A stretch of 64,000 nucleotides of DNA from Kineosporiaceae bacterium. Its GTDB lineage: Bacteria > Actinomycetota > Actinomycetes > Actinomycetales > Kineosporiaceae. The notes under the pieces were generated by a model, which made no database searches, was not told the DNA's origin, and worked only from the letters and a program-made list of their open reading frames with translations. The position numbers were made by a program, and so were the translations under genes. The stretch covers positions 1 to 64,000 of the forward strand of contig JAEUJN010000015.1 in assembly GCA_016794595.1 (NCBI GenBank). Direction: 5' to 3'. Shown here piece after piece: positions 1 to 64,000 of the stretch (position 1 is the stretch's first letter; each line of letters begins with the position of its first letter).

Positions 1-87
1 GTCGAAGGAGCCGTCACCCAGGGCTGGAACGCCGCCCTCGGCGAACTCGCCCTGGTCTACCCCGACCGAATCAACCCCTACCTGTAA
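1..87 (+). CDS. C-terminal tail of an unidentified protein, probably a transposase (partial)
   Basis: The window opens inside a reading frame whose last 28 codons are visible; it ends ...YPDRINPYL followed by TAA at 85-87. No catalytic motif falls in the visible part, so the family cannot be named. It lies about 50 bases before a 5'-truncated IS21 istA. The tail of a second insertion element that cut into the IS21 copy is therefore the natural inference. The 5' end is outside the window. Confidence 0.45.
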   Translation, partial: VEGAVTQGWNAALGELALVYPDRINPYL

Positions 88-134
88 CAGCAAGATCAAA
101 TAGAGGCAGAGTGACTCTTACACAAGAAAGTTGA

Positions 135-662
135 CAAGCTCGCGCCGATGGCCAGTTGGTGAAGCTGTTCCACCGCGGCCGGCTGGTCAAGACCCATCCC
201 CGGCAGGCCCCCGGTGGCCGATCCACCGACCCGGCCGACCTGCCCACCGAACGGTCCGGATACGCCATGCGGGACCTGGACCGGCTCCAGGCCACGGCCG
301 CTCGTCACGGCAGGTGCATCGGGATCTACGCCGAACGGCTGCTGGACGACCCGCTGCCCTGGACCCGGATGCGGGCGGTCTACCGGCTGCTGGGTCTGGT
401 CCGCCGCCACGGCCCCGGACCCGTCGAGGACGCCTGCAGCCAGGCCCTGGACCTCGACGTGGTCTCCGTCGCCAAGATCGCCGCCATGCTCGCCAAGAAC
501 CTCCAGGCCACCGGCCCGCACCCGCCCGCCGCCGCAGGCGCCACGGGCCGCTTCGCCCGCGACCCCGCCGAATTCACGGCTCGGACCCCAGAGGCACGCC
601 GGCACCTGGCCGTCGTGCCCCACCCCACCATCACCACCATCGAGGAGGACCCCACCCCATGA
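135..662 (+). pseudogene. istA: IS21-family transposase IstA, C-terminal fragment (5' truncated)
   Basis: The frame follows an in-frame TGA at 132-134 and encodes only about the last third of an IS21 IstA. It carries the typical C-terminal block (LVKLFHRGRLVKTHPR, then a TD..DLP motif and DPLPWTRMRAVYRLLGL). The DDE catalytic core and N-terminal helix-turn-helix are missing, so the element cannot transpose itself. The stop overlaps the istB start in an ATGA arrangement at 659-662, as in intact IS21 elements. The break falls where the preceding gene tail ends, consistent with insertion of, or recombination with, another element. Confidence 0.85.
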
Positions 663-1441
663 CCACCACCAGCACAACCAGCCCGGCCGATCCGCTCGGC
701 GCGGACCTGACCGCGCTGCTGCGGACGTTGAAGCTGTCCGGGATGAAAGACACACTCCCCGAACGACTCTCACTCGCCAAGACCCGCGGCCTGTCCCACC
801 ACCAATTCCTCGAACAAGTCCTGTCCGACGAGGTCGCCCGCCGCGAGCACGCCTCCGCCGACCGCCGCTCCCTCCGGGCCGGGCTCATCCCCCGGATGCG
901 GATCGAGACCTGGACCGAACCCGCCAACCTGACCTACGACCGCCAGGCCTTCGCCGACCTGCTCACCCTGCGGTTCCTGGAAGCCGGCCACAACCTGCTC
1001 GTCCTCGGCCCGGTCGGCATCGGGAAAACCCACCTCGCAACGGCTTTGGGCCACATCGCGGTCCGCCGCCGACACACCACCTGGATGGTCCGCGCCGAGA
1101 AACTGTTCACCCGCCTACGCGCCGCCCGCCTCGACCACACCCTCGAGACCGAGTTCGACCGCCTCGCCCGACTCGACCTACTGATCATCGACGACTTCGC
1201 GCTCAAGGCCCTCGACACGATCACCACCAACGACTTCTACGAACTCGCCGTCGAACGCCACGCCCGCGGCGCCACCACATTGATCACCAGCAACCGCGAC
1301 CCCAGCGAATGGCTCGACCTGGCCGCAGACCAGCTCCTGGCCCAAGCCGCCGTCGACCGGCTCACCGGCCACGCCCACACCCTCATCCTCGACGGCCCCT
1401 CCTACCGGCAACGACCAGGCTCACCGACCCGACCGAGTTGA
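659..1441 (+). CDS. istB: IS21-family helper ATPase IstB
   Basis: A 260-residue AAA+ ATPase that assists IstA in target capture and strand transfer. The Walker A motif GPVGIGKTH lies near residue 120 and the Walker B motif LLIIDDF near residue 175. An ITSNRDP sensor-like segment and a conserved RL.GH.H C-terminus follow. Length is normal for IstB, so this gene looks intact although its partner istA is truncated. The start is fixed by the 4-base ATGA overlap with istA. It is probably non-functional in transposition unless an intact IS21 copy exists elsewhere in the genome. Confidence 0.92.
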   Translation: MTTTSTTSPADPLGADLTALLRTLKLSGMKDTLPERLSLAKTRGLSHHQFLEQVLSDEVARREHASADRRSLRAGLIPRMRIETWTEPANLTYDRQAFADLLTLRFLEAGHNLLVLGPVGIGKTHLATALGHIAVRRRHTTWMVRAEKLFTRLRAARLDHTLETEFDRLARLDLLIIDDFALKALDTITTNDFYELAVERHARGATTLITSNRDPSEWLDLAADQLLAQAAVDRLTGHAHTLILDGPSYRQRPGSPTRPS

Positions 1442-1480
1442 CGCCCGCACCGTCCGGTCGACACCATCAGACCACCCCCG

Positions 1481-1528
1481 GGTGGTCCCATGCTCGTGGC
1501 AACCCAGGTGGTCCCATCCCCGTGGCAA
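1481..1528. repeat. IS21 right-end subterminal direct repeats
   Basis: Two 22-base copies, at 1481-1502 and 1507-1528, share the pattern GGTGGTCCCAT followed by CGTGGCAA and differ at two positions. They sit downstream of istB. Repeated subterminal blocks are characteristic transposase-binding sites at IS21 ends. The element probably ends in CA near 1533-1534, where the frame of the interrupted DUF4287 gene resumes. Confidence 0.7.
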
Positions 1529-1534
1529 GCGACA

Positions 1535-2030
1535 GGATCGACCTCGAGCTGGGCCGGGACCGCAGCTCGGTGACGGTGTCCGGGAACAGCTCCCCTCTCT
1601 GCCCGTCGTCCAGCAGCGCGGCACGCAGGGCATGAACGTCGGCGCGGACGATGCGGGACTTGCTCGCCGCGAAGCTGCCGTCTGCCAGCTGATACGGCAG
1701 CCGCAGACCGGTGATGCGTTCGTACCCGATGGTCACGGCCTGGCTCCACCAGCCGTCCAGGCCGTGAGCTGCGCGCAGGAACGCGGCGATCGCTGGGTGG
1801 CCGCGATCAGCCCCCACGGACGTCTCGATGAGCTCGCACCAGTCGTCCCAGCCCTTGCCCGTCCCCCGCCGGATCGCCTCATCGGACATCTCCGGCAGAG
1901 CGGCCCACGGACGCGGTGAGTCAACGGGCCGGGCCTGCAACAACAACACGCGGCGAGCCGCCAGGTACCGCTCCCCCGTGGTCGCCATCCGGTGGCGAAT
2001 CCGTGCCTTGAAGGACTCCTGCCTGGTCAT
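1535..2030 (-). pseudogene. DUF4287 domain protein interrupted by IS21 (3' truncated)
   Basis: From the ATG at 2028-2030 the frame encodes an N-terminal stretch, then a typical DUF4287 block (TGKGWDDWCELIETSVGAD, HPAIAAFL, HGLDGWWSQAVTIGYER). The beginning of the SRPBCC/AHSA1-like domain that normally follows (SKSRIVRADVHALRAALLDD) is also present. The frame then runs into the IS21 end around 1534 and reads element sequence to a stop at 1467. Most of the C-terminal domain is lost, so this is a disrupted gene. Its function is unknown; DUF4287-SRPBCC proteins are uncharacterised. Confidence 0.75.
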
Positions 2031-2287
2031 GTCAACTGCTCTCGGGTGCCTCGACGGCGTCACGTACCGGTGACCCACGTTCACCGTCGTGCGCCAGGGC
2101 ACCGACAGTCAGCAGCAGACGGGACTCCCCACCGGGCACTCAGGGTCCCCTTTGCCTTCCGGAGCCGGATCGTGGGTTCCGGGTGAAGGTCGGGCGCGGC
2201 GAGGTCGCCCATCCGTCACGTTAGCCAGCTCCTCAGCCCGGGCGCAACAGCTCGAGGGTCAGTTGTCGAGGGCCAATTGTCGAGGGG

Positions 2288-3628
2288 TCAGTTGTCGAGG
2301 ATCATGCCGGCGGCGACGGTGACGTTGGTGGTCTCGTCGATCAGGACGAAGCCGCCGGTGTGTCGGTTGCGGCGGTAGGGGTCGGCGAACAGGGGGCTGG
2401 TGGTGCGCAGGACGATCCGGCCGATCTCGTTCAGGCCCAGTGACGGGGTGGCTTCGTGGCGGTGCAGGGTGTTGATGTCCAGGGTGTACCGCAGCTGCTT
2501 GACCATGGCCCGCACGGATTTGGTGGTGTGTTTGAGGGCCAGCTTCTGACCCGGGGCCAGCGGCTTGTCGCTCATCCAGCAGACCATGGCCTCGATGTCC
2601 TGGGTCACCATGGGCGCGTTGTTCGGCCGGCAGATCATGTCGCCGCGGCTGATGTCGAGTTCATCGGTCAACCGGATGGTCACCGCCATCGGTGGGAACG
2701 CCTCGGCGACCGGGCCGTCCATGGTCTCGATGGAGGCGATCCGGGAGGAGAACCCCGAGGGCAACACGATGATCTCATCACCCGGTTTGAAGACCCCGGA
2801 TGCGATCGTGCCGGCGTAGCCGCGGTAATCGTGGACGTTGGCCGACTGCGGGCGGATCACGTACTGCACCGGGAAACGGGCATCGATCAGGTTGCGGTCA
2901 CTCGAGACGTGCACATTCTCCAGGTGGTGCAACAGGCTCGGCCCGTCATACCACGGGGTGTTCACCGACCGGGTGACGATGTTGTCCCCGTGCAACGCCG
3001 AGATCGGGACCACGGTCAGGTCCGGCAGGTCCAGCTTGGCCGCGAAGTCCACGAACTCCTCGTGGATGGCCTCGAAGACCTCCTGGGAGTAGTCGACCAG
3101 GTCCATCTTGTTGACCGCCAGCACCAGGTGCGGCACCCGCAACAACGTCGCGATGAACGCGTGCCGCCGCGACTGCTCGACCAGGCCCTTACGGGCATCG
3201 ACCAACACGATCGCCAGGTCGGCGGTCGAGGCCCCGGTGACCATGTTGCGGGTGTACTGGATGTGCCCGGGGGTGTCGGCGATGATGAACTTGCGCCGCG
3301 GGGTGGCGAAATACCGGTAGGCCACATCGATCGTGATGCCCTGCTCCCGCTCGGCCCGCAGGCCATCGGTCAGCAACGCCAGGTTCACGTAGTCATCGCC
3401 CATCCGGGCGCTGGCCGCCTCCACCGCGTCCAACTGATCCGCGAAGATCGACTTGGAGTCGAACAACAACCGCCCGATCAGCGTCGACTTCCCGTCGTCC
3501 ACGCTGCCCGCCGTGGCGAAACGCAGCATGTCCATCCCCCGCGGACGCCGCCGGCGCTCACCCTCGCGTGGGGACCAGGCCCGCCCCGCGACGTCGTCCG
3601 CTGGTGCGCTCGGAGTGGGGATGTCCAT
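2288..3628 (-). CDS. cysN: sulfate adenylyltransferase large (GTPase) subunit CysN
   Basis: A 446-residue GTPase subunit of ATP sulfurylase. It couples GTP hydrolysis to formation of adenosine 5'-phosphosulfate from sulfate and ATP. The P-loop GSVDDGKS lies near residue 45, with DTPGH near 115 and NKMD near 170, followed by EF-Tu-like beta-barrel domains. No APS kinase (CysC) domain is fused at the C-terminus, unlike some actinobacterial and proteobacterial homologues. About 30 arginine- and proline-rich residues precede the GTPase domain. The start overlaps the cysD stop as TGATG at 3626-3630, so the two subunits are translationally coupled. Confidence 0.96.
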   Translation of the reverse strand: MDIPTPSAPADDVAGRAWSPREGERRRRPRGMDMLRFATAGSVDDGKSTLIGRLLFDSKSIFADQLDAVEAASARMGDDYVNLALLTDGLRAEREQGITIDVAYRYFATPRRKFIIADTPGHIQYTRNMVTGASTADLAIVLVDARKGLVEQSRRHAFIATLLRVPHLVLAVNKMDLVDYSQEVFEAIHEEFVDFAAKLDLPDLTVVPISALHGDNIVTRSVNTPWYDGPSLLHHLENVHVSSDRNLIDARFPVQYVIRPQSANVHDYRGYAGTIASGVFKPGDEIIVLPSGFSSRIASIETMDGPVAEAFPPMAVTIRLTDELDISRGDMICRPNNAPMVTQDIEAMVCWMSDKPLAPGQKLALKHTTKSVRAMVKQLRYTLDINTLHRHEATPSLGLNEIGRIVLRTTSPLFADPYRRNRHTGGFVLIDETTNVTVAAGMILDN

Positions 3629-4584
3629 CAGAAGTAACCCTCCCGCTTGCGGTCCTCCATCGCGGCCTCACTGAACTTGTCATCGCCCCGGGTGGCACCC
3701 CGCTCGGTGATCCGGGTGGCAGCCACCTCGGCGATGATCTTCTCGACCGTGTCGGCGTCACTGCGCACCGCCGCGGTCAGACTGGCATCGCCCACCGTCC
3801 GGTACCGCACCCGCGCCGTGAACAACTCCTCACCCTCCCGCGGACGGCAGAACTCGTGATCGGCGAACAACATCCCACCCCGCTCGAACACCACCCGCTC
3901 ATGAGCGAAGTAGATGCTCGGCAGATCGATGCCCTCCCGCTGGACGTACTGCCAGATGTCCAACTCGGTCCAGTTCGACAACGGGAACACCCGGATCGAC
4001 TCCCCCAGATGAATCCTCCCGTTGTAGATCGACCACAACTCCGGACGCTGGTTCTTCGGATCCCACTGCCCGAACTCATCCCGGAACGAGAACACCCGCT
4101 CCTTGGCCCGAGCCTTGTCCTCATCCCGGCGCGCCCCCCCGAACGCCGCCGTGAAGGCGTGCTTGTCCAGCGTCTCCAACAACACCGGCGTCTGGATCCG
4201 GTTCCGCGTGCCGTCCGGCAGTTCGTGCACCGTGCCGGCGGCGATCGCCTCCGGCACACTGCCCACGATCAACTGCACCCCCAGCTCGGCCACCCGCCGA
4301 TCCCGGAACTCCAACACCTCACCGAAGTTGTGCCCCGTGTCCACGTGCAACACCGGGAAAGGGATGCGCGCCGGCCAGAACGCCTTCTCCGCCAATCGCA
4401 ACATCACGATCGAGTCCTTGCCACCGGAGAACAACAACACCGGCCGCTCCAACTCCGCCGCAACCTCACGGAAAACATGGATCGACTCCGCCTCCAGAGT
4501 CGACAACTCCGAGAGCCGGTACTCCTGCTGGCTGCTGCTCAGCTCACTCACCTCTGTGGGCGGGTGCGATGTGGGCGCACTCAT
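3628..4584 (-). CDS. cysD: sulfate adenylyltransferase small subunit CysD
   Basis: A 318-residue adenylyltransferase subunit that forms APS with CysN in assimilatory sulfate reduction. It is a PP-loop nucleotide-binding protein, with the motif SGGKDS near residue 54, then HVDTGHNF and a C-terminal RYRTVGD block typical of CysD. It lies between cysQ (25-base gap) and cysN (1-base overlap) in a leftward operon. The ATG at 4582-4584 gives a family-normal N-terminus, although no clear Shine-Dalgarno precedes it. Confidence 0.96.
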   Translation of the reverse strand: MSAPTSHPPTEVSELSSSQQEYRLSELSTLEAESIHVFREVAAELERPVLLFSGGKDSIVMLRLAEKAFWPARIPFPVLHVDTGHNFGEVLEFRDRRVAELGVQLIVGSVPEAIAAGTVHELPDGTRNRIQTPVLLETLDKHAFTAAFGGARRDEDKARAKERVFSFRDEFGQWDPKNQRPELWSIYNGRIHLGESIRVFPLSNWTELDIWQYVQREGIDLPSIYFAHERVVFERGGMLFADHEFCRPREGEELFTARVRYRTVGDASLTAAVRSDADTVEKIIAEVAATRITERGATRGDDKFSEAAMEDRKREGYF

Positions 4585-4609
4585 GGAATGGGTGTCGGCG
4601 CGTCACGGC

Positions 4610-5431
4610 TCAGCCCTGAGCCAACGCGGCAGTGGCGGTCACGATCGTGCGGGCCAACTCCGGACGGCACACCACGAGATCGGGCAGGCGCGGATCCGGC
4701 TGGTTGTAGCGCAACTGCGTGCCGTCGATCCGGCTGGTGTGCAGCCCGACAGACCGGGCGACGGCAACCGGGGCGGCCGAGTCCCACTCGAACTGGCCTC
4801 CGGCGTGCACGTAGGCGTCGGTCTCACCCCTCCAGACCGAGGCGCACTTGACCCCGGCCGAACCCATCGGCACCAGGACGGCGTCCAGCCGCTCGGCGAG
4901 TTCGGCCACGAAGGCCGGGGGTCGGGTCCGGCTCACCGCCAGGCGCAGCGGCCCGTCCACCCGCTCGGGCAGCTTCGGCGGGGCGTCCGTGCAGTAACAG
5001 ACCCCGTCGGCGGGCATGGCGACCGCACCGGCGACCAGATCACCGTCGGCCCACAGCGCCACGTGCACAGCCCAGTCGATCCGTCCTGGCTCGGAGAACT
5101 CGCGGGTACCGTCCAGCGGGTCGATGATCCAGACCCGGGCCGCCGTCAGCCGGGCCGCGTCGTCCGGCGCCTCCTCGGAGAGCACGGCGTCGTCCGGGCG
5201 GTCGTCGTCCAGCCGGCGGGCGAGCACGGCCTGCGCCCCGGCGTCCCCGGCGGCCTTCAGGCTGCTGCCACTGAACCCGCCGCGGCGGATCTGCACCAGC
5301 ACCTCGCCCGCCTCGACCGCCAGACTGCGGGCGAGTTGGGCATCGGCGTTCACGACGGCACCCGGGCGCGGGGACCTGGCCGCTCTCGCGGAGTCCGACG
5401 TGCCGGTGGCGGCCGCCCGATTTCGAGACAC
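4610..5431 (-). CDS. cysQ: 3'(2'),5'-bisphosphate nucleotidase CysQ
   Basis: A 273-residue member of the inositol-monophosphatase superfamily. It hydrolyses the phosphoadenosine phosphate (PAP/PAPS) by-products of sulfate assimilation. The metal-binding motifs are EEAPDD near residue 86, DPLDGT near 104 and WDSAAP near 217. It is the first gene of the cysQ-cysD-cysN operon, which supports the CysQ role over a general inositol phosphatase. The chosen start is the GTG at 5429-5431, preceded by GAGGATGATCC; the N-terminal 25 residues look low-complexity, so an internal GTG start is possible. Confidence 0.9.
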   Translation of the reverse strand: MSRNRAAATGTSDSARAARSPRPGAVVNADAQLARSLAVEAGEVLVQIRRGGFSGSSLKAAGDAGAQAVLARRLDDDRPDDAVLSEEAPDDAARLTAARVWIIDPLDGTREFSEPGRIDWAVHVALWADGDLVAGAVAMPADGVCYCTDAPPKLPERVDGPLRLAVSRTRPPAFVAELAERLDAVLVPMGSAGVKCASVWRGETDAYVHAGGQFEWDSAAPVAVARSVGLHTSRIDGTQLRYNQPDPRLPDLVVCRPELARTIVTATAALAQG

Positions 5432-5582
5432 GGATCATCCTCGGGGTGCGGGTCGAACAGGATTGTGCGGCGGAGCCACGATGCTCCCTCGCTGGTCGCG
5501 AGCGATGGCACGCCACTCGACGGTACCGCAGCATCCGGTACCCCCCGTGAGCGCTGCATCGCACCGCGCGCTGCAGTCGAGC

Positions 5583-6560
5583 CTAACCGACGACTCGGGC
5601 CCCCACACGCACCAGAGGTGTGCCGGGAATCTCCTCCAGGCACGGGCTCCAGGCGGCTCCGGCCGTACTGCGGGCCGCCAGCAGGGCGATGCCACGATCG
5701 GCCAGGCCGTCGTGCAACCGCCGCCCACCCAGGCCGGAGACGTCCGGGTCGGAACTGAGGGCCACGGCGTCCACGGACAGCTCGGCCGCCATCTCGACCA
5801 GCGCCGCCACCTCGATCTCGTCCAGGACGACCGGCACCCCCAGCGACGGGGTGTGCGGGTAACCGTCGAACGGCAGGGCCGCGCCGACGATCACCAGTCC
5901 GCTGCCGGGGGCGGCGTCCACCGTCTCGATCAGCCGCGCCGTGGGCTCGGGGTGCCCGATCACCAGCACCCGCTGCAGGCCCCGCCCCCGCCGGCGCTGG
6001 CCGTGCACCCAGCGCTCGGCCATCACCCGCACCAGGCAGGAACCCAGCACCAGCCCGGCGCCCGCCACCGGCGGCAGGGGCCGGGAGACCTGCGCGTGCG
6101 CCAGGAAGGCCAGCCCCGCGGTGGCGGTCACGAACACCATGCCGGCGACGGCCACCTCGCTGATCGCCGGCCCGGTCGGCGCGGGCTCGGGCCGGTAGCC
6201 ACCCCGCCAGCCGAGCAGCATCATCCAGACTGCGGGCAGGCACATGGCCAGGAGCACTCCGGCCGGATCGTGGACGCCGGCCACGCCCGTGATGCCCACC
6301 GCGGTCACCAGCGCCGCCAGCGCGTCGCCCAGCACCAGCGCCCGGCGACGGCGGTGATCGACCGCCGACGCCGGCACCGGCTGGTCCCCGACCACGTCGG
6401 GGCGGGGCAACAGGATCAGCCGGTGCAGCGGGTGACGCGGCTGATGGTCGGCGGCGCCGCCCGGGGCAGGCCGCGTCAGGCTCAGGTCGGCTTCCGGGGC
6501 GCGATCGGGCTCACGGACGACGGTGATCTCGGGTCGGTGCCCGTGACGGTGGATCGACAT
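5583..6560 (-). CDS. WcaJ/polyprenyl glycosylphosphotransferase-like membrane protein lacking the sugar transferase domain
   Basis: A protein of about 325 residues from the ATG at 6558-6560. After a charged cytoplasmic stretch there are about four hydrophobic segments (residues 75-175). A Rossmann-like CoA_binding_3 region follows (QRVLVIGHPEPTARLIETVD near residue 200). This is the N-terminal half of initiating sugar-1-phosphate transferases for exopolysaccharide. The catalytic bacterial sugar transferase domain, normally 200 further residues with a KFRTM motif, is absent: a TAG stop follows ...LVRVGARVVG. Either it is a truncated relic or a stand-alone regulatory form. No continuation was found in the next 150 bases in any frame. 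Confidence 0.6.
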   Translation of the reverse strand: MSIHRHGHRPEITVVREPDRAPEADLSLTRPAPGGAADHQPRHPLHRLILLPRPDVVGDQPVPASAVDHRRRRALVLGDALAALVTAVGITGVAGVHDPAGVLLAMCLPAVWMMLLGWRGGYRPEPAPTGPAISEVAVAGMVFVTATAGLAFLAHAQVSRPLPPVAGAGLVLGSCLVRVMAERWVHGQRRRGRGLQRVLVIGHPEPTARLIETVDAAPGSGLVIVGAALPFDGYPHTPSLGVPVVLDEIEVAALVEMAAELSVDAVALSSDPDVSGLGGRRLHDGLADRGIALLAARSTAGAAWSPCLEEIPGTPLVRVGARVVG

Positions 6561-6736
6561 GGTTCGGCCACTCCCCGTTGGCTGGTCCCTGCGTCGTGTC
6601 CGCAGGAATATCAGGCAGCTCACGGACCGGGGACGCCGCGCGGCGGCGCGTCCTACACCTCGGGACCACAAACCGGCCGAACGGCCGAGTTCGCCGTCCG
6701 CTCACCCGAGGAGGCCACCACCCGAACAGGCGAGGC

Positions 6737-6778
6737 CGAACGGGTGAGGCGGAACGGGTGGCGCCGAACGGGTGGCGC
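6737..6778. repeat. three tandem 14-base repeats upstream of pth
   Basis: Three adjacent 14-base units (6737-6750, 6751-6764, 6765-6778) share the core GAACGGGTG and end GAGGC or GGCGC. They lie in the non-coding interval between pth and the truncated glycosyltransferase-like gene. No function is evident; replication slippage is a sufficient explanation. Confidence 0.6.
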
Positions 6779-6828
6779 AGCGGAGGCACCGAGAACTCGG
6801 ACGACGCGGACGGGCCCGGCCGAGCGCC

Positions 6829-7473
6829 TCAGCTCGACGTCGCGCGGGTGTTGACCTCGGCCTGGGCCCGCTCCCAGCCGCGCAGGGCCACCTCGCGGAC
6901 GACGTCCGCGGCCTGGCCGACCATCACTGCGGCGTCCTCGCGCTCGGCGGCGGAGAAGTCCCGCAGGACGAAGTCGGCGGCCTCCATCCGGCCGGGTGGC
7001 CGTCCGATGCCCAGACGCAGCCGGCAGTAGTCACGACGGCCGAGGGACTGGGAGATCGACCGCAACCCGTTGTGCCCGGCCTCGCCGCCGTCGCGCTTGA
7101 GCCGCAACTGACCGAAGGGCAGGTCGAGTTCGTCGTGCACGACCAGCAGGCGCTCGGTCTGGACGCCGTAGAACCGTGCCAGGCCGGACACCTGCCCCCC
7201 GGACAGGTTCATGAAGCTGCTCGGGACGGCGAGCACCATCCGGGGACCGGGCAGGGGGCCCGTCGGGGTGGAGACCGGCGGCAGGCGAAGCTCGGCCACC
7301 AGCGCCCGGGTCTTGTGCTGTCGCAGCCGAACGCCGAGTTCCCCGGCCAGTGCGGTGACCGTCATCGCCCCGGCATTGTGCCGGTGGCCGGCGTAGGCGG
7401 GGCCGGGATTGCCCAGGCCGACCACCAGCCAGGTGTCGTCGGGCGACTCGGGGTCGCCCGGCGACGGGCTCAC
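6829..7473 (-). CDS. pth: peptidyl-tRNA hydrolase
   Basis: A 214-residue enzyme that cleaves the ester bond of peptidyl-tRNA released from stalled ribosomes. Family marks include [11 protein letters not shown] near residue 17, the catalytic histidine in GHRHNAG, FMNLSGG, HDELDLP and [10 protein letters not shown]. Length is slightly above the usual 190 because of a 12-residue N-terminal extension. The start overlaps the rplY stop by 4 bases; the rplY-pth pair is widespread in actinobacteria. Confidence 0.96.
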
Positions 7474-8069
7474 TCGGCCTCGGCGGCCTCGGCCCCAGCC
7501 TCACCCTCGGCGGCCTCGGCCCCAGCGCCCTCGTCGTCCGGCAGGGAGACCTGCAGGACCAGCGACTCGGGGTCGGTCTCCAGGGTGCTGCCCGCGGGCA
7601 GCGCGACCTCGCCGGCCAGGATGCGGGCGCCGGCCTCGAGCCCTTCGACGCTGACCTCGATCGAGGAGGGGATGCGGGTCGCCTCGACCTCGATCGACAG
7701 CGTGGTCAGCTCGCTGGTCACCAGCGTGCCGTTGGCAGCGTCGCCGACCACGTGCAGCGGGACGTCGACCGTGACCTTCTCGCCCCGTCGCACCAGCAGC
7801 AGGTCCACGTGCTCGATGAAGCCCTTGATGGCGTGCCGCTGGATGTCCTTGGGCAGGGCCAGCTGAGTGCTCTCGCCCAGGTCGAGGGTCAGCAGGGTGT
7901 TGGACTGCTTGAGGGCCATCATCGTGTCGTGGCCGGGCAGGGCCAGGTGGACCGGGTCGGTTCCGTGGCCGTAGAGCACGGCGGGAACCTTGTGCGCGCG
8001 ACGCAGGCGGCGCGCAGCTCCCTTGCCGAACTCGGTGCGCTTCTCGGCGGTGAGCTTGACCTCGGACAC
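7470..8069 (-). CDS. rplY: 50S ribosomal protein L25 / general stress protein Ctc
   Basis: About 199 residues, the long Ctc form: an N-terminal 5S-rRNA-binding L25 domain ([21 protein letters not shown]) followed by a beta-domain and an acidic Glu/Ala-rich tail. Two GTG codons compete. The one at 8067-8069 is chosen because AGGAG ends five bases before it, whereas the upstream GTG at 8073-8075 overlaps that Shine-Dalgarno. The gene overlaps pth by 4 bases. The Shine-Dalgarno lies at the edge of a perfect palindrome (8077-8090). Confidence 0.95.
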
Positions 8070-8076
8070 GTTCACT

Positions 8077-8090
8077 CCTCATCGATGAGG
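8077..8090. promoter_or_regulatory. 14-base palindrome covering the rplY Shine-Dalgarno region
   Basis: CCTCATCGATGAGG is a perfect palindrome whose minus-strand end supplies part of the rplY Shine-Dalgarno. In the mRNA the upstream CCUC could pair with the AGG of the ribosome-binding site. A role in translational control is only an inference. Confidence 0.35.
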
Positions 8091-8355
8091 CGCTACGGCC
8101 TCGGGCTTCTTCGGTGCGATCTGCGGGGACGGCGTTCAGGGCAGTACGGGTTCGGAGCAGGTTCGGTGCGGCGGTTGCGACGGGGCGGGCGCGGTCGCAG
8201 TCCGATGCCGCCGGAGGGGGCCGGACCGCCAGACGGGAGCGCAAGCGCCCTCGTCGATCACGGCACCGCGTCACGTGGAGTTCTGCGGAGACCCTCGCCG
8301 AGGCAACCGCGCCATCGTAGCCGCGAGAGGGCCCCGGGCTGAAATTCGCTGCCGG

Positions 8356-9342
8356 TCAGGCGTTGCCGTCGAACAGCGAGGTCACCGAGCCGTCGTCGAA
8401 CACCTCGCGAATCGCGCGGGCGATCATCGGCGCGATCGACAGCACGGTCAGCTTGGGGAACATCTGCTCCTCGGCGATCGGCAGGGTGTTGGTGACGATC
8501 ACCTCGCTGATGCTGCTGTTCTTCAGCCGATCGACCGCCGGCCCGGACAGGATCGGATGGGTCGCGGCCACGATCACCTGACTGGCGCCGTTCTCCCGCA
8601 GCGCCTCCGCGGCCTGGACGATCGTGCCCGCGGTGTCGATCATGTCGTCCACCAGCAGGCAGACCCGTCCGTTGACCTCACCGACCACCTCGTGCACCTT
8701 CACGGTGTTCGGCACGCTCGGGTCCCGGCGCTTGTGGATGATGGCCAGCGGTGCGGCCAGCCGGTCGGACCAGACGTCCGCCACCCGCACCCGCCCGGCG
8801 TCCGGGGAGACGATGGTCAGCTTGGACCGGTCGACCCGGCCCCGCACGTAGTCGGCGAGCAGGGGCAGCGCCCACAGGTGGTCCACCGGACCGTCGAAGA
8901 AGCCCTGGATCTGCGCCGTGTGCAGGTCGACCGAGATGATCCGGTCGGCACCGGCGGTCTTGAACAGATCGGCCATCAGCCGGGCCGAGATCGGCTCGCG
9001 ACCGCGGTGCTTCTTGTCCTGACGGGCGTAGGGGAAGAACGGCGCGATCACGGTGATCCGCTTGGCCGAGGCCCGCTTCATGGCGTCGACCATGATCAGT
9101 TGCTCGACCAGCCACTTGTTGATCGGGTGGCAGTGACTCTGGATCACGAACGCGTCGCTGCCCCGCACGCTCTCCCCGAAGCGCACGTAGATCTCGCCGC
9201 TGGCGAAGTCGTAGGCGCTGGTGGGCAGCAGGTCGACGTCCAGGGCCGTGGCCACCTCCTCGGCGAGCCCGGGGTGGGCCCGCCCGCTGGCGATCACCAG
9301 ACGCTTCTCGTTGGCGGCGGTCACGGTGGTGGTCATGCTCAC
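8356..9342 (-). CDS. prs: ribose-phosphate diphosphokinase
   Basis: A protein of about 326-328 residues that makes phosphoribosyl pyrophosphate from ribose 5-phosphate and ATP for nucleotide, histidine and tryptophan synthesis. Family motifs include [16 protein letters not shown], the ATP-binding [18 protein letters not shown] flexible loop and the PRPP-binding motif [13 protein letters not shown] near residue 225. The GTG at 9340-9342 overlaps the glmU stop; an in-frame ATG at 9334-9336 is an equally good start. glmU-prs is a conserved actinobacterial pair. Confidence 0.96.
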
Positions 9343-10898
9343 TCGGTCCCTTCGGCGGAGGTGGGACCCGTGGTCCCGCCCACCGGTTGCGGTGCCCTGG
9401 CCGCGGCTGCCGCCGCCTCGGCGGAGGCGGTGCCAGGCCGGCGCCGTCGCACCCAGTCCGGCAGGTTGCGCTGCCGCGCCCGGCCGACTGCCATCGCCCC
9501 GGCGGGAACGTCGTCGGTGATCACCGACCCGGCGCCGGTGTAGGCGCCGTCCCCGATGGTGACCGGTGCGACGAGCATGGTGTCGCTGCCGATGCGGACG
9601 TGGTCACCGACGGTCGTGCGGTGCTTGGCCACCCCGTCGTAGTTGACGAACACGGTGGCGGCACCGATGTTCGTGCCCTCGCCGATGGCGGCGTCCCCGA
9701 CGTAGGACAGGTGAGGCACCTTGGCCCCGGCACCGATGTGGGCGTTCTTGGTCTCGACGAAGGCACCGATCTTGCCCTGGGGCCCCAGGCGGGTCCCCGG
9801 ACGCAGGTAGCTGAACGGCCCGACCGTGGCGCCGGCCTCGATCAGTGCCCCGCTGCCGTGGCTGCGCACCACCTGGGCCCCGGCCGCGACGGTGCAGTCG
9901 GCCAGCGTCGTGTCCGGCCCGATCAGCGCGCCGCGCGCCACCTCGGTGTGCCCGTGCAGCTGGACGCCGGGCAGCAGGGTGACGTCCGCCTCGAGGGTGA
10001 CGGTGACATCGACCCAGGTGGTGTCCGGGTCGACGACGGTCACCCCGGCGCGCATCCAGGAATCCAGCAGTCTCTGGTTGAGCACCCGGCCCAGGGTGGC
10101 CAGTTGCACCCGGTCGTTGACGCCCTCGACCTGCCACCGGTCGTCCGTGCGCAGCGCCCCGACCCGGCGGCCGTCCGCGCGGGCGATGGCCAGCACGTCG
10201 GTCAGGTACATCTCACCCTGGGCGTTGTCGGTGGTCAGCCGGCCCAGGGCGTCGGTGAGCACGTCGGCCTCGAAGGCGTAGATCCCCGAGTTGATCTCAC
10301 GGATGGCCCGCTGGTCGTCGTCGGCGTCCTTGTGCTCGACGATGCCGACCACGGCGCCGTCCGGGTCGCCGTTCTCGCGCACCACCCGCCCGTACCCGGT
10401 CGGGTCGGCAACCTGCGCGGTCAGCACCGTGACCGCGTTCCCTGACGCCGCGTGCTCGCTCAGCAAGCCCACCAGGGTCTCCTGGGTCAGTAACGGGACG
10501 TCGCCGTAGGTGACCACGACCGTGCCGGTCAGGGAGCCGGTCAGGGAGCCGGACTGTGAGCCGGTCAGCCGGGGGGCGAGGGCCTCGAGCCCGCAGGCGA
10601 CGGCACGGCCCGTGCCCTTGATCTCGTCCTGGTCGGCGATCACGGCGTCCGGGTCGACCTCGCCCACATGGGCGGCCACCAGGTCACGCTCGTGCCGGAC
10701 GACGACCACCAGGTGCCCCGGGGCCAGGCCCCGGGCGGCAGCCAGGGCGTGACCCAGCAGGGACCGACCGCCGATGCGGTGCAGGACCTTGGGGGTGGCC
10801 GAACGCATCCGGGTGCCCTCGCCGGCAGCGAGGACGACGACTGCGGACGGTGGGCCGGCGGCCGGTGGAGTGGTGGACTGACTCTCGGTCTGACGCAC
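9339..10898 (-). CDS. glmU: bifunctional UDP-N-acetylglucosamine pyrophosphorylase / glucosamine-1-phosphate acetyltransferase
   Basis: A 519-residue enzyme making UDP-GlcNAc for peptidoglycan. The N-terminal uridyltransferase carries [11 protein letters not shown]...PKVLH near residues 25-40. The C-terminal left-handed beta-helix acetyltransferase carries [20 protein letters not shown] and the typical [11 protein letters not shown] 40-residue tail rich in Ala/Pro extends beyond the core, as in mycobacterial GlmU. The GTG at 10896-10898 is chosen because GAGGAGG lies about 10 bases upstream. The 3' end overlaps prs. Confidence 0.95.
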
Positions 10899-11035
10899 GG
10901 GACTGCTGCCTCCTCGGCACCCGGGGTTCGGCAGGGCGATCCTAACCGTCGGCATCGGGGCGGCGTCCCCGGTCCGGAGTGATCCGCACCGCCCGGCACA
11001 CGCGCTGTGCACGCCCTGTGCTCGTGCCGTGCTCG

Positions 11036-11107
11036 CTCCGCCCCCCTGATTCGAACAGGGACCTCAAGGCTCCAAAGGCCTGTGTGCTGCCGTTACACCA
11101 GGGCGGA
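11036..11107 (-). tRNA. tRNA-Gln (anticodon TTG)
   Basis: A 72-base cloverleaf is readable on the minus strand. The acceptor stem is TCCGCCC (5' end at 11107) pairing with GGGCGGA at 11037-11043. The anticodon loop CTTTGGA reads anticodon TTG. The T-arm is CCCTG TTCGAAT CAGGG at 11044-11060, and the discriminator base is at 11036. CCA is not encoded. No duplicated tRNA 3' end, and hence no attachment site, was seen nearby. Confidence 0.93.
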
Positions 11108-11225
11108 TCGTTCTCGTCAGCTCACGGTACGTCACCGGCGCTGGGGCAGGTGCGACCGGGACCGCGGGGACCGGCAGCGACCAGTGTGCCCGATCCGGCG
11201 CACGGTGAGCGGGCATGATGGGGAC

Positions 11226-11891
11226 GTGAGCCCCCCCACCGCGGACGCAGCGCGGCGCCACTCGGCGTCGGGCAGGTCCCGGATGACCGGCAGCCAGCGA
11301 CGAGAGCAGTTGCTCACCGTGGGCCGGCGGCTCTTTGCCGAGAAGGGCTTCGAGGGCACCAGCGTCGAGGAGATCGCCGCCACCGCCCAGGTCTCCAAGC
11401 CGGTGGTCTACGAGCACTTCGGGGGCAAGGAGGGCCTCTACGCCCAGGTCGTCGACCGCGAGACCCGGGCGTTGCTCGCACTGATCACCCAGTCCCTGTC
11501 CGGGCGCCACCACCCGCGCGAGCTGCTGGAGAACGCTGCCCTGGCGCTGCTGGGCTACATCGAGGGCTCGACCGACGGCTTCCGCATCCTGGTACGCGAC
11601 AGTCCGGCCACCCCGTCGGCGCGGACCTTCGCCAGCCTGCTCAGTGATGTCGCACAGCAGGTGGAGTACCTGCTGGTGGACGAGTTCTCCCGCCGCCGCC
11701 TGGACCCGACGGCAGCCCCGCTGTACGCCCAGATGCTGGTCGGCATGGTCTCGCTGACCGGGCAGTACTGGCTCGACCACCGCGAGGCGGCCAAGGCGGA
11801 CGTCGCCGCCCACCTGGTGAACCTGGCCTGGAACGGGCTGTCGGGCCTGGAGCGGGCGCCCGTGCTCGGTGTGCGGGCCCGGTCGTCGTGA
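11226..11891 (+). CDS. TetR/AcrR family transcriptional regulator
   Basis: A 221-residue regulator with an N-terminal TetR helix-turn-helix at about residues 25-70 (REQLLTVGRRLFAEKGFEGTSVEEIAATAQVSKPVVYEHFGGKEGLY). A C-terminal ligand domain of unknown specificity follows. The GTG at 11226 follows a CATGAT element by six bases and may be leaderless; an in-frame ATG at 11283 is an alternative. The stop overlaps the next gene (MarR family) by 4 bases, so the two regulators are co-expressed. The target is not evident from the neighbours. Confidence 0.88.
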   Translation: MSPPTADAARRHSASGRSRMTGSQRREQLLTVGRRLFAEKGFEGTSVEEIAATAQVSKPVVYEHFGGKEGLYAQVVDRETRALLALITQSLSGRHHPRELLENAALALLGYIEGSTDGFRILVRDSPATPSARTFASLLSDVAQQVEYLLVDEFSRRRLDPTAAPLYAQMLVGMVSLTGQYWLDHREAAKADVAAHLVNLAWNGLSGLERAPVLGVRARSS

Positions 11892-12445
11892 ACTCCGTGC
11901 ACGCCACTGGCGGCGGCCTGGAGCCGGACCGGCCCCTCGGGCGGCAGGGCACGCCCGGGGACGAGGTCGACCGGATCGTCGACGCCTGGCAGCGCGAGCG
12001 GCCCGACCTGGACCTGGCTCCGTTGCAGGTGCTCTCCCGGGTGAGCCGGCTGGCCCGCCACCTGGACCGTTTCCGCCGGGCCGCCTTCGCCGCCCACGAC
12101 CTCGAGCCCTGGGAGTTCGACGTGCTGGCCGCCCTGCGCCGGGCCGGTGAGCCCCATCGGCTCTCCCCCGGTCAGCTGGCCGCCGAGACCCTGGTCGCCA
12201 GCGGCACGATGACCAACCGGATCGACCGGCTGTCGGCACGGTCCCTGGTGGTGCGTGAGCCCGACCCGGACGACGGCCGCGGCGTGCTGGTCCGCCTGAC
12301 CGAGGCCGGCCGCACCGCGGTGGACGCCGCCCTGGCGGACCTGATCGAGCGCGAGCGGAGCCTGCTCTCGAGTCTGGACGAGGCCGACCGACACCATCTG
12401 GGCAGCCTGCTGCGCGCGCTGGCCCTCAGCCTGGGTCACTCCTGA
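11888..12445 (+). CDS. MarR family transcriptional regulator
   Basis: A 185-residue winged-helix protein. Residues 50-150 match MarR (FRRAAFAAHDLEPWEFDVLAALRRAG, LSPGQLAAETLVASGTMTNRIDRL, VREPDPDDGRGVLVRLTEAG). The GTG start overlaps the TetR gene stop (GTGA). It is convergent with the ABC-F gene, with only 24 bases between. The ligand is unknown. Confidence 0.9.
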   Translation: MNSVHATGGGLEPDRPLGRQGTPGDEVDRIVDAWQRERPDLDLAPLQVLSRVSRLARHLDRFRRAAFAAHDLEPWEFDVLAALRRAGEPHRLSPGQLAAETLVASGTMTNRIDRLSARSLVVREPDPDDGRGVLVRLTEAGRTAVDAALADLIERERSLLSSLDEADRHHLGSLLRALALSLGHS

Positions 12446-12458
12446 TCTCGAGGATCAG
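12442..12458. terminator. short hairpin between convergent MarR and ABC-F genes
   Basis: CTGATC (12442-12447) and GATCAG (12453-12458) form a 6-bp stem with a 5-base loop. It overlaps the end of the MarR gene in the short convergent interval. A bidirectional terminator is plausible but weak. Confidence 0.3.
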
Positions 12459-12469
12459 CCCCGCTGTGG

Positions 12470-14296
<1,827 letters not shown>

Positions 14297-14375
14297 GCGC
14301 GCTCCCCCCGGCGTGCGCCCAGGGCACGGTGGACGCGAGGCTGTGGGGGCCCGTCGGCCCCGGATCGCTCGGCAC

Positions 14376-15368
14376 TCACCCGCGCGCGAACTCCTCGATC
14401 ACCCGGGCACCGTGCACGGGCCCGGTCACGGTGATCACCTGGTCGGCCACCTCGGCCGCCTCCAGTGCGGCCCGGACGTCCAGGGCGTGCTCGGCGTCGC
14501 GCACCAGGAACGCGACGGTCGGGCCGCTGCCCGAGACCAGTCCGCCGAGTGCCTCGGACTCCCGGCCGACCTCGAGCGTGCGCTCCAGATCGGGACGCAA
14601 CGAGCACGCGGCGGGCTGCAGGTCGTTGGCCAGTCGCGCGCCCACGGCCACCGCGTTGCCCGAACGCAACGCGGCCATCAGCTCCGGCCCGACCCGGGGC
14701 ACGGGCAGCACCCGGCCGGCCCGCAACCGATCGGTCTCGGCGAAGACGCTCGGGGTGGCCAGCCCGCGGCCGCTGGTGGCGATCACCCACGTGTAGCTGC
14801 CCCGGCACAGCGCGGGGGTGAGCTGCTCGCCGCGACCGGTGCCGACGGCGGTCCCGCCCAGCAGCGGGAAGGGCACGTCGGAGCCCAGTTCGGCGGCGAG
14901 CGCGCGCAGCTGGTCCCGGCTCGAGCCGCTGTGCCAGAGCTGGTCCGCCGCCAGCAGCGCCGCGGCGCCGTCCGCCGATCCACCCGCCATGCCCCCGGCA
15001 ACCGGGATGCGTTTGCGGATGTGGATCGCGACGCCCTCGCCGACGCCGGTGCGTTCGGCCAGCAGCCGGACGGCGCGCACGACCAGGTTGGTCTCGTCCA
15101 ACGGCACGGCCCCCGTCCGGCCGTCGTCCCCGGCCGACGGGTCGCCGTCCAGGTGGGCGAAGTCGCTGTCGAGCGTGACCTGGATCGGCTCGTCGATGCT
15201 GCCGCCGGTGGCCCGCACGGTGACGTCGTCCGCCAGCGAGATCGCCTGGAACACCGTCGCCAACTCATGGAACCCGTCGGCCCGAGGCGCCCCCACCCGA
15301 AGCTCGAGGTTGATCTTCGCCGGGGCCCGGACCGTCACCGCACGCGAGGTCAGCGCACGTGAGGTCAC
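14376..15368 (-). CDS. ispE: 4-diphosphocytidyl-2-C-methyl-D-erythritol kinase
   Basis: A 330-residue GHMP kinase that phosphorylates CDP-methylerythritol in the non-mevalonate isoprenoid pathway. It shows RAPAKINLELRVG near residue 14, the glycine-rich ATP loop RIPVAGGMAGGSADGAAAL near residue 120 and GSGPTVAF near residue 285. The GTG at 15366-15368 is only 9 bases after the rsmA stop, so rsmA-ispE form a leftward operon, a conserved actinobacterial arrangement. Confidence 0.95.
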   Translation of the reverse strand: MTSRALTSRAVTVRAPAKINLELRVGAPRADGFHELATVFQAISLADDVTVRATGGSIDEPIQVTLDSDFAHLDGDPSAGDDGRTGAVPLDETNLVVRAVRLLAERTGVGEGVAIHIRKRIPVAGGMAGGSADGAAALLAADQLWHSGSSRDQLRALAAELGSDVPFPLLGGTAVGTGRGEQLTPALCRGSYTWVIATSGRGLATPSVFAETDRLRAGRVLPVPRVGPELMAALRSGNAVAVGARLANDLQPAACSLRPDLERTLEVGRESEALGGLVSGSGPTVAFLVRDAEHALDVRAALEAAEVADQVITVTGPVHGARVIEEFARG

Positions 15369-15377
15369 GGGCTCACC

Positions 15378-16250
15378 CTAGCCGCGCGCTGCCTCGGCCA
15401 CCGCCGCGAACTGCACCACCGAGAGTTGCTCGCCCCGGGCCGTGGGATCCACCCCCGCGGCGCGCAGCACCTCTTCGGCGCGGGCCGGTGATCCTGCCCA
15501 GCCGGCCAGGGCCGCCCTCAGGGTCTTGCGGCGCTGGGCGAAGGCGGCGTCCACGCAGGCGAAGACCTCGGCCCGGGATGCCGTCGTGACCGGGGCCGGA
15601 CGGCAGGTGAAGGCGACCAGCCCCGAGTCCACGTTCGGCACCGGCCAGAACACGCTGCGCGGCACCGGACCGGCGCGGCGGACGTCGGCGAACCAGGCTG
15701 CCTTCACCGAGGGGGCGCCGTAGCTCTTGCTCCCCGGGGCTGACGCCAGCCGGTCGGCCACCTCGGATTGCACCATCACCAACCCGTGCCGCAGTGCCTG
15801 CAGCCGCTCGAGCGCGACGAGCAGCACCGGGACCGCCACGTTGTAGGGCAGGTTGGCCACCAGGGCGGTGGGGGGCTCCGGCAGATCGGCGGGCTCCAGC
15901 CGCAGGGCATCGGCCGCCAGCACGTGCAGGCGGGCCATGGCCTCCGGACGGCGGGCCGCGACGGTGGCGGGCAGCGCCGCGGCCAGCGCGGGATCGATCT
16001 CGACCGCGATCACTCTCGCCGCGACGTCCAGCAGGGCGAGGGTGAGCGAGCCCAGCCCCGGACCCACCTCGAGCACCACGTCGTGTGCATCGATGCCGCT
16101 GAGTCGCACGATCCGGCGCACGGTGTTCGCGTCGACCACGAAGTTCTGCCCGAGCGCCTTGGTCGGCCGGACGCCGTGCACGGCGGCGAGCTCCCGGATG
16201 TCACCGGCACCCAGCAGGGAGCCGGGCGAGGGGCCGGGGGTATCGGGCAC
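15378..16250 (-). CDS. rsmA: 16S rRNA (adenine1518-N6/adenine1519-N6)-dimethyltransferase
   Basis: A protein of about 290 residues (KsgA) that dimethylates two adenines in helix 45 of 16S rRNA. It carries [19 protein letters not shown] near residue 30, the SAM motif [15 protein letters not shown] and the catalytic NLPYN near residue 135. The GTG at 16248-16250 is preferred because AGG lies eight bases upstream; a TTG at 16266-16268 would add six residues. It heads the rsmA-ispE pair. It is separated from rpf by an inserted beta-helix gene on the other strand. Confidence 0.95.
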
Positions 16251-16413
16251 CGGGACAGCCTGGCACAAAGGACCAGGTCAACCGGTCCTGTGCGAGGGGT
16301 TCGATCTTGCTCTCCCGTTGACCCACTCATGACGGACCCGGTTGCACGATGGTGCCGCTGCGGCGGCTCTCGGGGGGCCGCCGCCCTCGTGACGAAGGGC
16401 GCCTGGCCTTCCC

Positions 16414-17892
16414 ATGACCCTCAGCGTGCTGATGCGCCGTTGCCTGATCGCCACCCTCACCGCCGGCGGCGTGGCGGGAGGACTGTTCGTGGTCTCCGAC
16501 CGTACCGACCGCGACCAGCTGGAGACCGTTCTCGCCCACCAGCACCGCGATCCGACACCCGGTTCGGCACGGCGTCCGACGACCTCCCGCGCCGGTGAGC
16601 GCGGCGAGCGCCGGGCGACGCGAGGCCTCCCCACGGCCGCGGGATCGATCGGCGCCACGCCGACCCCGTCCACCACGCTCACTCCGGCACCCGCCGCCGG
16701 TGCTCCCGACACGGGGGCGACCACCTCCCGGGTGAGCACCACCGGCACCACCTCGACCGCCACGAGCCCATCGCGGGAGGCCACGGTTCCCGCGGCCCCG
16801 CCGTCCGGCGGCGCCTGTGCGGGCGCGCCGTCCAGCCCGGCCGTCGTCAACGTGACCACCACCGGTGCCCGCGCGGGCGACAGCGGCGACGACACGGCCG
16901 CGATCCAGGCCGCCATCGACGCCGTGCCGAACGGCGGCACGGTGCTGGTGCCGGACGGCATCTATCTGATCAACGGAGCGCGGGGCGTCCGGCCGAAGAG
17001 CTCGATGACCCTGCGGCTGGCCGCGGGCGCGGTGCTGCGCGTCATCGCGACCTCGAGCGGCAACTACAACGTGATCCGGATCCAGGGCGTCTCGAACGTC
17101 GCGGTCGTGGGCGGCACCGTCGAGGGCGACCTCGGGCGTCACCCGGGCAATAGCGGGCAGTGGGGTCACGGGATCTCGGTGAACGACTCCCGGTCGGTGA
17201 CCATCGACTCGGTGACCTCGGCAGAGGCCTGGGGTGACGGCTTCTACGTCGGGGGCACGTCCTCGGCGGACATCACGCTGTGCCGGGTGCGCGCCGATCA
17301 CAACCGCCGCCAGGGGATCTCGGTGACCGACGTGGACGGCATGGTGATCCGGGACTCGGTGTTCACCCGCACCGTCAGTGAGCCCGGCGGCGCCGGATCG
17401 GGGATCGACCTGGAGCCGAACGGCAATCAGCACGTGCACAACGTCCAGCTGCTGAACAACACGATCACCGACAACAGCGTTCAGGGTCTGTCCATCGGCA
17501 TCAGTGACCAGTACCGCGCCAGTTCGAGCGTCCGGAACATCACGGTGCGCGGCAACACGTTCGACAACAACGGCCTGAGTGCCTCGCCGACCGTGATGCG
17601 CACGGGGATGTACATCTCCGACGTGAGCACCGTGCTGGTGGAGGGCAACACCGTCCGCCGCAGCCACGGCGCCGGCATCTACGTGACCTCCGGATCGCGG
17701 CAGGTCACGGTGCGCGGCAACACGGTCACCGGAACCACCAAGGCCGGCAAGCACGGGGAGTCCGGCGCCGGGATCGCGATGTATCAGGACGTGGGCACGG
17801 TGGTCACCGGCAACACGGTGACCGGCAACGCCGGGACGCCGATCTTCACCTACGACAGCCAGTCGACCATCAGCGGCAACACGACCTCCTGA
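16414..17892 (+). CDS. secreted right-handed beta-helix repeat protein (pectate-lyase-like fold)
   Basis: 492 residues. An N-terminal hydrophobic segment (LMRRCLIATLTAGGVAGGLF) acts as signal peptide or anchor. A Thr/Pro/Ala-rich linker (residues 50-130) precedes a Pectate_lyase_3/NosD-type domain. That domain opens with GDSGDDTAAIQAAIDAVPNGGTV near residue 158 and continues in repeated beta-helix rungs of the type V.GNT(V/I)... to the end. Such proteins are polysaccharide lyases or glycan-binding proteins; the substrate is not predictable. It interrupts the usual rpf-rsmA adjacency and its strand is opposite to both neighbours. It ends 41 bases before a palindromic repeat. Confidence 0.8.
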   Translation: MTLSVLMRRCLIATLTAGGVAGGLFVVSDRTDRDQLETVLAHQHRDPTPGSARRPTTSRAGERGERRATRGLPTAAGSIGATPTPSTTLTPAPAAGAPDTGATTSRVSTTGTTSTATSPSREATVPAAPPSGGACAGAPSSPAVVNVTTTGARAGDSGDDTAAIQAAIDAVPNGGTVLVPDGIYLINGARGVRPKSSMTLRLAAGAVLRVIATSSGNYNVIRIQGVSNVAVVGGTVEGDLGRHPGNSGQWGHGISVNDSRSVTIDSVTSAEAWGDGFYVGGTSSADITLCRVRADHNRRQGISVTDVDGMVIRDSVFTRTVSEPGGAGSGIDLEPNGNQHVHNVQLLNNTITDNSVQGLSIGISDQYRASSSVRNITVRGNTFDNNGLSASPTVMRTGMYISDVSTVLVEGNTVRRSHGAGIYVTSGSRQVTVRGNTVTGTTKAGKHGESGAGIAMYQDVGTVVTGNTVTGNAGTPIFTYDSQSTISGNTTS

Positions 17893-17933
17893 CCCGTCGC
17901 CCACCTGACCCGCTCCCCACCTGACCCGCTCCC

Positions 17934-17979
17934 CTCGTGATCATGCACTTTCGACTGTTCGAAAGTGCATGATCACGAG
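17934..17979. repeat. palindromic repeat, copy 1 (possible bidirectional terminator)
   Basis: Two perfect 21-base arms (17934-17954 and 17959-17979) beginning CTCGTGATCATGCAC surround a CTGT loop. An outer pair of CACCTGACC and GGTCAGGTG arms extends the structure. It lies between the convergent beta-helix and rpf genes and abuts the rpf stop codon. A second copy of the same element is at 22163-22208, so this is a dispersed repeat family rather than an ordinary terminator, though it may terminate both genes. Confidence 0.85.
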
Positions 17980-17980
17980 G

Positions 17981-18970
17981 TCAGGTGAACAGCTTGCGAC
18001 CGCAGACCGGCCACTGACCGGCACCGGCCTTGTTGTAGAGGATCTTGGCCCGCTTGGTCTGCTCGGCAGGCGAGGCGTCGCGGGGGTTGCCGCTGCCCCC
18101 GACCGAGCGCCAGGTCGACAGGCTGAACTGGTAGAGCCCGTAGTAGCCGGCCGGGTTGACCGCCCGGGGGTTGCCGCCGGACTCGCACTTGGCCAGCGCG
18201 GCCCAGTTGAGCCCGTCGGCCTTGGTGCCGGTCGAGGAGGACCCCGACGAACTCGAGGAGGACTTCGTGGACGTCGAGGTCGACTTCGTGGACGTCGAGG
18301 TCGACTTGGTGGTCGTCGAGGCGTCGTTGTCGTCGGACGTCGGGGCCGAGCCGACCTGCACCTGCGCGGTCACCGGCTTGCGGCTGATCTCGGCGGAGAC
18401 CCGCGTGCGGTCGATCTGCTTGCCGTCGGCGTAAGTGAACCGGTAGGTCACCCGCTGCTCACCGGGCTTGCCCTTGGTGACCACCTTGGTGGTACCGACC
18501 GCCAGGTCCCGCGAGCGGGTCTTGGTGGTGGTGAAGGCGAGCGGCTCGGTGGCCACCACCGTGCGGGTGGTCACCCGGACGATGTCGATCGCCATCCCGG
18601 GGACCACGGGCGCGGTCGCCGGCACGCTCAGCCGGTCGAGCCGACCCAGGGTGATGCCCTGCTCTGCGAGCAGGTCGGCCACCGTGCCGGCGGAGCTGGT
18701 CACGGCCCGCGTCGACCCGTCGGCGGTCACGGTGATCTGCCGATCGGCAACCTGGGGGCGGGAGGCGCTCAGCGCCATCCCGGCGGGATCGGCCAGCTCC
18801 ACCTGGGCGTCCTGCCCGTTGAGGGACCTGCTCACCAGCGACCCGGCGTCCGCGATCGCGACGGTGGCCAACACGATGCCCGTCAGGACCGCACCCTGGG
18901 CGACCAGGCGTACGGGACGGCGCTCGAGGAAATCGTGCACGACACTCCAGACCTCATCAGGTCCGGGCAC
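17981..18970 (-). CDS. rpfB: resuscitation-promoting factor, RpfB-like
   Basis: A 329-residue secreted or anchored muralytic enzyme. A signal/anchor segment (residues 22-42, LVAQGAVLTGIVLATVAIAD) leads to a DUF348 module (about 50-110). A G5 domain follows (about 145-205, containing GKPGEQRVTYRFTYADGK), then a Ser/Thr/Lys linker with repeated STSTK units (215-250). The C-terminal lysozyme-like Rpf domain contains LAKCESGGNPRAVNP, with the catalytic Glu and the conserved Cys pair. The family cleaves peptidoglycan and promotes exit from dormancy. It has one clear DUF348 unit against three in mycobacterial RpfB. It lies in the conserved tatD-rpf-rsmA neighbourhood and has a long upstream region with a Crp-like site. 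Confidence 0.93.
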   Translation of the reverse strand: MPGPDEVWSVVHDFLERRPVRLVAQGAVLTGIVLATVAIADAGSLVSRSLNGQDAQVELADPAGMALSASRPQVADRQITVTADGSTRAVTSSAGTVADLLAEQGITLGRLDRLSVPATAPVVPGMAIDIVRVTTRTVVATEPLAFTTTKTRSRDLAVGTTKVVTKGKPGEQRVTYRFTYADGKQIDRTRVSAEISRKPVTAQVQVGSAPTSDDNDASTTTKSTSTSTKSTSTSTKSSSSSSGSSSTGTKADGLNWAALAKCESGGNPRAVNPAGYYGLYQFSLSTWRSVGGSGNPRDASPAEQTKRAKILYNKAGAGQWPVCGRKLFT

Positions 18971-19375
18971 GGGCGATGCGGGACAGGACCAACCCCCGAG
19001 CGGGACGTCCTTGCCCCGCGGCCTCGATCGGTGCCGACCCCCTGCGCCCCCGGGTGGGACCGCGTCGTGCAGGAGCCGAGCAATTCGTTTTGGCTGCGCT
19101 GTCCCGGGATCGGCCGACCCCGGCTGTTCCGCGGAACACCGTAACGGTTCGGCAACGACGCTCCAACGGGCAGAACGGACATGTTGTGGGTATCTCTGGC
19201 GACTGCCCGTAGTCGTTGCAGGTCAGACGGCCTGCTCCAGTGTTATCTATGTCACAGAAAAGTGTTACGAAGAGGGGCATTCGAACCCAGTTCGGCGGCA
19301 AATCGTCCCCCTCGAACCGAATTACAGTCGCAGCCGACCATTTCCCGGAACGGATCACACGGCTCCGGCGAGAAT
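18971..19375. other. intergenic leader region upstream of rpf
   Basis: A 405-base gene-free interval between tatD and rpf. It holds a 12-base palindrome GTTCCGCGGAAC at 19126-19137, a Crp-type palindrome at 19241-19256 and a nearby TAACAC repeat. G+C falls around 19235-19275 compared with the rest of the window, as expected for a promoter. The implied rpf leader would be over 200 bases. I could not recognise a cyclic-di-AMP (ydaO-type) riboswitch core in it. Confidence 0.5.
19241..19256. promoter_or_regulatory. Crp/GlxR-type operator candidate upstream of rpf
   Basis: TGTTATCTATGTCACA matches the TGTGA-N6-TCACA Crp consensus with one mismatch. It lies about 270 bases upstream of the rpf start. 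rpf genes are known Crp targets in mycobacteria, so cAMP-linked regulation is plausible. The site is inferred from sequence only. Confidence 0.55.
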
Positions 19376-20242
19376 TCACCAGGGACCGTACAACGCCTCG
19401 GACGTCGCATCGAGCAGCGCGCACAGGGCGGCCTCCTCGAGGCCGAGCTCAGCGGCCATGCGACGCACGGTCAGCGGCACCAGGTAGCTCGCGTTCGGCC
19501 GTCCCCGGTGCGGGTGCGGGGTGAGGTACGGGGCATCGGTCTCGACCAGCAGCCGGCCCAGCCAGTCCGCGTCCGAGGCGGCGACCCGCAACGCCGTCCG
19601 CAGGCCTTCGGCGTTGGCGAAGGTGACCGGGCCCGCGAAGGAGAGGTACCAGCCCCGTTCCAGGCAGAACCGGGCCATCGGCTCGTCACCGGAGAAGCAG
19701 TGGAACACCGTGCGCTCCGGGGCGCCCTCCTCGGCCAGCACCCGCAGGACGCCCTCATGGGCATCCCGGTCGTGGATCTGCAGCACCGTGCCGGTGCGCT
19801 TGGCCAGGTCGATGTGGAACCGGAACGACTCCTCCTGCGCCGCGCGCCCGGCGACATCGTCCGCGCCCACCCAGTGATGATCCAGCCCGGTCTCACCGAT
19901 CACGCGCACCCGGGGGTCAGCAGCCAGCGCCTCGATCTCGGCCAGCGCCTCCCGGAGGCCGGATTCGCCCTCGGTGGCCGCGATCGCCGTGGCCTGGGTG
20001 GGGTGCAGCGACACCCCGGCGACCACCTCCGGATGGCGAGTGGCCGTCTGCACGCTCCAGCGCGCCGAGTCGAGGTCGCACCCGATCTGGACGATCCGGG
20101 TCACGTTGACCGAGCGGGCCCGGGCGATCGCCTCGGGCACGGCGAGCGGGTCGTCGCCGCGGCGCACGTGATCGAGGTGGGCGTGGTTGTCGACCACCGG
20201 CCCGGACAGGGGTGGTGGAGCAGGCGGCAACGTGCTGGTCAC
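19376..20242 (-). CDS. tatD: TatD family metal-dependent hydrolase
   Basis: A 288-residue TIM-barrel hydrolase (putative DNase). Metal-ligand motifs include DNHAHLDH near residue 18, GETGLDHH near 118 and IHDRDAHE near 150. FHCFSGD near 178 and LVETDAPYL near 235 follow. It is transcribed leftward in the metG-tatD-rpf cluster. The GTG start at 20240-20242 is six bases after a TACGAT element, so a leaderless transcript is likely. Confidence 0.94.
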   Translation of the reverse strand: MTSTLPPAPPPLSGPVVDNHAHLDHVRRGDDPLAVPEAIARARSVNVTRIVQIGCDLDSARWSVQTATRHPEVVAGVSLHPTQATAIAATEGESGLREALAEIEALAADPRVRVIGETGLDHHWVGADDVAGRAAQEESFRFHIDLAKRTGTVLQIHDRDAHEGVLRVLAEEGAPERTVFHCFSGDEPMARFCLERGWYLSFAGPVTFANAEGLRTALRVAASDADWLGRLLVETDAPYLTPHPHRGRPNASYLVPLTVRRMAAELGLEEAALCALLDATSEALYGPW

Positions 20243-20248
20243 CCGTCG

Positions 20249-20254
20249 ATCGTA
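20249..20254 (-). promoter_or_regulatory. -10 element, leaderless tatD promoter
   Basis: TACGAT on the minus strand ends six bases before the tatD GTG, the spacing expected when transcription begins at the start codon. Confidence 0.5.
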
Positions 20255-20284
20255 GGCACCGGCCGCGAGGCCGAGGTCCGGCGA

Positions 20285-22102
20285 TCAGGAGGGCGAGCCG
20301 CTGAGCCGGGCGAGTTCCTCCTCGATCACCGACTCGTCCAGCTTGCGGAACACCGGGCTGGGCGCCCCCACCGGCATCCCGGGGACGATCGGCGTGGACT
20401 CCCAGGCGCTCAAGGTCTCCCCGCGCCGGTAGTCCCCCATCAGCACGGGATAGTCGGCACCGTCCCAGGCGCCGTCCAGGTCATCGACCTCGCGGATCTC
20501 GGGCATCGGCGAGACCGTCCCGGTGCCACCGAAGACCTCGTGCACGGCCTGCGCGCTGAACGGCAGGAACGGCGAGAGCTGGGTGCGGCAGTCCGAGATC
20601 GCTTGCGCCGCAACGTGGAGCACGGTCTCCATCCGCTTCGGGTCCTCGTTCTTGAGCTTCCACGGCGCCTGGTCGGACAGGTACTTGTTCGCCTCGCCGA
20701 CGATGCGCATCGCCTCGGTGACCGCGAACTTCTGCCGGTTGTCGGCCAGCATCGCGCCGACCGCGTCGAACCCGGATCGGGTGGTGGCCAGCAGCGCATG
20801 GTCGGCGTCGGTGAGCTCGCCCGCCGCCGGGATCGCCCCCAGGTTCTTGTGGATCATCGACGCGGTGCGGTTGACCAGGTTGCCCCAGCCGGCGACCAGT
20901 TCGTCGTTGGTCCGGCGGACGAACTCCGACCAGGTGAAGTCGGTGTCCTGGTTCTCCGGCCCGGCGACCGCGATGAAGTAGCGCAGGGCGTCCGGCTGGT
21001 ACCGGGCGAGCACGTCGCGCACATAGATCACCACGCCCCGCGAGCTGGAGAACTGCTTGCCCTCCATGGTGAGGAACTCGCTGCTGACCACCTCGGTGGG
21101 CAGGTTCAGCTCCCCGAACACCCCGGGCTCGCCGCCGCGGGCGCCCCTGCCGGCGTAGCCGAGCAGCTCCGACGGCCAGATCTGGGAGTGGAAGGTGATG
21201 TTGTCCTTGCCCATGAAGTAGTAGGAGCGCGCGGCCGGGTCGTTCCACCACGCGCGCCAGGCGTCCGGGTCGCCGCCGCGCCGGGCCCACTCGACGGACG
21301 CCGACAGGTAGCCGATCACGGCGTCGAACCAGACGTAGAGGCGCTTGTTCGGGTTGTCCTGCCACCCGGGCAGCGGCACCGGGATGCCCCAGTCGATGTC
21401 GCGGGTCATCGCCCGCGGCCTGATGTCGTCCAGCAGGTTGAGACTGAACTTGAGCACGTTGGGACGCCAGGCCCCCTCCGCTGCCCGGCCCTGCAGCCAG
21501 GTTCCCAACGCCTCGGCCAGCGCCGGCAGATCGAGGAAGAGGTGCTCGGTCTCCACGAACCTCGGCGTCTCGCCGTTGATCCGGCTGCGGGGATTGCGCA
21601 GTTCGGCGGCGTCCAACTGGTTGCCGCAGTTGTCGCACTGGTCGCCGCGGGCGCCGTCGTAGCCACAGATCGGGCAGGTGCCCTCGATGTAGCGGTCGGG
21701 CAGCGTGCGCCCGGTGGACGGCGAGATCGCACCGGTCGTGGTCTGCTCGACCATGTAGCCGTTGCGGTGGCAGACCCGGAAGAGTTCCTGGGACACCGCG
21801 TAGTGGTTGCCGGTCGTGGTCCGGGTGAACAGGTCATAGGCCAACCCCAGACCGTGCAGATCCTCGACGATCATCCGGTTGTAGCGATCGGCCAGCGCCT
21901 TGGGTGACAGGCCCTCGTTCTCGGCCTGGACCAGGATCGGCGTTCCGTGCTCGTCGGTGCCCGAGACCATCAGGACGTCATGCCCCGCCATCCGCATGTA
22001 CCGGCTGAACACGTCGGAGGGGACGCCGAAACCGGCGACGTGGCCGATGTGTCGGGGGCCGTTGGCGTAGGGCCAGGCCACCGCGGAGAGCACGTGGGTC
22101 AT
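20285..22102 (-). CDS. metG: methionyl-tRNA synthetase
   Basis: A 605-residue class I aminoacyl-tRNA synthetase. It has the HIGH-type motif [15 protein letters not shown] at residues 11-25 and a zinc knuckle ([18 protein letters not shown] near residue 145). A KMSKS-equivalent KQFSSSRG lies near residue 350. The C-terminal tRNA-binding anticodon domain lacks a fused EMAP domain. The ATG at 22100-22102 is seven bases downstream of TAGACT, indicating a leaderless message with no room for a riboswitch. Confidence 0.96.
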
Positions 22103-22109
22103 GCCGGTG

Positions 22110-22115
22110 AGTCTA
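22110..22115 (-). promoter_or_regulatory. -10 element, leaderless metG promoter
   Basis: TAGACT on the minus strand ends seven bases before the metG ATG, within a short GAGTCTCTAGACTC palindrome. Confidence 0.5.
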
Positions 22116-22162
22116 GAGACTCCCCGCCCGGCCCCTGACCCACTCCCGGCGAGCCCCCCACC

Positions 22163-22208
22163 CTCGTGATCATGCAGTTTCGACTATTCAAAAGTGCATG
22201 ATCACGAG
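22163..22208. repeat. palindromic repeat, copy 2
   Basis: The same 46-base architecture as the element at 17934: arms 22163-22183 and 22188-22208, loop CTAT. Two mismatches occur between the arms, and outer CCTGACCC/GGGTCAGG segments are present. It sits just downstream of the rsmI stop and upstream of metG, so unlike copy 1 it is not in a convergent interval. Confidence 0.85.
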
Positions 22209-22213
22209 GGGGG

Positions 22214-23107
22214 TCAGGTCGGGGGACGGGCGGCGGTGACGGCGTTGTAGAGCTCGCGCTTGCCGATCCCCACGCCCTCGGCCACGACGGCGACCGCTGC
22301 CTTGAGCCGTTCCCCGGCCGCCACGCGGGCGAGCACCCGCTCGACCAACTCCTCGACGTCCGCGGCCTCGGCCACGGCCGGCGCGTGGCCGGCCACCACG
22401 ATGGTCAACTCGCCGAGCACCGGCCGGGCGGCGGCCCACTCGGCCAGCGATCCCAGCGGGCCCCGACGGACCTCCTCGTAGGTCTTGGTCAGTTCCCGGC
22501 AGGCCGCGGCGGGGCGATCCGCGCCGAAGGCCGACGCCATCGCGGCCAGCGCCGGGGCTGCGCGGTGCGGGGCCTCGAAGAAGATCATCGTGCGTGGTTC
22601 GGCGACGAGGGCCTGGAGCGCCCGCAGGCGCGCCCCCGCCTTGCGCGGCAGGAACCCCTCGAAACAGAACCGGTCGGTGGCCAGGCCCGACAACGCCAGC
22701 GCGGTGAGCACGGCCGACGGCCCCGGGACCGCGGTCACCGGCACCCCGGCGTCCGCAGCCGCCCTCACCGCGCGCAACCCCGGATCGGACACACTCGGCA
22801 TCCCGGCATCGGTGACCACCACGACGGTGGCCCCGGCCCGGGCGGCCTCGACCAACTCGACCGATCGCTCGGCCTCGTTGTGCTCGTGGTAGCTGACCAC
22901 CCGGCCGGACGGCGTGATCCCCAGCGCCGCGGCGAGTCGCCGCAGCCGCCGGGTGTCCTCAGCCGCGATCACGTCCGCCGTGGCGAGCAGGCTGCGCAGG
23001 CGCGGCGGGGCGTCGTCCGGGTCACCGATGGGCGTCGCGGCCAGGATCAGGCGGCCCGGCCCGGCGTCGTCCTCGTCCCCAACCATCACCCCCGGATCAT
23101 CTCGCAC
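22214..23107 (-). CDS. rsmI: 16S rRNA (cytidine1402-2'-O)-methyltransferase RsmI
   Basis: A 297-residue tetrapyrrole-methylase-fold SAM methyltransferase. Motifs are [13 protein letters not shown] near residue 20, [22 protein letters not shown] near residue 97, [16 protein letters not shown] and FEGFLPRK. It 2'-O-methylates C1402 of 16S rRNA. The GTG at 23105-23107 is used; starts at 23089 or 23086 would shorten it by 6-7 residues. It is divergent from the O-mannosyltransferase gene with only 15 bases between starts, an arrangement conserved across actinobacteria. Confidence 0.94.
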
Positions 23108-23108
23108 G

Positions 23109-23114
23109 TAGCAT
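23109..23114 (+). promoter_or_regulatory. -10 element, leaderless promoter of the first O-mannosyltransferase
   Basis: TAGCAT ends eight bases before the GTG at 23123. The 15-base divergent interval leaves no space for a ribosome-binding site of normal distance. Confidence 0.45.
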
Positions 23115-23122
23115 CACTGCGC

Positions 23123-24670
23123 GTGAGCACCAGCCAGCCCTCCACCGCGGGCCCCCACCGGCTGTGGGCCTGGCTCGGCCCGGGGCTGGTGGCGGTGTTC
23201 GGCGCCTTCGTGCGGTTCTGGCATCTCGACCGCCCCCCGTGGATCGCCTTCGACGAGACCTACTACGTCAAGGAAGGCCTGAGCATGACCCGCTACGGGG
23301 TCGAGGTCTTCCTGAAACCCAGCCTGGGCAAGGACAACAGCGCCCAGATGCTGGCGGCCAACAAGCTGCTGGAGTCGGGCTCGACCGACTTCTTCGACCC
23401 CACCCGCCCCGATTTCGTGGTGCACCCACCCCTGGGCAAGTGGCTGATCGGCCTGGGCATGTGGCTCTTCGGGGACGGCACCTCCCCGTTCGGCTGGCGC
23501 TTCACGGTGGCGCTGCTGGGCAGCCTGTCGATCCTGATGCTGGGCCGGATCGCGACCCGGCTGCTCGGGTCGGCCCTGCTCGGGAGCACTGCCGCCCTCC
23601 TGCTCGCCCTGGACGGCATGCACTTCACCCTCAGCCGGATCGCCGTGCTGGACATGATGGTGATGTTCTGGGCGCTGGCCGCCTTCGGCTGCCTGCTGAT
23701 CGATCGGGACCGGGCGCGGGCGCGGCTGCTCGCGCGCGCGCCCACCCGGTTCGGCCCCGGGCAGGGACTGCGTGGCTGGCGGATCGTCGCCGGGATCTGC
23801 CTGGGCTGTTGCGCCGCCACCAAGTGGTCCGGGCTCTACGTGGCCGCGATCTTCGGCCTGCTCACCGTGCTCTGGGACGTCGCGGCCCGCCGCGCCGCCG
23901 GGGGCCGCCTCTGGCTCGCGGTCGCCCTGGTCCGGGACGGCACCGTGGCCGCCGTCCAGATCCTGCCGATCATGGCACTCACCTACCTGGCGACCTGGAC
24001 CGGCTGGATCCGCAGCTCCCTCGGGTACGGGCGCAACTGGGCCGAGCAGAATCCGGCCACGGGGGCGGCCGCGATGCTGCCCGACTGGGCGCGCTCGCTG
24101 ATCCACTACCACGTGGACATGTACAACAGCGCGATCTCGATCACCTCACCGCACGCCTACTCCTCCAACCCGTGGTCGTGGATCGTGCAGGGCCGGCCCA
24201 CCTCGATCGCCTACCTGGAGTGGACGGCGGGCAACCACCCCTGCCCGTACGACAAGTGCGTGCGGGCGGTGACGGCGCTCGGCAACCCGGTCATCTGGTG
24301 GGGTGGGACGATCGCGGTCGCAGTCCTGCTGGTGGCCTGGGCACTCGGCCGGGACTGGCGGGCCGGGGCGATCCTGGCCGGGCTGGTCGCCACCTACCTG
24401 CCCTGGTTCGCCTACCAGGGCCGCACGATCTTCACGTTCTACTCGGTCGCGTTCGCCCCGTACGTGGTGCTGGCCCTGACCTACGCGCTGGGGTTGCTGC
24501 TCGGACCGCCCCGCGCCGGACTCCTGCGCCGCCGCTGGGGGGCCGCGGCGGCGGGCGGACTGGTGCTCGCCGCCCTGGTCGCCTTCGCCTTCTTCTACCC
24601 GGTCTGGTCGGCGCAACGGATCTCGCACGCCGCCTGGGTGGCCCGGATGTGGCTGCCGAGCTGGATCTGA
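23123..24670 (+). CDS. pmt: dolichyl/polyprenyl-phosphate-mannose-protein mannosyltransferase (PMT, GT39), copy 1
   Basis: A 515-residue polytopic membrane protein with about 10-11 hydrophobic segments. Near residue 45 it shows the acidic catalytic loop WIAFDETYYVKEGLSM (DE pair typical of GT39). A HPPLGKW loop lies near residue 105, followed by TKWSGLY. It transfers mannose from polyprenyl-phosphomannose to exported proteins. The start GTG is fixed by the leaderless promoter. It is followed after 21 bases by a paralogue of the same length class, and both end in ARMWLPSWI. Confidence 0.92.
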   Translation: MSTSQPSTAGPHRLWAWLGPGLVAVFGAFVRFWHLDRPPWIAFDETYYVKEGLSMTRYGVEVFLKPSLGKDNSAQMLAANKLLESGSTDFFDPTRPDFVVHPPLGKWLIGLGMWLFGDGTSPFGWRFTVALLGSLSILMLGRIATRLLGSALLGSTAALLLALDGMHFTLSRIAVLDMMVMFWALAAFGCLLIDRDRARARLLARAPTRFGPGQGLRGWRIVAGICLGCCAATKWSGLYVAAIFGLLTVLWDVAARRAAGGRLWLAVALVRDGTVAAVQILPIMALTYLATWTGWIRSSLGYGRNWAEQNPATGAAAMLPDWARSLIHYHVDMYNSAISITSPHAYSSNPWSWIVQGRPTSIAYLEWTAGNHPCPYDKCVRAVTALGNPVIWWGGTIAVAVLLVAWALGRDWRAGAILAGLVATYLPWFAYQGRTIFTFYSVAFAPYVVLALTYALGLLLGPPRAGLLRRRWGAAAAGGLVLAALVAFAFFYPVWSAQRISHAAWVARMWLPSWI

Positions 24671-24678
24671 GGCCTGCT

Positions 24679-24684
24679 TAGGAT
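24679..24684 (+). promoter_or_regulatory. -10 element, leaderless promoter of the second O-mannosyltransferase
   Basis: TAGGAT ends seven bases before the GTG at 24692. It argues for that GTG over the ATG at 24683, which lies inside the element, and suggests the second copy has its own promoter. Confidence 0.45.
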
Positions 24685-24691
24685 GAGGCGG

Positions 24692-26281
24692 GTGACGCCC
24701 GCCGCGAGAGCGACCCTGCCCGGTACGCAGGTCGACGCGGCGCCGGCTCCCTCGCTCGGGCGGCGCCTGCCACCCGGCGTCCAGCGCCTGCTGACCGCCG
24801 CTCTGCACGACCGCGACCGGCTCTGGGGCTGGCTGGCCCCGCTCACGGTGGCGATCATCGGCGGCGTCCTGCGGTTCTGGCACCTGGGCCGCCCGCCCTG
24901 GCTGGTCTTCGACGAGACGTACTACGTCAAGCAGGGCGCCTCGATGATCACCTTCGGGTACGAGCGCGCCGTCCGGCAGGGCCTGGACAAGCCGGACGTG
25001 CTCTGGAACGCGGGCACCACCGACGTGTGGGGAGAGCGGGCCGACTTCGTCGTCCACCCCCCGGCGGGCAAGTGGCTGATCGGTCTCGGGCAGCTGCTGT
25101 TCGGGTCGACCGAGCCGGTCGGCTGGCGTTTCGCCTCCGCGGTGGTCGGCACGGCCTCGATCCTGATGCTCGGGCGGATCGCCCGGCGCCTGCTGGGCTC
25201 GACCCTGCTGGGCACCACGGCCGCACTGTTGCTGGCGGTCGACGGGCAGCACTTCGTGCACAGCCGCACCGGGTTGCTCGACGTGTTCGTGATGTTCTGG
25301 GCGCTGGCCGGTTTCGGGTGTCTGCTGGTCGACCGTGACCAGGCCCGGGCCCGGCTGGCCGCCGGGGAGGGGACCTGGATCCGTCCGTGGCGGCTGGCCG
25401 CGGGGGCCTGCCTGGGGATGTGCACGGCGACGAAGTGGTCGGGCCTGTTCTTCGTGGCCGCGTTCTCGATTGCCTCGCTGGCCTGGGACGTCGCGGCGCG
25501 CCGGGCGAGCGGGCGGCGCCACTGGGTGGTCACCGCCCTGTTCCGGGACGGCGTGGGCGCCTTCGTGCACCTCGTCCCCACGGTTGCCGTGGTCTACCTG
25601 CTGTCCTGGGCGGGGTGGTTCCGCAGCGCCGACGGGTACAACCGCCAGTGGGCCGCCGAGCACCCCGCCGAGGGCGCCGCCGGGCTGCTGCCGGGCGCCG
25701 TCCGCAGCCTGTGGGACTACCACCAGCAGATGTGGCGGTTCAACACCACCCTGCACACCCCGCACGCCTACCAGTCTCACCCCTGGTCGTGGATCGTGCT
25801 GGGCCGCCCGACCGCCTTCGACTACCGCAGTTACCGGATCGGCGAGCGCGGGTGCCGGTACAGCGAGTGCTCGCGGGCGGTCACCGATCTGGGCAACCCG
25901 GTGATCTGGTGGGGCGCGGCGATCGCGATCGCCGTGCTGCTGGTGGTCTGGGCGCTCGGGCGGGACTGGCGGGCCGGGGCGATCCTGGCCGGGCTGGCCG
26001 GGGGGTGGCTGCCCTGGTTCCTGTGGGACGAGCGGACGATCTACACCTTCTACGCCGTGGCCTTCGTCCCCTACGTCGTGCTGGCGCTGACCTTTTGCCT
26101 CGGTCTCGTGCTCGGGCCCCGCGACGCCTCCCCCGACCGGCGGCTGGTGGGGGCCGGGACCGCCGGCGGGGTGGTGCTGCTCGCGGTGCTGGCCTTCGCC
26201 TTCTTCTACCCGGTGCTGTCCGATCAGCTGATCTCCCACCAGGCCTGGGTCGCCCGGATGTGGCTGCCCAGCTGGATCTGA
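24692..26281 (+). CDS. dolichyl/polyprenyl-phosphate-mannose-protein mannosyltransferase (PMT, GT39), copy 2
   Basis: A 529-residue paralogue of the preceding gene. It has the same landmarks: WLVFDETYYVKQGASM, HPPAGKWLIGLG, CTATKWSGLFF, and the C-terminal ARMWLPSWI. It diverges in loops (DKPDVLWNAGTTDVWGERADF and GERGCRYSECSRAV replace the corresponding segments). The two copies are tandem, on the same strand and 21 bases apart, consistent with an old duplication and possible acceptor specialisation. A start at 24683 is possible but conflicts with the -10 element. Confidence 0.9.
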   Translation: MTPAARATLPGTQVDAAPAPSLGRRLPPGVQRLLTAALHDRDRLWGWLAPLTVAIIGGVLRFWHLGRPPWLVFDETYYVKQGASMITFGYERAVRQGLDKPDVLWNAGTTDVWGERADFVVHPPAGKWLIGLGQLLFGSTEPVGWRFASAVVGTASILMLGRIARRLLGSTLLGTTAALLLAVDGQHFVHSRTGLLDVFVMFWALAGFGCLLVDRDQARARLAAGEGTWIRPWRLAAGACLGMCTATKWSGLFFVAAFSIASLAWDVAARRASGRRHWVVTALFRDGVGAFVHLVPTVAVVYLLSWAGWFRSADGYNRQWAAEHPAEGAAGLLPGAVRSLWDYHQQMWRFNTTLHTPHAYQSHPWSWIVLGRPTAFDYRSYRIGERGCRYSECSRAVTDLGNPVIWWGAAIAIAVLLVVWALGRDWRAGAILAGLAGGWLPWFLWDERTIYTFYAVAFVPYVVLALTFCLGLVLGPRDASPDRRLVGAGTAGGVVLLAVLAFAFFYPVLSDQLISHQAWVARMWLPSWI

Positions 26282-26380
26282 ACCGGCTCGTGATCCGTTG
26301 CCGTGACGCCGTGCCGTGTTCGCGTTCGGGACCCGCACACCGCGGTGCAGGGGTTGGTCAGGTACGGAGCATGAGCAGGT

Positions 26381-27622
26381 TCAGGGGGCTGCTGCCTTGC
26401 GATGGAGGTATCGCTGTTCGGGGATGTTCCTCGTCAGACGGGCGGCCAGGGCGTACGCCTCGCGCGCCTCCTCCCGCCGTCCCGCGATTTCGAGAAGGTG
26501 TGCGTGCGTGGCGTGCACCCGATGGAGGGCCAGGTGGCCGGGGTCGGCCAGCAACGGCGCCAGGGCGTCCAGTCCCGCCGCCGGACCATGCGCCATACCG
26601 ACCGCCGCCGCCAGGTTGAGCCTCACCGTCGGCGAGGGCGCGATCCGGTCGAGCATCCGGTACAGCATGACGATCTGCAGCCAGTCGGTCGCCTCGGGGG
26701 TGGCCGACTCGGCGTGGACGGCGGCGATCGCGGCGTGCAGCTGGAACGGACCGACCTCACCGTGAGGCAACGCCGCCTCCAGCACGGCAACCCCCTTGGC
26801 GATCAGCTCGGCATCCCACAGCGACCGGTCCTGCTCCGGCAACGGGATCAGATCGCCACGGTGGTCGATCCGAGCACGCACCCGGGCATGGCTGAGCAGC
26901 ATCAACGCGAGCAGGCCGCTGGTCTCCCCGTCATCCGGCAGCGCGCGGTGCAGCCGCTGGGCCAACCACAGGGCCTCCTCGGCAAGGGCATCGTCGGTCA
27001 ACGCGCCACCGTGGCTGGCCGTGTGACCTGCCGTGAAGATCAGGTGGAGCACATGCCGGACGGACGACAATCGCGACGGCAGGTCGCTGACCCTCGGCGG
27101 CACCAGCGCCGTGGACGAGTCGCGGATCGTCCCCTTGGCGCGGCTGATTCGTTGCGCCACAGTCGCCTCGCCCGTGAACAGCAAGGCGGCGATCTGCCGG
27201 GTCGACAGGCCGGCGACGGCGCGCAGGGTGAGCGCCACCCGCGAGGTGTCGCTGAGGTCGGGATGGGCACACCCCAGCAACACCTGCAGGGTGTCGTCGC
27301 CGGCGAGTGGGGTCTGATCCGCGGACGGCGCGCTCGCGCTGTCCGCGCGGCAGGCCATGGCCCACCGGTGAAGCCGCGCCGCCTCGGCGTCCGTGCTGCG
27401 ACGGGCATCGATCAGACGGCGCGCGGCGACCCGGATCAGCCAGGCCCGGGGATCGTCCGGAACGCCGTCATGGGGCCACTGCACGGCCGCCGCCAGCAAC
27501 GCCTCCTGGACTGCGTCCTCGCAGGCCCCGAAGTCCCCGCTGCGACGGAGCAGAGCGGCCAGGACGTGCGGCGCCTCTCGACGCCACACGCCCTCGTCGT
27601 CACCCTCAGGCCTCGCCGCCAT
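26381..27622 (-). CDS. ECF42-type RNA polymerase sigma factor with C-terminal TPR-like extension
   Basis: 413 residues. Sigma-70 region 2 (ALLRRSGDFGACEDAVQEALLAA) and region 4 (LTLRAVAGLSTRQIAALLFTGEATVAQRISRAK) occupy the first 180 residues. A long DUF6596/TPR-like C-terminal domain contains DDGETSGLLALMLLSHARVRAR and RVHATHAHLLEIAGR. This layout and the adjacent DGPF-protein gene define the ECF42 group. The start overlaps the DGPF gene stop by 17 bases. The C-terminal domain is thought to replace the anti-sigma factor in regulation. No anti-sigma gene is present. Confidence 0.9.
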   Translation of the reverse strand: MAARPEGDDEGVWRREAPHVLAALLRRSGDFGACEDAVQEALLAAAVQWPHDGVPDDPRAWLIRVAARRLIDARRSTDAEAARLHRWAMACRADSASAPSADQTPLAGDDTLQVLLGCAHPDLSDTSRVALTLRAVAGLSTRQIAALLFTGEATVAQRISRAKGTIRDSSTALVPPRVSDLPSRLSSVRHVLHLIFTAGHTASHGGALTDDALAEEALWLAQRLHRALPDDGETSGLLALMLLSHARVRARIDHRGDLIPLPEQDRSLWDAELIAKGVAVLEAALPHGEVGPFQLHAAIAAVHAESATPEATDWLQIVMLYRMLDRIAPSPTVRLNLAAAVGMAHGPAAGLDALAPLLADPGHLALHRVHATHAHLLEIAGRREEAREAYALAARLTRNIPEQRYLHRKAAAP

Positions 27623-27998
27623 CGGGCCACATCGCCGGCCGCAGCTCGACCGTCTCGCCGGGACCGGCGAACCGGGCGGCGACCTCCTCGGCGCGCACCT
27701 GATCACGGACGTCGATCACGAAGTAGCCGGCGAACTGTTCCTTGGTCTCGGCGTAGGGACCGTCAGAGACGATCGGTGCGCCGCCGTCCCAGCGAAACAG
27801 CCTCGCCGAGCGGGGATCGGCGAGGGCCTCGCCGCTCACCAGCTCCCCCGCCGCATGCAGCTCCGCCAGGAACGCGTCGAACTCCTTGTTCAACTGATCG
27901 CGCTCCGCGGCGGACAGGTGCTGGTACTCAGCCAGGTGGTCGGAGGTCGGATGCCCCCAGGGCTGGGGGTTCGAGTGGATCAGGATCACGTACTTCAT
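27606..27998 (-). CDS. YCII/DGPF domain protein, partner of ECF42 sigma factor
   Basis: A 130-residue protein with the alpha-beta YCII fold. It contains MKYVILIHSN at the start and the signature SDGPYAETKEQFAGYFVIDV near residue 78. DGPF proteins are regular companions and predicted targets of ECF42 sigma factors; a biochemical role is not established. The ATG at 27996-27998 has GAGGAG seven bases upstream. It is translated just before, and overlapping, the sigma gene. Confidence 0.92.
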   Translation of the reverse strand: MKYVILIHSNPQPWGHPTSDHLAEYQHLSAAERDQLNKEFDAFLAELHAAGELVSGEALADPRSARLFRWDGGAPIVSDGPYAETKEQFAGYFVIDVRDQVRAEEVAARFAGPGETVELRPAMWPDGGEA

Positions 27999-28101
27999 GC
28001 AGGTCTCCTCAGCTGTCGCGCGAGCACCGTCCGGTGCCCTACCCACCGGACGTCGGAGCTGAGTCGCCGTTCTCGACACAGCCGAACGAGAATCATCGAG
28101 G

Positions 28102-29028
28102 TCAGCGTGATCGCTCACCCGGCGCCGCGGCCGCGGCGGCAGCTCGCAGCGCGGCCACCATACGCCGGGCGGCGGGCTGGTCGAGCTGACCGTCCCGGGT
28201 GACCAGCCAGATGTGGCGCGGTTCCGGCGGACGGCGCAGCCGGCGGACCACGACGTGCTCGCGGACCGCACCCAGGGCGAGCAGGGGCACCAGGGCCACG
28301 CCCAACCCCGCGGCGACATACCCCTGGGTGACCGCGAACTCGTCCCCCTCGGCCACGATCCGTGGGGTGAAACCGGCTCGGCGGCAGGTGGTCACGGTTG
28401 CCTCGCGCACGTAGTCGGCCTCGCCCGAGGTGACCACCCAGTCGGTGTCGGCCAGCGCCGCGACGTCGATCGCCCGGCGGTGGGCCAGCGGGTGGTCGGC
28501 CCGCAGCAGCAGGCGGTACTCGTCGTCCAGCAGGTGCAGCCGGGTCAGGTCGTCCTGGGGCTGGGCACCGGCGGCGAACGGCTCGACCACGATCACCAGC
28601 TCGACCTCGCCGGCCCGCAGCCGGCGCAGCGCGCTCTCGGCCTCCCCGACCAGGGGCATGACGTACAGGCCCGGCATCGATCGGCGCAGCTCGGCGATCG
28701 CCGGCGGCAACAGGGACTCACCGGCCGAGTGGAACGAGACCACGCGCAACCTGCCGGTGCGGCCTGCCCGCAGGTCGGCCAGTTCGTCCTCGGCGTCCTG
28801 CACCGCTCGCAGGATCCGGCCCGCGTGGTCGTTCAGCAGCAGCCCGGCCGCGGTGGGCCGGACCCCCCGTCCGGCCTTCTCGAACAGCGGTGTCCCGACC
28901 TCGTGGGCCAGCTGGTCCAGCTGCTGGCTGATCGCCGAGACGGTGTAACCGAGGGCGGCGGCGGCCGCGGTCAGCGTGCCCTGGGCGATCACCGTCCGGT
29001 GGACGACGAGCAGTCGCGTGGTCAGCAC
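28102..29028 (-). CDS. LysR family transcriptional regulator
   Basis: About 308 residues. The N-terminal LysR helix-turn-helix reads GTLTAAAAALGYTVSAISQQLDQLAHEVG, ending PLFEKAGRGVRPTAAG. A PBP2-type effector domain covers residues 75-290. The first residue is taken at the GTG at 29026-29028, which gives the usual short N-terminus; a start at 29076 would add 16 low-complexity residues. A CACAC...GTGTG inverted repeat overlaps the start. No divergently transcribed target gene is obvious, since the next gene upstream runs on the opposite side of other regulators. Confidence 0.88.
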   Translation of the reverse strand: MLTTRLLVVHRTVIAQGTLTAAAAALGYTVSAISQQLDQLAHEVGTPLFEKAGRGVRPTAAGLLLNDHAGRILRAVQDAEDELADLRAGRTGRLRVVSFHSAGESLLPPAIAELRRSMPGLYVMPLVGEAESALRRLRAGEVELVIVVEPFAAGAQPQDDLTRLHLLDDEYRLLLRADHPLAHRRAIDVAALADTDWVVTSGEADYVREATVTTCRRAGFTPRIVAEGDEFAVTQGYVAAGLGVALVPLLALGAVREHVVVRRLRRPPEPRHIWLVTRDGQLDQPAARRMVAALRAAAAAAAPGERSR

Positions 29029-29111
29029 ACCGACAGTGTGCGCCCGCGGGCGTGGCGGCGGTGGACCCTCACCCACTCACCTCGGGCTCGACCTCGACCT
29101 GGGGCTCGGCA

Positions 29112-31700
29112 TCACCGGGTGCGCACGCTGCGACGGTTCAGCAACCAGCGGGTCAGCTCCTCACCCGGGATCGGCCGGGACAGCAGATACCCCTGGACGA
29201 AGTGGCAGTCGATCGTCGCCAGGTGGTCCAGGGTGCGCTGGTCCTCGACCCCCTCCGCGACGACCACCAGCCCCAGGCTGCGGGCCAGCTCGATCACCGA
29301 CCCGACGATGGCCGCCGCGGCCGGGTCGACCAGCAGCGGGGTGACGAACGACTGGTCGATCTTGACCGTGGTGACCGGCAGCTGTTGCAGGTAGGCCAGG
29401 GAGGAGTACCCGGTGCCGAAGTCGTCGATGGACAGCGCGATCCCGGTGCTGGTGAGCTCCCGCAGGATGCTGATCATGCGCTCGGGATCGGTCATGATCC
29501 CCGATTCGGTGATCTCCAGGGTGAGCCACCGGGGGTCCACCTCGTGCCGGTGCAGCAACTCGACCACCTTGGTGGGCCACTCGACGTCCCGCAGCACCTG
29601 GGTCGGCAGGTTGACGCTGACTCCCAGCTCGAGCCCCTGGTCGTGCCACCGGCGGACCTGGCCCAGTGCGGCGTCGAGCACGTGCATGGTGAGCTCGTGG
29701 ATCAGACCGGTCCGCTCGGCGACCGGGATGAACTCCGCGGGCGCGATCCGGCCCAGTTCGGGGTGATCCCACCGGGCGAGTGCCTCCACGCTGGTCACCT
29801 CGACGTCCGCGGTGCGGGCGATCGGCTGGTACCAGACCTGGATCTGGCGGTGGGCCGTGGCCGCGCGCAGCTCACCGGCCAGGCGCAGCCGGTACTGGCT
29901 GTTCCAGTCGGTGTCGGGGTCGTAGACCGACACCCCCCGCTGCCCCCGCTTGGCCTGGTACATCGCCACGTCGGCGCGCTGGAGCAGGCCGTCAGGATCG
30001 GTCCCGTGGTGGGGGGCCACGGCCAGCCCGACGCTCGCGCCGACCGTCACCGCCATCGAGGACAGGCTGATCGGACGGCGGATCGACTCCACGATCCGGC
30101 GGGCCAGGGCCATTCCCTGGTCCAGTCCCTGGCCCGGGTGAGCGCCGGGCAGCAGGACGGCGAACTCGTCCCCACCCAGCCGGGCGACGGTGCCCTCGCC
30201 GTCCAGGATCGTCGACAGCCGGGTGGACACCTCGCACAACAGCTGATCGCCGGTGTGGTGTCCGAGAGTGTCGTTGACGTCCTTGAACCCGTCCAGGTCG
30301 AGCACCATGATCACCGCCTCGGTGCCCTCGGCCGTGGACTGTTCGAGCGCGCACTGCATGCGCTGGTAGAACAGGGTGCGGTTGGGCAGTCCGGTCAGGG
30401 CATCGTGCAGGGCCTCGTGCTCGCGGGCCTCGACCTGGGTGTGCAGGCGCTCGATCAGCCGGCCGTTCTCCAGGGCCACGGCCGCCTGGGAGGCCAGGGT
30501 CTGGAAGAGCCGGCCGTCCTCGGGGTCGAAGGTGCTCACCTCGCCCAGCCGGTCGCACACGACCAGGACGCCGTGCACCTCGCCGCTGCGCAGGGGGGCG
30601 GCCATCAGATCGCGGGTGCCCAACGCCTCCAGCACGACGCGGTGGTCGGCGTCCATCGTGGTGCGTGGGATCAGCAACAGCGTGCCGTCACGGGCGGTGA
30701 GCCGGATCAGGTCGGGCAGAGGCCCGGGGGTCCAGGTCTCCTCGGCGTGCTCGGCGTCCGCCGACGGTGCCCGCCCCGCCCCCAGGCACAGCCACGGGGT
30801 GTCCTTGCCCGGCTCGTACAGCGCGAACAGCGCGCGATCCGCCCGCAGCAGCCGGCAGGCCTCGTCCATCACCCGGCGCATGGTCTCGTCCGGCCGCTGT
30901 GAACCGCCGGTGATCCGGGTGAACTGGTAGAGCAGCTCGAGCCCGGCGTACCGGCGGGTGAGCTGGGTGTAGCCCCGGTAGGCGGCGACCACGACGGCCG
31001 CGATCAGCAGCAGGGGGATCAGGGCCGCCGGCGAGTGGTCGAGCAGCACCGCGGCGACCACGGCCAGCGAGGTGTTGCCCACGGCGGTGACCGCGGCCGC
31101 GGTGATCAGCTGGCGCGAGCTCACCTCGCCGTGGTGCATCCGGATCACGACCCAGACCGCGAGTGCGCCGAGGACGGTGCCGGTGGACACCCCGCTGAAG
31201 GCGGCCAGCCAGGTGGGCCACTCCTCCGCCGTTCCCCCGGTGTCGAGCAGGCCGTAGACGGTCACGGCCGCCGAGATCTCGGCGAAGAAGAGGCTGAGAT
31301 TGAAGACGAGCTTGGTGGGGGTCTGCCGTTCCCAGAAGATCAGGACGGCTGCCTCGCCGATCAGGCGCGCAGCGAGCAGTTCGAGCGGCGAGACGAACAG
31401 CAGGCCCAGCACGAGGGGGACCTCGCTGAGGGAGAAGCTGTGCGCCTCGCTGTTGATCTCCACGTGGACGACCAGCAGCCCCGAGACCGCGAACACCAGG
31501 GCGAGCTGCCACCAGCCGAGCCAGTCGACGGTCGACGGCGAGCGCGCGGAGGTTCCCCAGAAGGGCATCAGCACCGAGCCCAGCACCATGAGGACCAGGC
31601 AGAACGCCAGGGTTCGGCGCGCGGGCAGCGGTCTGGGCCGGACGTGGTCATCCTCCGGCAACGACGCCTGGGCAGGCGTCGCGCCGGAGGATGTGGTCAC
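29112..31700 (-). CDS. membrane-bound GAF-GGDEF-EAL cyclic-di-GMP enzyme
   Basis: 862 residues. About eight hydrophobic helices (30-255) resemble a MASE-type sensor. A GAF domain follows (about 265-420), then GGDEF (LGGDEF near residue 511) and EAL (VEALARWDHP near 638). The EAL metal and catalytic residues are present (LEITESG, IDDFGTGYSS, VKIDQSF, AEGVED). The GGDEF motif is intact but no RxxD inhibitory site precedes it. Both cyclase and phosphodiesterase activity are therefore possible. The GTG start is followed by a strong hairpin at 31651-31691. Confidence 0.93.
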   Translation of the reverse strand: MTTSSGATPAQASLPEDDHVRPRPLPARRTLAFCLVLMVLGSVLMPFWGTSARSPSTVDWLGWWQLALVFAVSGLLVVHVEINSEAHSFSLSEVPLVLGLLFVSPLELLAARLIGEAAVLIFWERQTPTKLVFNLSLFFAEISAAVTVYGLLDTGGTAEEWPTWLAAFSGVSTGTVLGALAVWVVIRMHHGEVSSRQLITAAAVTAVGNTSLAVVAAVLLDHSPAALIPLLLIAAVVVAAYRGYTQLTRRYAGLELLYQFTRITGGSQRPDETMRRVMDEACRLLRADRALFALYEPGKDTPWLCLGAGRAPSADAEHAEETWTPGPLPDLIRLTARDGTLLLIPRTTMDADHRVVLEALGTRDLMAAPLRSGEVHGVLVVCDRLGEVSTFDPEDGRLFQTLASQAAVALENGRLIERLHTQVEAREHEALHDALTGLPNRTLFYQRMQCALEQSTAEGTEAVIMVLDLDGFKDVNDTLGHHTGDQLLCEVSTRLSTILDGEGTVARLGGDEFAVLLPGAHPGQGLDQGMALARRIVESIRRPISLSSMAVTVGASVGLAVAPHHGTDPDGLLQRADVAMYQAKRGQRGVSVYDPDTDWNSQYRLRLAGELRAATAHRQIQVWYQPIARTADVEVTSVEALARWDHPELGRIAPAEFIPVAERTGLIHELTMHVLDAALGQVRRWHDQGLELGVSVNLPTQVLRDVEWPTKVVELLHRHEVDPRWLTLEITESGIMTDPERMISILRELTSTGIALSIDDFGTGYSSLAYLQQLPVTTVKIDQSFVTPLLVDPAAAAIVGSVIELARSLGLVVVAEGVEDQRTLDHLATIDCHFVQGYLLSRPIPGEELTRWLLNRRSVRTR
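31651..31691. promoter_or_regulatory. 18-bp hairpin at the start of the GGDEF-EAL gene
   Basis: Outer arms TCCTCCGGC and GCCGGAGGA (31651-31659, 31683-31691) and inner arms CGACGCCTG and CAGGCGTCG (31662-31670, 31673-31681) pair around a 2-base loop with a small bulge. It falls within codons 4-17. It could limit translation or act as an attenuator; that is inference. Confidence 0.5.
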
Positions 31701-31814
31701 CTCGGGGTCATCGAACGATCAGCGCGGTGAGTTGACTCCTTCGACCTGTTGTCCGGTCGTCATCGGCCCGATGTGCCCGGGTATGCGCAGTTGCGCCCCG
31801 GATCGAGGACACGA

Positions 31815-33641
31815 TCACTGCCAGGACACGCTGGACCAGCGGCTCCCGGACCAGCGACTGCCGGACCAGCGGCTGCCGCTCCACCGACTGCCGGCCCAGT
31901 CGTTGCCGGTCCAGACGGCGGCACTCCACCGGCTGCCGGCCCAGCTGTCGCCCGACCATCGGCTGCCGTTCCAGGTGCCCCCGGTCCAGGCCTCGGCCCG
32001 CGATTCCGCCTTGGCCATGGTGGCGGCCGCGAAGGGCTTGCCGAAGATGTCCTGTTCGCCGGTCAGCTCCACCCCGCCGGTGGCCAGGTGCTGGCCGCCG
32101 CGGCTGGCCTCCAGGCTGCCGCCGCCCACGCTGGGGAAGAAGTACTGCCGTGCGGAACTGGACGGCGACTGCGAGACGGCGGAGATCGCCGACGGCACAC
32201 CGTGACCACCGAAAGCGCCGTTACGCGAGTTCAGCAGTTTGGCGTACTCCTCCGGGCTCATCCCGAGCCACTTGGCCTTCGCCTTGATGGTGTCGTCGAT
32301 CACGATCTCGCGCAGGGGCGTGGCCGTGTCCGTGATCAGCTTCTTGATCTGGTCCGGGGTGGCCGAGGGGTGCTTCTGCAGCAGCAGCGCCGCCACCCCC
32401 GAGGTGATCGCCGCAGCCTGCGAGGTGCCCGAGCCGCGCTGGAACCGGGTGCCGATCTTGCCCTGGTTGACCTCCAGGGTGTCGATGAACGAGCCGGGCA
32501 CGCGCAGCCCGATGACGCTCACCGCCGGTGCCACCACGTCGACCGGACGGGTGACCGAACCGGTCTGGGCGAACTCCGCGACCGCGTCGTCCGTGGCCGT
32601 CAGGGTGCCCTGGGAGTCCAGGCCGCCGACCGCCAGCAGGAACGGGTCGTAGGCGGGCGAGGCCAGCTTCGACCTCTCCTTGCCCTCATTGCCCGAGGAC
32701 GCGACCACGACGATCCCGCGCTTCCACGCCTGCTCGGCGGCGAAGGCCAGCGGGTCGATCAGGTAGGACTGGCTGCTGTCGGTGCCGAAGCTCAGGTTGA
32801 GCACCCGGATGTTGACCCCGGGGTCGTGAGCGTGCTGCACGGTCCAGTCGATCGCGGCGATCACCTGGGAGACGTCGGCCGCGCCGTCCGAGGCGCCCAC
32901 CTTGACATTCACGATCCGGGCGTCGGGCGCCACCCCGGTGTAGATCCGGGTGTCACTCAGCGGCGTGGAGGCCAGGCAGGTGTCGCACTTCTTGTCCGCC
33001 AGCAGCGGGTCCCGGCCGGCGATCAGCCCGGCCATGAACGTGCCGTGACCGAATCCGTCCTGACCCGGGACCACCGCAGTGGGCGAGTCGAAGGACAGGT
33101 CGGGGCCCACGACGACCTTGCCCGCACCATCCAGGCCGGGCACCTGGGTGACGCCGGTGTCGATCACGGCGACGTCCACTCCCGCCCCGGTCCAGCCCTT
33201 GGCCCACGCAGCCTGGGCGCCGACGATCTGGGTGACCGAGGACGACGAGCCGGCCAGGGCCGGGTCGTAGCCCAGGCTGTCGACCACGGACATCGGTTTC
33301 AGGGCCCGGTCGGGGGTGACGGACAGGACGCCGGGCGAGCCCGAGAGCTGTCGCACGGCGGCCGGAGAGCCCTCGGCGGCGAACCCGTTGACGATCGCGA
33401 GCCGGCGGGTGATGCGCAGGCCGAGCCGGGTGGCTCGCTGCTCGACAGCGGAGACCGTGTCCGGGGTCGCCATCACCACCACTGCCTCGATGGCGTCCGC
33501 GCTGCGGGCACTGCCCGGGGGCGCGTCGCCCGTCTCGACGGCGACGGCGGCACCGGGACCGGCCAGCGCGGGGATCGCGAGCAGCGCCCCGACGCCGACG
33601 GCCCAGGCGGCCCGCACGACGCGTCGCGGGATCAGAGCCAC
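31815..33641 (-). CDS. secreted S8 (subtilisin-like) serine protease with tryptophan pentad-repeat tail
   Basis: 608 residues. A signal peptide (RRVVRAAWAVGVGALLAIPALAGPGAAVA, about residues 5-34) precedes an I9-like propeptide region. The catalytic triad is Asp in AVIDTG (about 161), His in GHGTFMAG (about 200) and Ser in GSGTSQAAA (about 405). The last 60 residues are about 12 pentads with Trp at every fifth position, such as SGSRW and AGSRW. The GTG at 33639-33641 follows GGGG by about six bases and overlaps the end of a small secreted-peptide gene by 10 bases, suggesting translational coupling. It is likely an extracellular protease. Confidence 0.92.
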   Translation of the reverse strand: MALIPRRVVRAAWAVGVGALLAIPALAGPGAAVAVETGDAPPGSARSADAIEAVVVMATPDTVSAVEQRATRLGLRITRRLAIVNGFAAEGSPAAVRQLSGSPGVLSVTPDRALKPMSVVDSLGYDPALAGSSSSVTQIVGAQAAWAKGWTGAGVDVAVIDTGVTQVPGLDGAGKVVVGPDLSFDSPTAVVPGQDGFGHGTFMAGLIAGRDPLLADKKCDTCLASTPLSDTRIYTGVAPDARIVNVKVGASDGAADVSQVIAAIDWTVQHAHDPGVNIRVLNLSFGTDSSQSYLIDPLAFAAEQAWKRGIVVVASSGNEGKERSKLASPAYDPFLLAVGGLDSQGTLTATDDAVAEFAQTGSVTRPVDVVAPAVSVIGLRVPGSFIDTLEVNQGKIGTRFQRGSGTSQAAAITSGVAALLLQKHPSATPDQIKKLITDTATPLREIVIDDTIKAKAKWLGMSPEEYAKLLNSRNGAFGGHGVPSAISAVSQSPSSSARQYFFPSVGGGSLEASRGGQHLATGGVELTGEQDIFGKPFAAATMAKAESRAEAWTGGTWNGSRWSGDSWAGSRWSAAVWTGNDWAGSRWSGSRWSGSRWSGSRWSSVSWQ

Positions 33642-33832
33642 CGCACCCCCATCGCCCGCTGCACCTGGTCGCACGACAGCCGAGTGCACGAGGTCGAGGA
33701 CACCTTTCCCGAGTCAGGTGATGTAGTGAGGGCGGAGGCTGTGCCCGCCCCACCGAGGGTCAGCGCGGTGAGCATGCCGAGCACGGCACCCACCCGCAGC
33801 AGCCGGCGTCCGGCGGAGGTCAGAGGGTTCAC
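33632..33832 (-). CDS. small secreted peptide overlapping the S8 protease gene
   Basis: 66 residues. A clear Sec-type signal (basic MNPLTSAGRRLLR, hydrophobic VGAVLGMLTALTLGG, AxA-type end GTASALT) leaves a mature peptide of about 30 residues with two cysteines (SCTRLSCDQVQRAM). The GTG start has AGGAG seven bases upstream, and its stop falls inside the protease gene start region. I recognise no family. Its position suggests a role tied to the protease (cofactor, inhibitor or substrate), which is inference. Confidence 0.65.
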   Translation of the reverse strand: MNPLTSAGRRLLRVGAVLGMLTALTLGGAGTASALTTSPDSGKVSSTSCTRLSCDQVQRAMGVRWL

Positions 33833-34181
33833 GGACTTCTCCTGTTCTCCCGGCCCGGGGCCAGGGGTGGGGGCCGGATCCGTCGTCCAGCCGTGGTCGT
33901 TCGCATCCCACGGTAGGAATCACTCTCTGCTGACACTAGATTCACAATGAGTCATCACTCGCCTGGACGCCGTCGCCACCCGACCGGCGCAGCAGTCCCC
34001 GTTCGGCGTACGCAGAGTGCCCGCGCGCCAGGCCGCGGGTCGGCTGATACTTAAAGAGCAATGAACTGTCTTTCACCAATCATCGCTGGATATCGAACGA
34101 TAGTTGGCCGATGATGGACTCATCCCGGCAGAGTCGCTGCCGGAGGTCCGCGGATCTCGATCCACAGGAAGGTGACTGATC
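33833..34181. other. divergent intergenic region between secreted-protease operon and small membrane peptide gene
   Basis: 349 bases without a gene. It holds a relatively A+T-rich patch (about 34035-34115) with TATCGAACGATA, an imperfect palindrome at about 34090, suitable for promoters in both directions. No known operator was recognised. Confidence 0.4.
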
Positions 34182-34316
34182 ATGCTGATGGCGCTGCTGT
34201 TGATCCTGCTGGTTGCATGTGTCGTGTCGCCGTGGCTCGGTACGGACACCAGCGACAGCCGTTCCGAGAGGGCCCGCCCGGCTCAGGGCTGGTTCCCCCT
34301 GCTGCCGACCCGCTGA
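34182..34316 (+). CDS. small single-pass membrane peptide (44 aa)
   Basis: A 44-residue frame MLMALLLILLVACVVSPWLG... to LPTR. A 17-residue hydrophobic helix at the N-terminus is followed by a polar stretch (DTSDSRSERARPA) and GWFP. AGGAAGG lies about nine bases upstream, and a strong terminator (34336-34371) follows 19 bases after the stop, so it is its own transcription unit. The shape resembles small conserved actinobacterial membrane peptides, but I cannot name a family. It precedes the phospholipid genes. Confidence 0.7.
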   Translation: MLMALLLILLVACVVSPWLGTDTSDSRSERARPAQGWFPLLPTR

Positions 34317-34335
34317 GCACGCGGCCGCGAACGTC

Positions 34336-34371
34336 GAACGGCCGGGTTCCCCCTCCGGAACCCGGCCGTTC
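34336..34371 (+). terminator. intrinsic terminator-like hairpin
   Basis: Perfect 15-bp stem, GAACGGCCGGGTTCC (34336-34350) and GGAACCCGGCCGTTC (34357-34371), with a 6-base loop. It separates the small membrane peptide gene from psd. No U-tract follows, as is common in high-GC actinobacteria. Confidence 0.75.
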
Positions 34372-34391
34372 GTCCTGTCGGCCGGGTGGGC

Positions 34392-34397
34392 TATAAA
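34392..34397 (+). promoter_or_regulatory. -10 element, leaderless psd promoter
   Basis: TATAAA, conspicuous in this G+C-rich setting, ends six bases before the psd GTG and lies just after the terminator. This places the transcription start at the start codon. Confidence 0.55.
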
Positions 34398-34403
34398 CGC
34401 CGG

Positions 34404-35150
34404 GTGGCCACTACACCCGACGCGCCCGCGAGCTCCGCTCCCCTCGTCACCCCTCTGCACCGCATCGCCCTCGGCCGTGCCGGCCTCGATCGTGACGGGG
34501 TGGTGACGGGGGTCGCGTCGATCGGGGCGATCGCCGTCCTGCGCGCGCTGCGGGCCCCTGGGCTCGTCCAGGTGCTCACGGCAGTGGCGGGCCTCGGGGC
34601 GACCCTGTTCTTCCGTGACCCCCACCGCTCCCCCGCCGACGACGACCCGAGCCTGACCCCGGTGTCCGTCGACGACGTCCTGGCCGCCTCGGATGGCCGG
34701 GTGCTCGCCGTCGAGGAGGTGGTCGACCCACGCATCGGCCCGCACCGTTGGCTGCGGATCGCGACCTTCCTCAGCGTGCTCGACGTCCACGTCAACCGGG
34801 TCCCGATCGCCGGTGAGGTGGTCGCCGTCCAGGAGCACCTGGGTGGGTTCGCGATGGCCCAGAAGGAGGCCGCCGAACACAACGTGGCCCGCTACCTCAC
34901 CCTGGCCACCGCCCACGGCCCGGTGGTGGTCGCCCAACGCACCGGCCTGATCGCCCGCCGGATCGTGACCAGGGTTCACCCCGGGGACCGGCTGGCGACC
35001 GGGCAGCGCTACGGGCTGATCCGCTTCGGCTCCCGCACCGATGTCCACCTCCCCACCGGGACGGCAACGCCCCTGGTCCGGCCGGGTGACCGCATCCGGG
35101 GAGGGCGTACCGTGATCGCCCGCTTCGACCCGGTCGACCCGGTCGGCTGA
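34404..35150 (+). CDS. psd: phosphatidylserine decarboxylase proenzyme
   Basis: 248 residues, the short PSD-A class. It decarboxylates phosphatidylserine to phosphatidylethanolamine. Two hydrophobic stretches near residues 35-65 are followed by FFRDPHRSPADD, FLSVLDVHVNRVPI and NVARYLTLATAHGPVVVAQRTGLIARRI. The autoprocessing site RFGSRTDVHLP lies near residue 212, where cleavage before Ser creates the pyruvoyl group. The GTG at 34404 is fixed by the leaderless promoter. pssA follows 261 bases downstream, completing the pathway. Confidence 0.94.
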   Translation: MATTPDAPASSAPLVTPLHRIALGRAGLDRDGVVTGVASIGAIAVLRALRAPGLVQVLTAVAGLGATLFFRDPHRSPADDDPSLTPVSVDDVLAASDGRVLAVEEVVDPRIGPHRWLRIATFLSVLDVHVNRVPIAGEVVAVQEHLGGFAMAQKEAAEHNVARYLTLATAHGPVVVAQRTGLIARRIVTRVHPGDRLATGQRYGLIRFGSRTDVHLPTGTATPLVRPGDRIRGGRTVIARFDPVDPVG

Positions 35151-35411
35151 GCCCGTCACCCGGCACGGCCGAACCCCCACCTGCACCGCACGAGCACCGA
35201 CAGTGCGCGGCCGGTCGCTCCCGGCCCCGTCGAGGATTGCTGCCGCGGCCCCACACCCCTGTGCCGCTTCGTGTGGGACCCTGGTGCCAGCCACACTCTG
35301 CCCGGGCCTGTCCCACCGCCGTGCCCGGGCCGGACGACCCGATGTCGCCAGCGAGTGCAGGCCAGAGAATCGTGCCGCCGGGGACGACTGCGGCCGCCCG
35401 GGAGGAACCGC

Positions 35412-36269
35412 ATGAAGACGTCACGACCTCTTGCGTCCAGGCGGGCCCGCCCTCCCGGCCAGGCCGGCCCGGGAACCCTGGGTCGCACCGCCGAGACAGC
35501 CGTCGCCGGCGCCTCTCTCGTGGATCCCTCGATCACCGAACCCGCACCCGAGGACGGCGGGCTGCGCGCGGTGCCGTTGTTGCCCGGACCTCGGACCTGG
35601 GGTCGGCGCCTGCGGTTCGGACTGGTGAACGCGCTCACCCTGGCAGGGCTGGCACTCGGCTTCACCGCGCTCGGGCTCGCCCTGGACGGCCGGTCCTCGA
35701 CCGCGGCGATCGTGATGATCCTGGTGGCCCTCGGTGACGGGGCCGACGGCATGCTGGCCAGGGCGTGGGGGGTGGCCACACCGTTCGGTGGCCAACTCGA
35801 CTCGTTGTGCGACATGGCGACCTTCGGCGTCATCTGCCCCCTGGTCGTCGTCCAGGCCCACGGCGGGCTGGTGGCCCTGCGTGAGGGGGTGGTGCTCGGA
35901 GCTCTGGCGATGGCGGTCGCGGCCGCGATCCGCCTGGCCAAGTTCGTGATCTCGCCCCGCTCGCACAACCTGTTCAGCGGGGTGCCGACCACGGCATCCG
36001 CCCTCTTGCTGTGCGGCTGGCTGTTGTTCTTCCCCGGTGCCGGCGCGATGAGCTCGACCATCCTGATGCTCACCCTGGCCGCGCTCATGGTGAGCCCGCT
36101 GCCCTACCCCAAGCTGGCCGCCGTCCTGCACGCCCCGGGCTGGCTGATCGGGGTCGGGCTGGCGATGGCGCTGTTGGCCTTCATCGCCCCCGGGCTGATC
36201 GCCCCTGCCCTGGGCATCGGGTACCTGGGGTTCGGCCCGGTGGTCTGGCTGGACCGCCGCTACCGGTAG
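35412..36269 (+). CDS. pssA: CDP-diacylglycerol-serine O-phosphatidyltransferase
   Basis: A 285-residue membrane CDP-alcohol phosphatidyltransferase. The diagnostic D-x2-D-G-x2-A-R-x8-G-x3-D-x3-D motif is complete (DGADGMLARAWG to GGQLDSLCD, near residues 111-136). Seven or so hydrophobic helices follow. It makes phosphatidylserine for the upstream psd product. The ATG has GGAGGAA eight bases upstream. An N-terminal 60-residue Arg/Pro-rich cytoplasmic extension precedes the first helix. Confidence 0.93.
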   Translation: MKTSRPLASRRARPPGQAGPGTLGRTAETAVAGASLVDPSITEPAPEDGGLRAVPLLPGPRTWGRRLRFGLVNALTLAGLALGFTALGLALDGRSSTAAIVMILVALGDGADGMLARAWGVATPFGGQLDSLCDMATFGVICPLVVVQAHGGLVALREGVVLGALAMAVAAAIRLAKFVISPRSHNLFSGVPTTASALLLCGWLLFFPGAGAMSSTILMLTLAALMVSPLPYPKLAAVLHAPGWLIGVGLAMALLAFIAPGLIAPALGIGYLGFGPVVWLDRRYR

Positions 36270-36327
36270 CCGCCCTCCGGCGTCTGCACCGTCTCGCCCC
36301 ACAGCCGGGCCTGGCGGGCACCGGGCG

Positions 36328-36333
36328 TACTGT
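36328..36333 (+). promoter_or_regulatory. -10 element, leaderless araC-type gene promoter
   Basis: TACTGT ends seven bases before the GTG at 36341. Confidence 0.45.
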
Positions 36334-36340
36334 CGTGGCT

Positions 36341-36760
36341 GTGACGCCCGAGGAGTACGCCGACCTGGCACACCTGCGCCGGGCCCGTGACCTGATGGAC
36401 CGGCGCTACGCCGAGCCACTCGAGGTCGCCGCCCTCGCGCGGGAGGCCCTGATGTCCCCGGCGCACTTCGCCCGCAAGTTCCGGGCCGCCTACGGCGAGA
36501 CGCCGTACTCCTACCTGATGACCCGCCGGATCGAACGCGCCAAGGCGCTGTTGCGGCAGGGGCTGAGCGTGACCGAGGCCTGCATGGCGGTCGGCTGTAC
36601 CTCCCTGGGGTCGTTCAGTGCCCGGTTCACCCAGATCGTGGGCCAGACCCCGTCGGCCTATCGGGCTCAGGACCATCGCCGCCTGAGAGCCGTGCCGTCG
36701 TGCGTCACCAAGGTCGCGACACGCCCGCACCGCCCGCGGGACGCCGCCTCCGCCTCGTGA
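36341..36760 (+). CDS. AraC family helix-turn-helix regulator (DNA-binding domain only)
   Basis: 139 residues consisting almost only of the AraC double helix-turn-helix. The two motifs are EVAALAREALMSPAHFARKFRAAYGETPYSYLMTRRIERAK and VTEACMAVGCTSLGSFSARFTQIVGQTPSAYR. There is no ligand-binding domain. Short AraC proteins of this type are usually immediately followed by a VOC/glyoxalase gene; here an MFS gene intervenes and the VOC gene comes next. The stop overlaps the MFS start (GTGA). The GTG at 36341 is chosen from the -10 spacing; a GTG at 36335 is possible. Confidence 0.88.
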   Translation: MTPEEYADLAHLRRARDLMDRRYAEPLEVAALAREALMSPAHFARKFRAAYGETPYSYLMTRRIERAKALLRQGLSVTEACMAVGCTSLGSFSARFTQIVGQTPSAYRAQDHRRLRAVPSCVTKVATRPHRPRDAASAS

Positions 36761-37986
36761 CCGGCAGGGGGCACGGCCCCGGGGAGCGCGCCGTCCTGGT
36801 GTCGGCGGTCGCCTCCCAGGCGACCGTCTCGATCTGCTCCTGGGGGCTCGGCGCGCTGGTGCCGGAGCTGGCCGCCGAGTTCGCGCTGACCGGGCCCGCG
36901 ATCGGCCTGGTGCTGGCTGCCGGCTCGGTGAGCACGGCGCTGGCCCTGGTGCCGGCCGGGGCCCTGGTCGACCGCGTCGGGCCGCGCCGCCCGCTCCTGG
37001 TCGGCGCCGTCGGTGTCGCCGCCTGCCTGATCGCCGCGGGGTACGCGTCCGGCCTGGGGGGGCTGGTGATCGCCTTCGGCGCGTTCGGGCTGTTCCAGGC
37101 GGTGATCACCCTGGCGGGAGCGGTGTCGATCCTCCACACCTTCCCGCCGGCCCGGCGCGGGACCGCGATGGGAGTGCGCCAGATGGCCGTCTCGCTGGGC
37201 GGCCTGCTCGCCGCCGTCCTGCTGCCGGGGCTGGCCGCGCTCGGCGGGGTGCGACTCGCGCTGCTCACCAGCGCCGCCCTGGCCGGGGCCTCGGCCCTGG
37301 CCTTCGCCCTGGTCAGCCCGGCACGGGGCGTGGCGAACGGCACGGGAGCGGCCCAGCGCGGACTCGCCCTCGACCTGACCGGGTTGCTGCGACGACCGGG
37401 CATGGTCCGGCTGCTGGCGCTGGCTGCGGTCTACGTGATCAGCCTGGCCGCGGTGCTCGGGTTCGCGGTTGCCGGGCTCCGGGCGGACGGCGCCGGTCCG
37501 GTCGCCGGCTCGGCCCTGTTCGTGGTGGTCAGCCTCTCGGCGATGGCCGCCCGGTTGGTCTGGGGGCGGCTCGCCGACCGGCGAGGTCCGGACGGCGTGC
37601 CGCGCCGCTGGTCCACGCTGCGGGCGATCTGGGTGGTGCTGGTGCTCGGCGCGCTGGGCTACTGGGCGCTCAGCCCGATCGGCGCGGTGGCGCTGGTGCC
37701 TGCCATGGCCGTGCTCGCCTTCGGGGCGTTCGGGGCCAACGGGGTGCTCCAGTTGATCGCCGGCGAACTCGCCGGACCGGAACGCGCCGGCCAGGGGGTG
37801 GGGCTGGCCTCGATGGTGCTGTTCGGGGTCTCCGCGCTGGTCTCGCCGGTGCACGGCTGGGTGGCCGACACGTTCGGGTACCGCGCGCTGTGGCTGATCT
37901 GTGCAGGGTGCGGGCTGGTGTGCCTGCTGCTGACCGATGGCACGCGCCGAGTCGTGCCGAGCAGGATCGGAGAAGCACCGGCCTGA
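36757..37986 (+). CDS. major facilitator superfamily transporter
   Basis: 409 residues with about 12 hydrophobic helices. An MFS loop 2-3 motif is present (GALVDRVGPRRPLL near residue 68), with a second copy near residue 275 (GRLADRRGPDGVPRR). The substrate is unknown; the family covers drug and metabolite exporters. The start GTG overlaps the stop of the AraC gene by 4 bases, so it is co-transcribed and probably controlled by it. Confidence 0.9.
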   Translation: MTGRGHGPGERAVLVSAVASQATVSICSWGLGALVPELAAEFALTGPAIGLVLAAGSVSTALALVPAGALVDRVGPRRPLLVGAVGVAACLIAAGYASGLGGLVIAFGAFGLFQAVITLAGAVSILHTFPPARRGTAMGVRQMAVSLGGLLAAVLLPGLAALGGVRLALLTSAALAGASALAFALVSPARGVANGTGAAQRGLALDLTGLLRRPGMVRLLALAAVYVISLAAVLGFAVAGLRADGAGPVAGSALFVVVSLSAMAARLVWGRLADRRGPDGVPRRWSTLRAIWVVLVLGALGYWALSPIGAVALVPAMAVLAFGAFGANGVLQLIAGELAGPERAGQGVGLASMVLFGVSALVSPVHGWVADTFGYRALWLICAGCGLVCLLLTDGTRRVVPSRIGEAPA

Positions 37987-37996
37987 CGGCGGCGCC

Positions 37997-38002
37997 TACG
38001 GT
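37997..38002 (+). promoter_or_regulatory. -10 element, leaderless VOC gene promoter
   Basis: TACGGT ends six bases before the ATG at 38009. Confidence 0.4.
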
Positions 38003-38008
38003 CGTGGC

Positions 38009-38407
38009 ATGACAATCAGAGTGACCACCATGTTCATCCCCGTCCAGGATCCCGAGGCCGCCCTCGGCTTCTACCGGGACGCACTCGGCCTCGAGATCCG
38101 CATGGACGTCGCCTCCGAGGGCCTGCGCTGGGTGACCCTCGGGGCCCCCGGCCAGGACGTCGGGATCGTGCTGTTCCAGCCGGAGGGCGGGCGATCCCGG
38201 GCCGAGGCCGACCAGTACCTCTCGCTGATGGCGAAGGGCTCGATCCAGGCGGCGATCTTCAGTTCCGATGATCTCGACACCACCTTCGAGAAGGTCCGCG
38301 CATCGGGGGCGGAGGTGGTGGAGGAGCCGACCTCCCAGCCCTGGGGCGCCCGGGACTGCGCGTTCCGCGACCCGTCGGGCAACCTGGTCCGGATCGCCCA
38401 GGCCTGA
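38009..38407 (+). CDS. VOC family protein (glyoxalase/bleomycin-resistance fold)
   Basis: 132 residues forming two beta-alpha-beta-beta-beta modules: MTIRVTTMFIPVQDPEAALGFYRDALGLEIRMD, then CAFRDPSGNLVRIAQ at the end. VOC members act as metal-dependent lyases, dioxygenases or drug-binding proteins; the function here is unknown. The partner AraC regulator lies 1.2 kb upstream, separated by the MFS gene. The ATG is six bases after a TACGGT element. Confidence 0.9.
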   Translation: MTIRVTTMFIPVQDPEAALGFYRDALGLEIRMDVASEGLRWVTLGAPGQDVGIVLFQPEGGRSRAEADQYLSLMAKGSIQAAIFSSDDLDTTFEKVRASGAEVVEEPTSQPWGARDCAFRDPSGNLVRIAQA

Positions 38408-38570
38408 CGTCCGGCCCGAACATCCGGACGCCAGCGTCCGAACCCGAACGTCCGGACCCCGGAGGGGAGCGGCGGGGCGATCACGGCGATCATCTGGGAT
38501 GCTCCCGTGGTCGCCCCGAGGCATGCCGGTCGCCCGGGGTCTCGCCCTGCCGAACGAGAGGCCCGAGAGC

Positions 38571-40970
<2,400 letters not shown>

Positions 40971-41462
40971 TCACCCGCCGTCCGGCGCCGTCCTGAGTCG
41001 GGGGGGCTCGACCGTGGTCCGATGGCCGTCGCCCGCATCCCGGGATGCGAGGGACTGCACGGCCTCCCGGACCCAGCCGAGCAGGCCGGCCACGTCCACC
41101 CCGTGGGGCGGTGCGCTCGCGTAGGGGGCGATGCGTTCGGCACCACGGAGCAGGACGGCGCGAGCGCCCTTGACATTCCCGCGCATCGCGTGGGTCAGGC
41201 CGACGGCGAGTTGGGCCAGCCCCTGCCACAGGTCGCGCTCGCCCTCGGGGGCGTGCTTCCAGATCCCCTCCAGCACCTCGTGGGCATGAAAGGGCCGCCC
41301 GTCGTCCACCAGGCGCTGGGCCTCGGCCAGCCCCTGCTCGGGAGTCAGGGCCAGGTCGTCCGGAACGCGTTCGACGCCCGCGCTGCCCGGTGCGAGCGGC
41401 CGTCCCAGGCCGTCGCGCGGCCGCGCGTTGCGCGGCCGGCCACTGGCATCGCGATCACGCAT
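40971..41462 (-). CDS. DUF309 domain protein
   Basis: 163 residues with a helical DUF309 core: EAQRLVDDGRPFHAHEVLEGIWKHAPEGERDLWQGLAQLAVGLTHAMRGNVKGARAVL (about residues 47-105). The flanks are Arg/Pro-rich. Function of the family is unknown. The ATG at 41460-41462 has AAGGGG upstream. It is convergent with, and directly adjacent to, the UvrA-like gene. Confidence 0.85.
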   Translation of the reverse strand: MRDRDASGRPRNARPRDGLGRPLAPGSAGVERVPDDLALTPEQGLAEAQRLVDDGRPFHAHEVLEGIWKHAPEGERDLWQGLAQLAVGLTHAMRGNVKGARAVLLRGAERIAPYASAPPHGVDVAGLLGWVREAVQSLASRDAGDGHRTTVEPPRLRTAPDGG

Positions 41463-41651
41463 CGACGTCCCCTTCCGCCTGCGGTGGCCAGGATGGCCTC
41501 ATCCTCGCCGGTGACGGACGCTGCTGCGAACAGGCGGACGGCGCTCAGGGGGGCGGGTCAGCGAGAACCCGGCGCCGACCTGTCGGCTCGCGGGCCAGCG
41601 GGCTCACTCCTAGCCTCGGGGCAGGACCGTGCCTGAGACGGGAGCCGGGAC

Positions 41652-42356
41652 GTGGACCTGATCCTGAGTGAGCGCGAGCAGGCGGCCTGGCGCACGCTCC
41701 TGACCGAGGAGCCACTCGCCGATCGAGTGACGCTGTCCCCCAACCTCTTGCAGCGGCTCGCCGTGTTGGTTCCCGCGGACGCGATCTCGAGTTGTGTGGC
41801 CGCGAACACCGGCACGGTCACCCACTTCGTCCAGGTACCCACCGGCTACCACGAGACCCATGCCGTCCCTGTGGATCACAACGGCCCGTTCTACGTGGGA
41901 ACGATGCACTGGTCCCGTCTGCCACGGCAGGCAGCCACGTGTGGCGCCATCCTGCCGGGGCACGCCGACGGACTGTCGCTGGGGTTCCGCAGCGGGCCGG
42001 ACGCCGTGGCGCAAGTAGCCTTCGACCGTCGTCGGCGTCCGTTCACCGAGCGAGACCTTGCCATGCTCGACCTGCTCGCCCCCGTTCTCCAGCGACACCT
42101 GCGCCGGCGTCCCACGCCGAGCACGATCTCGCCCCTGACCGTGCAGGAGAGCCGGGTTCTGATGCAGGTCGCCACTGGCGCCTCGAACCTCGAGATCGCC
42201 TCGCACCTGTTCATCTCGGTGGGCACGGTCCGCAAACACCTGGAGAACGCCTACCGCAAGCTGGGCGTGGCGAACCGGATGGCGGCGGTGGTGGCCTTCG
42301 AGGGCCGCCCGCTGCTGGACCCCGAACGGGGCGAACGGGTGGCGAGATACGCCTGA
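41652..42356 (+). CDS. LuxR family transcriptional regulator
   Basis: 234 residues. The C-terminal LuxR/GerE helix-turn-helix (about 160-220) reads LTVQESRVLMQVATGASNLEIASHLFISVGTVRKHLENAYRKLGV. The N-terminal 150 residues look GAF-like, without the TraR pheromone pocket or receiver signature. The GTG start has GGGAG nine bases upstream. It lies 77 bases before a secreted haloperoxidase/PAP2 gene on the same strand, a likely target. Confidence 0.88.
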   Translation: MDLILSEREQAAWRTLLTEEPLADRVTLSPNLLQRLAVLVPADAISSCVAANTGTVTHFVQVPTGYHETHAVPVDHNGPFYVGTMHWSRLPRQAATCGAILPGHADGLSLGFRSGPDAVAQVAFDRRRRPFTERDLAMLDLLAPVLQRHLRRRPTPSTISPLTVQESRVLMQVATGASNLEIASHLFISVGTVRKHLENAYRKLGVANRMAAVVAFEGRPLLDPERGERVARYA

Positions 42357-42433
42357 ACGCGTATACCCCGAGCTCGCAGCGCCACCCAGCCTGGTGAGAG
42401 CAGCACCTCGCTGCACTCATCAGGAGGATTGCC

Positions 42434-43666
42434 ATGACATCTCGTTGGTTCCGCATCGGTACCGTCGCCGCGTCCGTCACGCTCACCGGGGTGTTGGTCG
42501 CGGCCGTGGGTCAGGCCGTGGCTGCCGGTCGCCATTCCCCGCCACCCACCGAGACCTCGCTGGCCGCTTCGACCGCCGTCCAGTGGCAGCGCACGGCCAG
42601 CCGTACCGTCTTCGCCGAGGGGGCACTCGCCCCTCCGTCGGGGGCGCTGTATCTGGCCTTCACCTCCCTCGCCGTCCACGAGGCGGCGCAGGCTGCGCAA
42701 CGCCACGGCCCGCACGCGGCGACCGCTGCGGTGACCACCGCGGCGCACGACGTCCTGGCGGAGTACTTCCCCGCCTCCCGCACCGGTCTCGCCCGTGAGC
42801 GTGACGCCAGTCTGGCGCGCGTGCCCCAGGGCCGGATGCGCGCCGAGGGCATCCGGCTCGGCGAGCGCGCCGCCGACGCGATGATCTCCTCGCGCTACGG
42901 CGATGGCCGCGGGGCACCGGTGGTCTACACCAGGTCCCCGGCCCCCGGCATCTGGCAGCCGCCACCCGATGGTTCGATGGCCCTGGCCTGGCTGGGCGCC
43001 GTACGACCTGTGGTCGACATCGAACCGGTCGCCGTCGACGGCCCGGATCCCCTGCGCAGCAAGCAGTATGCCGCGGACTTCCGCGAGGTCGTGCGGGTCG
43101 GGGGCAAGGACTCGACGGTCCGCACCGCCGAGCAGACGGCGATCGCCACGTTCTTCGCCGCGAACCCCGTTCCGGTCTATCGCGAGGCCGTCTGCCGCTA
43201 CCTGGACGGCGAACCGCAGACCCTGCTCGCGACGACCCGGCTGTTCGCCCGGATGGACTCCGCGGTGGCAACGGCGTTCATCAGGACCTGGCGACTGAAG
43301 TTCGACATCGGGTTCTGGCGCCCCTTCCAGGCGATCCCCGCGGCCGACTCCGACGCCAACCCCGCGACGCACCCCCGGTCGGACTGGGCACCGCTGGTGA
43401 CCAACCCGTCCTACCCGGACTACGTCAGCGGGCACGCTGCGGCCACCTCACCGGTCGCCCAGATCCTGCGCCGGACATTCGGGGACGCGACGCCACTGAC
43501 CCTTCAGGCCGGAGGGCAGCAACGCCGCTACGCCTCGCTCAGCGATCTGGAGCACGAGGCGCTCAACGCCCGCATCTGGGGTGGCCTGCACTTCCGGGAC
43601 GCGATGGAGGACGGCTATCGCCTCGGGCACCTCACCGCCGACCGGGTGATGGCGGCCATCCGTTGA
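42434..43666 (+). CDS. secreted vanadium-dependent haloperoxidase / PAP2 superfamily protein
   Basis: 410 residues. A signal peptide (WFRIGTVAASVTLTGVLVAAVGQAVA) is followed by a helical vanadium-haloperoxidase/PAP2 domain. Its active-site blocks are KFDIGFWRPFQAI (about 297), PSYPDYVSGHAA (about 328) and ARIWGGLHFRDAMEDG (about 378). Soluble family members are haloperoxidases or acid phosphatases; the two cannot be separated by sequence here. CAGGAGG sits just before the ATG. A strong hairpin terminator follows at 43677. Confidence 0.88.
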   Translation: MTSRWFRIGTVAASVTLTGVLVAAVGQAVAAGRHSPPPTETSLAASTAVQWQRTASRTVFAEGALAPPSGALYLAFTSLAVHEAAQAAQRHGPHAATAAVTTAAHDVLAEYFPASRTGLARERDASLARVPQGRMRAEGIRLGERAADAMISSRYGDGRGAPVVYTRSPAPGIWQPPPDGSMALAWLGAVRPVVDIEPVAVDGPDPLRSKQYAADFREVVRVGGKDSTVRTAEQTAIATFFAANPVPVYREAVCRYLDGEPQTLLATTRLFARMDSAVATAFIRTWRLKFDIGFWRPFQAIPAADSDANPATHPRSDWAPLVTNPSYPDYVSGHAAATSPVAQILRRTFGDATPLTLQAGGQQRRYASLSDLEHEALNARIWGGLHFRDAMEDGYRLGHLTADRVMAAIR

Positions 43667-43676
43667 GCGCGGCCGA

Positions 43677-43702
43677 GCGCCGGCGGGCAGGCCCGCCGGC
43701 GC
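43677..43702. terminator. hairpin between convergent haloperoxidase and DoxX genes
   Basis: Perfect 12-bp arms GCGCCGGCGGGC and GCCCGCCGGCGC enclose a 2-base spacer. The element sits 10 bases after the haloperoxidase stop and can serve both strands. Confidence 0.7.
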
Positions 43703-43727
43703 CGGTGCGCCGTCTGCCGGTGCCGGT

Positions 43728-44111
43728 TCAGGCGCCGGGTGAGGGGTCCCTGGGCGCGGCGGCCACGGCCACCAGTCCGCCGAGCAGTCCGAGGTTCTTC
43801 AGGAACTGGATCCGGTTGATGGTGCGCATCTTCGGATCCTCTGTGCGCCAGTAGGAATGAGCGGCCAGCGTGGTCGGTACCAGGGACGCCGCCAGGCCCA
43901 GCGCCGCGGCCCGCGGCAGGACCCCGGTGGCCAGGGCGAGGCCCCCGGCGACCATGGCGGCACCGTTGAACCGGACGGCGACCTCGGGCGAGGGGATGCC
44001 GAGAGAGGCCGCGAGCGCGACCCGGCCGCCGGGCTCTGTGGCACCCGACCAGCCCATCACGACAAAGGGTGCGGCGAGGCCCACCAGGCCCGCCCGGCGC
44101 AGGAACGACAT
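43728..44111 (-). CDS. DoxX family membrane protein
   Basis: 127 residues with about four hydrophobic helices, starting MSFLRRAGLVGLAAPFVVMGWSG. It contains the DoxX-like VRFNGAAMVAGGLALATGVLPRAAALGLAASLVPTTLAAHSYW. DoxX proteins are associated with oxidoreductase complexes, but the role of this one is unknown. The ATG at 44109-44111 is preferred because GGGAG lies five bases upstream. It follows a 29-residue membrane peptide gene by 30 bases. Confidence 0.85.
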   Translation of the reverse strand: MSFLRRAGLVGLAAPFVVMGWSGATEPGGRVALAASLGIPSPEVAVRFNGAAMVAGGLALATGVLPRAAALGLAASLVPTTLAAHSYWRTEDPKMRTINRIQFLKNLGLLGGLVAVAAAPRDPSPGA

Positions 44112-44141
44112 CGTGACTCCCAGCACGTGGTTCGGCCGAGA

Positions 44142-44231
44142 TCAGTCGGCCACCGAGGCGGCGAGGGCGATGGCGGTCACGATGAGCAGCACCGCCGCGG
44201 GAAGCACCAGGTACCGCACGAGTCCGCTCAC
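44142..44231 (-). CDS. 29-residue membrane peptide upstream of DoxX gene
   Basis: A short frame beginning GTG AGC GGA encodes MSGLVRYLVLPAAVLLIVTA... ending SVAD, a single hydrophobic helix. GGAGG stands at the ideal six-base spacing before the GTG, which is stronger than most ribosome-binding sites in this window. It lies 30 bases ahead of the DoxX gene on the same strand. No family is recognised; it may be a small subunit or regulator of the DoxX protein. Confidence 0.6.
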   Translation of the reverse strand: MSGLVRYLVLPAAVLLIVTAIALAASVAD

Positions 44232-44325
44232 ATCACCCCTCCGTCCCCCTCTGAACCCTGCTGCAGGGTTGCCCTCACCACTGTGTCACCCCCGACCACC
44301 TCCTGGAGCGGATTCGCGCGCCGGG

Positions 44326-44847
44326 TCAGTAGCCGATCCGCCAGTTCTCCAGCAACCCCCGCAGGTAGGCGGCCTGGGCGACGTGGGCCACGGCGTCGTC
44401 GATGATGCTGACGATCCGCACGCCCCGGGTGACCGGCGGGTCCCACCGGACGTCGACGACGTCGTCCAGGTCTGCCGGCGACAACCCCTCGACATGGTCG
44501 ACCACCCGCGCGACCACGGCCTGCAGGTAATCGCCCAGGAGGGCCGGGTCGGTGACCCGAACCGTGGCCACCTCGGCCGGGGAATCCCCGAAGCCGATCT
44601 CCTCGACGGCGCGATGAACCCCGAGCCGCTGAGCCCACCCCTGTTCGAGCCAGACCTGGCGTCCGCCGGAAAGCTCCGCGAGCTGCGCATCCTGCTGGCG
44701 AGCGGCGTGCCAGATCAGCCAGGCGATCGAGGAGTGCTCGCCGTCCGGCATCTGGTTCAGGACCTCGGGGCCGATCCCGTCCAGGACCTGGCGAGCACTG
44801 TCGACCGGACGCCGCGCAGCGTCGATCAGGATGTCGCGGTGGTCCAT
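44326..44847 (-). CDS. DinB/DUF664 family protein (mycothiol-dependent fold)
   Basis: A 173-residue four-helix DinB-like protein: MDHRDILIDAARRPVDSARQVLDGIG, IAWLIWHAARQQDAQLAELSG and the late helix VRIVSIIDDAVAHVAQAAYLRGLLE. The conserved His positions of the metal site are present (WHAARQQD, DHVEGL, HVAQAA). In actinobacteria many members use mycothiol or are thiol-dependent S-transferases. The ATG at 44845-44847 has GAGGAG upstream. It follows the glycosyltransferase gene by 33 bases, possibly co-transcribed. Confidence 0.82.
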   Translation of the reverse strand: MDHRDILIDAARRPVDSARQVLDGIGPEVLNQMPDGEHSSIAWLIWHAARQQDAQLAELSGGRQVWLEQGWAQRLGVHRAVEEIGFGDSPAEVATVRVTDPALLGDYLQAVVARVVDHVEGLSPADLDDVVDVRWDPPVTRGVRIVSIIDDAVAHVAQAAYLRGLLENWRIGY

Positions 44848-44880
44848 GGGCTCTCCTCGTCGGCTCCGCGTCATCACCGG

Positions 44881-46173
44881 TCATGCCGCGGTGGGCTCAC
44901 AGTGTCGCGCCAGCCAGGTCCGGACGGCGTGTGCGGCGTTCGCCGCGCCGTCCACGGTGGCGTACCACCCCTGCACTCGCGCCGCACCGGCGGCGAAGCC
45001 CGGCTCGGTGAGCACGCGTCGCACGGCCTCGGTGAGGCGGGGGCTGTCCGCGTGGCGGGGGGCGACCGCGAGGGCGGCGCCCTGGCGGGCGGCGAGGCCG
45101 ACGTTGAGCTCCTGCTCCGCGTGCAGCGGGATGCCGACCACCGGCGTCCCGCTGGCCATGGCCGTCTGGATGCTCCCCTGGCCACCCATGGTCACGGCCA
45201 CGTCCACGCGCGGCATGACGCGGTGATTGGGCAGAAGCCCGGCGACGACCACGGCCGGGTCGTCACTCGGGCCGTGATCGTGGATCGTGGCGCCGACGAT
45301 CACCCGCACCCCGGATGCCCGGACCCGCCTCACCACCGCCCGCAACGTGTCGGGAGTGGTGGAGGAGAGGACGACCAGCGCCGTGGGCTCGGACCCGTCC
45401 AGGAAGGCCTCGACGGCGGCTGGGATCGGCAGGTCGAGCCGGGCGAACAGCGGGCCGGTGGCCACTAGGTGAGTACCGGCACGGAAGGCCCGGGGACGGC
45501 GAGGCTGCCAACGCTCCAGGTCGTCCGCGCTGATGCCCAGCACGTGCGCCGTGTCGGTGACCAGGGTCAGGTCCCCCAGCATCAAGGCCGCCAGCGTGGG
45601 GACCCGCTCGACCCCGAGCTCGTCGGCGACCTCGTTGAGGAACCGAGTGGCCCCCGCCATCCGCATCGGAGTGCCGTTGGCGAAGCGGCGTTTGAGCCAC
45701 GCGGGAATCAGGTCGGCGGCCGGGATGGGCATGCTCGTGGGCGCGGGCGCCAGGCCGCGTTCGAAGATCGGCGGCACGTAGGAACCACCGTGCGAGGTCA
45801 CCAGGGGGATCTGGGCCACCCGGGAGGAGAGGTAGGTGGTCAGGGTGAACCCGGTGATCACCGCCCGAGCACCCACCGCCCGGAAGAACTCGGCTTCGGC
45901 GGCGACGCTGCCCCGCACCTCCTCCGCCGGCTGCATCCGGACCCCCGGACGGCCGATCTGGACCAGATCACGCAGGAACGCCGCGCAGCGGAGGGCGTCG
46001 AAGCGCGGCTCGAGCAGGGTGTACTGCTCCCCGGCGTCGTCCAGCACCCGGGTGAACGGGCCGCCGTGGGTGGCGAGGCAGACCGCCTCGCCCTGCCTGC
46101 GCAACGCCTGGGCCAGGTGCAGCATGCGAGAGGTCTCGGACAGGAAGCCACAGTGTGGCACCAGGGCGATCAT
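44881..46173 (-). CDS. GT1-family (UDP-glycosyltransferase/MGT-like) glycosyltransferase
   Basis: 430 residues with the two-domain GT-B layout of GT1 enzymes: N-terminal MIALVPHCGFLSETSRMLHLAQALRRQGEAVCLATHGG and a C-terminal donor block MGGQGSIQTAMASGTPVVGIPLHAEQELN (about residues 350-380). The usual leading His of that motif (HGGxGT) is Met here. MGT-type enzymes glycosylate macrolides or other small molecules; the acceptor is unknown. GAGGAGG lies six bases before the ATG at 46171-46173. It is divergent from a MarR gene with a shared 42-base promoter region. Confidence 0.85.
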   Translation of the reverse strand: MIALVPHCGFLSETSRMLHLAQALRRQGEAVCLATHGGPFTRVLDDAGEQYTLLEPRFDALRCAAFLRDLVQIGRPGVRMQPAEEVRGSVAAEAEFFRAVGARAVITGFTLTTYLSSRVAQIPLVTSHGGSYVPPIFERGLAPAPTSMPIPAADLIPAWLKRRFANGTPMRMAGATRFLNEVADELGVERVPTLAALMLGDLTLVTDTAHVLGISADDLERWQPRRPRAFRAGTHLVATGPLFARLDLPIPAAVEAFLDGSEPTALVVLSSTTPDTLRAVVRRVRASGVRVIVGATIHDHGPSDDPAVVVAGLLPNHRVMPRVDVAVTMGGQGSIQTAMASGTPVVGIPLHAEQELNVGLAARQGAALAVAPRHADSPRLTEAVRRVLTEPGFAAGAARVQGWYATVDGAANAAHAVRTWLARHCEPTAA

Positions 46174-46198
46174 GAGCTGCCTCCTCGGTGGACGAGAC

Positions 46199-46215
46199 AA
46201 GGTAATATATTGGAT
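46199..46215. promoter_or_regulatory. shared AT-rich promoter/operator between glycosyltransferase and marR genes
   Basis: The 42 bases between the two divergent start codons contain AAGGTAATATATTGG, a TAATATATTA-like palindrome. TAATAT at 46203-46208 ends seven bases before the marR ATG (leaderless). MarR binding here would control both genes; this is inference. Confidence 0.55.
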
Positions 46216-46737
46216 ATGACCTCTCGCGAGCAATGGCTCGACCTCTCACTCGACGGCCTCGACGCCGCTCGGGCCGATCGGGTGCGGGCCTTCCGCGTGC
46301 TGATGGTCGTGGGAATCCGCCTGCGCGGCCTGCTCGACCGGGCTCTGGCCCCCAGCGGGCTCACCGCCCAACAGGGGGCGATGGCGTCCTGGATCGAGGC
46401 CCAGCCAGCGCCGCCCACGATCTCGGCCGTGGCCGCCGGCCTCGGGATGACGCATCAGAACGTCAAGCAGATCGCCCTTGCCCTCGAGCGCAAGGGCCTG
46501 GTGGACATCCAGGTCGATCCTGATGACCGACGCGCTCGCCGGCTGGTGCTGACCGAGGCACACGGCGAGTTCTGGGGCCGACGCAACCCGCACGACCTCG
46601 CCGCGGTCCAAGACTGGATGGCCGTCTGGACCGAGGACGAGGTGAGTGAGGCGCTGAATCTCCTCCTTCGCCTTCACCATCACCTCGCCTCGCAGGACCC
46701 CCGTGCCTCACAGGGCCTCCATGCCTGGCAGGACTGA
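46216..46737 (+). CDS. MarR family transcriptional regulator
   Basis: A 173-residue winged-helix protein. The core is RALAPSGLTAQQGAMASWIEAQP, TISAVAAGLGMTHQNVKQIALALERKGLVDIQVDPDDRRARRLVLTEAH. It is divergent from the GT1 glycosyltransferase gene and likely represses it and itself. The ATG follows the TAATAT element by seven bases and no Shine-Dalgarno is needed. It is convergent with the copper-ATPase gene, 31 bases away. Confidence 0.9.
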   Translation: MTSREQWLDLSLDGLDAARADRVRAFRVLMVVGIRLRGLLDRALAPSGLTAQQGAMASWIEAQPAPPTISAVAAGLGMTHQNVKQIALALERKGLVDIQVDPDDRRARRLVLTEAHGEFWGRRNPHDLAAVQDWMAVWTEDEVSEALNLLLRLHHHLASQDPRASQGLHAWQD

Positions 46738-46768
46738 CCGCGCACCGTGCCGCCCGTCGGCCTCGAGC

Positions 46769-48901
46769 TCAACGACCCGGCAGCTCGAGCCGCTTCAGCA
46801 GCAGCGCGTTGAGCGCCACGATGAGTGATGAACCCGACATCGCCAGCGCGGCGATCTCCGGGCGCAGGGTCAGCCCGAAGGCGGGCTCGAGGACACCGGC
46901 GGCGATCGGCAGGGCGACGGCGTTGTACCCGATCGCCCACGCGAGGTTCTGGCGCATTGTCCTCAGGGTGCCCCGGCCGACCCGCAGCGCCGTGGGCACG
47001 TCGAGCGGGTCGGAGCGCATCAGGACGACGTCGGCGGTCTCGATGGCCACGTCGGTGCCGGCACCGATCGCGATCCCGAGGTCGGCCGCGGCCAGCGCCG
47101 GGGCATCGTTGACGCCGTCCCCGACCATGGCGACCCGGTGGCCGTCGGCCTGGAGCGCCCGGATCTGCTGTGCCTTTCCCTCCGGCAGGACCCCCGCGAT
47201 CACGGTGTCGATCCCGACCTGGTCGGCGATCCGCCGGGCGGTGCCGGCGTCGTCCCCGGTCAGCATGACGACGCGAGCACCCAGCGCGTGCAGCGCCGCG
47301 ATGGCACCCGGGGCACTGTCGCGAGTGGCATCGGCCAACGCGATCACCGCCACGACGGCGCCGTCGATGGCAACCAGGATCGCCGTCCGCCCCCGGCCGG
47401 CGAGCTCGGCGCGCGCCTCGGCGGCAGCGTGCGGGATGCTCACGCCGTGTCCGGTGAGCAGGCGCGTGGCGCCGACCAGCACGGTGTGACCGTCGACGGT
47501 GCCGCGAGCCCCCGCGCCGGGCACGTTCTCGAAGCCGGTCGCGGCGAGCACCGGGACCCCGGCGTCCACGGCATGGCGGACGATCGCCGACGCCAGCGGG
47601 TGTTCGGACTCGCGCTCGACCGCCGCGGCCAGCGCGAGGAGTCGATCCTGCGCCATCGACGCTCGCGCATGCCCGGCCGGGATGAGTCGGATCTCGGTGA
47701 CCGCAGGCTCGCCGGTGGTCAGGGTGCCGGTCTTGTCCAGGACGACAGTGTCGATCCGAGCAGACTCCTCGAGGGCCGTGGCAGTCTTGAACAGCACGCC
47801 GCGCCGAGCGGCCAGGCCGGTGCCCACCAGGACGGCGGTGGGGGTGGCCAGGCCCAGGGCGTCGGGGCAGGTGATGACCACGACGGTGATCGCGAACAGC
47901 AAGGCCTCGGCACTCCCCCTGCCTGCGCCGATCCAGGCCAGGTAGGTCGCCGCCCCACCGAGCAGGGCCACCAGAACCAGCCAGAAGGCGGCTCGGTCGG
48001 CCAGCCGCTGACCGGGCGCCTTGGACTCCTGGGCCTGCCGGACCAACGCGACGATCTGCGCGAGAGCGGTATCCGCACCGACCTTGGTCGCGCGGACCCG
48101 CAGTGACCCGGTGGTGTTGACCGAGGCGCCGATCACCTCGCTGCCGGGCTGCTTGCCGACGGGCAGGGACTCCCCGGTGACCATCGACTCGTCGAGCTCG
48201 CTCTCGCCCTCCTCGACCATCCCGTCGACGGGCACCTTGGCCCCGGGACGCACCAGCAACAGATCACCGACCACGATGTCCGCTGTGGCGATCTCGACCT
48301 GCTCCGGACCGTCAGCCCCCTGCCTGATCACGATGGCCTTGGGCGGGGCCAGCTCGAGAAGGGTGCGCACGGCGTCGTTGGCACCACCCCGGGCGCGCAT
48401 CTCGAACCAGTGCCCCAGCAGGACGAACGCCGTCAGGACCGAGGCCGCCTCGTAGAAGACCTCACCACCTCCGGTCACGGTGACCCCCAGGCTGTAGGCC
48501 CAGGCGGCCGTGATCGCGACCGCGACCAGCACCATCATGTCCAGCGTGCGGGCGCGCAGCGCCGACCATGCGCCCGCGAAGAAGATCCATCCGGAGTAGA
48601 ACACCACCGGCAGGCTGAGCAGCAACGAGAACACGTCGTCCCGCAGCCCGACGGGAGCGCTCACCGTGAAGCCCAACACCTCCCGGCCGATCGGCGACCA
48701 CAGCAGGATCGGGACCGAGAGGGCCGCGGCCACGAGGAACCTCCGACGCAGATCGGCGGCCATGGCATGCGTCGACATCCCCGCATGACCTGCATGACCC
48801 CTGGGTTCTGCATGACCGGCGCTGCCTGCCCCGTCCGCCCGACCGGGGGGCCCGCCGTGACCGGCATCGGGCGAGCTCGTCAACTGCTCGGTGTCCTGCA
48901 T
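46769..48901 (-). CDS. P1B-type heavy-metal (copper) ATPase, CPD variant
   Basis: 710 residues. The N-terminus is a His/Gly-rich segment (residues 10-45) in place of an HMA domain, followed by eight transmembrane helices. The key metal-site motif is CPDALGLATP near residue 355 rather than CPC or CPH. TGES near residue 245, DKTGTLT near 400 (phosphorylated Asp), HP motif SEHPLA and GDGVNDAP near 625 are intact. The ATG at 48899-48901 has GGAGG six bases upstream. Expression is probably controlled by the CsoR box 60 bases upstream. Copper export is inferred from that box and the divergent oxidase. Confidence 0.9.
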   Translation of the reverse strand: MQDTEQLTSSPDAGHGGPPGRADGAGSAGHAEPRGHAGHAGMSTHAMAADLRRRFLVAAALSVPILLWSPIGREVLGFTVSAPVGLRDDVFSLLLSLPVVFYSGWIFFAGAWSALRARTLDMMVLVAVAITAAWAYSLGVTVTGGGEVFYEAASVLTAFVLLGHWFEMRARGGANDAVRTLLELAPPKAIVIRQGADGPEQVEIATADIVVGDLLLVRPGAKVPVDGMVEEGESELDESMVTGESLPVGKQPGSEVIGASVNTTGSLRVRATKVGADTALAQIVALVRQAQESKAPGQRLADRAAFWLVLVALLGGAATYLAWIGAGRGSAEALLFAITVVVITCPDALGLATPTAVLVGTGLAARRGVLFKTATALEESARIDTVVLDKTGTLTTGEPAVTEIRLIPAGHARASMAQDRLLALAAAVERESEHPLASAIVRHAVDAGVPVLAATGFENVPGAGARGTVDGHTVLVGATRLLTGHGVSIPHAAAEARAELAGRGRTAILVAIDGAVVAVIALADATRDSAPGAIAALHALGARVVMLTGDDAGTARRIADQVGIDTVIAGVLPEGKAQQIRALQADGHRVAMVGDGVNDAPALAAADLGIAIGAGTDVAIETADVVLMRSDPLDVPTALRVGRGTLRTMRQNLAWAIGYNAVALPIAAGVLEPAFGLTLRPEIAALAMSGSSLIVALNALLLKRLELPGR

Positions 48902-48960
48902 CTCGTCCTCCCGGGACCGAGGGCTCTCGCCGTGGGAGCCTCCAGGCACCCGCAACAGGG

Positions 48961-48977
48961 ATACCCCTATGGGGTAT
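48961..48977. promoter_or_regulatory. CsoR operator between copper ATPase and multicopper oxidase genes
   Basis: ATACCCCTATGGGGTAT, a 17-base palindrome with 7-base arms, matches the CsoR consensus of G/C-tract half sites. It lies 60 bases before the ATPase start and 189 bases before the oxidase start. CsoR binds such boxes and releases them on Cu(I). No csoR gene is in the window. Confidence 0.85.
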
Positions 48978-49165
48978 TTCCCAACCTCGGGGTCGCGCAT
49001 CCACCGCGGACTTCACGGAATCTTCACCAGCCCATCGGGAGAACCCCGACAGTGCCCGTCGAGAGTGAGGACGGCGCTGGGCGAGCCCGGCAACCCAGCC
49101 GCCGCTGTAGCGACCCGGCCCCACAGCACTGCACTGCACCGCACCGACGATCGAGGAGGTCGACC

Positions 49166-50713
49166 GTGAGGCGGACGGGGCTCTCCCGGCGTCAGGTTCT
49201 GCGCGGGATCGCCGGTGCCGCCGGCCTGGCCGCCGTGTCCGGTTGCACCCGCGAGGTTCCCCACGGATCGGCACACGCCGCCGCGGCGCCGTCCGCACTG
49301 GCCGGGGCCGTGCGCGCGGCGGAGGCGGCTCGACCCACCACCGGAGCAGTCCGCACCTTCTCCCTGGTGGCACAACCGGCCGAGGTCGACCTCGGCGGCA
49401 GGATCGTCTCCACCTGGACCTACGGCGGCGTCCTGCCCGGAGCGCCGTTCCGTGCCACCGCCGGTGACCGGGTGCGGATCGCCGTGCGCAACGAGTTGCC
49501 CGAGCCGACCAGCGTGCACTGGCACGGCCTGGCGATTCGCAACGACATGGACGGCGTCCCCGGCCTGACCACACCGGAGATCGGCACAGGGGCGACGTCC
49601 ACGTACGACTTCGTCGTCCCCGACCCGGGCACCCATTGGTTCCACCCTCACCACGGGCTGCAGCTCGACCGGGGCCTGTCCGCGGCGTTCATCATCGATG
49701 ACCCAGGCGATCCGGGTGACCACGACGTCGAGTGGGTGCTGCTCCTGGACGACTGGACGGACGGCGTCGGCCGCAGCCCCGAGCAGATCTACGCCGATCT
49801 GACCGGGGGCACACCGACGGACGGCTCGGCCATGCGGCCCGACGAGGCGGATGGGATGGGCGGGATGGCTGGGATGGGTCATGGGGGTGACGCGGGCATG
49901 CGGGGCATGGCGGACATGTCCCCGGACGGCGACGTGACCTACCCGCTGTACCTGATCAACGGGCGCGGCCCGGAGGCGCCGGAGGTGTTGCGCGCCCGGG
50001 CGGGACAACGGGTTCGGCTGCGCATCGTCAACGCCGCCGCGGACACGATCTTCACCGTCGCGCTGGGCGGACACCGGCTGACGATCACCCACACGGACGG
50101 GTTCCCCGTGGCGCCGGTCACCACCTCCGCCGTGCGGATCGGCATGGGCGAACGCTACGACGCCGTGGTGACCCTCGAGGACGGGGTGTTCCCCCTGGTG
50201 GCCGCCCCCTCGGGCAAGCAGGGGACGGCGCGAGCCCTGGTCACGACAGGCGCCGGCACGCCACCGCCCACCTCGCAGCTCCCGCCCGAGCTGTCGAGCC
50301 GGCCGCTGACCGCCGAGCTGCTCAGCGCGACCGAGGACGCCGCGCTACCCGCCGGGGACCCCGACACCGAGCTGGACCTGATCCTCGCCGGAACGATGCA
50401 TCCCTATGTCTGGACGATCAACGGCACCACCTATGACCGGTCGGCGCCGCTGATGATCCGACCCGGGCAGGCCGGTCGGATCCGGATCCGCAACCACTCG
50501 ATGATGTCCCACCCGGTGCACCTGCACGGCCACACCGTTCAGCTCGGGCCTGCCGGGGGTACCGGCCCCCGCAAGGACACCCTGCTGATGCCACCCATGG
50601 GTGGGGCTGACGTCGCCCTGATCGCGGACAACCCCGGCCGCTGGATGGTCCACTGCCACAACGCTTATCACGCCGAGGCGGGAATGATGACCCGCCTGGA
50701 CTACCAGCTGTGA
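49166..50713 (+). CDS. Tat-exported lipoprotein multicopper oxidase
   Basis: 515 residues. The N-terminus carries a Tat motif (LSRRQVLRG) with a lipobox ending LAAVSGC, so a Tat lipoprotein. Cupredoxin domains follow, with copper sites THWHG-type SVHWHGLAIRND (about 120), HWFHPHHG (about 160), HPVHLHGH (about 455) and HCHNAYHAEAGMM (about 500). A Met-rich loop (MGGMAGMGHGGDAGMRGMADM region, about 230-250) suits a cuprous oxidase. It probably detoxifies Cu(I) outside the membrane. The GTG has GAGGAGG six bases upstream. Confidence 0.92.
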   Translation: MRRTGLSRRQVLRGIAGAAGLAAVSGCTREVPHGSAHAAAAPSALAGAVRAAEAARPTTGAVRTFSLVAQPAEVDLGGRIVSTWTYGGVLPGAPFRATAGDRVRIAVRNELPEPTSVHWHGLAIRNDMDGVPGLTTPEIGTGATSTYDFVVPDPGTHWFHPHHGLQLDRGLSAAFIIDDPGDPGDHDVEWVLLLDDWTDGVGRSPEQIYADLTGGTPTDGSAMRPDEADGMGGMAGMGHGGDAGMRGMADMSPDGDVTYPLYLINGRGPEAPEVLRARAGQRVRLRIVNAAADTIFTVALGGHRLTITHTDGFPVAPVTTSAVRIGMGERYDAVVTLEDGVFPLVAAPSGKQGTARALVTTGAGTPPPTSQLPPELSSRPLTAELLSATEDAALPAGDPDTELDLILAGTMHPYVWTINGTTYDRSAPLMIRPGQAGRIRIRNHSMMSHPVHLHGHTVQLGPAGGTGPRKDTLLMPPMGGADVALIADNPGRWMVHCHNAYHAEAGMMTRLDYQL

Positions 50714-50746
50714 CGAACCATGCATCGCGCCGCGTGCCGGCTGCGG

Positions 50747-51520
50747 TCAGGCCGTGACCTCCAGGGCATGGGCCAATCGCGCGACCCGGTGGTCGATGTC
50801 GGCATAGGCGGTCTCGAAGGCCTCGTCGGTGTCGGCGGCGGCAGGGTCGGGAATGGCCCAGTGCAACCAGCCACGGCCCACAGCCCCTGCCGGCCGGGTC
50901 AGGGGCCGGTCGATCGTCAGGGCGCTGAGCTCCTCGTGGGCGTTGTCGCACACGGCGACCAGCACATCCCCCGCCTGCACCGTGTCCTCGACCAGCCGCG
51001 TGCGGGGGGAGCGCAGCGCCAGCCGGTGCCGACGGGCAGCGGCCAGGGTGCGGGGGTGCACCCGCTCGGCCGGGTGAGTTCCGGCGCTGGTGGCCGGGAT
51101 CGAACTGACCTGGGCCCACCGCGCGGCGGCCAGTTGGGACCGGGCCGAGTTGTGCGTGCACACGAACACCACCCGGGGTAGTCGGGCCGGCGCCGGCGGG
51201 TGGGTGCCGGCAGCAGAGGCCTCGACGAGCGTGGCGACCGACGGATCGTCCCAGCGCAGTTGCACGTAGGTGCGGCGCTTGTCGCCCTCGGAGCGCACCC
51301 GACGGATGATCCCTGCCTCCTCGAGCGTGCCGAGGTGGAAGGCCAACAGGTTGGTGGCGAGTCCGGTCGCAGAAGCGAGTTCCCCGGGCGAGGCGTCGCC
51401 GTAGGTCAGGTGATCGACCAACTGCAGTCGTACGGGTTCGCCGAGTGCCGCGAACCGGGCAGCACGCCGTCCGAGCATGTCCTCACCCGCTTCAACCGGT
51501 CGTCGCCTGTCCAGGGTCAT
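50747..51520 (-). CDS. ArsR-ArsC fusion: arsenic repressor fused to LMW-phosphatase-type arsenate reductase
   Basis: 257 residues. An ArsR winged helix (about 20-95: ALGEPVRLQLVDHLTYGDASPGELASATGLATNLLAFHLGTLEEAGIIRR) is joined to a low-molecular-weight-phosphatase-type ArsC. The reductase P-loop is VFVCTHNSARSQLAAARW near residue 118. The usual CVC arsenic ligands of ArsR are absent, so the sensing site, if any, is elsewhere. It is divergent from an aquaporin gene, with a palindromic operator between. Reduction and sensing in one chain would couple arsenate handling to control; that is inference. Confidence 0.88.
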   Translation of the reverse strand: MTLDRRRPVEAGEDMLGRRAARFAALGEPVRLQLVDHLTYGDASPGELASATGLATNLLAFHLGTLEEAGIIRRVRSEGDKRRTYVQLRWDDPSVATLVEASAAGTHPPAPARLPRVVFVCTHNSARSQLAAARWAQVSSIPATSAGTHPAERVHPRTLAAARRHRLALRSPRTRLVEDTVQAGDVLVAVCDNAHEELSALTIDRPLTRPAGAVGRGWLHWAIPDPAAADTDEAFETAYADIDHRVARLAHALEVTA

Positions 51521-51538
51521 CAGTTTACTTCACGAGGA

Positions 51539-51569
51539 TTGACTCAATGGTGATTGAGTCAACTATGAT
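51539..51569. promoter_or_regulatory. palindromic operator and leaderless promoter of the arsenic aquaporin
   Basis: Perfect 10-base arms TTGACTCAAT (51539-51548) and ATTGAGTCAA (51553-51562) flank GGTG. TTGACT serves as -35 and TATGAT (51564-51569) as -10, six bases before the aquaporin ATG. The operator lies across the promoter, as expected for ArsR repression. It is also 18 bases upstream of the ArsR-ArsC fusion start. Confidence 0.8.
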
Positions 51570-51575
51570 AGCCCC

Positions 51576-52385
51576 ATGAGCGAGGTCACGGCAGCCCCCG
51601 GTGCGGCGCACTCCCCCGACCCCCAGACCCAGCCGTCGCCCCCGCCGGATCCGTTGCCCCCGTTGGCCCGCCGGCTGCTCTCCGAGGCGGTCGGCACCGG
51701 CCTCCTGGTCGCGGTCGTGGTGGGTTCCGGGATCGCGGCGCAGCGCCTCTCCCCGAACGACGTGGGCCTGCAGTTGCTCTACAACTCCCTGGCCACGGTG
51801 ATGGGGCTCACCGTGCTCATCCTGCAGTTCGGCCCGGTCTCCGGCGCCCACTTCAACCCGGTCGTGTCCTTCGCGGACTGGCTGCTCGGGCACCGCAGCG
51901 GGCACGGCCTGCCCTTGCGCGACGTGGCCTGGTACGCCCTCGCCCAGACCGTCGGCGCGATCGCCGGGGCCGGTCTGGCCAATCTCATGTACGGCCTTCC
52001 GGCCGTGGCGATCTCGACCCACCACCGGGTCAGCGGTGGGGTCCTGCTGTCCGAGGTGGTGGCCACCGCGGGCCTGATCGGGATCATCTTCGCCCTCGCC
52101 CGTTCCGGCCGGGCACCCCTGTCCGCAGCGGCGGTCGGTGCGTACATCGGGGCGGCGTACTGGTACACCGCGTCCACCTCGTTCGCCAACCCCGCCGTGA
52201 CCGTCGGGCGCATGTTCTCGGACACCTTCGCCGGCATCGCCCCGGGCTCGGTGCCGGCGTTCATCGGCGTCCAGATCATCGGCTGCCTGGTCGGCGCACT
52301 GCTGGTTCGGGCGCTCTACCCGGACGTCGGCGAGGCCGCCGACGACGTCGTCGTCGCCCACCTGGACTATCAGCAACGCCCCTGA
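51576..52385 (+). CDS. aquaglyceroporin-type channel (AqpS-like) in arsenic operon
   Basis: 269 residues with six hydrophobic helices. The two half-helix motifs are HFNPVVSF (NPV in place of NPA, near residue 91) and FANPAVTV (near residue 208). A proline-rich 30-residue N-terminus precedes them. In ars operons such channels let As(OH)3 leave the cell down its gradient after arsenate reduction. Context and the ArsR-type operator support that role. Its ATG is leaderless. It is followed by arsC 45 bases downstream. Confidence 0.87.
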   Translation: MSEVTAAPGAAHSPDPQTQPSPPPDPLPPLARRLLSEAVGTGLLVAVVVGSGIAAQRLSPNDVGLQLLYNSLATVMGLTVLILQFGPVSGAHFNPVVSFADWLLGHRSGHGLPLRDVAWYALAQTVGAIAGAGLANLMYGLPAVAISTHHRVSGGVLLSEVVATAGLIGIIFALARSGRAPLSAAAVGAYIGAAYWYTASTSFANPAVTVGRMFSDTFAGIAPGSVPAFIGVQIIGCLVGALLVRALYPDVGEAADDVVVAHLDYQQRP

Positions 52386-52430
52386 ACCCTCGACCGCCCT
52401 GGCATCACCCACCTCGCGAAAGGAACCCCC

Positions 52431-52859
52431 GTGGCCTTCAAGTCCGACAAGCCCTCCGTGCTCTTCGTCTGCATCCACAACGCCGGCCGCTCCCAGATGG
52501 CCGCCGGCTGGCTCGCCCACCTCGCCGGTGACGCCATCGAGGTCCGCTCCGCCGGCACCGCACCCGCCGACCAGGTCAACCCGGCCGCCGTCGCGGCGAT
52601 GCAGGAGGTCGGCATCGACATCACCTCGGCCACCCCGAAAGTCCTCACCGGAGAGGCTGTTCAGGTCAGTGACGTGGTGATCACCATGGGATGCGGGGAC
52701 ACCTGCCCCTTCTACCCCGGCACCCGTTACCTCGACTGGCCGCTGGAGGACCCCGCGGGGCAGGGCCTCGAGGCGGTCCGACCCATCCGGGACAAGATCA
52801 GGTCCAACGTCGAGCAGCTCATCGCCGAACTGCTCCCCGACCGCAGCGCCACCGCCTGA
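52431..52859 (+). CDS. arsC: arsenate reductase ArsC (LMW-phosphatase fold)
   Basis: A 142-residue arsenate reductase. The catalytic P-loop is [18 protein letters not shown] near residue 14 and the second cysteine pair lies in [12 protein letters not shown] (about 86). [10 protein letters not shown] near residue 100 holds the general-acid Asp. It converts arsenate to arsenite, with electrons either via thioredoxin (trxB follows) or mycothiol; the sequence does not decide. The GTG start has AAAGGA about six bases upstream. It lies between the aquaporin and trxB genes. Confidence 0.92.
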
Positions 52860-52888
52860 GCGGTTGCGGGACCAGGGGAGCAGCTGAC

Positions 52889-53893
52889 ATGCCGAGTGAT
52901 GTCCGTGACGTGATCATCGTCGGATCGGGCCCGGCCGGGTACACCGCCGCCATCTATGCCGCCCGAGCGGACCTGAACCCGTTGGTGTTCGAGGGGTCGG
53001 TGACCGCGGGCGGTGCGCTGATGACCACCACGGAGGTGGAGAACTTCCCCGGCTTCCCGACCGGCATCCAGGGGCCCGACCTGATGGCGCAGCTGCGCGA
53101 GCAGGCGGCCCGGTTCGGTGCCGAGCTGGTCGCGAACGACGTGGTGGCCCTGCGCCTGACGGAACAGGTCAAGGAGGTCGACGTCCCGGCCGAGACCGGG
53201 GTCGGGGTGGTCACCCACCGGGCCAGGGCCGTGATCCTGGCGACCGGCTCGGCCTACCGCGAGCTCGGGCTGCCGAACGAGAAGCGGCTCTCCGGCCGGG
53301 GGGTGAGCCGGTGCGCCACCTGCGACGGGTTCTTCTTCCGCGGCCAGGACATCGCCGTGGTCGGTGGCGGGGACTCCGCGGTCGAGGAGGCCACGTTCCT
53401 GACCCGGTTCGCCGCCTCGGTGACCCTGATCCACCGCCGGGACAGCCTGCGCGCCTCGAAGATCATGCAGGCGAGGGCGTTCGACGACCCGAAGCTGCAC
53501 CTGCGCTGGAACAGCGAGGTCGTCGACGTGCTCGGCCAGGACAAGGTCAGCGGCATCCTGGTCCGCGACACCCGAACCGGCGCGGAGCAGGACCTGGCCG
53601 TGACCGGCCTGTTCGTCGCGATCGGCCACGACCCCCGGGTCGACCTCGTGCGCGACCAGCTCACCCTGGACGACGCCGGCTACATCGCCGTCCAGGGCCG
53701 TTCGACGTTGACCTCGCTGCCGGGGGTGTTCGCCTGCGGCGACGTGGTCGACCACACCTACCGGCAGGCGATCACGGCTGCGGGCTCCGGGTGTGCAGCG
53801 GCCCTGGACGCCGAGCGCTTCCTCGCCGCCCAGACCGACACCCCATCGGCACCGGTCACCGCCACTGCGGCGGAGCCCACCGCCGCCCGCTGA
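52889..53893 (+). CDS. trxB: thioredoxin-disulfide reductase
   Basis: A 334-residue low-molecular-weight NADPH thioredoxin reductase. FAD motif [15 protein letters not shown] near residue 13, redox-active CATCDG near residue 146, NADPH motif [12 protein letters not shown] near 165 and [16 protein letters not shown] near 285 are all present. Its place in the ars operon (29 bases after arsC) suggests it supplies electrons for arsenate reduction or for the CxxC protein downstream. GGGAG precedes the ATG. Confidence 0.95.
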
Positions 53894-53978
53894 GAGCCGG
53901 CCCGCTGTGGCGAGACACACCCCGTGCTCCCGCCCCAGCGGGACATCGGTCCCGACCAGGAGCCCGGCGGCGAAACGA

Positions 53979-54015
53979 CACTTCAAGCGTGGTTGCATCG
54001 ATCGCCGTTGAAGTG
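53979..54015. promoter_or_regulatory. palindromic operator upstream of second arsR
   Basis: Arms CACTTCAA (53979-53986) and TTGAAGTG (54008-54015) are exact reverse complements, 21 bases apart. They overlap the start of the arsR gene. The sequence differs from the other two ars operators in the window. Confidence 0.6.
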
Positions 54016-54312
54016 AACGCCCTGGACGGCGCGGCCGGGCCGGCAGCGCTGCTGGCGGTCGCCGCGGATCCGAACCGGCTCGCGGTGCTGCAGGTCCTGG
54101 CCGGTGGGACCACGTGTGTGTGCCGCCTGCAGGAACAGATCCCGATCGCGCCGAACCTGTTGAGCTATCACCTCAAGGTGCTCCGCGAGGCGGGATTGAT
54201 CAGCGCTGCCCGACGTGGTCGGTGGATCGACTACTCCCTGAACGACTCTGCGCTCCAGCGGCTGCATGCGGCACTGCCGGCCGTCCCGGTCGACGAACCG
54301 AGCCCGCGGTGA
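54013..54312 (+). CDS. arsR: ArsR family repressor with CVC arsenic site
   Basis: About 99 residues of ArsR/SmtB winged helix: AADPNRLAVLQVLAGGTTCVCRLQEQIPIAPNLLSYHLKVLREAGLISAARRGRWIDYSLN. The TTCVCRL segment corresponds to the ELCVCDL metalloid-binding motif. The start is uncertain: the GTG at 54013 is preferred for length, while one at 53989 would add eight residues and overlap the operator. The stop overlaps the permease start (GTGA), so repressor and permease are co-translated. Confidence 0.88.
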   Translation: MNALDGAAGPAALLAVAADPNRLAVLQVLAGGTTCVCRLQEQIPIAPNLLSYHLKVLREAGLISAARRGRWIDYSLNDSALQRLHAALPAVPVDEPSPR

Positions 54313-55367
54313 GGGTCACCCTGGTACCGAGGGACGCCCCGCTGACCGGGCACCGGTTCGCGACGCTGGCGGTCGCCGCGGCGGTGGTGTGGGCGGCGGC
54401 CTACTGGCTCAACGGCCGGGTCTGGGACGCCGTCCTGGTCGACCTCCTGCACCTGGACCCGGCCGCGCGCTGGGTGGAGTCGGTCCGGTTCTTCTGCTTC
54501 GACACCGTCAAGATCGCGCTGCTGCTGACCGCGATCATCTTCGTGGTCACGTTCGGGCGCTCGTATCTCAGCGTGGAACGCACGCGCGCGCTGCTGGGTG
54601 GGCGCCGCGAGGGCGTCGGCAACGTGATGGCCGCCGGCCTGGGCGTGGTGACGCCGTTCTGCTCGTGCAGCGCGGTGCCCGCCTTCATCGGGTTCGTTGC
54701 GGCAGGAGTCCCGATCGGGGTCACCCTGTCGTTCCTGATCGCCTCTCCTCTGGTGAACGAGATCGCGATCGGCTTGTTGGTGAGCATGTTCGGAGTACGG
54801 ATCGCCCTGCTCTATGTCGGTGCCGGTCTGGTCATCGCCGTCGTCGCCGGGTGGGTGCTGGGCCGTTCCGGGGCCCAGCGGTGGGTCGAGCCCTTCGTCT
54901 TCGAGACCCGCCTGCACGGACAGGTCATCGACCCCAGCCAGGGGTTGGACCTGCGTGACCGGGTCGGGATCGCCGCCGAGGAGGTCCGCTCCATCCTGCG
55001 CCGGATCTGGCCGTACCTGCTGGTCGGGATCGGGCTCGGGGCGCTCATCCACGGGTGGGCACCACAGGAGGTGTTCACGCGGTACGCCGGTGCCGGGAAT
55101 CCGTTCGCGGTGCTGGTGGCCGTGGTGATCGGGGTCCCGCTGTACTCCAATGCCGCCGGGATCCTGCCGCTGGTCGAGGTCCTGCACGACAAGGGCCTGC
55201 CCATGGGCACACTGCTCGCCTTCATGATGAGCGTGGTCGCGCTGTCCCTGCCCGAACTGATCCTGCTGCGCAGGGTGTTGAGGCCGCCGCTGCTCGCGGC
55301 ATTCGTGGCCGTTGTCGCGACCGGGATCGTGGCTGTCGGCTACCTGTTCAACGCTGTCCTCGGTTGA
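54309..55367 (+). CDS. ArsP-type permease (DUF318/UPF0718), candidate organoarsenical exporter
   Basis: 352 residues with about eight to ten hydrophobic helices. The family hallmark TPFCSCSAVPAFIGF lies near residue 116, and a second half motif GVPLYSNAAGILPLVEVL near residue 275. ArsP exports trivalent methylated and aromatic arsenicals; related DUF318 proteins have unknown substrates. The adjacent arsM, arsR and acr3 genes support an arsenic role. The GTG overlaps the arsR stop. Confidence 0.82.
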   Translation: MRVTLVPRDAPLTGHRFATLAVAAAVVWAAAYWLNGRVWDAVLVDLLHLDPAARWVESVRFFCFDTVKIALLLTAIIFVVTFGRSYLSVERTRALLGGRREGVGNVMAAGLGVVTPFCSCSAVPAFIGFVAAGVPIGVTLSFLIASPLVNEIAIGLLVSMFGVRIALLYVGAGLVIAVVAGWVLGRSGAQRWVEPFVFETRLHGQVIDPSQGLDLRDRVGIAAEEVRSILRRIWPYLLVGIGLGALIHGWAPQEVFTRYAGAGNPFAVLVAVVIGVPLYSNAAGILPLVEVLHDKGLPMGTLLAFMMSVVALSLPELILLRRVLRPPLLAAFVAVVATGIVAVGYLFNAVLG

Positions 55368-55398
55368 GAACGGCGACATCCGGAGAGGGTGAACCGCA

Positions 55399-55653
55399 AT
55401 GATCGTCAAGGTGTTGGGTCCGGGATGCGCCAACTGCCGCAACCTGGAGAGCGCGACCAGGTCGGCCCTGGCCGACCTCGGCCTGCAGGCCACGGTCGAG
55501 AAGGTGACCGACTACGCGGCCATCGCCGGCTACGGGGTGATGCGCACGCCGGCCCTGGTGATCGACGAGACCGTCGTGGTCTCGGGTCGGGTGCCGAGCG
55601 TGGCTCAGGTCCGCGAGTTGCTCACCGCAGCCGGTGCGACCGGCGGGCAGTGA
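55399..55653 (+). CDS. small thioredoxin-like protein (CANC)
   Basis: 84 residues of the TM0996/MTH895 redox-active disulfide family: MIVKVLGPGCANCRNLESATRSAL and VMRTPALVIDETVVVSGRVPS. The CxxC near residue 10 is intact. These proteins commonly accompany DUF318/ArsP permeases, as here (31 bases downstream), and may reduce or carry its substrate. GGAGAGGGTG precedes the ATG. The stop overlaps the acr3 start (TGATG). Confidence 0.9.
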   Translation: MIVKVLGPGCANCRNLESATRSALADLGLQATVEKVTDYAAIAGYGVMRTPALVIDETVVVSGRVPSVAQVRELLTAAGATGGQ

Positions 55654-56738
55654 TGATGGCACAGGTGAGGACAGCCGGAGATGAGGGCCACGTCGTCGCC
55701 CGCTTGTCCCGGCTCGATCGGTTCCTGCCGGTCTGGATCGGCGCCGCCATGCTGACCGGGCTCCTGCTGGGCCGCGCCGTCCCGGGCCTGAACAGCGCGT
55801 TGGAGGCCGTGAAGGTCGGCGGGGTCTCGTTGCCGATCGCACTCGGGCTGTTGGTGATGATGTACCCGGTGCTGGCCAAGGTCCGCTATGACCGGCTCGA
55901 CACGGTCACTCGCGACCGCACGTTGCTGGTCCCCTCACTCGTCCTGAACTGGCTGGTCGGCCCGGCGCTGATGTTCGCCCTGGCCTGGCTGTTCCTGCCC
56001 GATCAGCCCGCCTACCGCACCGGGCTGATCATCGTCGGCCTGGCCCGGTGCATCGCCATGGTGATCATCTGGAACGACCTGGCCTGCGGCGACCGGGAGG
56101 CCGCCGCGGTGCTCGTGGCACTCAACAGCCTGTTCCAGGTGCTCGCGTTCGGCCTGCTCGGCTGGTTCTATCTCAGCGTGCTGCCCGGCTGGCTCGACCT
56201 GCCGGGCGACCGACTCGAGGTCTCGGCGTGGGACATCGCCCGCAATGTGTTGATCTTCCTCGGGATCCCCCTTGCCGCGGGATACGCCACGCGCCGACTG
56301 GGCGAGCGTGCTCGCGGCCGGGCGTGGTACGAATCCCGCTTCCTGCCCCGGATCGGCCCTGCCGCGCTGTACGGGCTGCTGTTCACGATCGTCATCCTGT
56401 TCGCCCTGCAGGGTGAGGCGATCACCGGCAAGCCGTGGGACGTCGTCCGGATCGCCCTGCCGCTGCTCGCCTATTTCGCCGTGATGTGGACCGGCTCGTT
56501 CGCGCTCGGGCGCGCCCTGCGCCTGCCCTACGACCGCACCGCCACGCTGGCGTTCACCGCTGCGGGCAACAACTTCGAACTCGCGATCGCCGTGGCGATC
56601 GGCACCTTCGGGGTCACCTCGGGCCAGGCCCTGGCCGGGGTGGTCGGGCCCCTGATCGAGGTTCCCGTCCTGGTCGCCCTGGTCTACGTCAGCCTCGCCG
56701 CGCGACGCCGGCTGTTCGGGCCCGCCGAGCCGGCCTGA
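55653..56738 (+). CDS. acr3: arsenite efflux transporter ACR3
   Basis: 361 residues with ten hydrophobic helices of the bile-acid/arsenite transporter fold. The arsenite-binding cysteine lies in GLARCIAMVIIWNDLACGDREAAAVLVALNS near residue 130. Conserved AAGNNFELAIAVAIGTFG occurs near residue 305. It exports As(OH)3 by proton antiport. The start overlaps the thioredoxin-like gene (TGATG at 55651-55655). It is convergent with arsM, 2 bases apart. Confidence 0.94.
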   Translation: MMAQVRTAGDEGHVVARLSRLDRFLPVWIGAAMLTGLLLGRAVPGLNSALEAVKVGGVSLPIALGLLVMMYPVLAKVRYDRLDTVTRDRTLLVPSLVLNWLVGPALMFALAWLFLPDQPAYRTGLIIVGLARCIAMVIIWNDLACGDREAAAVLVALNSLFQVLAFGLLGWFYLSVLPGWLDLPGDRLEVSAWDIARNVLIFLGIPLAAGYATRRLGERARGRAWYESRFLPRIGPAALYGLLFTIVILFALQGEAITGKPWDVVRIALPLLAYFAVMWTGSFALGRALRLPYDRTATLAFTAAGNNFELAIAVAIGTFGVTSGQALAGVVGPLIEVPVLVALVYVSLAARRRLFGPAEPA

Positions 56739-56740
56739 GG

Positions 56741-57658
56741 TCAGGCCGGCTTGGTCGCGCGGACGAAGGCGCTGGCCACCGCACCGTCCATCGCGGCCAG
56801 CACGGAGGCGAGGTCTGCCGGGATGTCCTCGGGGCGAAGACCTTCCACGAGATCGAGCAGGTCCTCACGGTCGTAGGTGCGGGTGATCTCCACCGCGGCG
56901 TCGGTGAAACCGGTCGCGGTCAGCTTCTCGACATACTCGGTGTCCAGCAGGGCGCCGGCGATGCACCCGGTCCACAGTCGCATCGCCCGCCGCGCGGGCT
57001 CGGGCAGCGGGCGCGTCACCACGATGTCGGAGACGGCGAATCGCCCACCCGGGGCCAGCACCCGGAACGCCTCCCTCAGGACCGGGTCCTTGTCGGCGGC
57101 CAGGTTGATCACGCAGTTGGAGATGACGACGTCAACCGTGTTGTCCGGCAACGGGATGTCCTCGATCGTGCCCTGCAGGAACTCCGCGTTCGACACCCCG
57201 GCCTCGGCCTGGTTCCGCCGGGCGAGGTCCAGCATCTCCGGGGTCATGTCCAGGCCGTAGGCCTTACCGGTGGGACCGACACGTCGAGCGGACAGCAGCA
57301 CGTCCAGCCCGCCGCCGGATCCCAGGTCCAGGACGGTCTGTCCGGCCGTGAGTTCGGCCAGCGCGGTCGGGTTGCCACACCCCAGGGACGCCGCGAGCGC
57401 CCCGGCGGAGGTCTGCTCGGCCTCGGCGTCGTACAGGTCGCGGGTGATCGGGTCAGCCGCCGAGGTGATCGAACCCTGCCCGGCCTCCTCGGACCCACCG
57501 CAACAGGTCGGACCGCAGCACGAGCCGGTCGCACCACCGGCATCGAGGGCGAGACTGGTCTGCCGCGCGGCCGCGGCGTAGCGATCGCGGACCGCCTCGC
57601 GCAGGTCCTCGGGACTCATCGCGGCGGGATCGGTTGTGGTCGACGGGGTCTGGCTCAT
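56741..57658 (-). CDS. arsM: arsenite S-adenosylmethionine methyltransferase ArsM
   Basis: 305 residues with the SAM motif VLDLGSGGGLDVLLSA near residue 92 and conserved ArsM cysteines in ALAASLGCGNP (about 75), SNCVINL (about 170) and TGCIAG (about 220). A Cys-rich run GSCCGPTCCGG near residue 45 is unusual and may bind As(III). The enzyme methylates arsenite to volatile or exportable methylarsenicals. The ATG at 57656-57658 is the family-length start. It is divergent from the third arsR. Confidence 0.92.
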   Translation of the reverse strand: MSQTPSTTTDPAAMSPEDLREAVRDRYAAAARQTSLALDAGGATGSCCGPTCCGGSEEAGQGSITSAADPITRDLYDAEAEQTSAGALAASLGCGNPTALAELTAGQTVLDLGSGGGLDVLLSARRVGPTGKAYGLDMTPEMLDLARRNQAEAGVSNAEFLQGTIEDIPLPDNTVDVVISNCVINLAADKDPVLREAFRVLAPGGRFAVSDIVVTRPLPEPARRAMRLWTGCIAGALLDTEYVEKLTATGFTDAAVEITRTYDREDLLDLVEGLRPEDIPADLASVLAAMDGAVASAFVRATKPA

Positions 57659-57767
57659 CGGATCACTCTCATTCCACGGGTCGCCTGGGCGACAGCGGCT
57701 TCGGCACCAGCGAACTCGCCGTTGCTGTTTCGATGTTTGTCGAATCAGCTCCATCATTGCCCCATGC

Positions 57768-57799
57768 TTCGACAACTGTCAAGATAGACAGATGTCGAA
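57768..57799. promoter_or_regulatory. operator of the third arsR / arsM intergenic region
   Basis: TTCGACAACTGTC (57768-57780) and GACAGATGTCGAA (57787-57799) pair at 12 of 13 positions around AAGATA. The right arm covers the arsR ATG at 57792. A half-size copy (TTTCGATGTTTGTCGAA, about 57728-57744) lies on the arsM side. Confidence 0.7.
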
Positions 57800-58148
57800 A
57801 CAGGCGTCGATCCCGGTCACCGACACCAACGCCGCGAGCTGCTGCCCGCCGCTGGCGGTTCAGGCGCTCTCCCCTGCCGACGCCGCCGACATCGCCCCCC
57901 TGTTCAAGGCGTTGTCGGATCCGGTCCGCTTGCGCCTGATGTCGATGATCGCCTCGATCGACGAGGCCTGCGTCTGCGACCTCACCGGGGCCTTCGACGT
58001 CTCGGCACCGACCATCTCCCACCACCTGAAGGTGCTCCGAGAGGCCGGATTGATCGTCGGCGACCGCCGCGCCACCTGGGTCTACTACCGCGCCGATCCC
58101 GACGCCTTGCGCCGGCTCGCCGCCCTGCTCCAGGTACATCCGGACTGA
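57792..58148 (+). CDS. arsR: ArsR family repressor with CVC arsenic site
   Basis: 118 residues of ArsR/SmtB winged helix: LFKALSDPVRLRLMSMIASIDEACVCDLTGAFDVSAPTISHHLKVLREAGLIVGDRRATWVYYR. The ACVCDL motif gives the As(III) ligands. An N-terminal CC pair (AASCCPP) is extra. It is divergent from arsM, and its operator overlaps its own start codon, a typical autorepression layout. It ends 51 bases before the convergent GGDEF-EAL gene. Confidence 0.9.
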   Translation: MSKQASIPVTDTNAASCCPPLAVQALSPADAADIAPLFKALSDPVRLRLMSMIASIDEACVCDLTGAFDVSAPTISHHLKVLREAGLIVGDRRATWVYYRADPDALRRLAALLQVHPD

Positions 58149-58199
58149 GGTGAGCAGCCTCGGTCCGAGCACCGGCACCGCTCTTCTGCCCCGGCACCC

Positions 58200-60509
58200 T
58201 CACCGATGCCCGCGCGAGGCCCCCGCATCGGAGGCCATGGCCGGGCGGGCCTCGGGCGAACGCCGCGGGGATGGCGGAACCGGCGAGGCTGCCACCGCGG
58301 TCGGGCTCGGGTGGCGCGGCTCACCGGTTGGGCGCGCGATGTGGAAGCCCTGGGCGATGTCACACCCCAGTTCGGCGAGCAGGCTCAGGCATCGATCGTC
58401 CTCGACGCCCTCGGCGACCGTGGCCAACCCGAGGGAGTGGATCATGGAGATCATGCCGGCGAGCAGCTGGCGATCGGCCTCGGAGGTGCACGCGCCGGTG
58501 ACGAAGGAGCGGTCGATCTTGACGCCGTCCACGGGCAGGTGCCGCAGCCGGGCGAAGGAGGAGTGGCCGGTGCCGAAGTCGTCGATCCAGGTGCGCACCC
58601 CGAGCGCGTGCACCCGCTCCAGGAACTCGACGGCTGCGGAGTAGTCGACCATGACGGCACCCTCGGTGATCTCCAGCACGAGGCGGTGACCGGCGACGCC
58701 GACCTCGGCCAGAGAAGCGGTGAGCCACTCGACGAAGTCGGGCTCGTAGAGGTTGCGGGCGGACAGGTTGACCGCCATGTCCACTCCTGACCAGGACCGG
58801 TCGAGGCCGGTCACCGTGCGCAGGGCCGTGGCGATGGCCCAGCGGGTGATGTGGCGGATCTCGCCCGACACCTCGGCCAGCTCGATGAAGCGCCCCGGCG
58901 GAACCAGGCCGAGCTCGGGGTGTTGCCATCGGGCCAGTGCCTCCACGCTGGTCACGGCGCCGGTCCGGACGCTGATCAGCGGCTGGTAGTGCAGCAGCAA
59001 CTCACCCCGCGGAACGGCCCGGTGCAGGTCGGTGGAGAGCCGAACGCGTTCGCGGCTGAACTGGTCACTGGAGGTGTCGTAGCACTGGGGGCTGGAGGAC
59101 TGTTCCTTCGCCCGGTACATGGCGACGTCCGCGCGACGCAACAACTCCTCGACCTGTGCGGTGTCGTCCGGGCCGTCGGTGGCCCCGGCCAGAGCGATCC
59201 CGACGCTCACCCTGACCCTGAGCAGCAGCCCGTCGACCTCGATCGATTCCTGCACCGCCTCGGTGAGCAGCCGTCCGAGGTCGATCGCCCGATCGAGGGT
59301 CAGATCACACAGCAGGACGGCGAACTCGTCACCGCCGAGGCGGGCGACCAGCCCCTCCGGGCAGAGACCCCCGAGCCGCCGTCCCACGTGCAACAGCACC
59401 TGATCGCCGGTCTGGTGCCCGAGGGAGTCGTTGATGTCCTTGAAGTCGTCCAGGTCGAGCAGGAACAGCGCGCAGGACCCGGAACCCTCGCCGACGATCC
59501 GGGCCTCGAGTGCCTCCAGCAGGAAGCGCCGGTTCGGCAGGCCCGTGAGCTCGTCGTGGCGCGCCTGGTGCGCGAGCCTCTCGGCCAGCGCTGCGGCGGC
59601 GTGCTCGGCCTCCACCTCCGGCGTGCGGTCCACCAGCACCCCCGCGACGAAGGCCTCTCGACCTCGACGGTCGTGAATCGGGGTGGCCCGGCTCTCCATC
59701 CACCTCCACCCGCCGTCCGCGTGCCTCACCCGGAAGGTGACCGGCCGGTCCGAGGCACCGGTGAGGTGGTCGCGCCCGGCCTGGACGTCGGCGGGGTGCA
59801 CGATCTGTTCCCAGAAGCCGGGCACGGCGAAGGCCGACGCGGGGTGGCCCAGGACGCGTTCGGCGGCCGGGGACACGGCCACCGTCCCCGAGCCCGGGAC
59901 GCGCTCCCAGAGGATGGCATCGAGCCGCTCGTGGACCAGCCGTTCATGCTCCGCAGCCCGCCGGGCGCCGATGTTGAGGCGCACCGTGCGCAGCATGAAG
60001 ATGCCACCCAGGACGCAGAACGCCGCGACCACGCCCCCGGTCGGCACGCCGTCCGACTTCGTCAGCCAGACCAGGCCCACTGCCGAGAGAGCCTCCAGAT
60101 AGGTGAGGATCGCCGGAACCGGCCGGAAGGTCGCCGCCCAGCCCAGGACTGCCACCACCACCAGGAGCACCACGAGCGAGGGCAGGCCGGCAGCGGTCAG
60201 GGTCAGCAGGACGACGCCGTCCAGGAGGGCGGCCCGTCCGGCAGACCGGGGCCGACGTCGGGTCCACAGGTGGATGGCGGCCTGGGACCCGAGCAGCCCG
60301 AGCAGCAGCACCTCGTGGCGTGTGTGGCCACCACCGTGGCCCACCTCGTACAGAGTCGCGATCAGGACGACGAGGTGCCGGAACCACCACATGATCCGGC
60401 ACAGCTCCAACTGCCGACTCTCGTCCGCCGCCGACGCGCTGAGCCCGTCACGTCGCACGAGCCGCAGCGCCTCTCGCGCAGCGCCCAGTGACGACGACAG
60501 GCCCATCAT
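58200..60509 (-). CDS. membrane PAS-GGDEF-EAL cyclic-di-GMP enzyme
   Basis: About 769 residues: five or six hydrophobic helices (35-170), a PAS domain (about 185-310, HPASAFAVPGFWEQIVHPADVQAGRDHL then a PAC-like HADGGWRWMESRATP), GGDEF (LGGDEF near 395) and EAL (VEALARWQHP near 523). EAL catalytic residues are present (LEITEGAV, IDDFGTGHSS, VKIDRSF, AEGVED). No RxxD I-site precedes GGDEF. The ATG pair at 60504-60509 follows GGGA. It sits between the arsenic genes and chrA without obvious mechanistic tie. Confidence 0.9.
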   Translation of the reverse strand: MMGLSSSLGAAREALRLVRRDGLSASAADESRQLELCRIMWWFRHLVVLIATLYEVGHGGGHTRHEVLLLGLLGSQAAIHLWTRRRPRSAGRAALLDGVVLLTLTAAGLPSLVVLLVVVAVLGWAATFRPVPAILTYLEALSAVGLVWLTKSDGVPTGGVVAAFCVLGGIFMLRTVRLNIGARRAAEHERLVHERLDAILWERVPGSGTVAVSPAAERVLGHPASAFAVPGFWEQIVHPADVQAGRDHLTGASDRPVTFRVRHADGGWRWMESRATPIHDRRGREAFVAGVLVDRTPEVEAEHAAAALAERLAHQARHDELTGLPNRRFLLEALEARIVGEGSGSCALFLLDLDDFKDINDSLGHQTGDQVLLHVGRRLGGLCPEGLVARLGGDEFAVLLCDLTLDRAIDLGRLLTEAVQESIEVDGLLLRVRVSVGIALAGATDGPDDTAQVEELLRRADVAMYRAKEQSSSPQCYDTSSDQFSRERVRLSTDLHRAVPRGELLLHYQPLISVRTGAVTSVEALARWQHPELGLVPPGRFIELAEVSGEIRHITRWAIATALRTVTGLDRSWSGVDMAVNLSARNLYEPDFVEWLTASLAEVGVAGHRLVLEITEGAVMVDYSAAVEFLERVHALGVRTWIDDFGTGHSSFARLRHLPVDGVKIDRSFVTGACTSEADRQLLAGMISMIHSLGLATVAEGVEDDRCLSLLAELGCDIAQGFHIARPTGEPRHPSPTAVAASPVPPSPRRSPEARPAMASDAGASRGHR

Positions 60510-60633
60510 GCGGTTCCCGTCGGCCGGACCGCGGGCAGGCTGATCAGCCGAACGGGCGTCGGCTCGTCGATCTGCCTCGCCGGGGCGGGTCGCGGCGTCC
60601 GCAGGGCGGCACCGGAGGCGGTGCGTCGGGAGA

Positions 60634-61824
60634 ATGGCCGACGTGGACCAGGCGAGCGAACCCAACGGCGTCCCCGCACCCGGTCGGGGCTCGGTGCGCG
60701 AGGTCGCGGTGATCTTCCTGCGGCTGGGCACGGTGGCCTTCGGGGGCCCGGCCGCGCACACCGCGATGATGCGCGAGGAACTGGTCCGGCGCCGAGGGTG
60801 GGTCACCGACGAGCGCTTCGTCGACCTGATGGGCGCCACCAATCTGATCCCTGGCCCGAACTCCACCGAACTGGCGATCCATCTGGGGCACGAGCGGGCG
60901 CGCTGGCGGGGCCTGATCACCGCGGGAGTCTGCTTCATCGTGCCCGCCGCCCTGATGGTCACGGTGCTGGCGTGGGCCTACGTGACCTACGGGGACACCC
61001 CTGCGGTGGAGGGGATCCTGTACGGGATCGTGCCGGCGGTGATCGGGATCATCATCTGGGCGCTGGCCGCCCTGCTGCGGACCGTGGTGAAGAACCTCTG
61101 GCTGGGCGTCCTCGCGGCGGCCGCACTGGCCGCTTACCTGGCCGGGGTCAACGAGTTGCCGGTGCTGGCCTTCGGTGCCGTGGCCGCGGCGGCGGTGCGG
61201 GCCGCGCGGTCGGTGCGGCGTCCGGGCGGTCATCACCTCACGGGCCTCCCACTGCTGACCGGGACCGGAGGCCTGCCGGTGTTCACCGACCCGACCCTCG
61301 GGCAGCTGACCCAGCTCTTCCTCGGCATGCTGAAGATCGGGTCGGTGCTCTACGGCAGTGGCTACGTGCTGCTGGCCTTCCTGCAGGGCGAGTTCGTCGA
61401 CCGGCTGGCCTGGATCACCCGGGAACAGCTCGTGGACGCGATCTCGATCGGCCAGGTGACCCCGGGCCCGGTGTTCACCACCGCCACCTTCATCGGCTAT
61501 CTGGTGGCCGGCCCGGTCGGGGCCTTCCTGGCCACGGTGGCGATCTTCCTGCCCTCGTTCGTGTTCGTCGGGCTGCTCACCCGGCTCACCGACAGCTTGC
61601 GTTCGCGGGCCTGGACCTCCGCACTCCTGGACGGGCTCAACGCGACCTCGCTGGCCCTGATGGCCGGGGTGACCCTCAAGCTCAGCCGACCCGCCCTGGT
61701 GGATCCACTGACGATCGCGATCACCGCCGTGACGCTGATCCTGCTGTGGCGCACCAGGCTGAACTCCGCCTGGTACATCGCGGGCGGAGCCCTGATCGGC
61801 CTGGCGCACCTGGCCTGGACGTAG
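60634..61824 (+). CDS. chrA: chromate transporter ChrA
   Basis: 396 residues with about ten to twelve hydrophobic helices in two homologous halves. The N-terminal half has FLRLGTVAFGGPAAHTAMMREE and LIPGPNSTELAIHLG; the C-terminal half repeats as FLGMLKIGSVLYGSGYVLLAFLQ and QVTPGPVFTTATFIGY. The bidomain CHR form exports chromate. GGGAGA lies just before the ATG. It completes the copper-arsenic-chromate stretch. Confidence 0.9.
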   Translation: MADVDQASEPNGVPAPGRGSVREVAVIFLRLGTVAFGGPAAHTAMMREELVRRRGWVTDERFVDLMGATNLIPGPNSTELAIHLGHERARWRGLITAGVCFIVPAALMVTVLAWAYVTYGDTPAVEGILYGIVPAVIGIIIWALAALLRTVVKNLWLGVLAAAALAAYLAGVNELPVLAFGAVAAAAVRAARSVRRPGGHHLTGLPLLTGTGGLPVFTDPTLGQLTQLFLGMLKIGSVLYGSGYVLLAFLQGEFVDRLAWITREQLVDAISIGQVTPGPVFTTATFIGYLVAGPVGAFLATVAIFLPSFVFVGLLTRLTDSLRSRAWTSALLDGLNATSLALMAGVTLKLSRPALVDPLTIAITAVTLILLWRTRLNSAWYIAGGALIGLAHLAWT

Positions 61825-61876
61825 CCGGGACGCAGAACCTCCGGATCGCCCGGAAGGGGCCTGACCACCTGCTGGT

Positions 61877-61975
61877 TCATTCGTGCGGCGGTGCCGGCCG
61901 GGTGACGGGGACGACGTCGACCAGATTGCCCAGGCCGGCATGGTCGTCGGGGTTGCTGGTGAAGAGAGGTTTGCT
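61877..61975 (-). pseudogene. remnant of a PIN-domain (VapC-like) toxin C-terminus
   Basis: Minus-strand frame ...LFTSNPDDHAGLGNLVDVVPV...PPHE followed by TGA resembles the C-terminal end of PIN-domain ribonucleases (TSDPDDL...VVPV). No upstream portion remains: the frame runs into the end of the alpha-glucosidase gene. It is a very short match, so confidence is low. Confidence 0.35.
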
Positions 61976-63599
61976 AGGGCCGGACGATCCACACGGTGGT
62001 CTCACCGGGCAGCTGGTCGCCGTCCAGGGACCGGCTGGCCAGGATGACCCGGCCGGACGGCAGCGGCTTGGGCCGGGCCGAGAAGTTGACCACGACCAGC
62101 CAGCCGTTGCGCCGGGCGAAGCACAGCAGCTCGGGGTCGCCGGTGTCGATCCAGTCCAGGCTCAGGTCATCGCCGTGCAGAGCCCGGCGCAGGACGAGCG
62201 CCCGGCGGTACAGGTTCAGGGTGCTGTCCGGCTCGGCGGCCTGGGCCTCGGCGCTGTGCGCGGCGAACCAGGCAGGCTGGGGAAGCCAGGCCCCACCGGG
62301 ACCGAAGCCGAACGACGGGCCACCACGGGTCCACGGCAGGGGAACGCGGCACCCGTCGCGGCCCTTCAGCGCGTGGCCCGACCTCTCCCAGACGGGGTCG
62401 CGCAGATCGTCCTCGTGCAGGTCGGCGACCTCGAGCAGGCCCAGTTCCTCACCCTGGTACAGGTAGGCAGATCCGGGCAGGGCGAGCATCAGTAGGGTGG
62501 CCGCCCGGCCCCGCCGCTGGGCCGCCGCCGGATCGACGGCGGGCCGGGACCCGTTGCTGCGCAACCAGTCCTCAGGCGTCACCCCGAGCGGTAACGCATA
62601 CCGCGAGGGGTGGCGAGGGACGTCGTGACTGGACAGCACCCAGGTCAGGCCGCCGCCGACGCCCTGGTGGTCGCGCAGTGAGCGGCGGATGACGGCCAGG
62701 AACTCGTCGCGCCCCCACTCGGCCTTGAGCAGCGAGAAGTCGAAGACCTGGCCGAGTTCGGAGGGCCGCGCGTACAGGTAGGTCCGGCTGGTGGTCGGGT
62801 GCCAGGTCTCGGCGACAGCCATCTTCGGCGGGTCGTAACTGTCGAACACCGCCCGCCAGGACCGGTAGATCTCGTGCACCTCCTCCCGGTCGTACAGCGG
62901 GTCGGTGCCGTCCAGCGGCAGGGCGCGGTCGAGGTTCGGCTGGCTGCGCAACGGCTCCGAGAGGTCCTTGGCCAGCGAGTGCGCCACGTCGATCCGGAAG
63001 CCGTCCACCCCCAGGTCGGCCCAGAACCGCAGCGTCCCCAGGAAGTACTCGCGGATCTGCGGGTGATCCCAGTTGAGATCCGGCTGCTCGCGCGCGAACA
63101 GGTGGCAGTACCACTGCCCGCCGTCCACCCGCTGCCAGGCCGAGCCGCCGAAGTGCGAGCGCCAGTCCGAGGGGGGCTGCTCGCCGTCCGGGCCCGCGCC
63201 GTCCCGGAAGATGTACCGCTCCCGCTCCGGTGACCCCGCACCGGCCGCCACCGCGGCGAGGAACCACGGGTGCTGATCGGAGGTGTGGTTCGGGACGATG
63301 TCGATGATCACCGCCAGTTGGTGCGCGTGGGCGTCCTCGACCAGCGCCACGAAGTCCTCGAGCGTGCCCAACCGCGGGTCGACGTCCCGGTGATCGGTGA
63401 TGTCGTAGCCGCCGTCCGCCAGCGGCGAGGGGTAGAACGGGCTCAGCCAGATCGCATCGACCCCGAGTTCGGCGAGGTAGCCCAGCCGGCTGCGGATCCC
63501 GGCCAGGTCCCCGATCCCGTCGCCGTCGGAGTCGGCGAAGCTGCGCGGGTAGATCTGGTAGACGACGGCCGTGCGCCACCACTGGGAGTCCAGGCTCAC
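61974..63599 (-). CDS. alpha-glucosidase (GH13, oligo-1,6-glucosidase-like)
   Basis: 541 residues of GH13. Conserved regions are DIVPNHTSDQHPWF (about 100), GFRIDVAHSLAKDL with the catalytic Asp (about 200), AETWH with the acid Glu (about 265) and SSHDVPRH (about 330). It hydrolyses alpha-glucosides such as maltose or isomaltose delivered by the ABC transporter encoded just upstream. The ATG-equivalent start (GTG at 63597-63599) is 7 bases after the permease stop, so co-transcribed. It ends next to the chromate gene on the other strand. Confidence 0.92.
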   Translation of the reverse strand: MSLDSQWWRTAVVYQIYPRSFADSDGDGIGDLAGIRSRLGYLAELGVDAIWLSPFYPSPLADGGYDITDHRDVDPRLGTLEDFVALVEDAHAHQLAVIIDIVPNHTSDQHPWFLAAVAAGAGSPERERYIFRDGAGPDGEQPPSDWRSHFGGSAWQRVDGGQWYCHLFAREQPDLNWDHPQIREYFLGTLRFWADLGVDGFRIDVAHSLAKDLSEPLRSQPNLDRALPLDGTDPLYDREEVHEIYRSWRAVFDSYDPPKMAVAETWHPTTSRTYLYARPSELGQVFDFSLLKAEWGRDEFLAVIRRSLRDHQGVGGGLTWVLSSHDVPRHPSRYALPLGVTPEDWLRSNGSRPAVDPAAAQRRGRAATLLMLALPGSAYLYQGEELGLLEVADLHEDDLRDPVWERSGHALKGRDGCRVPLPWTRGGPSFGFGPGGAWLPQPAWFAAHSAEAQAAEPDSTLNLYRRALVLRRALHGDDLSLDWIDTGDPELLCFARRNGWLVVVNFSARPKPLPSGRVILASRSLDGDQLPGETTVWIVRP

Positions 63600-63606
63600 G
63601 AGGTGA

Positions 63607-64000
63607 TCAGCCCTTGACCGCGCCTGCGAGCATCGCCCGGACGAAGAAGCGCTGGAAGATGACGAACACCAGGATCGTCGGCGCCATGATCATCAAGGCG
63701 CCGGCGTTGAGCAGGACGACATCCGTCGAGTAGGCGCCGACGAAGCCTTGCAGGGCACCGGCCATGGTGCGTTTGTCCGGGTCGTCGATCAGCACGATGG
63801 CCAGCAGGAACTGGTTCCAGGTGCTGAGGAACATCAGGACGCCGAGCGAGGCCAGGGCCGGGACCGCCAGCGGCAGCTGGATGTGCCGGAAGGCGGACCA
63901 GCTGCCGGCGCCGTCGATCATCGAGGCCTCGGTGATGTCGGCCGGGACCGACTGGAAGTGGGTGCGCATCCAGTAGACCGCGAAGGGCATGTTGAGCCCG
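63607..64000 (-). CDS. carbohydrate ABC transporter permease (MalG-like), C-terminal part
   Basis: The visible 131 residues are the C-terminal part; the 5' end lies beyond the window. The EAA loop EASMIDGAGSWSAFRHIQLPLAVPAL is the contact for the ATPase subunit. Helices follow, ending FVRAMLAGAVKG, typical of MalG-type permeases. Together with the alpha-glucosidase downstream it indicates a maltose or trehalose-type uptake and hydrolysis operon. Confidence 0.9.
   Translation of the reverse strand, partial: GLNMPFAVYWMRTHFQSVPADITEASMIDGAGSWSAFRHIQLPLAVPALASLGVLMFLSTWNQFLLAIVLIDDPDKRTMAGALQGFVGAYSTDVVLLNAGALMIMAPTILVFVIFQRFFVRAMLAGAVKG

Follow-up and report, generated by a model that had tools for sequence, protein, structure and literature searches.

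What does an ArsR-type repressor sense when the classical arsenite ligands are missing and an arsenate reductase domain is joined to it in one chain? The question is raised by a reverse-strand gene at positions 50747-51520 of the window analysed here, a 64,000-nucleotide stretch of a Kineosporiaceae bacterium (contig JAEUJN010000015.1), which encodes 257 residues from the ATG at 51520 or 243 from the ATG at 51478; relatives often begin nearer the latter, and the alignment permits the shorter form. Strand and length agree with the first-pass annotation, which had read the frame as an ArsR-ArsC fusion without a CVC motif, and Pfam recovers both domains, an ArsR-type winged helix (HTH_20, residues 26-75, reverse-strand positions 51296-51445, E 1e-7) followed by an ArsC/LMW-PTP domain (LMWPc, residues 117-249, reverse-strand positions 50774-51172, E 5e-15). 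Carrying these two domains in one chain, similar over its full length to other actinobacterial fusions and placed among ars genes, the protein belongs to the actinobacterial ArsR-ArsC fusion family. Well-studied ArsR repressors take arsenite as their signal. The helix that bears CVC in the classical proteins reads ELASATGLATN here, and because the only cysteines of the chain, Cys121 and Cys191, both lie in the ArsC domain, the HTH part is devoid of CVC and of any other thiol: no cysteine precedes residue 121, and a cysteine-based As(III) site of the classical ArsR kind is absent.

Both remaining cysteines are invariant across 119 of 119 fusions. Cys121 (codon 51158-51160, reverse strand) occupies the nucleophile position of the P-loop FVCTHNSARS, and Cys191 (codon 50948-50950, reverse strand), in a VCD motif, is the equivalent of Cys82 of pI258 ArsC. 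Seven residues further on, at the position of pI258 Cys89, stands Leu198 (codon 50927-50929, reverse strand), a leucine in 90 of the 119; in pI258 ArsC (Cys10, Cys82, Cys89) the Cys82-Cys89 spacing equals that from Cys191 to position 198. Arg127, Ser128, Asp192, His220 and Trp221 are likewise invariant, Asp225 is kept in 117/119, and in 95/119 fusions the equivalents of Cys121 and Cys191 are the sole cysteines within the matched region. Eighty loci (L039-L118) came from a pattern scan whose motifs include one or other cysteine, and the same pattern is found at 37 loci drawn from whole-genome protein searches free of that bias. The two invariant cysteines, together with the fixed Arg and Ser of the P-loop and the nearly invariant Asp225, indicate that the chemistry of arsenate capture is retained; since Cys121 and Cys191 are the only thiols of the chain and are fixed in the family, any thiol-based signal must arise at them. 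The earlier suggestion that the reductase cysteines might supply the signal gains indirect support from this pattern.

The same invariance could be read in another way, with As(III) binding Cys121 and Cys191, perhaps across the dimer, and thereby releasing the repressor. Arsenite sites occur at differing places among ArsR proteins, some of which evolved As(III) sites at new positions, and the fusion is surrounded by other arsenic genes. Binding of arsenite would, however, need neither the invariant P-loop Arg and Ser nor the near-invariant Asp225, a separate CVC-type ArsR is present at 46/118 loci, and the Rhodobacterales fusions described below regulate an arsenate-only pathway, so that we regard a relocated arsenite site as unlikely.

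Is the fused domain then a reductase? With the P-loop cysteine it has one distal cysteine instead of the two of thioredoxin-coupled ArsC, and the fusion protein scores 27 bits against TIGR02691, for which the cut-off is 174; the cysteine count thus rules out a working three-cysteine enzyme, and the presence of an invariant Cys191 at the resolving position rules out the mycothiol type, which has the P-loop cysteine only. Stand-alone ArsCs of the fusion loci look different: 115/135 have the P-loop cysteine and at least two distal ones, 19/135 the P-loop cysteine only and 1/135 no recognised P-loop, while the P-loop-plus-one pattern occurs in 0/135. Fused ArsC domains also form a clade apart from the stand-alone proteins (46/46 of the sample, support 1.0), and a complete three-cysteine ArsC accompanies at least 92 of 118 fusions within the DNA stretch examined per locus. 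These observations bear on the notion of a bifunctional protein, in which a functional arsenate reductase is attached for convenience to an ordinary repressor and the arsenite that it releases is the signal. Such a protein would fit the conserved catalytic residues and is how the published Leptospirillum ArsRC model treats the fusion, but the family lacks the third cysteine of thioredoxin-coupled ArsC, a complete enzyme is usually close by and the HTH part retains no arsenite site that could read the product; we consider it quite improbable. As the third cysteine is missing and a complete ArsC is usually nearby, the fused domain is probably no turnover reductase. The first-pass view of a direct reporter of arsenate reduction can accordingly be refined: the domain more likely detects arsenate by becoming trapped in a covalent state.

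An AlphaFold2 monomer model built from 26 relatives reached a mean pLDDT of 89. Foldseek matches to the model include Archaeoglobus 1y1l, Deinococcus ArsC2 (8p6m/8p5n) and pI258 ArsC structures, among them 1LK0, annotated as the C89L mutant's disulfide intermediate. Given this last match, the fused domain is a natural counterpart of the mutant halted at the Cys10-Cys82 disulfide. In most relatives the link between wing and ArsC domain is short, suggesting that the ArsC domain sits about where the last helix of the ArsR dimer usually is, an arrangement in which ArsC domain and HTH may be coupled.

On the DNA side, a perfect dyad, TTGACTCAAT-GGTG-ATTGAGTCAA, lies at 51539-51562 between the fusion and a divergent aquaporin gene and constitutes a putative operator, exactly where the first-pass annotation had placed a palindrome common to both genes. 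Shuffles of the window give no such matches by chance, and the 4.95 Mb genome contains no second match even when two mismatches are allowed. It is conserved in relatives: TGASTCA-N8-TGASTCA occurs upstream of 98/116 fusions (at most 3 mismatches in 14), where resampled sequence predicts about 1.5, with a half-site spacing of 15 predominating, and it falls within the shared region at 21 of the 29 loci in which the fusion has an aquaporin gene as its divergent neighbour. By eye, the dyad of mycobacterial fusions overlies the apparent -10 region and extends into the start codon. In the window a TATGAT box, also seen by eye, precedes the aquaporin start by about seven bases, a distance that suggests a leaderless transcript; a scan of the intergenic region for sigma-70 consensus promoters returned nothing at its thresholds.

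Across the dyad from the fusion, the forward strand encodes a MIP-family aquaporin (51576-52385), a stand-alone three-cysteine ArsC with Cg_ArsC1'-like cysteine spacing (52431-52859), an ArsT-like thioredoxin reductase (52886-53893) and another ArsR, this one bearing the classical CVC motif as TTCVCRL (53989-54312), followed by an ArsP-like permease, a thioredoxin-like protein and ACR3. An ArsM-like arsenite methyltransferase lies beyond these on the reverse strand (56741-57775), its methyltransferase domain preceded by a cysteine-rich GSCCGPTCCGG stretch. On the other side the arsenic genes are adjoined by a CopA-like multicopper oxidase (49199-50713, forward) and a copper-type P-type ATPase (46769-49000, reverse), which suggests a joint metal-resistance island. 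Further out, the reverse-strand frame 44881-46233 encodes a glycosyltransferase with distant likeness to macrolide glycosyltransferases, under every curated cut-off.

How far does this arrangement extend? The fusion had been called unusual, and the search for its distribution proposed at that point, once run, revealed a common actinobacterial architecture. It is present in 38/296 evenly drawn Actinomycetota genomes (E <= 1e-25), a scan of species genomes yielded 80 relatives in many actinobacterial genera, nearly all full-length, and plasmids of Rhodococcus, Arthrobacter, Mycolicibacterium and others carry it as well. These genome counts rule out rarity, and examples were already in print, from Leptospirillum, Microbacterium and Sinorhizobium (PMC6205960) as well as in a network of actinobacterial ArsCs, as its clusters C4 and C7 (PMC6514093). 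Dactylosporangium sp. AC04546 (L055, frames at 2564 and 3287) has two tandem fusions, of which one is divergent and lies outside the main clade of actinobacterial fusions. Searches of viral contigs returned a single one (IMGVR_UViG_3300023118_000010, loci L009/L119), which has the fusion near its end and could represent a mobile element or host sequence assigned to the wrong bin.

Counted over 118 fusion loci with flanks of 1.5-5 kb, and therefore as minima, the neighbours comprise an ArsC in 94, an aquaporin in 60, an ArsR resembling the CVC one in 46 and ACR3 in 15. Among the evenly drawn genomes a fusion lies no more than 1.5 kb from 14 of 46 such aquaporins versus 4 of 52 close ACR3s (Fisher p = 0.004), a contrast that persists at 4 kb (Fisher p = 0.025). 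The fusion probably controls the adjoining genes for an arsenite channel and an arsenate reductase. Some fusions adjoin ACR3 instead of an aquaporin, which rules out an exclusive link between fusion and aquaporin and counts against the arsenate-sensor reading set out below.

A minority of loci point towards phosphate. The fusion and pstS are divergently arranged in five mycobacteria and on R. erythropolis pREL1; at these pstSCAB loci (L121, positions 866-5693, for pREL1; L071, L073, L078, L100 and L112) PHO-box-like repeats lie between the divergent genes. LMW-PTP folds bind phosphate, and one might therefore propose that phosphate is sensed in the PTP-like pocket, or oxidants by the two cysteines, with the arsenic link being secondary. 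Linkage to pst is nonetheless a minority feature beside the 94/118 loci with an ArsC, and at the pst loci the dyad is distant from pstS and belongs to the promoter of the fusion itself, making a phosphate or redox sensor very unlikely in our judgement.

A looser search extended the comparison to Rhodobacterales plasmids, where ArsR-ArsC fusions head gapdh-arsJ operons (L130, positions 3958-7059, on C. sphaeroides 2.4.1 pDE, and L126, L127, L131, L133 and L134). In the gapdh-arsJ pathway arsenate is handled as 1-arseno-3-phosphoglycerate and arsenite is not needed, and the related var operon of V. cholerae is arsenate-inducible, its ArsR having been suggested as an arsenate sensor (PMC9601151). 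No arsenite exporter occurs in the stretch read for C. sphaeroides 2.4.1, Roseicitreum or Paracoccus MC1862; one is present there in R. capsulatus and Ruegeria. The Rhodobacterales fusions group with separate alphaproteobacterial ArsCs, apart from the actinobacterial ones, which rules out a single origin and implies that the fusion arose at least twice. Their ArsR part documents a stepwise loss of CC-GR-LC, the site of separate alphaproteobacterial ArsRs: Ruegeria and Roseicitreum have it complete, Martelella retains part of it, C. sphaeroides and Rhodobacter CZR27 have it cut down to DCGRGRPDLM, and R. capsulatus and Paracoccus lack it, so that the arsenite-site cysteines are lost in four of the seven fusions compared. 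Taken with the actinobacterial pattern, these losses mean that both lineages include members whose HTH part has no arsenite site and whose arsenate-binding domain is kept, and one of the two sits on an arsenate-only operon. The third ArsC cysteine is kept in the Rhodobacterales fusions; a disulfide trap is hence not general.

We slightly favour, on the strength of comparative sequence evidence, an arsenate-responsive autorepressor in which the ArsC domain would be the sensor and a Cys121-Cys191 disulfide or an arseno-cysteine the likely signal. ArsRC2 of Microbacterium sp. A33 reportedly represses its own operon. In the absence of arsenate, the fusion protein would bind the dyad, silencing the aquaporin-arsC-trxR genes as well as the divergent gene that encodes it. 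On entering the P-loop of its ArsC domain, arsenate would be attacked by Cys121, and Cys191 would resolve the arseno-cysteine, yielding a Cys121-Cys191 disulfide and releasing arsenite. Because the third cysteine that would pass the disulfide on is missing, the domain would stay in the disulfide state, and the accompanying change of shape would take the repressor off DNA until a cellular thiol system resets it. By this logic the arsenite channel would be opened only while the cell itself is producing arsenite from arsenate. More tentatively, and with somewhat less than even confidence, we propose that ArsR-ArsC fusions in general sense arsenate directly, by means of a natural ArsC that has no exit cysteine and is trapped in the first disulfide by one round of arsenate chemistry, turning an enzyme into a covalent ligand switch, and that sensing by fusion had at least two origins, one in Actinomycetota and one in Rhodobacterales, with the third cysteine kept in the latter. 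As a whole, the interpretation given in the first-pass annotation is partly supported.

The protein family is already known; literature searches on ArsRC2 and on arsenate-sensing ArsR returned no paper on this mechanism and no account of the fused protein's ligand. If correct, the fusion family would provide a mechanism for an arsenate-sensing ArsR, with a half-stopped reductase domain as the sensor, would explain how a cell keeps an arsenite channel shut against outside arsenite, and could serve in whole-cell biosensors that distinguish arsenate from arsenite.

Among known systems, the closest are ArsRC2 of Microbacterium sp. A33 and the C4/C7 clusters (PMC6514093), which likewise combine ArsR and ArsC in one chain within an ars cluster; Microbacterium and Rhodococcus fusions align with the present one over nearly the full length, and to these published proteins our comparison adds the cysteine signature and the operator dyad. 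With thioredoxin-coupled pI258 ArsC the fused domain shares the fold, the P-loop, the VCD cysteine and the HW-DP region, but it lacks the Cys89 equivalent, as does the C89L mutant, and has an N-terminal HTH added. Classical CVC ArsR repressors have the same winged-helix part and a dyad operator, here putative, in the ars promoter, whereas the HTH part of the fusion is cysteine-free and its last dimer helix is shortened or replaced by ArsC. The Rhodobacterales gapdh-arsJ fusions, such as that of C. sphaeroides 2.4.1 pDE, have the same domain order, and several lack the ArsR arsenite-site cysteines, yet they represent an independent fusion with the third ArsC cysteine kept and with other target genes. 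Finally, S. meliloti AqpS and the Salinispora channel-ArsC fusion (PMC6205960) also set an aquaporin beside ArsC as a likely exit for arsenite; channel and reductase are here separate genes, and the regulator itself bears a further ArsC domain.
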